Source of the DNA: Opitutia bacterium
Lineage (GTDB): Bacteria > Verrucomicrobiota > Verrucomicrobiia > Opitutales > Seribacteraceae
Reading direction: 5' to 3'
DNA length: 34,838 nt
Assembly: GCA_018675995.1 (NCBI GenBank)
Contig: JABGWZ010000223.1
Location: forward strand, 1-34,838
Shown: positions 1 through 34,838 of the stretch, in pieces
Numbering within the stretch: the first letter of the stretch is position 1
Layout of the letters: each line of letters opens with the position of its first letter
The notes under the pieces: generated by a model
What the model was told of the DNA's origin: nothing
Databases searched by the model: none
What the model saw: only the letters and a program-made list of their open reading frames with translations
Program-made: the position numbers and the translations under genes

Positions 1-2209
1 ACTTTTCGTTGGCGGTGGCATCCAGGCACCATTCCCAGACATTGCCATGCATGTCATACAGACCAAATGCATTGGGGAGTTTTTGTTTTACTGGATGAAC
101 TTCACCTGAAGCATTCTGTATAAACCAACCATATTTACTTAGGTGTTTCTGTTGTAGTACTTCATCTTGAGTGAAATCTTCTGTTTTGCTGAAACAAAAT
201 GGCCCGGTGGAATCTGCGCGGCATGCCCGTTCCCACTCCGCTTCTGTGGGTAGCCTCCAAGAATACCCTGGGGGTGTATCTTCTGATTCATTCAGCTTTT
301 CACAAAAACGCTGGGCATCAAACCAATTACAAATCATTGGCAATGATGAATTTCTATCGTTAGGATTATTTTTTTCAGGTGGAATGATCGCCGCAAATTG
401 AGCCTGGGTAATCTCAGTTTCACCTAACCAAAACGGGTGGGTAATTTGAACGGCTTGTTGTTCTTCGTTTGAAAAACGCCCCATTTCTGATGGGTTGACT
501 TTACCACTTGTAAAGATACCTGAGGCCAATTTAGCATGGCCATCCCACAGTGTATATTCCCCTTCGTTGGAAGTGGATAGAATGGTCTGACTATTTCCTG
601 CGAAAGAAGTGGAGAGCAGTCCTTTCTCAGGGTGTGGGGTGAAACTAAGGAGCTCCTGGGATTGCATACTTTCGGCAAGGAACGACAATCGTTTCCAATA
701 CCATGAGCGTTGATCGGAAGGTAATTGCCCAAGGATGGAAAGGGCTATGTCCGGTTTTTGCATATGGAGAGCTTCTTGAACATCTTTTAAGCCTTCAAGG
801 TATTTGATTCTCCTGAGTAAATGCTGGTTGCAATTTAGTTGCCTACAATTGTTTAGGTTGAGTGTGAAATCTCCAAAAAATGGATGTACTCCAAACAAAT
901 TTTGCTTGGTAATAGAGTTGAGCCTGAAACTAATTTGCCCCAAAGACTGAGACAGCAATAATTGCTCGGTTGTTTCTGTTTCGAGTAATTCCTGCTCGGT
1001 TGGTTCGAAAATGATATGCCTAATTCTATTCAATGGTATAGTGAAGGAACCTCTTTTTGTACTTGCGAAGAAACTCTGTTCTTTTCCAGTAATTGAAGAA
1101 ACGGGGGTGGAGTCACCATTGTTGAAAACTAAATAGTTAGATCTTTTGGTGGCATTATTTTCTTTTTCTTCGGATGGAAAAAATGTTCCATCCCACCCCG
1201 AAATATTTACTTCCTTTAGTCGAATGTAAGAGTTCCCGCCCTGATTGATAAAAAGAATTCCGTTTTGGTCGGGCTGAAAGTCTTGCGTGGAATCTTTCCA
1301 TCGGGCGATCATCTTATTATCAATAAAGATTAAAAATTCTTTTTTTTGACGATGGGCGAGGATACGAAAAGTGGCTTTTTTATTTTCCATCATATCGTTC
1401 ACCATGGTCGACCCTAAAGTCTCTCTTATTATTCTTCCTTTTTTTCTTTTGTTTACCTGAAGGTTTAGTCGATTATTTGAAAAAGATAAATGATAGCCGA
1501 TATTTCCATAACTGGACCCATCTGAATCCGAAAAAATTCGTAGGGCTAAATAAAATGATCTTTCCCATTCGGCTTTAAATTCAATCTCAAGGGCCTCTTT
1601 GGTAGAAAGCTTTGTTCCCACACTTCCCGAGAAAACTGAAACAAGGTCACCGTCTTGATAGGTCCAAGATTTACTGTTACTTTTTTTCCAGTTTTCTAAA
1701 CCAAAAGATGAATCATAAAGTGTGAGATGTGTGGATGGGAGAAACTCGATTTTTCGAACTGCAAAAAGTGGGATTTTAAGTGAGTTCGAGAACCCTGTTT
1801 CAATAAAAAAATGATTATCCGTTAATTTCTTAAACCTGCATCTTAATTTATCCCCATTTCTCAAGTACAGCCTAAGGGATTTTAATTCTGGTCGAATTTT
1901 ACTTTTAGAAAGACGATTAAAGGAAATATTAGAGACGGATTTAAATTTAAAGTTTATCGGGTCAGAGACAGCTTTATTTTCCCAATGCAAATTTTGATTT
2001 TTATCAAGTTTGATTAAACGACCCGTTAATTCAGAGCCGTCGAATAAACGAATTTTTTCCAACCCTCCATATTGCTCATTGGCCAGACTGCTTTGGTTTG
2101 TATCCTCTTTGCTGCTATTGGATGTAACTGGTCCTACTTGTTCGGACCAAAGATTATCCTTTAAATGAAAAAGGATAAAAATGGTAAGCATACTATGGTA
2201 AAATTTCAT
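1..2209 (-). CDS. Exported multidomain protein: N-terminal beta-repeats, LamG/DUF1080-like domain, C-terminal FGE-sulfatase (SUMF1-like) domain; truncated by the window edge
   Basis: Manual reverse-strand translation is open from ATG at 2209-2207 to position 1 (about 736 codons, no stop). N-terminus MKFYHSMLTIFILFHLKDNLWSEQ is signal-like. FGE motifs: FWLGETEITQAQF, YSWRLPTEAEWERACRA, NAFGLYDMHGNVWEWCLD. Overlaps the upstream stop by 4 nt (ATGA). Absent from the ORF track because no stop lies inside the window. Confidence 0.9.
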   Translation of the reverse strand, partial: MKFYHSMLTIFILFHLKDNLWSEQVGPVTSNSSKEDTNQSSLANEQYGGLEKIRLFDGSELTGRLIKLDKNQNLHWENKAVSDPINFKFKSVSNISFNRLSKSKIRPELKSLRLYLRNGDKLRCRFKKLTDNHFFIETGFSNSLKIPLFAVRKIEFLPSTHLTLYDSSFGLENWKKSNSKSWTYQDGDLVSVFSGSVGTKLSTKEALEIEFKAEWERSFYLALRIFSDSDGSSYGNIGYHLSFSNNRLNLQVNKRKKGRIIRETLGSTMVNDMMENKKATFRILAHRQKKEFLIFIDNKMIARWKDSTQDFQPDQNGILFINQGGNSYIRLKEVNISGWDGTFFPSEEKENNATKRSNYLVFNNGDSTPVSSITGKEQSFFASTKRGSFTIPLNRIRHIIFEPTEQELLETETTEQLLLSQSLGQISFRLNSITKQNLFGVHPFFGDFTLNLNNCRQLNCNQHLLRRIKYLEGLKDVQEALHMQKPDIALSILGQLPSDQRSWYWKRLSFLAESMQSQELLSFTPHPEKGLLSTSFAGNSQTILSTSNEGEYTLWDGHAKLASGIFTSGKVNPSEMGRFSNEEQQAVQITHPFWLGETEITQAQFAAIIPPEKNNPNDRNSSLPMICNWFDAQRFCEKLNESEDTPPGYSWRLPTEAEWERACRADSTGPFCFSKTEDFTQDEVLQQKHLSKYGWFIQNASGEVHPVKQKLPNAFGLYDMHGNVWEWCLDATANEK

Positions 2210-3201
2210 CTTTCGTAAATTGGTAAATAACGATAGTTTAAGGCTAACGAAAGCAGAGCAGCTGAGGTGGCGAATGTTTGACCGTAATTCCCGTTCCATG
2301 AACCGTTTTCTGTTTGGGTGGACTGAAGGCGTTTGAAGTTTTGGGAATTCCAGGAGTTCCACAAAGAAGGGCTCGCCCTAAACATTGCTTGTGAGGTGTA
2401 ATATAGGCTGTAGTATTTATGGCCCTGATCACCGAACTGTGAATTTTCCTTAAGGAACTCGACAGAATTTCGGTAAGCATCCGTATTGGTATCCTTGGCC
2501 AGGGATAAAATGAGTGAGCCAATAGCTGATCGGGGCAGGTTGGCTCCGCTTGCAGCCGTGTATCCAAAGCCACCGTTTGAATCCTGACAGGAGAGAAGGA
2601 AGGCCTTTCCTTTCTCAATGGCCTCTTCGGGTACTTTTATGCCTGCGTTACGAGCCGCAAATAAAGCTACCAGCTGAGCACCCGAAATAGTACTGTCTGC
2701 ATCTTGACTATCAGGGCTGTATCTCCAGCCTCCTTTAGGGTTGGATTTTTGAGAGGAGACGATCAACTTGGATGCTTTTTCGAGAGCGGGGCCAAGCCTG
2801 AGATCATTTGTAAGCCCATACGCTTCAGCCAGTGCAAGAGTGGCAAACCCATGATTGTACATTGAGCTGCCTATATACCCAGTTTCCTGATTCTGCTGTT
2901 TGAGAAGAAAATTCATGGCTCTTTTTACATGCAATCGGTACGGACCGAACTCTGGGTCGTCGCCACGGGCTAGAAATGCAAGGATCGCCATTCCGACCAC
3001 TCCTGGTTGGGAACCATAGGAATTGTCCGTCCAGCATCCTGTCTCTTCCTGGTTTTCGGCTAGAAACTCAAGGCCTTTACGGTATGTTTCGTCAATCTCC
3101 TGAACCAATGAATCATTTGATTGTTCGAAAAGATCCTGTCCGCCAAGTGAGGAAAAAAGCGAATAATATAAAATAAGCGTAAGTAAAAGTTTTCTCTTCA
3201 T
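2206..3201 (-). CDS. Secreted prenyltransferase/squalene-oxidase repeat protein (terpenoid-cyclase alpha/alpha-toroid fold)
   Basis: 331 aa ORF; signal peptide MKRKLLLTLILYYSLFSSLGGQ; QW-like repeats (AENQEETGCW, GGWRYSPDSQDADSTISGAQLVAL, SCQDSNGGFGY, STQTENGSW); 4-nt overlaps with both neighbours. Confidence 0.88.
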   Translation of the reverse strand: MKRKLLLTLILYYSLFSSLGGQDLFEQSNDSLVQEIDETYRKGLEFLAENQEETGCWTDNSYGSQPGVVGMAILAFLARGDDPEFGPYRLHVKRAMNFLLKQQNQETGYIGSSMYNHGFATLALAEAYGLTNDLRLGPALEKASKLIVSSQKSNPKGGWRYSPDSQDADSTISGAQLVALFAARNAGIKVPEEAIEKGKAFLLSCQDSNGGFGYTAASGANLPRSAIGSLILSLAKDTNTDAYRNSVEFLKENSQFGDQGHKYYSLYYTSQAMFRASPSLWNSWNSQNFKRLQSTQTENGSWNGNYGQTFATSAALLSLALNYRYLPIYER

Positions 3202-6200
3202 TCCTCTATATTTTTAAAATAATTTTCCATAATTTGTTTGAACTCAGGGGGTGGGGATTGTGACATTCCACCGCTTTTGCGTGATTTTCGGGTTCCTGAC
3301 GGTAAATTCAGGACTTTACCTGTATTTTCCTCAAGTTCGCGGTTGGATGTTCCCCCTTGGTTTGAACCCCCTCCTGATTTCCCAGGCGTCATGGCTGGCG
3401 CTTTTCCTTCACCTCCTTTTCCGAGTTGTTGCATTAGAAATTGCATAGCTGTCATGCTGAGTCCCTGAGTATTCGATTGTGGGGTGCCAGTCGTCTCCAA
3501 AAGTAGATTGATTAGGTCGGTTACAATAACCTTGGATTCATCTTGGGCTTTTAGTGTTACTTCTCCTGCTTCGCCTTTTTTTAAACCGGTAGCCGATTCG
3601 GACATTGCGGTATGAGCATCGTCAAATAGCGGATTGAGACTTTCTTCGGCTAGTTCGATTTGAACATCGGTCAAATCGAGCATGAGCTCTTGCTGTTGGT
3701 CGTTAAGGGTGCTTGTCCAGTTTTCACGGTTCGCTTGAAAGTTGCCACTATTTACAATTCTAGTCTTCTTGATTATATCCCCTTGACCATCGCGGATTTT
3801 TAAAAGAGCGAGGACTTGTTCTATGATGTCTTTTCCCATCTCCTTACCCTGGCCCTGACCTTGTCCATGACCAGGTGGAGAGATTTGTGAATCTAGCATG
3901 TCTGCCCAAACTTTAAATTTATTTGCCCATAATTCGAGCGAGTCCATAGCCTCAAAGGCAACATTACGTTCAATTTTGCGCGAGACCACCAGTAATCCAC
4001 TTACGACCTTTTCATTCGACATCAGTTTGCTTACTTCTCCATAGACACCTCTGCCCGTTCTTTCATGAAAACGACTGATCTCCTTCTGGATTTCTCCAGC
4101 CTCCAGATGGGTGTCAAATTGCATCATTTCCATCCTGTCTTTTTCTGTCAAAATCCTCGGCGTTAGCTTTTCAATATTTGCTCCAATAGATGAAGGAAGT
4201 ATTTTGAGTATTCTCTGGGTTAATTTGTTTTCGGTCTGCTCTATCTTTCGAAGTCGTTGGGCAAAATTAAGAGCTTCGAGCCTGTCGAGTTGTTCCGAAC
4301 TGTCAGCCAGTATTTCCCGAAGTTCGCTAATAGCTTCGCGCTCGAGTTGTTCAGCTTCGGAGAGTGACTCCGAGGCCGAAGAGGGAGAAGATGCTTTTGC
4401 CTCGTTCATCTTTGAACTGGCGAGATTCATTTTACTGGAGGCGACATCTTTCATCCTTTCCAAAGTTTCTGTAAAATCTTTAATAGCTTTCTGATTAAAA
4501 ATCGGATTTCTTGCAGCCTCTTCAAGGACTTTCATTCCTTCATCGGCATTATTTCTGAGGTTGCGTGAATTTGCTTTTTGCATGTCGGCCAATTTTGAAA
4601 GTTTTTGTTCCGTCTTCGGGTCGATGGATTCTTCATTCTCATCCACCATTTGTTCGATTTCGATTGTTTCCATTAGGAGGCTTTCCTGTTCACGTGCAAT
4701 TTCGGAAGTACGAGAAATAATTGCCTCCATTCTTGCCCGAATAAGTTGGGCATGCTTTTCGGGACCTACGACGAAAAACCTTACTGTTCGTGAAGAACTC
4801 AATTCCCGGTCAGGCATCCGATCGAGGGCTTGGGCACTAAATTCTGCGATGTCTCCGTCTTGGAGTGAAAAGAGTCTTGGATCGAAGGGGAAATCAAAGT
4901 TGGTTGTCGTAAGGTTACTTTCATTTTCGTTTTGAATATAAAGTGTGCTATCGAAAATTAGGTCGTTCCCGCGGATGCCTGTCATCTTCAGCCGGCTTTC
5001 GGCGACCCCGAAGTCATCCTTTGCTATAATCTCAAGGGTTTTGGTTTCGAGCAGCAGGATAGAAGATTCAGGGGGCAACTTGCTGATCTCAACGGTTGGA
5101 GGAGTATCTGCATTTGCCACTAACTCAATAAAGTGATTTTGTTCGGGTTTAAGACCAAACTGATCAACGAAACCAATTTCGACTGATTGATCTTTTTTGA
5201 CATCGTTTAATAAAATACGGAACGATTTCTTATCTTTTTCCGAATCGATTGGATCGGTGTTGGAGGAAGCAGTGACATTCGAGAGTCCACGATCCGTTTG
5301 ACCTTTGATAATCAAATCGGAACCAATAGGGAAAGAGACTGATCTTGTAAATGCGTCGGTTTTATAATCAGGAAGAGATAAATACTGCGGGTAGGAAACG
5401 GTTGCCTGGGAAAGTACTATGCTTGGGCGGGAAAGAGGAACCAAAGTTATTTCGCCTCTGTAGTCTCCGGCTTTGAGTTTAAATTTTTTGGTATTTTGCT
5501 GGCCCGGTATGATGAATTCATAAGAGTTCTCCCGCCTACCGGCATTGAGAATAAGATCATCGGGACCACTGAGTTGAATCTCATCGGGTCTTTTTTCTGA
5601 ATCATTGGCTAAAGTAAGCGGAAAGACTTTTGTTTCTCCTTTTGCTGTATAGAGAGTAGAGGGAAAATCGGAAAACCGAGTAAGGGTTTTACGTTGAAGG
5701 TCTGACCAGGGTGATGCCCATCGGAAAGATGTGTTTTGGGCAAGTCCGGGGTAGGTGTAAAAGCAGGCTAGTGAGGCGAATAGACAAAGTATTGCCGCAA
5801 CGCCAGCCAGCCTACTTGGTAGTCGGTCAAATGTATCTGAAAGTGAGAGTTTAGAAATCTCTTTTTCGACCCGTTGGAGAGCGGCTTTGTAAAGGGATTC
5901 TGAATAGTGCGGAGAATCTATATTTCTTTTTTCCGCCAATTCAATAATACCTAAGAAACGATCACCTGGTCCGCCGAACTTAGTTCTTACTTGTTTGGCT
6001 AGCCATTTGGAAGAGGAGGTTCTCAAAAAGGCTTTTCTGCGAATCATCCAACCAAAGAAAACCGCGCAAAGCCAGCCAGAACAACTTAAAAGTAATCGAA
6101 CGCCAATGGGGGTATCCCATAACCGGTCTGAAATAAAAAGAACCAACCAAGATAGGCAGAGAGAAACCAGTAAAAGAGATCCGAATCGAATTGAAAAGAT

Positions 6201-6311
6201 TCTACGGGAGAGGTTTGTCAGATATGCAAGTGATTCAATTAAAGAAGAGGGCAGGGAGTCATCTCTCGTTGATTGAGGTGATTCTTTGTTTTTTTGCTTC
6301 AATTCCTTCAT
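3198..6311 (-). CDS. DUF4175-like large membrane protein with N-terminal TM segments and long coiled-coil region
   Basis: 1037 aa ORF; hydrophobic segments near the N-terminus (FGSLLLVSLCLSWLVLFI, LLLSCSGWLCAVFFGWMI, AGVAAILCLFASLACFY), long Glu/Lys/Arg-rich helical region, Gly/Gln-rich low-complexity C-terminal part; sits in a MoxR/VWA operon where this family typically occurs. Confidence 0.75.
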   Translation of the reverse strand: MKELKQKNKESPQSTRDDSLPSSLIESLAYLTNLSRRIFSIRFGSLLLVSLCLSWLVLFISDRLWDTPIGVRLLLSCSGWLCAVFFGWMIRRKAFLRTSSSKWLAKQVRTKFGGPGDRFLGIIELAEKRNIDSPHYSESLYKAALQRVEKEISKLSLSDTFDRLPSRLAGVAAILCLFASLACFYTYPGLAQNTSFRWASPWSDLQRKTLTRFSDFPSTLYTAKGETKVFPLTLANDSEKRPDEIQLSGPDDLILNAGRRENSYEFIIPGQQNTKKFKLKAGDYRGEITLVPLSRPSIVLSQATVSYPQYLSLPDYKTDAFTRSVSFPIGSDLIIKGQTDRGLSNVTASSNTDPIDSEKDKKSFRILLNDVKKDQSVEIGFVDQFGLKPEQNHFIELVANADTPPTVEISKLPPESSILLLETKTLEIIAKDDFGVAESRLKMTGIRGNDLIFDSTLYIQNENESNLTTTNFDFPFDPRLFSLQDGDIAEFSAQALDRMPDRELSSSRTVRFFVVGPEKHAQLIRARMEAIISRTSEIAREQESLLMETIEIEQMVDENEESIDPKTEQKLSKLADMQKANSRNLRNNADEGMKVLEEAARNPIFNQKAIKDFTETLERMKDVASSKMNLASSKMNEAKASSPSSASESLSEAEQLEREAISELREILADSSEQLDRLEALNFAQRLRKIEQTENKLTQRILKILPSSIGANIEKLTPRILTEKDRMEMMQFDTHLEAGEIQKEISRFHERTGRGVYGEVSKLMSNEKVVSGLLVVSRKIERNVAFEAMDSLELWANKFKVWADMLDSQISPPGHGQGQGQGKEMGKDIIEQVLALLKIRDGQGDIIKKTRIVNSGNFQANRENWTSTLNDQQQELMLDLTDVQIELAEESLNPLFDDAHTAMSESATGLKKGEAGEVTLKAQDESKVIVTDLINLLLETTGTPQSNTQGLSMTAMQFLMQQLGKGGEGKAPAMTPGKSGGGSNQGGTSNRELEENTGKVLNLPSGTRKSRKSGGMSQSPPPEFKQIMENYFKNIEE

Positions 6312-6315
6312 CTTA

Positions 6316-8499
6316 TTAAATCATTCCTACTAGCTTGCGTCCGGTCCAGTAAATTACGAGTAATCCAAAGAGAAAAAGCCCCCATGCGGTATCCGTGCGC
6401 AGACGATGGATTTGAATCACGTCTTGTGGGTCCGGAAGAAAGAAAAGTGCTTGGGTTACCTCTTCATACTCTTGATAGTTTACCGATTTCCCCCCGGTTA
6501 ATCTGGCTAACTGAAGTAAGTCGCGGGATACTACAGGTTGTCCTAGTTTCTCTTTCGTTTGCCTTTCAACTTTAAGGGTCATTTCCAATTCTCTTTCCGC
6601 AGGCAAAGTTTTGACCTTCATGCGAAGGTCACCTTGTTCACGAGCCTTGAACGAGCCGAGGTATACGCCCGGTCCTTCTTCCTCAGCCGTGAAGCGAAGG
6701 CTTTCCCTTTGTCCGTTCGGGTGAATAATCAGACCATCCACCTCGCCATCCTCCATTGGAAAGCCGGCTTTATCCAAAACGATACAACGGACAAAAACAT
6801 TTTCCCCGGACCTAGGTCTCTCTGGATCAGGGATCAAGCGAATACCCTCTTTTTCTGCCAAATATCTCCCATGAGCCATCCAACGTACAACTTGGCTCCA
6901 GAAACGGTAGTGGTATTTGTCTTCAACTCCTCGTCTCCATCGCCATGCACCGTCACTCCCAAGAAAGAGGGTTTTTCCGGCTCCGGCGAAGCGGATGGCC
7001 AAAGTGGGCATTCGTCCCCAGTCATTACGAAAATTGGAATGAACGGCTAAGACCTCGGAGCCGGGTCTACTTTTACTAACTATGGCAGACCAGTGAAACC
7101 CGGGAAGTCTCTCCCAGAATTGCCGGTCTGGTTCTCCTGCTCCCCGGAGGTTGGTTAGCCAATGATTTTTACCGCGTGCCGTAAGCTCAAAGTAGGAAGG
7201 GTTTGATGTTCCGAGACCTGTGGGTTTTTCAGGGTCATAAATGACGGGTAAAAGATCGGATATTGGAGAATCGGTGAAGGTCAATTGCCTTCCTCGTCGG
7301 CCAGGGAGGAAAACCAACCCGGAAGCTTGCAGACGAACTAGCTCGTCTAGGTTTTGACATTGTTCCTCGCTAAGTTCGTTTTCACCCAGTCCTACATCTC
7401 CCAGAAAAACGACATCGAAGGAGGCTAGTTCATCCTTGCTGGTTGGGAATCCGGGCAGATAGCCCTTTCCTTCTCCTGTGGAAATACCAGGATGGAAAAG
7501 AACGCATTTCATGTCAATCCCTGGATCCCTGTCTAGAGCGTTTCGTAAAAAACGATATTCCCAACGTGGGAAAGAATCTACTATAAGAGCTTTGATTATC
7601 TTATTTTCAACCCGAGTGGATATTATCTTTTGGTTATTTCCCGGTAAGCTTTCACCTTGAACCTCTTGCACGGAGACTTTTAGTTCGTAGTTTCCTTCGG
7701 CTGGAGGCATCCATGCAATGCTCCCGGCGGTGTCTTCAGAAGCGGGAATCAGTAAGGGTTTTTGAGTTACCAGTTCGTCGTTTACAAAAAGCCTGAGGCT
7801 AGACTCCTTCGGGTTTTCGAATGTGTTACTGACTCGATAATTAATAGTGATTTTTTCATCTTGCAGAGCAAAGGAGGGGGCAAAGGCATCATCAAGTGAA
7901 AGATCGGGTAGTGGTTTTGGGGCACCGATTTGTATGCTGTATACCGGAATCGAATCCGCCCGGCATTTTCCCGCCAATGAAAGAACGGAGGGTCCGGTAT
8001 TTGAGTCTCCATCGGAAAGGAAAAGAATCGCCTTGATATTATTTCCCCCTTCCAAGGATTCTTCAAGTGCGAGGGCGAGATCTGTTGCAGCAGTACCTTG
8101 TTCAGATGAAAATGGTTTTAGGGTGACAGTCGAATTCTGTTCAAGTTTATTCTTCCATTCTGAATCAATGGCATTGCGAGCCCATTCAATTCGCGATTTG
8201 ATGGAACCGTTTGAGTCTTTTGTGTCGAGGGTATTCATACTGCCTGATACATCGAGCAGGCAGAGAATTTCAGGAGGGTCTTGTTTCTCCTGTTTATTCA
8301 CTTTTTCAGGGTTGAAGAGGGTAATTAGGGTCAAGGTAACGATCGAGAAGCGAAAGATTTCAAGAGCAAGAATACTTTTCTTTTTCCCAGAACGGTTCCA
8401 AGTACGGGAGGAAAGAAATATACTTAGAGATAGTACAAATATAACCAGTAAAAGGTCGAACCAACCCCAAGTAAGCCGCCAGTTAAAAAATTCAAGCAT
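6316..8499 (-). CDS. VWA-domain membrane protein with glutamine-amidotransferase-like region
   Basis: 727 aa ORF; N-terminal TM segments; VWA MIDAS motif CLLDVSGSMNTLDT; TM near C-terminus (WGLFLFGLLVIYWTGRKL). Confidence 0.85.
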   Translation of the reverse strand: MLEFFNWRLTWGWFDLLLVIFVLSLSIFLSSRTWNRSGKKKSILALEIFRFSIVTLTLITLFNPEKVNKQEKQDPPEILCLLDVSGSMNTLDTKDSNGSIKSRIEWARNAIDSEWKNKLEQNSTVTLKPFSSEQGTAATDLALALEESLEGGNNIKAILFLSDGDSNTGPSVLSLAGKCRADSIPVYSIQIGAPKPLPDLSLDDAFAPSFALQDEKITINYRVSNTFENPKESSLRLFVNDELVTQKPLLIPASEDTAGSIAWMPPAEGNYELKVSVQEVQGESLPGNNQKIISTRVENKIIKALIVDSFPRWEYRFLRNALDRDPGIDMKCVLFHPGISTGEGKGYLPGFPTSKDELASFDVVFLGDVGLGENELSEEQCQNLDELVRLQASGLVFLPGRRGRQLTFTDSPISDLLPVIYDPEKPTGLGTSNPSYFELTARGKNHWLTNLRGAGEPDRQFWERLPGFHWSAIVSKSRPGSEVLAVHSNFRNDWGRMPTLAIRFAGAGKTLFLGSDGAWRWRRGVEDKYHYRFWSQVVRWMAHGRYLAEKEGIRLIPDPERPRSGENVFVRCIVLDKAGFPMEDGEVDGLIIHPNGQRESLRFTAEEEGPGVYLGSFKAREQGDLRMKVKTLPAERELEMTLKVERQTKEKLGQPVVSRDLLQLARLTGGKSVNYQEYEEVTQALFFLPDPQDVIQIHRLRTDTAWGLFLFGLLVIYWTGRKLVGMI

Positions 8500-10456
8500 T
8501 GATTGAAGAGGCCTTTTTTTTAGGGACCGTTGCCGGTTGACCTAAAAATGCCTCACCCAAGAGCAGGAACAGGCAGAGAGTAAGAAAGAGGGACCAGACT
8601 TCCGACCGGTCAATTGAGCCCGATGAAGACTCATCTTCTAGTATGCGTGAGGAAATATCCGGGAGTTTCCCAAGGATTTGTTCTACTTTTAGGAATAAGG
8701 TATCATTTTCGCTCTTAGGACGGTTTATCGCAGTAAGCCGTCCATTAATTTTGTAAATACCGGCATGAAGATAGGGAACATTATCTTTTGTATCACCAAT
8801 GGGTTCGAATAGCGTGGTTTCTTTGGACTCCTTTTCTCCGCAAAACCAAGACTGGACGAAGGAGTTGGCTGATGATGACTCCTCAATCAGTCGTTGGATA
8901 GCAGGGACGATGACATAGCCATTGGACATGCTTGACCAACTATCTATGGGAAGGGTGGAAAAGGCATAGATAACACCTTGACCGAGGGTCAGGCTGGAGA
9001 TGAAGGGCTTACCATCGGAGTAATAGGCGAGAGTCTCACCTTGTTTTGGAGTTCGGCGTCTTTTGATTTCAAGGCGGTCAAGGGGGAGACGGTTTCCGTC
9101 TGAAGAATTTGCAAGGATTCCAGAATCTTCCCTCCAATTGTTGACTAGAAAAAATTCATCTTTTTGCTTTTCTTCGAGAGGGTCCCAGGAAAATAATTTA
9201 GAAATATTCGAACTTTTTGTTTCGCTTGGAAAGAGAACAAGGCGTCCACCCTTGACAACAAATTCCTCGAGGACTTTCTCAACATCCGAATTGATTTCCC
9301 CTTGATGGACGAGGATTTTTCGGGAAAGTACATCCTTCTCTCCGAAACCACTCAAAGGAAGGGAATCTGCAAGGTCACCTTGTTGGGATTGAGAAGCTGA
9401 ACGAAGAATTAGACTGGTTCTTGGATTGGAAGCCCGCACTCCAACTTGCGGGGGTTCGGTAGAGCCATAGGTCAGGTAGCAGATATTGTCGTATTGACAA
9501 AAGTCATCTGGGCAGGTGATTGAAATCCATCCTTCATCCGGTTCATTCTTAAGGTCAAATACAGGGCGCCAAAGTACGCTTTGTGATTCCAATTTAACTT
9601 CAAGTATATCCGATTTACCATTCGTTTGAGTAGATAATCGAACCCGCTCTTTTCCTTGTCCTTTTTTCCGCAAGTTTAAGACCGGTTCAACCTTGTTGGG
9701 CATTCGATTAATTTGATCTACTGACAAACTAAGGTTGTAGGGTGGTGGGTCCGCCATGGTAAAGAAGCTCAGTTTCCAAAAATCTTTTTTTTCGGAAAGT
9801 GTTCGGTTTATTTTTTCCATTACATTTGCATTTCGTTCCAGTTCCCAGTTGCTGCTTTGCATGTCTGAGGCAACGAGTATCTCAGCTGTTCCAACTCCTG
9901 TTTCCTCTAACCATTCCAAAGTCTTCGAGAGGGTGCCGGGTAGGTCGGCTGCAGTATCGGTCGGCCCAAAAAATCGCTGCAGGGCTTCGTCTTTAATGGA
10001 GTCTGCACGATCGATAATAAAAGGTGCTTCCAAAGCGGAGTCGAGAACCACAAGTCGGCTTTCCGTCCATGGTCTTGCAAATGATTGAAAAGCTTCCAGT
10101 GCTTTCTGTCTTTTGGTCTGGGAATCCTTTTCCGTAGTTGTTTCCATACTCGCGGATCTGTCGAGAACAAGGACAAGTACTTCCGGGCTTCCATTGGAAA
10201 GGGAGAAAAGGGAGTCACCTCCCGTCATGGGTCGAGCGATCATCAAAGCAAGTGCGGCCAAGGCCAGTACTCTTAAGAGAAGGGTGAGCCACCTTTTCAG
10301 TTTCGATAGACGTGAAGAACTCTTTCGGGCTTGGAAAAGGAAGCGGGTGGCTGCCCAAGGTACGGTACGGTGCCTGAGTAGATTCAGTAGATGAATGATG
10401 AAAGGGGCTAGGGCAAATAGGAGCCCAAGCAGGGCAATTGGTTGAAGGAAAGTCAT
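8492..10456 (-). CDS. BatA-domain / VWA membrane protein
   Basis: 654 aa ORF; typical BatA N-terminus FLQPIALLGLLFALAPFIIHLLNLLRHRTVPWAATRFL; MIDAS-like LVLDRSASMETT; C-terminal TM. Confidence 0.88.
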   Translation of the reverse strand: MTFLQPIALLGLLFALAPFIIHLLNLLRHRTVPWAATRFLFQARKSSSRLSKLKRWLTLLLRVLALAALALMIARPMTGGDSLFSLSNGSPEVLVLVLDRSASMETTTEKDSQTKRQKALEAFQSFARPWTESRLVVLDSALEAPFIIDRADSIKDEALQRFFGPTDTAADLPGTLSKTLEWLEETGVGTAEILVASDMQSSNWELERNANVMEKINRTLSEKKDFWKLSFFTMADPPPYNLSLSVDQINRMPNKVEPVLNLRKKGQGKERVRLSTQTNGKSDILEVKLESQSVLWRPVFDLKNEPDEGWISITCPDDFCQYDNICYLTYGSTEPPQVGVRASNPRTSLILRSASQSQQGDLADSLPLSGFGEKDVLSRKILVHQGEINSDVEKVLEEFVVKGGRLVLFPSETKSSNISKLFSWDPLEEKQKDEFFLVNNWREDSGILANSSDGNRLPLDRLEIKRRRTPKQGETLAYYSDGKPFISSLTLGQGVIYAFSTLPIDSWSSMSNGYVIVPAIQRLIEESSSANSFVQSWFCGEKESKETTLFEPIGDTKDNVPYLHAGIYKINGRLTAINRPKSENDTLFLKVEQILGKLPDISSRILEDESSSGSIDRSEVWSLFLTLCLFLLLGEAFLGQPATVPKKKASSINA

Positions 10457-11361
10457 GCTACTTTGCCACCAATGCGTCCGGCAGAGAAATTATCAATTAC
10501 ATTAACCACTGGGCTGTCCGTGCGAACTTGGTGATAGCTAGACTGAGATTCCAGGCAACCTGTTTTAATTTGATCAATATGGGCATTTAAGCGGGCGAGA
10601 TATTCTGCCCGAATGACAGTCGGTTCAGTAATGAGGGAACCTTCTCCCTCCATGTCCACAAATCGGGTTGGTCGGTCAAAGGTAAAATTGAGTTCCTGAG
10701 GGTCGAAAATATGAAAGAGCACGACCTCATGTTTGCGGTCTCTAAGGTGGAGAACTCCATCCAAGATATCTTCTGGATCATCAAGCATATCGGAAACTAC
10801 GAAGATCGTGGCACGCATCCGTACGGTCTCGGCAATTTCATGAAGCGATGCAGCTAAGCGAGTTTCGCCTTTTGGTTTGAGGGGGCCAATAAGTTCCAGG
10901 ATTTCCTGAATTTGAGAAGGGTTTCTTTTGGCAGGTAAAACTTGGGTTTTACGGTCTCGGATAGAGTGAAGCCCCACGGCATCTCCCTGGCCAACATAAA
11001 GGTATGCGAGTGTGCTTAGGAGTTTTTTTGAAAATTCAAATTTGCTGATTGGGTCGCCGAAATCCATTGAACCACTGCAGTCGAGAGCAAAATGAGCTCT
11101 TAAATTCGTTTCGGCTTCGTACTCCTTCAGGTAATAGCGGTCTGTCCTCGCAAACACTCGCCAGTCCATCCGTTTTGGGTCTTCTCCCTCTGTGTACTCT
11201 CGATACTCTGCAAATTCTACGCTGGATCCTTTATGGGGACTTCGATGGTGACCAGATATACTGCCTTCCATGGGGAAGGGGGTAAGAAGGGGTTCTCCGG
11301 AAATTCGGTTAAGAGAATCTTGATCGATATAATGAGAATAGCCCTTTCTGCGTCTTGCCAT
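10453..11361 (-). CDS. DUF58 domain-containing protein
   Basis: 302 aa ORF; hallmarks G...VEFAEYREYTEGEDPKRMDWRVFARTDRYYLKEYEAETNLRAHFALDCSGSM. Confidence 0.93.
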   Translation of the reverse strand: MARRRKGYSHYIDQDSLNRISGEPLLTPFPMEGSISGHHRSPHKGSSVEFAEYREYTEGEDPKRMDWRVFARTDRYYLKEYEAETNLRAHFALDCSGSMDFGDPISKFEFSKKLLSTLAYLYVGQGDAVGLHSIRDRKTQVLPAKRNPSQIQEILELIGPLKPKGETRLAASLHEIAETVRMRATIFVVSDMLDDPEDILDGVLHLRDRKHEVVLFHIFDPQELNFTFDRPTRFVDMEGEGSLITEPTVIRAEYLARLNAHIDQIKTGCLESQSSYHQVRTDSPVVNVIDNFSAGRIGGKVA

Positions 11362-11364
11362 TCC

Positions 11365-12402
11365 TTATCTTTTTTCTTTCCTTGCGTCTTCGATCAATCG
11401 CGTAACAACTTCAGTACTGTCCATATCTTCGGAACGGGCATGGAAATTAGTCAGAATCCGATGAGAAAGAACGGGTTCGGCAACTTTTTCTACATCTTCC
11501 ATGGATGTCATGTAGTTGCCTTCGAGAACGGCCCGTGCCTTTGCTCCCTTTACGAGATACTGAATGGCTCTTGGTCCGGCACCCCATTGAACAAGTTTCT
11601 TCAACCAGGCAGGAGATTCCTCGGTGTTGGGGCGAGTCCTTCTAACCAAATCGACTGCGAGTTCGTGAACATGATCGGGTACGGGTACGCGTTCAACAAG
11701 TTGTTGGAATTCCTTGAGTTTCTTACCCGAAATGATCTTCTTCAGCTTGGGCAGGGATCCAATAGTGGTGTTCTTTGCGATTGCAATTTCTTCATTTCGG
11801 GACGGGTAATCCATTCGAATAAGAAACATAAAGCGGTCCAATTGGGCTTCTGGAAGTGGGTATGTACCTTCTTGTTCTATTGGATTTTGGGTGGCGAGAA
11901 CAAAGAAGGGTTCTTGAAGTTGATGATTAGTCCCAGCAACGGTCACTCTCTTTTCCTGCATTGCCTCCAATAAAGCTGACTGAGTCTTGGGGGGCGTTCT
12001 ATTGATCTCGTCAGCGAGGATTACATTGGCAAAAATTGGACCCTTTATAAATGTAAATTCCCTTCCTTCTCCATCTTTTTTATTCTGCAGAATCTCCGTG
12101 CCAGTAACATCAGAGGGCATAAGGTCGGGAGTAAATTGAATTCGGCCAAAAGATAATGAAGTTACCTGGGCAATGGAATTGACTAGAAGGGTCTTGGCTA
12201 AACCAGGCACTCCCATAAGAAGTGAATGTCCTTTGGAAAGCATGCAAAGAAAGATCCTTTCAATAGCATCTTCTTGCCCGATAATGACTTTACCAAGTTC
12301 GTTTTTGATTGCAGTGAAAGTATCTTTTAGGTCGCTGATTGATTGAACATCATTTTCAGAAAGTACCTCTGTTTTTTTATTGGGTAGAGTTTTGCTTACC
12401 AT
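11365..12402 (-). CDS. MoxR-family AAA+ ATPase
   Basis: 345 aa ORF; Walker A GVPGLAKT, Walker B VILADEINRTPPKTQSALLEAMQE, FVLATQNPIEQEGTYPLPEAQLDRFMF. Confidence 0.96.
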   Translation of the reverse strand: MVSKTLPNKKTEVLSENDVQSISDLKDTFTAIKNELGKVIIGQEDAIERIFLCMLSKGHSLLMGVPGLAKTLLVNSIAQVTSLSFGRIQFTPDLMPSDVTGTEILQNKKDGEGREFTFIKGPIFANVILADEINRTPPKTQSALLEAMQEKRVTVAGTNHQLQEPFFVLATQNPIEQEGTYPLPEAQLDRFMFLIRMDYPSRNEEIAIAKNTTIGSLPKLKKIISGKKLKEFQQLVERVPVPDHVHELAVDLVRRTRPNTEESPAWLKKLVQWGAGPRAIQYLVKGAKARAVLEGNYMTSMEDVEKVAEPVLSHRILTNFHARSEDMDSTEVVTRLIEDARKEKR

Positions 12403-12805
12403 AGATTTTTTTTTGTTGTCTAATTTAGGCTTTAATTTTTTGGGTCAAAAGTAATGACAATATTTGATTATTCGTATGTTGTATGATTTTAGATTCAAAT
12501 TAATAAATCTATGATCTAAAAGCTATTCGATTCACCTGCTGTTGATCAACATGATTGGTGGTTTTAGCGAGAAATATTTCTTTCATTAAACATGAACAGA
12601 TTATCAGTATTGAAAATTAATTCCTCTATGTAATAGGGATAAAATTTAGTAAAACTTCTAAGAGTGAAATCGGAAAGACATTCTATTAAATTAATTGGCT
12701 TAACATAAAAATATTGATCATAATGACAACATTTAGGAATATTGGATGAGATTCTTAGTAAATAGCTTTTTGTAAAGGGGGGCCAAATTAAATAACTCAA
12801 TTAAA

Positions 12806-13018
12806 ATGATAACGGTTCAAAGAAAGTACAAGGTACTGAAAGCATCCTCTGTTAGAGAATTAAGTGATATCGTAAATGATAGTATTCAAAAAGAATACAA
12901 AGATACCGAAGGATTTATATTCAGATCATCTGCCAGATGGCAATGTTTGGGAGCTCCCTTTATAGAAAATGAATTTTGGTATCAAGCACTTGTTTTTATA
13001 CAGGAAGAAGAAGATTAA
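12806..13018 (+). CDS. DUF1737-like small protein
   Basis: 70 aa ORF; YKVLKASSVRELSDIVNDSIQKEYK...WYQALVFIQEE resembles the DUF1737 pattern. Confidence 0.6.
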   Translation: MITVQRKYKVLKASSVRELSDIVNDSIQKEYKDTEGFIFRSSARWQCLGAPFIENEFWYQALVFIQEEED

Positions 13019-13176
13019 AGTTATTAACTTATCCTCTTATTACTGAAAGTATCAAACAGGATTAACAATTAATATTTTGAATATTTTTCTCATTAAACTT
13101 TCCTCTTGATAAAGTAATAAATTTATTCGAAGTTCAACGAAGCACAGTATGTATGTGCTAGCACAAAATTAAAACA

Positions 13177-13208
13177 GCCGTCGGCTTGGGCAAGGTCGAC
13201 GGCTTTTT
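13177..13208 (+). terminator. Intrinsic (Rho-independent) terminator-like hairpin
   Basis: Perfect 7-bp stem GCCGTCG / CGACGGC (13177-13183 / 13197-13203), internal CTTG/CAAG pairing in the loop, followed by TTTTT. Confidence 0.8.
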
Positions 13209-13325
13209 AGTGCCTTTTATGTGAGTTGGTTCGATCGTTTTAGAAAATCTTAATTTATTTACAATGGCCAAATTTTTGAGATGATCATGAGTCTCTAAAG
13301 TTAAAAACAAATTACCACCTATACA

Positions 13326-13655
13326 ATGTACCATTTAGCACAATTTTTTATTGCAGTATGTTCCATTCTTTTATGCCTGCAATCCATTGCACAGACTCAG
13401 GTTAATTCAGCAAGTGTATCTAAGCGTCCGAGTCTTCCCATAAGTATCCCACCGCCTCCAAATTTTGGCTCTTTATCGAATGAAAGTGGAAAATTTCAAA
13501 TTATAAGTGCTGAGTATTACTCCTCCGATGCAAAACCATTCTTGTATAAGAGATTGATTAAACTAAATACAACTACCGGAGAAGCTTGGGTTCTTGTATC
13601 TCAATTGGGTAAAAATGGAGAGATGCGAAAATGGATTCCCTTGGAGTCTAAATAA
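13326..13655 (+). CDS. Small secreted hypothetical protein
   Basis: 109 aa ORF with signal peptide (FFIAVCSILLCLQSIAQ), proline-rich linker, then a short beta-rich segment (YKRLIKLNTTTGEAWVLVS). Confidence 0.6.
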   Translation: MYHLAQFFIAVCSILLCLQSIAQTQVNSASVSKRPSLPISIPPPPNFGSLSNESGKFQIISAEYYSSDAKPFLYKRLIKLNTTTGEAWVLVSQLGKNGEMRKWIPLESK

Positions 13656-13672
13656 GCTAGTTGTATGACCTC

Positions 13673-15391
13673 TTAAGTACTTTTCTTAAGTTGTTGCAAC
13701 TTAAGGTTCACCGCTTCGAGTTTTTTGCTCAATTTTTTATTTTGCAGGGAGAAATGTCCGATTAGGAGAAGAATCCCAAACCCAATTAGGGCAATTCTGC
13801 CAAATTGATATTCACCCCAGGTTTTGTTCCACGCCACATAAAAAGCAGCGGTTCCCATAATGGAAAGGGAAATAAGTAGAGAGCTATTCCATAAAAACCT
13901 TCTGATTCCAGTGGGCCTTTCTCTTCCTAATACCTTTTTGTTGTTGATGAGAAGAAAAAAGCTCAAATATGCAACAGGTATTAATGTGAATCCTAGAATT
14001 GATGTGGGTACTGCTAGCCAAAAAGCTGCATCGCTCCAAACAAATGGTCCAAGTACACCTATACCTGCAAGGTATGCACCACAAAGGAAAACAGGACCTT
14101 TGTGTGGTTTTCCTAAAATTTCACAAATAGCGTGTCCATTAATTGTCATTAAAATAATAATCGTAGAAAGGGCCATCCCAACGACCCCAATTCCAAAAAT
14201 ATAATGAGAGAAGGTTTTATTTGCCAGTAGAGCTTCCAGGGACGACGCTAAATTAAATGCATCTCGTTTAACAAGCATGGCTGCTAGTTTTTTGTCTGAT
14301 TCTGGAATGCTGAGTGCCATTTCATCCTTTTGCATAGGGGCAAGTGCCTGATAATTTTCCTTTCCTGCTTCGAGTTCCAATCTGGCTGTAATGAAATTGT
14401 TGTATCCTTTAGCTAAATTCGGGTGTAGAACGCGGTTTTCATAATCTTGGTATGCAGATTCAGGTTTTCCATTAAACTGGGAACCTGCTGCAATAACCAC
14501 ACAGGAAGTGGCAATAACATAGGGGATAAGAAGGGCAGTCCATAAGTCGAACTTAGCTAATCCACGGTGCTCTCTTCCCCATTTTCTGTTCAAGAGAACA
14601 AAAGGCATAAAGAAGGTCATGTTGATCCCCACAGCGGTAGCAGCAGCAGCAATCATAACATCTCTTTGCATGCTAACAATTTTAGTTTCCCAAAAAGAAC
14701 GGAATTCCCCTGTTCCTTCGAGAAAGGGTAGATAAACATTATCAGGAACAGATAAAAGAGATAAGTTTGGAATGAAACCGGATAGTATTTCATTCCATGG
14801 TAATTGACCACTTGATCCCATTTTGATGACCACACCAAAAAAAGAAATAACAACTAACCCGACCATGATTTTTAGTATCCAGTCAAACACCTTAACTCCT
14901 CGATTTCCCCGATCGTATGCCCAAATTACAATTGAAGCTAAAATCAATAACACGGCACATATTCCTACTTTTCCACCTGTATTATTAAGCGATGGGATTA
15001 GGTTTTGTGTAACGGCAGCAGTTCCGAGGGTAAACTGAGGTAGGCACCATACAATATTTGCCATTATGGTAGCTACTGCCCATCCCCACCCAAGAACAGG
15101 ATTTATTTCTGTATTTATCGAAACAAAGGGACTTTGACCTGTAGTTAGTGTTACATGACTGATCGCACTTAGCATTATGATGCCCAGTACAATTGCGATA
15201 GGCTGTAACCAAAGCAGAGAATATCCAGCTAGTACTCCCAGAAATAAACTGGAAGCAAGGGATCCACCGCCCAGCGTGATTGCACTTTGGAGCCATCCTG
15301 GGCCCGAAAGTTTAGTGTAGGCTGCTAGGCACGAGTAAAGCCCTTTGGCTTCAGCTTCTCTCAAGTAAGTTTTTTCTTTTTCTATGGACAT
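13673..15391 (-). CDS. NRAMP-family-like metal ion transporter (divergent)
   Basis: 572 aa polytopic protein; N-terminal pattern SGPGWLQSAITLGGGSLASSLFLG...PIAIVLGIIMLSAISHVTLTTGQSPF consistent with divergent NRAMP relatives. Confidence 0.75.
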   Translation of the reverse strand: MSIEKEKTYLREAEAKGLYSCLAAYTKLSGPGWLQSAITLGGGSLASSLFLGVLAGYSLLWLQPIAIVLGIIMLSAISHVTLTTGQSPFVSINTEINPVLGWGWAVATIMANIVWCLPQFTLGTAAVTQNLIPSLNNTGGKVGICAVLLILASIVIWAYDRGNRGVKVFDWILKIMVGLVVISFFGVVIKMGSSGQLPWNEILSGFIPNLSLLSVPDNVYLPFLEGTGEFRSFWETKIVSMQRDVMIAAAATAVGINMTFFMPFVLLNRKWGREHRGLAKFDLWTALLIPYVIATSCVVIAAGSQFNGKPESAYQDYENRVLHPNLAKGYNNFITARLELEAGKENYQALAPMQKDEMALSIPESDKKLAAMLVKRDAFNLASSLEALLANKTFSHYIFGIGVVGMALSTIIILMTINGHAICEILGKPHKGPVFLCGAYLAGIGVLGPFVWSDAAFWLAVPTSILGFTLIPVAYLSFFLLINNKKVLGRERPTGIRRFLWNSSLLISLSIMGTAAFYVAWNKTWGEYQFGRIALIGFGILLLIGHFSLQNKKLSKKLEAVNLKLQQLKKST

Positions 15392-15466
15392 ACCCTTGGT
15401 ATCTCGTCCAAAGGCTAAATTGTCAAGAAGTCAAAAATCGGAAGCTGTTAAATAAACTTTGAAGGT

Positions 15467-15922
15467 TTACTTAACTGTCATCGTTCCCCTCATCATCGCG
15501 AAGTGACCTGGGAAAGTACAGACATACTCATAAGCACCACTTTCTTTAGGTGCCGTAAAGGAAAGCACTTCTTCCTCGCCTGGACCTAATAATTTGGTAC
15601 TCGCGATAACATCACCTTTGAGAGCGTCAGGAAGTGGATTTACTGCATTTGCACCGGCACCCAGGGCTTTTTGGCCAAATGAGATGGCTGTGATTCCTTT
15701 TTTTAATAAAACTAAATTATGTCCCATGGCAATCTTGGGTAGTTTACCGGCATTTTTGAAAGTGATTATAACACTTTTACCCGCCTTAACCTCAAAATTT
15801 TTAACATCGAATTGCATGGTATCATTACCGGAAATCGTAATTTTGTGGTCTGCCTTCTTTTCGGCATATAAAAATGATGCGGCGCTAATAATAGAGAGAA
15901 GGAGAACTAAGGATTTTTTCAT
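15467..15922 (-). CDS. Azurin-like blue copper protein
   Basis: 151 aa with signal peptide; Cu-ligand motifs MGHNLVLL and CTFPGHFAMM (Cys-x4-His-x3-Met). Confidence 0.92.
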   Translation of the reverse strand: MKKSLVLLLSIISAASFLYAEKKADHKITISGNDTMQFDVKNFEVKAGKSVIITFKNAGKLPKIAMGHNLVLLKKGITAISFGQKALGAGANAVNPLPDALKGDVIASTKLLGPGEEEVLSFTAPKESGAYEYVCTFPGHFAMMRGTMTVK

Positions 15923-15981
15923 GAAATAAAGTTTATAAAATAATTAGGGAGTAACAAGTGGGAGGTAAGAATAAATCGTTT

Positions 15982-17529
15982 TTAAACATTACCCGTAGGC
16001 ATGTAACGATAATACACTTCAAGCATTAGGATAGCCATAGTTGTTCTGTAAATATCAGTATCTCCATGAAAATGGTTACCATGGGGCCAATGTCCATCTG
16101 GTGCCTGGTTGGAGCAAACGGTTTGTTGAAAGTCTTTATTCCATGCTTTCCAGAATTTAGATCCACCTGATACACCTGTGGCCTGAAAACAGGCTTGTGC
16201 ATTGTAGTACCAGCCATAGACATCGATTTTACTCCACTCCTTTTTAATGGCTTCATTTTGAACGATCCATTCTAAACCTCTTGTAGCTTCTTCAGATTTT
16301 GCATTTTTCCAAATTTGGAGGGAGAGAACGCCGGTGCCGGTTAAACTTGCCTTGCCTGTTTTACCGCGCTGATAAGCAAACTTTCCAACTTTGTCTTGGC
16401 ACTCCTTGGTATACTTTATTGCTTTATCCAAAGCCTCATCTATCCCATCAATTGAAATGCCCGTGTAAATTGCCGCTTTCAAAGCTTGTATGTTCCATCC
16501 AGTAACCGATAAATCAGTGTGAGCAGCAACGCCTTTGCCATATGAATAAGCCCATCCGCCATTTTCATTTTGTCCTTTAATAATGTGGATCGTTGCACGC
16601 CGAGCATACTCCTCCAACTTTTTGATTTTAGTCATGGTGTAAGCCTCACATAGAGCATACGCTCGAATTGGGTGGGAATAAGAACCGCGCTGATCAATTT
16701 TTGGTTCGGGTGTGGTGGAGGTAATAAATTTAATCGCTTTCTGAACAGTTGGGCCAAAGTCAGGTGAGTCCTGTAATTCACAATGCCCAAGATAACACAA
16801 TAGTGCCATTCCGGTCATTGCATTTTTGTCTGTAGATTTTGGGTTGCCCTGATCGTCTTTGTCTTTGCCACCCCAAGACCCTTCAGAGTCTTGGACTGTT
16901 TGAAGCCATTTTAATCCTTTTACAATGGCTGCTTCGGTCATTGTTTTTCCACCACCCGATTTTAAACGGGCAATTCTTTTTTTAGGATCGCATCGCTGTT
17001 GCATTGTTTTGGGAAGAGTCAGCCCAATTCCAGCCATTGCTTTTTTCATTTTATCGTTATTCATACCTGCATCCGACATAGTCGGTGCTGCAGCTTCAAC
17101 AACAGGTGCTAAATCCTTAACATCCAATTCATTAAATTCTGGCATTGAGATATCTGAAATAGCAGTAGTTACAAAGGTTTTTTGGGTTTTTGGCTGGGCT
17201 TTTTTCTGTCTCTGCATGAGTTTAACCACTTTTTGCTTTTCCTGTTTTTGTGCTGAAGGAGCGGTACCTCCGTCCGAAAAGTCAGAGTTCCCTTCCTCGG
17301 CCAATGCAAGCCCCATCATCATGCCCCAGATGGAGCCCATGATTAAAGTCAGGAATAGGAGTGAAACTAATAGGCTATTTAGCAAGCGATATTCTCGGAG
17401 GTACTTACTGAATGCACCCTCTACAGGAGGAGCAACGGTAAACGCAGGGGTGTCCTCCTGATGTTCTTCAGGAGTTAATTCCTGCTCCAGATGTTGGTTT
17501 TCTTCGGGGTATGCTTCTTCTTGATCCAT
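15982..17529 (-). CDS. Membrane-anchored prenyltransferase/squalene-oxidase repeat protein
   Basis: 515 aa; acidic N-terminal tail, single TM (LLNSLLVSLLFLTLIMGSIWGMMMGLAL), linker, then toroid repeats (KGLKWLQTVQDSEGSWGG, KGQNENGGWAYSYG, SLTGTGVLSLQIW) and a C-terminus YYRYMP matching NYRYLP of the 2206-3201 protein. Confidence 0.88.
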   Translation of the reverse strand: MDQEEAYPEENQHLEQELTPEEHQEDTPAFTVAPPVEGAFSKYLREYRLLNSLLVSLLFLTLIMGSIWGMMMGLALAEEGNSDFSDGGTAPSAQKQEKQKVVKLMQRQKKAQPKTQKTFVTTAISDISMPEFNELDVKDLAPVVEAAAPTMSDAGMNNDKMKKAMAGIGLTLPKTMQQRCDPKKRIARLKSGGGKTMTEAAIVKGLKWLQTVQDSEGSWGGKDKDDQGNPKSTDKNAMTGMALLCYLGHCELQDSPDFGPTVQKAIKFITSTTPEPKIDQRGSYSHPIRAYALCEAYTMTKIKKLEEYARRATIHIIKGQNENGGWAYSYGKGVAAHTDLSVTGWNIQALKAAIYTGISIDGIDEALDKAIKYTKECQDKVGKFAYQRGKTGKASLTGTGVLSLQIWKNAKSEEATRGLEWIVQNEAIKKEWSKIDVYGWYYNAQACFQATGVSGGSKFWKAWNKDFQQTVCSNQAPDGHWPHGNHFHGDTDIYRTTMAILMLEVYYRYMPTGNV

Positions 17530-17623
17530 TATTTTAAGGGTTAAGATTAAGGAAACAAAGGACTAACCTTTTTACAATAAGAATATTTATTAAAAAATAT
17601 TAACAGTCTATCTTGTAAAAGGT

Positions 17624-18388
17624 TTGAAGAATGGTCAAGCATTCACATATACTTTCATTTATAAAATATTGTCTCTAATGTTACAGAAAAGTAGAATATC
17701 ATGGATCATTGTTCCTATGCTTAGAACTTTGCCAATTTTTGTATTATCTTTTTTGAAAGCGGAATCGAATAAAACTGATTTACCTGAAATTATTAAGATT
17801 GAAGGTGGTGTATATGAATTTGGTGGCATAATTATAAATAGAAACCTTAGATCAATTACGGTTCCAGCTGTTTCTAATCAAAGGAATGGGTTAGTCGAAT
17901 ACGGCTTAGTCCATGAAGAAGGTAAAATTCATGAATCTTTGTTCCGCACAAAAGTTCGTCCTCAGATTTTTCATACTTCTTTACTTTTGTTGAAAATGAA
18001 ACCGGTTGAATCTTTTTTTGAAAATATTTGGTCTGATAACCCGAAGCAGATTGATTATTCGGACAGGTGTTTAGAAATAATTGTAACATGGGATGAAAAC
18101 GGTTCTAAACATGTGTCTTTGCTCGAAGGCTTATGTAATAATCAAGGAAATAGTAATCAGGTTAATGAGAAATTATTTATATTTACTGGATCAAGAATGG
18201 TTGAAGGTAATTTTTTAGCCGAATCCACCGGGTCGATAGTAGCTGTTTACGCTGACGATAATGCTATTATCAATAATTGTCATTATGACAGCGTGAATGA
18301 TGATGTTTGGATTGCAAATAAACAAAAGATGCCCCCGTTGGAAAAGCCGGTAAAGATCAGCTTCCACTTGCCTCGGCCAACTAATTGA
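17624..18388 (+). CDS. YdjY-domain-like protein
   Basis: 254 aa; pattern RSITVPAVSNQRNGLVEYGLVHEEGKIHESLFRTKVRPQIFHTSLLLLKMKP is characteristic of the YdjY-domain family. Start uncertain: ATG at 17678 also plausible. Confidence 0.75.
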   Translation: MKNGQAFTYTFIYKILSLMLQKSRISWIIVPMLRTLPIFVLSFLKAESNKTDLPEIIKIEGGVYEFGGIIINRNLRSITVPAVSNQRNGLVEYGLVHEEGKIHESLFRTKVRPQIFHTSLLLLKMKPVESFFENIWSDNPKQIDYSDRCLEIIVTWDENGSKHVSLLEGLCNNQGNSNQVNEKLFIFTGSRMVEGNFLAESTGSIVAVYADDNAIINNCHYDSVNDDVWIANKQKMPPLEKPVKISFHLPRPTN

Positions 18389-18405
18389 TATAAATTTTTG
18401 AAGAT

Positions 18406-19554
18406 ATGAAATTATTTTCTATGCCTGTTTTCTCGTGTTTTCTCATTTTTAATTTTGTCCCGTATTTACTCTCTGGAGATGAGTCAGTTTCAATTAAGCT
18501 GGAAATTGAACGTGCTCTTGGGAGGGGTGTTAAGTGGATAAACTCTGAGCAGAATAGCAGTTCCGGGCAATGGGGAGAAGCGGATTATCCTGCTCTAACT
18601 GCACTTGCTTTGCGCTCAACCATGGGGCATCCGGATTCAGCAGTGGTTAAAAAGTATGCCGATCAACAGGCAAAGGGTTTTTCCTTTATATTATCAAAGG
18701 TACAATCCGACGGTGGAATTTATGGCAAAGGTTTAGCTTCATACAATACTGCAATATGTATGATGGCTATGATCCAATCCAAGGATCCCAAATATAATGA
18801 TATTATCAAATCTGCTCGCAGGTTTTTAATCAATCAGCAGTCAGATTTTGATCGAAAGGGAGAGAGAGATAATGTGTTTGATGGGGGTGTGGGATACGGT
18901 TCCCGTTGGGCTCATTCTGATCTTTCTAATACCCATCTTGCAATGGAAGCACTTTATTACGCCAAAAAGTCATTTAAGCCAGAAGAAGGCGATGAGTTGG
19001 GGTTGGATTGGGATGCAGCGATTTCATTCGTAAGTAAATGTCAAAACTTGTCTGCTACGAATAAGGAAAAATGGGTCAGTCAAGATGATGAAGACAAGGG
19101 AGGTTTTGTTTACTTTCCAGGAAGCAGTATGGCTGGAGAGAAAAAAAGAAAAGATGGATCTGTTGCACTACGTTCTTATGGCAGTATGAGTTATGCAGGG
19201 TTACTAAGTTTTATTTATGCCGAGATGGAGCAGGGGGACCCTCGTCTAAAAGCAGTTCGTACCTGGTTGAATAAAAATTACAGCATTTCAGAAAATCCCG
19301 GGATGGGGCAGCAGGGACTCTATTATTACTACCATACCATGTCTAAAGCCCTTTCCCTTAGCGGTATTGAAAAACTTGTCGATAAGAATGGGAAGAGTAG
19401 GGATTGGAGGAAGGAGTTGGCCTTTGAGATGCTCAACAATCAAGACCCAAAAGGATTTTGGATTAATGAGAACGGAAGGTGGTGGGAACGTGACCCAGTG
19501 TTGGTAACTTCCTATGCATTGCTTACCCTTGAGCGAATATATTACAGTTTATAA
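18406..19554 (+). CDS. Secreted prenyltransferase/squalene-oxidase repeat protein (third copy)
   Basis: 382 aa; signal peptide; repeats GVKWINSEQNSSSGQWGEADYPALTALAL, FILSKVQSDGGIYG...YNTAICMMAM, FEMLNNQDPKGFW...VTSYALLTLERIY. Confidence 0.85.
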   Translation: MKLFSMPVFSCFLIFNFVPYLLSGDESVSIKLEIERALGRGVKWINSEQNSSSGQWGEADYPALTALALRSTMGHPDSAVVKKYADQQAKGFSFILSKVQSDGGIYGKGLASYNTAICMMAMIQSKDPKYNDIIKSARRFLINQQSDFDRKGERDNVFDGGVGYGSRWAHSDLSNTHLAMEALYYAKKSFKPEEGDELGLDWDAAISFVSKCQNLSATNKEKWVSQDDEDKGGFVYFPGSSMAGEKKRKDGSVALRSYGSMSYAGLLSFIYAEMEQGDPRLKAVRTWLNKNYSISENPGMGQQGLYYYYHTMSKALSLSGIEKLVDKNGKSRDWRKELAFEMLNNQDPKGFWINENGRWWERDPVLVTSYALLTLERIYYSL

Positions 19555-19583
19555 AATTTTTAGGGCAACAATTAGATATTGAT

Positions 19584-20168
19584 ATGAAAACAATTGGATT
19601 TGTTTTATCTCTATTAACCCTATCCGTTTTGGGGTTGTTAGGTAAGGAGGAAAAAAATGGCTTTGTTGGTGGTAGCAAAGACATAATTTATTCCGATTTG
19701 AAACGGGGGGATTCAAGAAAATCTGTCATGAATAAAATGCGTGGATCCGGTTTTTTGCAGATTTACGAGGAGCGTGAAAATAATTTGGTTAAATGTGCAT
19801 TAAAGCTCAACGGGTTCCGTTATGAGTTGGCTGCAAAATTAGAAAATGATTCATTGGCTTTTTGTCTTATTGAAGGCCAAAAAGGGTGGCAGTTTTCTTT
19901 CTATGAAGATGTGGTTGAACCACAGTGGGGAAATTTGAGAGAGATATTGGTTGATAGGTACGGAGAAAAAAGAAAAACTAGAGAATTTCCTGATTTGGTT
20001 GATGTGCCTTTGAATGATAAAGGAGGATATATTACAGATACATGGGATTTGAGTGACCGTTTGTTGATTCTCACTATCCTTTCTTTTGAAGTTAAAGACT
20101 GCTGTACCAATCAGTTGGTTGAATATTCTTGTTGTACTTTATTGATTCAACCCAAGGTTGAAACCTAG
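19584..20168 (+). CDS. Secreted hypothetical protein
   Basis: 194 aa ORF with signal peptide, collinear with neighbours; its TAG stop directly abuts the ftsY ATG. Confidence 0.7.
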   Translation: MKTIGFVLSLLTLSVLGLLGKEEKNGFVGGSKDIIYSDLKRGDSRKSVMNKMRGSGFLQIYEERENNLVKCALKLNGFRYELAAKLENDSLAFCLIEGQKGWQFSFYEDVVEPQWGNLREILVDRYGEKRKTREFPDLVDVPLNDKGGYITDTWDLSDRLLILTILSFEVKDCCTNQLVEYSCCTLLIQPKVET

Positions 20169-21107
20169 ATGGGTATTTTCTCGAAATTTCAAAAAGGGTT
20201 TAAAAAAGGTGCCTCTGTTTTGCAGGGTGCTTTTGCCTCGCTTTCCGGAAAAAGTCGACTGGATGAAGACACGCTTCTTGATTTAGAGGAGGCGTTTTAT
20301 GGAAGTGACTTTGGGGTAGAAACAACGGAGGATATTTTAAATTCAATTCGTGAGGCGCACAAAAACGACAAGATGTTGCGTGCCGAGGGAGTTGGTGAGA
20401 TTGCCCGTTCGGTCTTAAAGAATATTTTAACTGGATCAGAAAGAGAGTTCGTTCTTAAAAAAGTTAAAAATAGTCCTGAAGTTCTTTGCTTGATTGGGGT
20501 AAATGGATCAGGGAAAACAACGACCAGTGCAAAATTGGGATATCAACTTAAATCTTCGGGTCGAAAGGTCCTTCTTGGTGCATGCGATACTTTTCGTGCA
20601 GCGGCGACCGAGCAGTTGAAGGCATGGGCAAATCGTTTAGAATTGGAAATCGTATCTGGCCACCATGGTTCGGATTCAGCAGCGGTTGCTTTTGATGCTT
20701 ACTCCGCAGGAGAGTCGAGAGATTGCGATCTCGTCATAATTGATACTGCCGGGCGCTTGCATGTAAAAGAAGGATTAATGGACGAACTTGCTAAAATGAA
20801 AAGAGTTCTGGGAAAAAGGGATGAGAGAGCACCTCACCATTCATGGTTGGTCATTGATGGGTCAACAGGTACGAACGGAATAGAGCAGGCTCGCGTTTTT
20901 CATGAAAAATTTGGCCTCACCGGACTGGTTGTCACGAAATTAGACGGTACCGCAAAGGGTGGTGTGTTGGTTGCTATTTACCGTGAACTCAAACTCCCTA
21001 TTTATTTCATCGGATTGGGGGAATCTCCTGATGATTTACAACCGTTCAGTGTTGATCAATATTTAGATTCTATTCTGCCAAAGGTTGAGTTGGAAATGTC
21101 GAAGTAG
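20169..21107 (+). CDS. ftsY: Signal recognition particle receptor FtsY
   Basis: GVNGSGKTTTSAKLG, GACDTFRAAATEQLKAWA, DTAGRLH, VTKLDGTAKGG, GLGESPDDLQPF. Confidence 0.97.
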   Translation: MGIFSKFQKGFKKGASVLQGAFASLSGKSRLDEDTLLDLEEAFYGSDFGVETTEDILNSIREAHKNDKMLRAEGVGEIARSVLKNILTGSEREFVLKKVKNSPEVLCLIGVNGSGKTTTSAKLGYQLKSSGRKVLLGACDTFRAAATEQLKAWANRLELEIVSGHHGSDSAAVAFDAYSAGESRDCDLVIIDTAGRLHVKEGLMDELAKMKRVLGKRDERAPHHSWLVIDGSTGTNGIEQARVFHEKFGLTGLVVTKLDGTAKGGVLVAIYRELKLPIYFIGLGESPDDLQPFSVDQYLDSILPKVELEMSK

Positions 21108-21141
21108 TTGAATTTTGTTAGAAGATTGATGTAAGACGATA

Positions 21142-22248
21142 ATGGTTGAGCAAAGACACAAAAAATTAGAGGTCGGTTTAGAAAATCGTTCATATCCGAT
21201 CTATATTGGCAGAAATCTAAATTTATTAGTTCAGGATATCATTCAGGAATGCCATAGCCAGGGAAAGAAGGTTGTTGCTTTAATGGATGATGGCTTAGTG
21301 AAAAGTAGTTCTGAATTGAAGGTTGATCTTCTCCAATCTATTCCGCACTTAGCACTTCCCAGTGGAGAAAAAACAAAGTCTGTCGAGTATTTGTCAAGAG
21401 TGTGGGATTTTTTAGCTAGAGAGGGCGTAGATCGAACCGGAAACCTTATTGCTTTTGGTGGTGGTGTTACTGGAGATCTTTCTGGTTTCGCTGCCGCTTC
21501 CTATTTGAGGGGTATTGATTTTTATCAGGTTCCAACCACTTTGCTTGCGATGGTCGATAGTTCTGTTGGTGGAAAAACAGGAATAAATTTGAGTGCGGGT
21601 AAAAATTTGGTTGGCTCATTTCATCAACCAAAAGCAGTTTTTATCGACCTCGATTATCTGACGACTTTACCTAAAAGGGAGTTTTCAGCGGGGATGGCAG
21701 AGGTAATTAAATACGGACTTCTTGGGAATCAGGGTCTTTACCAAAAACTCTTATCCATGAAACCCTTACTTGATTCACAATCAGAAGAACTGCCTGGGGT
21801 AATTGAGGCTTGTTGCATGGACAAAGCTAAGATTGTTGAGCTTGATGAAAAAGAAACAATCGGGTCAACTGGTGGTCGGGCACTTCTTAACTTAGGTCAT
21901 ACATTTGCCCATGCAATAGAGGCAGTGGCTGGATATGGCGAGTATTTGCATGGCGAAGCCGTTTCAATTGGCCTTTTATGTTCTCTTCGATTGTCAGTCA
22001 TGATGGGGCATTGTAAAGAATCCGATCAACGTGAGTTGGAGAATTTGCTTAATTCCTATTCTCTACCGATCAAACTTCGATCTTCCTTACCCGTGTCCGA
22101 TTTGAAAGTTGCAATGCAGTCAGATAAAAAAGTCTCTGGTGGCAAATTGAGATTTGTTGCTATGAGGAATGTAGGGGATGCTTTTGTAACTTCAGAAGTT
22201 GAGTGGGGTGATGTGGTTAAAGTTTGGAGATCTGTCGGTGCTGATTGA
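21142..22248 (+). CDS. aroB: 3-dehydroquinate synthase
   Basis: GGGVTGDLSGFAAASYLRGIDFYQVPTTLLAMVDSSVGGKTGIN, AGMAEVIKYG, LNLGHTFAHAIEA, HGEAVSIG. Confidence 0.97.
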   Translation: MVEQRHKKLEVGLENRSYPIYIGRNLNLLVQDIIQECHSQGKKVVALMDDGLVKSSSELKVDLLQSIPHLALPSGEKTKSVEYLSRVWDFLAREGVDRTGNLIAFGGGVTGDLSGFAAASYLRGIDFYQVPTTLLAMVDSSVGGKTGINLSAGKNLVGSFHQPKAVFIDLDYLTTLPKREFSAGMAEVIKYGLLGNQGLYQKLLSMKPLLDSQSEELPGVIEACCMDKAKIVELDEKETIGSTGGRALLNLGHTFAHAIEAVAGYGEYLHGEAVSIGLLCSLRLSVMMGHCKESDQRELENLLNSYSLPIKLRSSLPVSDLKVAMQSDKKVSGGKLRFVAMRNVGDAFVTSEVEWGDVVKVWRSVGAD

Positions 22249-22259
22249 GGCACTTTCCC

Positions 22260-22862
22260 ATGGAAGTTGAGCACGATCTGGTTGAAGCCTATTTTGAAAG
22301 TAATGGCTTTCTCGTTCGTCAGGCCGGTAGACCAGAGTCTTCATCTACCCGCAAGAAGTTAGAGTCATTACTAACGCTTGCAATTTTTAATCCAGCAGTC
22401 GGTCAAAATGCGTCAGATCTCGGTTTTAGGTTATATACAAGTGACTTGAAGAAAATTCGTTCGGGCTTGGTCTCCCTTCTTGGTTGGGGGAATTCGGGAT
22501 TCACGAATGGTATGCTTAATAATGACAGTCTGCTAATTAAATATTTCAAAAATGAGTTGAAAGACAATAGGCTTGATTCAAATTTTAGCCCTAGCCCTGA
22601 GCTTGCGGAGAGTGGAATGGGTTCTTTCATGCGTTTACTTATTGTCCCAGCACTTCCTCGAAATGAGACAAAAATTACTGAAGTATTTACCATCCTTCAA
22701 AAAAATAAGGTGGATGGTGTTTTAACCACCAGATCTATATTGGAGAATTTGCTCAGGCAATCTGATCCTGGCCACTTTAACCCGGGCAAACCTTTTTCTC
22801 AGATTTTAAACCTCCTTAAAGCTTATGAACTTGCGAAAGAGCCACAACTTGAAATGTTCTAG
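22260..22862 (+). CDS. Conserved hypothetical protein between aroB and lpxA
   Basis: ORF track gives a TTG start at 22245; ATG at 22260 is the more natural start (MEVEHDLVEAYFESNGFLVRQ). Collinear and overlapping the next gene. Confidence 0.7.
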   Translation: MEVEHDLVEAYFESNGFLVRQAGRPESSSTRKKLESLLTLAIFNPAVGQNASDLGFRLYTSDLKKIRSGLVSLLGWGNSGFTNGMLNNDSLLIKYFKNELKDNRLDSNFSPSPELAESGMGSFMRLLIVPALPRNETKITEVFTILQKNKVDGVLTTRSILENLLRQSDPGHFNPGKPFSQILNLLKAYELAKEPQLEMF

Positions 22863-22867
22863 TGTTT

Positions 22868-23674
22868 ATGGCATCACAAATTCATTCAACTGCTATTGTT
22901 TCACCAAAATCAAATTTGGGAAATCAGTGCAAAGTGGGTGCTTATGCAATAGTGGAAGATGGCGTTACTATCGGTGAGAAATGTGACATTGAGGCTCACG
23001 CTATAATCAAAAAAGGAACTGTTTTGGGAAACGATGTAAGAGTTGGACATTTTTCTGTGCTCGGAGGAGACCCTCAGCATCTTGAGTTCGATCGCTCCAT
23101 TGATTCGATTGTTCGGATAGCAAATGATGTTAGAATTGGAGAGGGTGTTACAATTCATCGTTCGATGCATGTAAGAGGTGCAACTAAAATTGGTGCCCGA
23201 TGTTTTTTAATGGGTAATTGCCATGTTGGACATGATGGAGAGTTAGGGGATGATGTTATTCTAGCAAACGGAGCCTTGTTGGGCGGGCACGTATCGGTAG
23301 GAGATTTTACTTTTATAGGTGGGGGCGCCGGTATTCATCAGTTTACGAGAATTGGTGGCGGTGCAATGATTGGTGGTCTGGCAGAAGTATCCAGGGATGT
23401 TCCCCCTAATGTTACGGTTGCTGGTCGAAATCAATCCTGTGGGCTCAATCTGACGGGCATTAAACGGAGGAGGATTTCTAATGATGAAATCAAGGCTTTG
23501 AAGTATGCCTACCGACAGGTATTAATGAAAGGTGGTAATCCCACTGTAATTGCCACAAATTGCATTAATGAACAAATTGTTAAAGCAAATCCAAAAGCAA
23601 AAGAGTTTGTGGAATTTTTTCTTACAGAAAGCAAAGGATTTATCCGAAGCAGGTCGGTATTAACAAAACCCTAA
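22868..23674 (+). CDS. lpxA: Acyl-ACP--UDP-N-acetylglucosamine O-acyltransferase
   Basis: Hexapeptide repeats; IHSTAIVSPKSNLG, GGDPQHLEF, LMGNCHVGHDGELGDDVILANGALLGGHVSVGDFTFIGGGAGIHQFTRIGGGAMIGG. Track starts at GTG 22862; ATG 22868 preferred. Confidence 0.93.
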   Translation: MASQIHSTAIVSPKSNLGNQCKVGAYAIVEDGVTIGEKCDIEAHAIIKKGTVLGNDVRVGHFSVLGGDPQHLEFDRSIDSIVRIANDVRIGEGVTIHRSMHVRGATKIGARCFLMGNCHVGHDGELGDDVILANGALLGGHVSVGDFTFIGGGAGIHQFTRIGGGAMIGGLAEVSRDVPPNVTVAGRNQSCGLNLTGIKRRRISNDEIKALKYAYRQVLMKGGNPTVIATNCINEQIVKANPKAKEFVEFFLTESKGFIRSRSVLTKP

Positions 23675-23709
23675 CATGGTAACTCAAACGCTTAAAATTT
23701 AATATTATT

Positions 23710-24081
23710 ATGGAAGGCAAGATAGCTAAACTTAATGGGGTACGAGAAGGAAACGAGAAGTTGATAAAAGTTTCTCCTTCTGCTTCCCAAAAAATCTTTC
23801 ATTTAATTGAGCGTGAAGATAAAGGAGATTTTTTGCGTATTCGGATAACGGGTGGAGGTTGTAACGGGCTTTCTTACAAGATGAAATTTGTTTCGGAACC
23901 AAAAGAGGGAGACATATATGTTTTAACTAGTGATGTTAAGGTATTGGTTGATACTAAAACGGCACTCTATTTAAGGGGCACGCTCTTGGAGTATTCTGAT
24001 AAGCTGGTTGCAGGTGGGTTTAAGTTTTCGAACCCAAATGCGAAAGCGAGTTGTAGTTGTGGTGAAAGCTTCAACCTTTAG
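23710..24081 (+). CDS. HesB/IscA-family iron-sulfur cluster assembly protein
   Basis: ITGGGCNGLSYKMKF and C-terminal NPNAKASCSCGESF. Confidence 0.93.
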   Translation: MEGKIAKLNGVREGNEKLIKVSPSASQKIFHLIEREDKGDFLRIRITGGGCNGLSYKMKFVSEPKEGDIYVLTSDVKVLVDTKTALYLRGTLLEYSDKLVAGGFKFSNPNAKASCSCGESFNL

Positions 24082-24186
24082 ATTATATTAATTTTGTCTT
24101 GCTTAACATTCTCCAAAGTTGTGTTATTGGCATTTTACTAATTTTATATTCCTACTTTTGACAAGTCATAATCTAAGCTAACCCAC

Positions 24187-24855
24187 ATGGTTAAAAAACC
24201 TAGTGGAAAAAACAAAAAGCGGTATAACAATAACCGCGATTACATCCGTAAAAACGATAAAATTCGAGCCAGAGAAGTTCGGGTTGTTGGTCCAGAAGGT
24301 GAAATGCTTGGTGTCATGCCACCAGAAGAGGCTCTGAAAATCGCCAAATCACACCATTTGGATCTTGTCGAGGTTGCATCGAGTGCGGTGCCTCCCGTTT
24401 GTAGAATATTGGAATTTGGTAAATACAAATATGAACTTAGCAAGCAAAAGAAAAAGAAGACCAAAACTTCAAAACGCGTAAAAGAAGCGAAGTTTCGTCC
24501 TCGGATTGAGGAGCATGACTATGTAACGAAATTACGTCGTTCTGAGAAATTTTTACACCAGGGCAATAAGCTAAAGATTACATTAATGTTTCGTGGTCGT
24601 GAAATGGAGCATATCGACTTGGGTATGAATCTTGTAAAACAGGCTATTCAAGATCTTGCCGGAGTTGGTAAGCCAGACGATACCCCAAAACTTAATGGAC
24701 GCTTTATTATCGTGAGCATGTCTCCATTACCGAAGCATCTTAGGGTACTTAAGTTTAATTCGCTCGAAGAAATTGATTCCGTAGATGATGAGGAGGACGA
24801 CGAAGAAGATTTCGAAGAGGATTCCTCTGCAGATACTGTAGAAGCGGCATCTTGA
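24187..24855 (+). CDS. infC: Translation initiation factor IF-3
   Basis: IRAREVRVVGPEGEMLGVMPPEEALKIAKSHHLDLVEVASSAVPPVCRILEFGKYKYE, HDYVTKLRRSEKFLHQGNKLKITLMFRGREM; additional acidic C-terminal tail. Confidence 0.97.
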   Translation: MVKKPSGKNKKRYNNNRDYIRKNDKIRAREVRVVGPEGEMLGVMPPEEALKIAKSHHLDLVEVASSAVPPVCRILEFGKYKYELSKQKKKKTKTSKRVKEAKFRPRIEEHDYVTKLRRSEKFLHQGNKLKITLMFRGREMEHIDLGMNLVKQAIQDLAGVGKPDDTPKLNGRFIIVSMSPLPKHLRVLKFNSLEEIDSVDDEEDDEEDFEEDSSADTVEAAS

Positions 24856-24881
24856 TCTGCTGATTTCATTACTTTTTTTCT

Positions 24882-25253
24882 ATGGACTGGAAGTTCCTGC
24901 TGCTAGTTGCAAGTGGTGGAGCAATAGGATCAATTTTTAGAGCAATTATCTTAGTTCTATGTCGCTCTTGGATGCCTTGGCAGACAGTACTTACAAATGT
25001 ATTGGGTGCTTTTTTGGTTGGCATACTACTGAGGTATTGGGAACAAAATAGTGAACCTTATTTTTTCCGTGCTTTTTGGATGATTGGCCTTTGTGGTGGC
25101 TTTACCACATTTTCCACTTTTGGTTTGGATGCTTACAGTTTTCTTAAATCCGGCCTTTGGTTGAATATGTTTGTTTACGTAACTATCAGCTTTGTTGGCA
25201 CATTATGTGGAATTTTCCTGGGTTTTAAACTGTGCAGTGTATTTAGTCCTTAA
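24882..25253 (+). CDS. crcB: CrcB/Fluc fluoride channel
   Basis: 123 aa, 4 TM; GGAIGSIFRAI, TNVLGAFLVGILL, GLCGGFTTFSTFGLDAYSFL. Confidence 0.93.
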   Translation: MDWKFLLLVASGGAIGSIFRAIILVLCRSWMPWQTVLTNVLGAFLVGILLRYWEQNSEPYFFRAFWMIGLCGGFTTFSTFGLDAYSFLKSGLWLNMFVYVTISFVGTLCGIFLGFKLCSVFSP

Positions 25254-25299
25254 AATTCTTCCCGCTTGCTTAGAATCGGCCTTTGTGTGAGGTTATACC

Positions 25300-26175
25300 G
25301 TGGTTTTTAGATTCATACTATTCCTAAATTTAAGCTTTGTTCATTTATACGGTGTGGTTTCGCCCAATCCATTTTTAAGGCCTGGTTCAAACCAAAAACC
25401 TCCTATCAGTAAACCTCTTCCCGTAAAGAAGACTGTTATCCGACCAAATATCGCTAAGGAAGTAGATTTTAAAGGATACTTTATTCTTAAGGGTCAGCCA
25501 TATTTTTCTCTTTTTAATAGAAAGGTTAACCATAGTGAATGGATTACTTTAAGCGAAAAAACCTATGAGGAATTTATGGCTCAATCCTTTGATTTAGAAA
25601 CTGAAACTTTGACTGTTCTTTATGAAGGACAATCTTTTGACCTGAAACTCATTGACGCAAAATCAGGGTCAGGTTTACCTACTTCAATTGGAAATCCATC
25701 TCCTGTTACTAAATCTGTTCCCGGAGCAGGAAAGCCGACTGTATCAAAAAGAATGCCACCTAAGCCACCTTTCGTCCCTTCGCTCCCCGCCAATGTCCCA
25801 TTCACTCAAAATCAACAACCGGTTAGTTCATTGTCAGGTTTTACCTCCAATGGGGTAAGTTCATCTAGAAGTGTACCAGGTCTATCACTTCCAGGTTTGC
25901 CTTATCCTGGGGCTTTGCCAAGGCGATCCGTTCCTAATAATGTGTTACCCTTAAGGTCTGGTCAGGGAAATACGCTTAATGGGAATAGCGGTAGTTCTGG
26001 GATTTCAACACCTAGAGCAATCATGCCAAATAATACTTTAGCCACTGACCCTGTTGATTCTGGTAAGTCTGAGAGTTCTGATGCCTTTAATTTGCAAAAT
26101 TTACCGCCCCCGCCGCCCCCGCCGAATATTTTACCGCCGAGTCCTCCCCCAAATATCCAACCCGCTCGTGAATAA
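25300..26175 (+). CDS. Secreted proline-rich hypothetical protein
   Basis: 291 aa from GTG; signal-like N-terminus; long Pro/Ser-rich low-complexity region ending NLPPPPPPPNILPPSPPPNIQPARE. Confidence 0.65.
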   Translation: MVFRFILFLNLSFVHLYGVVSPNPFLRPGSNQKPPISKPLPVKKTVIRPNIAKEVDFKGYFILKGQPYFSLFNRKVNHSEWITLSEKTYEEFMAQSFDLETETLTVLYEGQSFDLKLIDAKSGSGLPTSIGNPSPVTKSVPGAGKPTVSKRMPPKPPFVPSLPANVPFTQNQQPVSSLSGFTSNGVSSSRSVPGLSLPGLPYPGALPRRSVPNNVLPLRSGQGNTLNGNSGSSGISTPRAIMPNNTLATDPVDSGKSESSDAFNLQNLPPPPPPPNILPPSPPPNIQPARE

Positions 26176-27451
26176 TACTTGTATTTATATTTGGTTAATA
26201 ATCTTAATACCTATTTCTTCGTTCTCCAATGAAAGGAGAATTGGAAAGTTGAATACCTTAAGTTGGGAAAATTATTTTAATCTTGGGTCTAACACGAGTC
26301 CTTACTCCGCTGGTACATATTATCCGGATTTATCTTGTGTGGGTGCAGTCGTAACGGATGATTTGTATGGCACCGGTACTCTAGTTGCTCCTAATGTTGT
26401 GGTGACTGCCGCTCATGTGTTAAAAAACTATTGGTCCAGCCCAACACCGGTTCCAAGCGAATGGCAGTTCATTTTACATACCGATTATGAAAAAGCATCA
26501 AGCACGGTTACTTACGATGTAGAATCTATTATTCTTCACCCTGGGTGGAATAAGCGGCTCAGTCAAAACAGTGGAACTGGGGATGGGGATCGGTTAGGGG
26601 TTGATATAGCTTTATTGCTTCTAAAAACCTCTGTTGTGGGGGTCTTCCCGGCAAAATTGCCTACCGGGGCTTTGGAAACTGTTGGTACTCGAGCTGTGCT
26701 TGCGGGGTACGGAAGAATGGTAGATGGAAGTTCCGGGGTTGTGAGTTCCAGTAATAGTATTCGAATCGGGGGAGAGAATACCTTGGATCGTGTAGTTGCT
26801 GATGTCGATGCCCCAGGTGTTGACTCATCGAGTAAGGGCGGGTTATTAGCAGTAGATTTTGATTCTCCTCAAAATAATCAAAATACTCTTTCAGATGTTT
26901 CGCCTACTATTGATTATCTGGGATCAGGTACAAGTTCAGCTTCCCCATTATCATTAGAGGCAAGTTCTGCGATTGGAGATAGTGGCGGACCGGCTTTTAT
27001 ATATGATAACCTAGGATGGCGTTCGGTGGGGGTAGTTTCATACGGAACATCTGATTCCACATATGGAGATATTACTGTATACACTCGGGTGGCAAATCAT
27101 TTATCTTGGATTAAATCTTATTTACCAAGCTGGGCACAGGCTAGGCAGATTTCATATTCTGGTTGGCTAGAACTTGATTGGTTTGGTTTTTTTTATGCTC
27201 TCACAAGCAATTGGAATTATCATGCTGTCCATGGCTGGTTTTATTCAATCGATTCCGATGGCGAGTCCTTATGGGGTTGGCAAAACGACCATGTAGGGTG
27301 GTGGTGGAGTGGGCTTGGTGTTTACCCATTTCTGTATTCCACTGGTCTTGGTAAATGGATTTATGTGAATATTGCGAAATCTAATAAAGATGTTCTTTAT
27401 TATTACGATTATGACTTGGCTGATTGGGTATCATTAAGTCTCTCAAATTGA
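26168..27451 (+). CDS. Trypsin-like (S1 family) serine protease with Trp/Tyr-rich C-terminal domain
   Basis: In-frame GTG at 26168 gives the signal peptide (M)NNTCIYIWLIILIPISSFS; triad motifs VVTAAHVL, VDIALLLL, AIGDSGGPAFI. Track start at 26054 is inside the previous gene and would add non-signal sequence. Confidence 0.9.
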   Translation: MNNTCIYIWLIILIPISSFSNERRIGKLNTLSWENYFNLGSNTSPYSAGTYYPDLSCVGAVVTDDLYGTGTLVAPNVVVTAAHVLKNYWSSPTPVPSEWQFILHTDYEKASSTVTYDVESIILHPGWNKRLSQNSGTGDGDRLGVDIALLLLKTSVVGVFPAKLPTGALETVGTRAVLAGYGRMVDGSSGVVSSSNSIRIGGENTLDRVVADVDAPGVDSSSKGGLLAVDFDSPQNNQNTLSDVSPTIDYLGSGTSSASPLSLEASSAIGDSGGPAFIYDNLGWRSVGVVSYGTSDSTYGDITVYTRVANHLSWIKSYLPSWAQARQISYSGWLELDWFGFFYALTSNWNYHAVHGWFYSIDSDGESLWGWQNDHVGWWWSGLGVYPFLYSTGLGKWIYVNIAKSNKDVLYYYDYDLADWVSLSLSN

Positions 27452-27477
27452 CCCATTTACACGCTAATAAAACTTTC

Positions 27478-28284
27478 ATGGAACCCATAAAAAGTATTTT
27501 TTCTAAAAGAGAATTGTTGTGGCAGTTTCTATTGCGGAATGTGAGGCAAAGGCACCGTGGGAGCGTATTGGGTGCATTATGGTTAGTTGTTAATCCTTTG
27601 CTTATGCTTGGGTTGTATGTGTTTGCTTTTGGTATTGTATTCGGTGGTCGATTTACTGATTCTCCGGATGAGTCCACTTTGGATTATGCACTTGGAGTTT
27701 TTTTGGGGTTGAGCGTTTTGGGGTTGGTTTCCGGTTCAATCGGAGTGTCCCCTAGCATAATTGTGAGTCAGCCTAATTTTGTTAAAAAAGTGGTTTTCCC
27801 ATTGGAGATTCTCCCCACAGCAATGATTGGTGCCTTAAGTTATGATTTACTAATTGGTCTGGGTTTGTGTTTAATTGGAATTTGTTTTCTTGGGGCAGGG
27901 GTTTCGCTAAATTTTCTTTTAATCCCTATTCTTATTGGACCCGTTTTTCTTATCGCACTTGGGGTATCATGGTTTTTTTCTGCTCTTGGTGTCTTTATTC
28001 GCGATGTTAGTCACCTAGGCTCGTTTCTTGGGCTAGCCCTTTTGTATTCGAGTGGGGTTTTTTATTCTGCTGATAAGGCTCGTGATGCTGCTCCCGGAAT
28101 CTGGAAGTTTTTACAATGGAACCCTCTTTTACAGATAATTGATTCTTTGCGTAAGGTAACTATTTGGGGAGGCGAACCCGACTGGGGTTCAATCGGATAC
28201 GCATGGTTTTTTGGGATTATTGTACTTGCAGGAGGTTCCTGGTTTTTTAACCGATTACGACCAACTTTTGCAGATGTACTCTAG
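27478..28284 (+). CDS. ABC-2 type polysaccharide export permease
   Basis: LLWQFLLRNVRQRHRGSVLGALWLVVNPLLMLGLYVFAFGIVF is typical of KpsM/RfbA-type permeases; start set to ATG 27478, after the protease stop (27451). Confidence 0.9.
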   Translation: MEPIKSIFSKRELLWQFLLRNVRQRHRGSVLGALWLVVNPLLMLGLYVFAFGIVFGGRFTDSPDESTLDYALGVFLGLSVLGLVSGSIGVSPSIIVSQPNFVKKVVFPLEILPTAMIGALSYDLLIGLGLCLIGICFLGAGVSLNFLLIPILIGPVFLIALGVSWFFSALGVFIRDVSHLGSFLGLALLYSSGVFYSADKARDAAPGIWKFLQWNPLLQIIDSLRKVTIWGGEPDWGSIGYAWFFGIIVLAGGSWFFNRLRPTFADVL

Positions 28285-28306
28285 AGCTTAGATGTAAAGC
28301 TCTTTT
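28283..28306 (+). terminator. Terminator-like hairpin spanning convergent stop codons
   Basis: AGAGCTT (28283-28289) / AAGCTCT (28297-28303) 7-bp stem, 7-nt loop, followed by TTT. Confidence 0.45.
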
Positions 28307-29394
28307 GCTAATTTTTCCCATGTATGATCTTTTGCCCATTCCTTACCTGCTTTGCCCATTTTACTTCTCAAGATATTATCTTCGATCAATGTTGCGAGAG
28401 CATGTTTTAATTCGGATGGATTTTGGGGATTGGTAAGGATGCCAGTTATGCCATCCTTAACTGCATCTTCTACCCCACCAATATTGTGTGCTAAGATAGG
28501 AAGCCCATGCGAAGATGCTTCGAGATAGACGAACCCAAAACCTTCCACACTGTTCGACCTAGGCATCGATGCTAGAGCGAAAATGTCTGCTTCTTGGTAG
28601 CATTTCTTTAATTGCTTGTCATTAATGTCACCTAAAAAAGTAATCTTAAAACCAAGTCCCTTGCTTTGTTCAAGTAGTTGCTTATGAAACCTCTCTTTGA
28701 TTATTGGTCCGGCAAAGACGCATTCGATATTATCTTTTAATTTTGTAGGCAGAGCATGAATTGCACTGAGTATTTGGTCCTGTCCTTTTCGGGGGTGAAT
28801 ACGAGCTACGCTAAGAATTTTGATTTTACCTTTAACCGTATTTTCTACTTTTCTTTCATGTACCCCCGATATATTTCTCGCTGCTGCTCCTGGAAATAAG
28901 AAAATTTTATCTGCAATATTTGGAAATATTTTCAAAAGTTCTTTGCGATTGAAATTTGATAAAACATGAATTTTCTTTGATTGGTTCAAAACTTTACAAA
29001 ATAAGGCTCTTTCAATCGGGTTTTTGCAAAATCGAATGAGTTCAGATCCGTGAATTGTAATTATAAAGTTAGGATTATTTCTTATTAACCACCCAAATCT
29101 GATCCATGCACGCAAGCTTCCAGGTTCTGCAAAGTGAAGAATGGTATTCTGGGTAAACTGTTTTTGCCGTTTTTTAATTTCGCGGAATAACTTCCAACTG
29201 CAAGCCCAGTCCTGGCTTCCTTTAAGAGGTAATTGACAAATATGCTCCTCATCGCTGGCATAATTTGGAACCCAGGCTTCAATACTATCTTCAAGTTTTC
29301 TCTTTGCATGGACTAATTCTTCACAATACACACCTGCCCCTCCTCTTTTGGGTGGATATTCGTGTGCCATTATTATGATCTTTTTGTTGTCCAT
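28288..29394 (-). CDS. Glycosyltransferase family 4 protein
   Basis: HEYPPKRGGAGVYCEELVHA, ILSVARIHPRKGQDQILSA, EGFGFVYLEASSHGLPILAHNIGGVEDAV. Confidence 0.93.
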   Translation of the reverse strand: MDNKKIIIMAHEYPPKRGGAGVYCEELVHAKRKLEDSIEAWVPNYASDEEHICQLPLKGSQDWACSWKLFREIKKRQKQFTQNTILHFAEPGSLRAWIRFGWLIRNNPNFIITIHGSELIRFCKNPIERALFCKVLNQSKKIHVLSNFNRKELLKIFPNIADKIFLFPGAAARNISGVHERKVENTVKGKIKILSVARIHPRKGQDQILSAIHALPTKLKDNIECVFAGPIIKERFHKQLLEQSKGLGFKITFLGDINDKQLKKCYQEADIFALASMPRSNSVEGFGFVYLEASSHGLPILAHNIGGVEDAVKDGITGILTNPQNPSELKHALATLIEDNILRSKMGKAGKEWAKDHTWEKLAKELYI

Positions 29395-29466
29395 ATGAGT
29401 GAGTTCTTTATTCTTTATTGGATCAGCCTTTCTGCAACGATCAAAATTTATTTTAAGGCATATTTA

Positions 29467-30273
29467 ATGAAAATAAAAAAAGCATTAGTTACAGGAGGGA
29501 CATCTGGGATAGGATTAGCAATTTGTGAACAATTGCTTGCTGGTGGCTCGGAAGTTTATTCCGTTTCTCGGAATCCTCACAAATGTGAAAAGCGAGCAAA
29601 TTTTCACCCGTTACAACTCGACCTAGCAGATTTATCTGCAGTCTTTGAATTTTGTGAAAATTTCATTATGAAACATGGCATACCAGATCTGTTAATTAAT
29701 AACGCAGGTTATGGTGTTTTTTACGATTGGATTAGGTTTCCACGCAATGAGATTGAGAAACAGATAAATGTTTTGTTTTCCAGTCCAGTTCTAATGTGTA
29801 AATCATTTGCACCGAAAATGGCAGAAAGGGGAGGGGTTATTATTAATATAAGCTCATTGGCCGTTTTATATCCACTGCCCTTCATGCCCCTTTATAATGC
29901 AGGTAAATCTGCACTATCTGCTTTTACTAAATCCATGATTCTCGAAGGTAATAACAAACTTTGTTGGATAGATTTTCGTTTGGGAGATATTTCCACAGGT
30001 TTTAATCAATCGGCACCAAAGCAAGAATTTAAGCAGCAAAATCAATCAATGAGAAATGCATGGAATCAAATTGAGAAACAACTGGACGAGTCTCCAAACG
30101 CAGTTTTTGCTGCGAAGCAAATTATTCGTGCAGTTGATCGAAGAAAGGTAGGCACTCTATACGGTGGTGGATTCTTTCAGGCTCGAATTGCCCCTTTTTT
30201 ACGAATTTTCTTAGGAAATAGGATATTAGATTGGGTTTTACGTATAAGATATGGAATGTGTAAGATTTTTTAA
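29467..30273 (+). CDS. Short-chain dehydrogenase/reductase (SDR)
   Basis: KKALVTGGTSGIGLAICEQLL, LLINNAGYGVF, INISSLAVLYPLPFMPLYNAGKSALSAFT (S-Y-x3-K). Track start 29362 overlaps the divergent GT4 gene; ATG 29467 fits the Rossmann start. Confidence 0.92.
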   Translation: MKIKKALVTGGTSGIGLAICEQLLAGGSEVYSVSRNPHKCEKRANFHPLQLDLADLSAVFEFCENFIMKHGIPDLLINNAGYGVFYDWIRFPRNEIEKQINVLFSSPVLMCKSFAPKMAERGGVIINISSLAVLYPLPFMPLYNAGKSALSAFTKSMILEGNNKLCWIDFRLGDISTGFNQSAPKQEFKQQNQSMRNAWNQIEKQLDESPNAVFAAKQIIRAVDRRKVGTLYGGGFFQARIAPFLRIFLGNRILDWVLRIRYGMCKIF

Positions 30274-30357
30274 TTATGATGCGGGGAAAGCAATTTAACA
30301 TACAAATAAAAAATACCTTTCAACTTGCTTCTCACTATAAAACTATAATAAATTACA

Positions 30358-31458
30358 ATGATGTCTTTGATTAAGAATGCCCTGCCAATTGTTTTTGTAT
30401 TTTTTTCCATTACAAATCTTTATGCTCAACCTACTATTTGGAACTCGGCTACATCATATAACATAGGTGATTTAGTCGTTTCTGGTGAATCTACGTACAT
30501 TGCTATTTCAGAAAGTTCTAACCAAGAACCCCCTAACGCTACCTATTGGACTGACCTTTCTGTTGCTGCATCAGCCTTAGGCGTTCCCGAAGAAACTGTT
30601 CCAACTCTTGATACAACTACCATTCTAGATAGCTTATCTGCCTTAGAAAGTCCGGATGACAATACGACATCTGTTAGCTCCTCCAAAATTATAAATATTT
30701 CCACAAATGGATATTCAGAAGCAGGTGCACAAAAAATGTCTGCCGGTTTCATTATTAGCGGAACTGAAAATTTAAAGGTTTATATAAAAGCTGAGAAATC
30801 ACAAGAAGCTGGTATAACCCCTCTAACAAATCCGAAATTACAGGTTTGGAATATCTCTAGAACATCGATGCTTTACGAAAATGACAATTGGGGAACAAAT
30901 TCCAATGTTTCTGAAATTAATGTATTGGGTGGAAGTTACCCACCGATTGAATCAACGGATGCAGCAGTTTTAGTTACTCTTGCACCCGGAGCATATCTAG
31001 TTGATGTTTTTGGTGCTGCTGGAAATACAGGAAAAGCCCTAGTAGCTGTAAATAATGTAGATTCAACTTCCAGTAGCCAATTAATCAACATTTCAACGAA
31101 TGGATACGCCTATACAGGTGCGCAGAAAATGTCAGCTGGCTTTATCATTTCTGGAACAGAAGATGTAAAAGTTTATATCAAGGCAGAAAAATCACAGGAA
31201 GCTGGCATTACGCCACTAACCAATCCGAAATTACAAATCTGGAACATATCGAGAACAACGATGCTTTATGAAAATGATAATTGGGGAACGAACTCTAATG
31301 TTTCTGAAATTAATGCATTAGGCGGAAGTTATCCACCGATTGAAGCTACGGATGCCGCTGTCTTGGTGACACTTTCGCCAGGGGCTTATCTTGCAGATGT
31401 TTTTGGTGCGTCTGGTAATGTTGGCAAAGCATTAGTTGCAATTAATAAAGTAAATTAA
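30358..31458 (+). CDS. Secreted protein with CBM5/12-like N-terminal module and two tandem approx. 131-residue repeats
   Basis: Signal peptide; WNSATSYNIGDLVVSGESTYIAISESSNQEPPNATYWTDL resembles CBM5/12; two near-identical repeats follow. Confidence 0.85.
   Translation: MMSLIKNALPIVFVFFSITNLYAQPTIWNSATSYNIGDLVVSGESTYIAISESSNQEPPNATYWTDLSVAASALGVPEETVPTLDTTTILDSLSALESPDDNTTSVSSSKIINISTNGYSEAGAQKMSAGFIISGTENLKVYIKAEKSQEAGITPLTNPKLQVWNISRTSMLYENDNWGTNSNVSEINVLGGSYPPIESTDAAVLVTLAPGAYLVDVFGAAGNTGKALVAVNNVDSTSSSQLINISTNGYAYTGAQKMSAGFIISGTEDVKVYIKAEKSQEAGITPLTNPKLQIWNISRTTMLYENDNWGTNSNVSEINALGGSYPPIEATDAAVLVTLSPGAYLADVFGASGNVGKALVAINKVN
30679..31059 (+). repeat. Tandem coding repeat, unit 1
   Basis: SSKIINISTNGYSEAGAQKMSAGFIISGTENLKVYIKAEKSQEAGITPLTNPKLQ... 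aligns without gaps to unit 2 at a 393-nt offset. Confidence 0.95.
31072..31452 (+). repeat. Tandem coding repeat, unit 2
   Basis: SSQLINISTNGYAYTGAQKMSAGFIISGTEDVKVYIKAEKSQEAGITPLTNPKLQ...; about 17 amino-acid differences from unit 1 over 127 positions, counted by eye. Confidence 0.95.
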
Positions 31459-31529
31459 CAATGTTATAGGTTTAGTTCCTAAGATTTTAATTTATTAGTT
31501 GAGCTAACATATGACCCAATATTTACTAT

Positions 31530-32444
31530 TTAAGTTTTTTTCAGAAAACCTTTTGAGTGTGCAATTTGCGTAGCTAGATTTTTTTTAAAACAATAAAGAT
31601 AATCCTTTGGTTTTAAGGACTTTTCTTTAACTAAATATTTAATATCAGTTGATGTATCAGAAAGATTTTTTTTGATCGCTGCATAAAAGTTGATTTGCAA
31701 ATCGTAATTAAAATAACTATCAAAAAATTTAATTTCTGTAGTGGCTCTTTTGTACATTCCAAAAAAGCTAAAATTATGCGAGTGAAATACTAGGGCTTCG
31801 CTTTGATAGGCCAAACAATATCCTGCTTCGATTACTTTTTTTGCCCAAGTTTGATCTTCACCAAAATCAACATTTGGAAAAGGGATTTCTTCCCAAACTG
31901 TTCTTCTTATTCCAGAATTATTATTTGAAAAGAAATGTAGTGTCTGTCTTAGCGAAACATTATTTTCGTATTCATTCCAATCATTAATTTTTCGAATTGG
32001 TAATTCGTTCATACTCTCAAAGTGTAGATCGAGATCTCTTTGGATTAGTTTAGGGTGATTTAAATGAGCAATGTGCCTGCCAAAGACTCCAGCAATGTTT
32101 TTATCTTCAAATGTTTTCACCATTGTAGATAACCAATTATCCCGTACTGGAAGGGAATCTTGAGTTAGGAGAAGAATAATTTCCCCACTACTTTGTTTAA
32201 TTGCCTGATTTCTAGTTTTCCCGTGCTGAAAATCTATTTTATTAATCGTTATTAATTTAAATGGTATTTTGGAGTTATTAAAAAGTTCTTGTATCTGATT
32301 TATTGAGTCATCAGAACTTTCTGAATCAATTATTACTATTTCCCAAGAATCTTTATAGTCTTGAACAAGAAGTTTTTTACATACTTCCAGCAATAAATCA
32401 CCACCGTTAAAAGTCGGTATTATAACGCTAGCTTTTTTGTTCAT
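31530..32444 (-). CDS. Glycosyltransferase family 2 protein
   Basis: ASVIIPTFNGGDLLLEVCKKLLVQDYKDSWEIVIIDSESSDDS, ILLLTQDSLPV, DFGEDQTWAKKVIEAG. Confidence 0.93.
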   Translation of the reverse strand: MNKKASVIIPTFNGGDLLLEVCKKLLVQDYKDSWEIVIIDSESSDDSINQIQELFNNSKIPFKLITINKIDFQHGKTRNQAIKQSSGEIILLLTQDSLPVRDNWLSTMVKTFEDKNIAGVFGRHIAHLNHPKLIQRDLDLHFESMNELPIRKINDWNEYENNVSLRQTLHFFSNNNSGIRRTVWEEIPFPNVDFGEDQTWAKKVIEAGYCLAYQSEALVFHSHNFSFFGMYKRATTEIKFFDSYFNYDLQINFYAAIKKNLSDTSTDIKYLVKEKSLKPKDYLYCFKKNLATQIAHSKGFLKKT

Positions 32445-34669
32445 GATTTCGTTAAAGATTTCACAACCATTTTAGCACTTTTTTCCCATGAAAGATTTGT
32501 TATGTATTCGATTCCGTTCTTTATATTTTCCAATCTCTTTTCATCGGAGCAGAGAAGATCATTTATCGTTTCAAAAATAGCGAATGGAGTCGGTTTTGCA
32601 TAATGAACAGTATTTTGGGGATATGTTCTTCTAGTATTTTCGCCATCAAATTCAATAACGGGTAATCCGCAAGCCATCATTTCCAATGGAACTAATGAGT
32701 AATTTGTGGCAGAAAAAACGCAACCTATATCACACTTTCTGTACAGTTTACCTAGGTCAGTTGGAGTAAGCACTGAGTGAATATCGTATGAAAACTTAAC
32801 TTTTAAAGGAACTTTTTTTTCGCCAAAAAATTCCGCATGAAAAGGAATACCTTTTTTGTGGAGAATCGTTAAACCTAGTATTATCAGTTCAGTTAATCTT
32901 CTTGGTGTTCCTGATCTGGAATAAATTGCAATTCTTGGTTTGTGTCTAAGGTTTTTTTGGGGAGAGTGAAAGAATATTTCACGATCTACTGCAAGTTCAA
33001 AATAACCTGCCACATCTGCCCCAACATTTTTAATTTCACTAGCTAACCAACTTCCTGCAGTTATGCATTTAAGTCCCATTTTATAAGTTTCAAGAGCAAG
33101 GAAATATTCTGTGCCAATCGGTGAGAAATTGGGTTCAAAATCTTGTACAAAATAGTATTTTGGTCCTTTGTAAGAAAAATTTGGCAGGTAATAACAAGTA
33201 TGATATGAAGTGCAGATCAGTCCGCTTGAACTCAAATTTACAACTTTATCTTTCTTTAAAAAATAGACATTTGCTTTTAACTGAAAGAAGTGATCTTCGA
33301 TAACCTGCTTTGCATCTTCGGGGCTTTTATGAATGGAGTTACCGCATACCCAGATATTGTTTTGATAACCAAATTTTTCAAGCCAGCTTATAATACGAAA
33401 AATTGTTGTATGCCCGCCGGAACCAATGTTAAAGTCTGGAATTATCCAATCGAATACTTTCTTACAGCAGGTTGTTTCGGTTACTGAATGTATTAAGGAG
33501 AGTTTATCAGAATTTTGATTAACTTGATCCATAAATCCAGGTTCAGTTTTATTTGGCCTGGGTGATTCCTTCCTAAATCTTTTCTGAATTCTCCTCACGG
33601 GAGTTAGTAACTTCCAAGAAAGAGAATTTTGTATACTAAGAATTTTACTTCTCAGGTATTCATTTTCAGCTGTTAAGTTGTTAGAAAAGTGAACTTTTTC
33701 TTGGTTGAGAACTCGCTCGATTTGTAATTCTTTTTCTTTCGAATGGTTCTCTTCTTTCAGTTTTATAATGAATTCCGTAATTACAGAGTTATGACCCGAA
33801 GATTTATGAATTGATTCTAAACACTCTGTTATTAGTTTGCCAGCAATGGAGCGAAATTCATCTTGATTTGAAACTATGCTATCTAAAACAATTTGGTTTA
33901 AATAATGATATGCAATTATTGATGGCGATAGATTAGAAACCTTTTGTTGAAGGAAATTATTTTTTTGGAATTCTGATGATGAGTAGGTTGATAATCTGAG
34001 CCAATCCTCTTCGTGAAAATGTGTTTCTTTGGCAAATTCGTAATCAATAATTTTATAATCCTTATCTTTATTAACTAGAATGTTTCTCCCCGCGAGATCT
34101 CCATTAGTCCACCTTTTGTTAAAAGAAGAGTTTAGATTTGATTCTGATAAAAATGCTAGTATCAAAGACTCAACAATTTTCTTATCGTTTGACCCAAGTG
34201 TTCCGAGTACTTTTGAGGAAAGTTTTGCAATTTCTGCTTCCCATGAATCAATAGTTGACTCGATAATTTCATCGTTAAATTTATCAGTAATATTAACTAA
34301 AATTTTATCTACATCCTCATGGTTTAAAATTCCTTTATCTAATAATTCATGGATGGGGTTACCTTCAAAAAATTCTTGAGCAAACAGTTGGTAAGATTCA
34401 ATTGTTTCAAAGAAGATTGGCTTGCATGAGATATCCGGAAATAAGGAATTAAAAGCTTTAGCTTTTTCAAATGTCCTTGAGGGTTGGTTCGTTATCGTAA
34501 GGTGAATCGCCGTACCGGTATTTAAAATTAATTTATAAAAACGTTTAGCTGTTCGTACTAGTTGAGCACTTTGCTCTAACTCTTTGATTGAAGTAATTTC
34601 TTTACTCTTAATTTGGTTCCTTAAAAGTTCAAAAATTCTTTCTTGAGTTAATATCTGAATTTCGACCAT
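32441..34669 (-). CDS. Kinase-like domain / coiled coil / WsaF-like GT4 glycosyltransferase fusion
   Basis: 742 aa; N-terminal WTNGDLAGRNILVNKDKDYKIIDYEFA (kinase-like catalytic loop), central coiled coil ending in NSLSWKLLTPVRRIQKRF, C-terminal WIIPDFNIGSGGHTTIFRIISWLEKFGY ... YSLVPLEMMACGLPVIEFDGENTR. Confidence 0.85.
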   Translation of the reverse strand: MVEIQILTQERIFELLRNQIKSKEITSIKELEQSAQLVRTAKRFYKLILNTGTAIHLTITNQPSRTFEKAKAFNSLFPDISCKPIFFETIESYQLFAQEFFEGNPIHELLDKGILNHEDVDKILVNITDKFNDEIIESTIDSWEAEIAKLSSKVLGTLGSNDKKIVESLILAFLSESNLNSSFNKRWTNGDLAGRNILVNKDKDYKIIDYEFAKETHFHEEDWLRLSTYSSSEFQKNNFLQQKVSNLSPSIIAYHYLNQIVLDSIVSNQDEFRSIAGKLITECLESIHKSSGHNSVITEFIIKLKEENHSKEKELQIERVLNQEKVHFSNNLTAENEYLRSKILSIQNSLSWKLLTPVRRIQKRFRKESPRPNKTEPGFMDQVNQNSDKLSLIHSVTETTCCKKVFDWIIPDFNIGSGGHTTIFRIISWLEKFGYQNNIWVCGNSIHKSPEDAKQVIEDHFFQLKANVYFLKKDKVVNLSSSGLICTSYHTCYYLPNFSYKGPKYYFVQDFEPNFSPIGTEYFLALETYKMGLKCITAGSWLASEIKNVGADVAGYFELAVDREIFFHSPQKNLRHKPRIAIYSRSGTPRRLTELIILGLTILHKKGIPFHAEFFGEKKVPLKVKFSYDIHSVLTPTDLGKLYRKCDIGCVFSATNYSLVPLEMMACGLPVIEFDGENTRRTYPQNTVHYAKPTPFAIFETINDLLCSDEKRLENIKNGIEYITNLSWEKSAKMVVKSLTKS

Positions 34670-34670
34670 T

Positions 34671-34838
34671 TTAATTAGCTTCTATAAAATAACTAGGTGC
34701 GAAGTTGTGGAGTGTATTTAATTTAGCAAAATCATTTGCCATGGATTCTAGCTCGTTTTGATGGTCAAGAGGATTACCGTTTGTTCCATCATGTTCTTTA
34801 ATCCATTTTTTATTTAGAATATGCTCATTCAATTCACA
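34671..34838 (-). CDS. C-terminal end of a truncated ORF, product unknown
   Basis: Manual reverse-strand reading is open from the window edge to TAA at 34673-34671 (...ELESMANDFAKLNTLHNFAPSYFIEAN*); 1 nt before the next gene's ATG. Confidence 0.65.
   Translation of the reverse strand, partial: CELNEHILNKKWIKEHDGTNGNPLDHQNELESMANDFAKLNTLHNFAPSYFIEAN

Follow-up and report, generated by a model that had tools for sequence, protein, structure and literature searches.

A MoxR/VWA gene set of Verrucomicrobiota that co-occurs with DUF4175-like, alpha/alpha-toroid and LamG-like proteins

The MoxR, DUF58, BatA, VWA, DUF4175-like and toroid genes described here form one evolutionary unit. The toroid gene is no chance neighbour of the MoxR/VWA genes: at the ortholog level, the VWA, DUF4175-like and toroid proteins occur in exactly the same 40 of 241 Verrucomicrobiota genomes, with zero discordant cases. 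The stretch of DNA analysed (34,838 nt, hereafter the window) comprises a complete contig from a draft Verrucomicrobiota genome of 2.6 Mb, whose closest relatives among the matches listed are Opitutia MAGs. Six complete genes lie end to end on its minus strand (12402–2206) in the order given above, and their junctions, from MoxR to toroid, measure +3, -4, -8, +4 and -4 nt (Table 1). Gene 7 begins with an ATG at 2209, in a 4 nt overlap with the toroid stop, and runs off the contig before its frame closes, which leaves it without its C-terminus. The coordinates therefore confirm the seven genes on one strand, with 3–4 nt gaps or 4–8 nt overlaps, of a preliminary description made from the sequence, gene 7 being incomplete.

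Table 1. Genes of the set in the window, with predicted features and the basis of each assignment
Feature	Position	Strand	Basis
MoxR-family AAA+ ATPase, 345 aa, predicted cytoplasmic	11365..12402	-	Pfam AAA_3; Walker A GVPGLAKT and Walker B DE conserved
DUF58 protein, 302 aa, VWA-type MIDAS (DCSGS, D191), no TM helix, predicted cytoplasmic	10453..11361	-	Pfam, motif
BatA-type protein, 654 aa, double N-terminal anchor, MIDAS DRSAS, C-terminal TM; VWA domain predicted periplasmic	8492..10456	-	
Membrane-anchored VWA protein, 727 aa, MIDAS DVSGS, T139, D163; VWA domain predicted periplasmic	6316..8499	-	
DUF4175-like protein, 1037 aa, three TM helices with basic cytoplasmic loop, Ig-like beta-sandwiches (~215-515), long helical region	3198..6311	-	
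Alpha/alpha-toroid protein (squalene-cyclase/TED-like fold), 331 aa, predicted exported	2206..3201	-	Pfam, fold model, invariant motifs
Gene 7, incomplete at contig edge: N-terminal Sm/SH3-like 'NGD' and LamG-like module, then FGE-like domain	1..2209	-	Domain names inferred

The 241 genomes were drawn evenly from the phylum and are at least 90% complete, and the counts cover Verrucomicrobiota. The 40 genomes with the set span 12 families and 22 genera, and a wide score gap separates their orthologs from paralogs; the ortholog thresholds were placed at this visible gap after the scores were seen. A hypergeometric value computed for the overlap takes no account of how the genomes are related and does not serve here as a probability. 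The profiles used (A1-A3) were built from toroid-found loci, together with VWA genes of split genomes, which could favour co-occurrence; against such a bias, no VWA genes of intermediate score were seen in the profile search. Held-out genomes of the window's order were concordant in 9 of 9 cases, six with and three without the set, by toroid and VWA alike. The pattern is not simply one of phylum-wide inheritance, since a toroid ortholog is present in only 7 of 103 genomes of the window's order, and two genera within a family differ in whether they have it. Distances between VWA proteins and between toroids are correlated (r = 0.87 across 26 genomes, 0/2000 permutations; 0.89 in nine split-set genomes), as would hold for any pair of genes passed on vertically, which shows shared history rather than interaction.

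Gene neighbourhoods point in the same direction. The best 80 toroid loci listed are, by their titles, from Verrucomicrobiota, except one labelled Proteobacteria, and many are cut by contig ends; the DUF4175-like gene adjoins the toroid gene in 74 of them, and the whole six-gene run is found in 23, in identical order on one strand, with median gaps of -4 to +4 nt. In many Verrucomicrobiia, the MoxR-DUF58-BatA-VWA half lies away from the toroid gene. A VWA ortholog is present in 9 of 10 genomes in which the toroid is separate from the MoxR half (at locus L057 only 1.7 kb upstream), and the VWA gene sits with MoxR, DUF58 and BatA in 6 of the 9 split-genome regions examined. Besides, the order MoxR-DUF58-BatA-VWA-DUF4175-toroid recurs in a deeply diverged paralogous block of low similarity, seen in full at locus L104 and for the most part at L107 and L109. 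The proposed link of the toroid and DUF4175-like proteins to the MoxR/VWA genes is thus upheld by the phyletic profile, the held-out genomes, congruent divergence and the order of the paralogous block.

Splitting of the set is illustrated by genus g28, which its 16S sequence identifies as Akkermansia: the site of the published 16S probe for this gut bacterium was found in 8 of 12 genomes tested, with three occurrences in most of the complete genomes, and was absent from all other genera tested. Akkermansia carries the set with its parts scattered, up to 2.3 Mb apart; in one genome (G031), the best MoxR lies at 3.03 Mb, the toroid and DUF4175-like genes at 2.98 Mb and BatA-VWA at 2.21 Mb. Since the parts are physically separate there, each is removable on its own. 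Because other Verrucomicrobiia, like Akkermansia, keep the parts at distant places, the genes need not form the single transcript first supposed. Promoter and terminator scans of the operon gave matches no more frequent than in shuffled sequences and therefore have no bearing on transcription.

The neighbourhood survey suggested for the distal genes gave a divided answer: the toroid and DUF4175-like genes co-occur, whereas FGE is found only in the window's lineage. The FGE-sulfatase domain (PF03781) matches gene 7 of the window at 5.6e-29 and a complete homolog (locus L005) at 7.2e-35, the latter running on into WD40 repeats after the FGE-like domain. FGE domains were detected in 14 loci and WD40 repeats in 12, both confined to Opitutia, the window's own lineage; FGE was consequently rejected as the conserved distal partner, FGE and WD40 being fusions of this lineage and the conserved part being the N-terminal half. 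Of the two putative active-site cysteines, placed by the FGE motif, only the second (RCR) is conserved in 13 homologs. The N-terminal ~560-578 residues (Sm/SH3-like 'NGD' repeats and a LamG-like sandwich, names inferred from sequence pattern, the only hint from Pfam being that a relative weakly matches Hfq_1) are matched in 74 of 85 loci, and a profile of this module is matched in 38 of the 40 set-carrying genomes and in 1 of 201 others (G108). As FGE is confined to Opitutia and the N-terminal module is widespread, gene 7 belongs to the system through the latter. These LamG-like proteins, predicted to be exported, usually occur in one to three copies per locus, often 2–3 in tandem and once five, with an identity of about 25% and lineage-specific fusions.

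The MoxR protein matches AAA_3 (PF07726) at 1.5e-63, and the Walker A K/T and Walker B DE residues are invariant in all aligned orthologs. DUF58 matches its family at 3.4e-41, and the BatA N-terminus matches PF07584 (1.4e-16) and TIGR02226 (3.5e-20). The VWA protein, very conserved at 53% mean column identity, has a clear MIDAS motif despite the absence of a Pfam VWA match. DUF58, BatA and VWA had been put forward as three MIDAS-bearing proteins, and their sites are indeed complete, with DxSxS and the distal D kept across orthologs (one S position being S or T in VWA). The predicted topology comes from a script combining hydropathy with the positive-inside rule, which places two N-terminal and one C-terminal TM helices in BatA, two N-terminal helices and a weaker C-terminal one in VWA, and three in the DUF4175-like protein. 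From the basic loops between helices, the MIDAS-bearing VWA domains of BatA and VWA, both predicted to be anchored in the inner membrane, and the large arm of the DUF4175-like protein would be periplasmic, while MoxR and DUF58 would remain in the cytoplasm. The predicted structure of the DUF4175-like protein (model and fold matches) has Ig-like domains followed by the helical region, and three membrane helices carrying a long periplasmic Ig-plus-helical arm are predicted overall. The DUF4175 (PF13779) label is weak for the window protein, which itself has no match; 5 of 25 orthologs match, with a best E of 1.1e-4.

The toroid, predicted from its sequence to be exported, matches the squalene-cyclase C-terminal fold in Pfam (1.1e-11), and its AF2 model (pLDDT 91) matches 8paj in Foldseek (E 6e-7). 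In the PDB, the closest folds are those of squalene-hopene and class II terpene cyclases (TM about 0.6-0.65), and GH76 mannanases and the complement C3d thioester domain also match (TM about 0.6). Mean identity is about 55%, and the invariant motifs are MYNHGFAT, WRY, DADxT, YxxYYxxQ and the C-terminal LPIYE, whose LPIY is retained even in distant paralogs.

We give a probability of about one half to the reading that the set is a conserved MoxR/VWA machine that uses ATP in the cytoplasm to do work on partners in the periplasm. A MoxR hexamer together with DUF58 would remodel BatA, VWA and the DUF4175-like protein across the inner membrane, and the periplasmic MIDAS sites of BatA and VWA would grip the toroid and LamG-like proteins, which would be matured or switched by metal loading or conformational release, much as NorQD acts on nitric oxide reductase and as the Mxa proteins may act on methanol dehydrogenase. 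Direct insertion of a VWA finger in the NorQD style would be possible only for DUF58, because MoxR and the periplasmic VWA domains are predicted on opposite sides of the membrane. A division into machine and clients is plausible: the toroid is more likely a fixed, core part, being well conserved and kept in the paralogous block, and the LamG-like proteins are more likely clients, being divergent, present in 1-5 copies and variously fused. The integrin CR3 binds another toroid, complement C3d, through the MIDAS of its I-domain. By analogy, the exported toroid might be the ligand of the periplasmic MIDAS and hand ATP-driven force to variable LamG-like envelope proteins, in a trans-envelope AAA+ machine separate from described MoxR systems; this specific version we regard as distinctly improbable.

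Other readings assign the set a different role. The toroid could be the client enzyme itself, a periplasmic lipid or isoprenoid modifier of class II terpene-cyclase fold activated by MoxR/VWA, with the LamG-like proteins as accessory binders. The cyclases among its best fold matches would fit, and an invariant polar and aromatic set (H117, D169, Y264, Y267, Y268, Q271), retained even in toroid paralogs, is consistent with a functional pocket. However, the catalytic DxDD is absent from the toroid consensus, which has DADS/TT (DADST/DADTT) at 167-171, and PDB sequences of cyclases give only short repeat matches, so terpene-cyclase activity is not supported; the toroid is also single-domain, it shares its fold at similar TM scores with mannanases and the thioester domain, and exported proteins would have no obvious access to isoprenoid diphosphates. 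We consider an enzyme role unlikely. It seems similarly doubtful that we are dealing with a stress or aerotolerance module comparable to the Bat operon of Bacteroides, acting as a general chaperone for periplasmic protein quality without dedicated clients. The Bacteroides and Leptospira Bat operons do resemble it in MoxR, DUF58 and membrane VWA proteins with a BatA-type anchor, but they have the TPR proteins BatC/E instead of DUF4175-like, toroid and LamG-like genes. None of the window genes has a Pfam or NCBIfam match to the BatB/C/D/E partners (BatB only at E 0.0048, far below the cut-off), and the three families foreign to bat operons co-occur with the set almost without exception. Moreover, Leptospira biflexa lacking all bat genes shows no oxidative-stress phenotype (PMC3557215).

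That the set belongs to the MoxR-vWA ternary class of conflict or defence systems is very unlikely. Verrucomicrobia do have such systems, some of them containing beta-propellers (PMC7159879). WD40 repeats are present in the complete gene-7 homolog, and the window MoxR matches PF20030 above the cut-off, though far below its AAA_3 match. In the MoxR-vWA-beta-propeller ternary systems (eLife 2020), however, the propeller is fused to the vWA protein, whereas the window VWA lacks one and the WD40 repeats, on gene-7 homologs in 12 loci, are specific to a lineage. PADLOC returned nothing convincing, only a weak DolB match (6e-6) to the ATPase, a negative on which the defence reading was rejected, and the largely congruent gene histories and strong conservation are unlike those of fast-evolving defence loci. 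An incidental neighbourhood, with gene order reflecting mere shared ancestry, would account for an order common to many related genomes by descent; it is scarcely credible, given that the exact co-occurrence holds where the parts are physically separated and that presence varies at genus level.

The machine reading has parallels in known systems. The mxaRSACKL genes of methylotrophs, involved in methanol dehydrogenase maturation, combine MoxR, DUF58 and VWA proteins in the service of a periplasmic client, as in our model; their client is the PQQ methanol dehydrogenase, and they are not known to include a DUF4175-like, toroid or LamG-like partner. By description, the set is also comparable to RL3499-RL3502 of Rhizobium leguminosarum, a MoxR operon affecting the cell envelope. 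NorQ/NorD, the precedent for MoxR/VWA work on a client (PMC13036017), likewise pairs a MoxR AAA+ ATPase with a MIDAS-bearing VWA protein for Fe_B insertion into cNOR, but is a two-protein complex acting on a membrane enzyme, without BatA, DUF4175 or toroid proteins. The component families are therefore known, and the complete system appears undescribed in the literature searched, mostly papers available without subscription, where no description of the full set was found; the passages located in a Verrucomicrobium spinosum essential-gene paper do not mention these genes.

Although MoxR/VWA pairs are widespread, clients are known for few of them. Three families not connected before are tied here to one MoxR/VWA set, DUF4175-like and toroid proteins in 40 of 40 genomes and LamG-like proteins in 38 of 40, and this co-occurrence names specific candidate partners for the set.

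The gene order MoxR-DUF58-BatA-VWA-DUF4175-toroid was also present in paralogous blocks at three database loci, L104, L107 and L109, the latter two incomplete: BatA was not recognised at L107, and MoxR was not seen at L109. Some of these blocks encode very long DUF4175-like proteins (>1500 aa, one of ~3680 aa). In profile searches of 241 phylum genomes, a single genome (G108) carried the gene-7 LamG-like family without an ortholog of the operon's VWA protein.

Within the window, the copper protein gene immediately adjoins that of the divergent toroid protein, and the Nramp-like transporter gene lies next after this pair. A Pfam search with the 382 aa protein gave no match. The glycosyltransferases and the nearby ABC-2 permease probably constitute a surface polysaccharide locus.

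Further features of the window
Feature	Position	Strand	Details
Nramp-like transporter	13673-15391		
Plastocyanin/azurin-type copper protein	15467-15922	-	
Second, divergent toroid protein	15982-17529	-	515 aa; toroid profile, 138 bits
Weak toroid-profile match	18406-19554	+	382 aa; 30 bits
Glycosyltransferase cluster	27424-34669		GT1, GT2, WsaF-like
ABC-2 transporter permease	27424-28284		near glycosyltransferases
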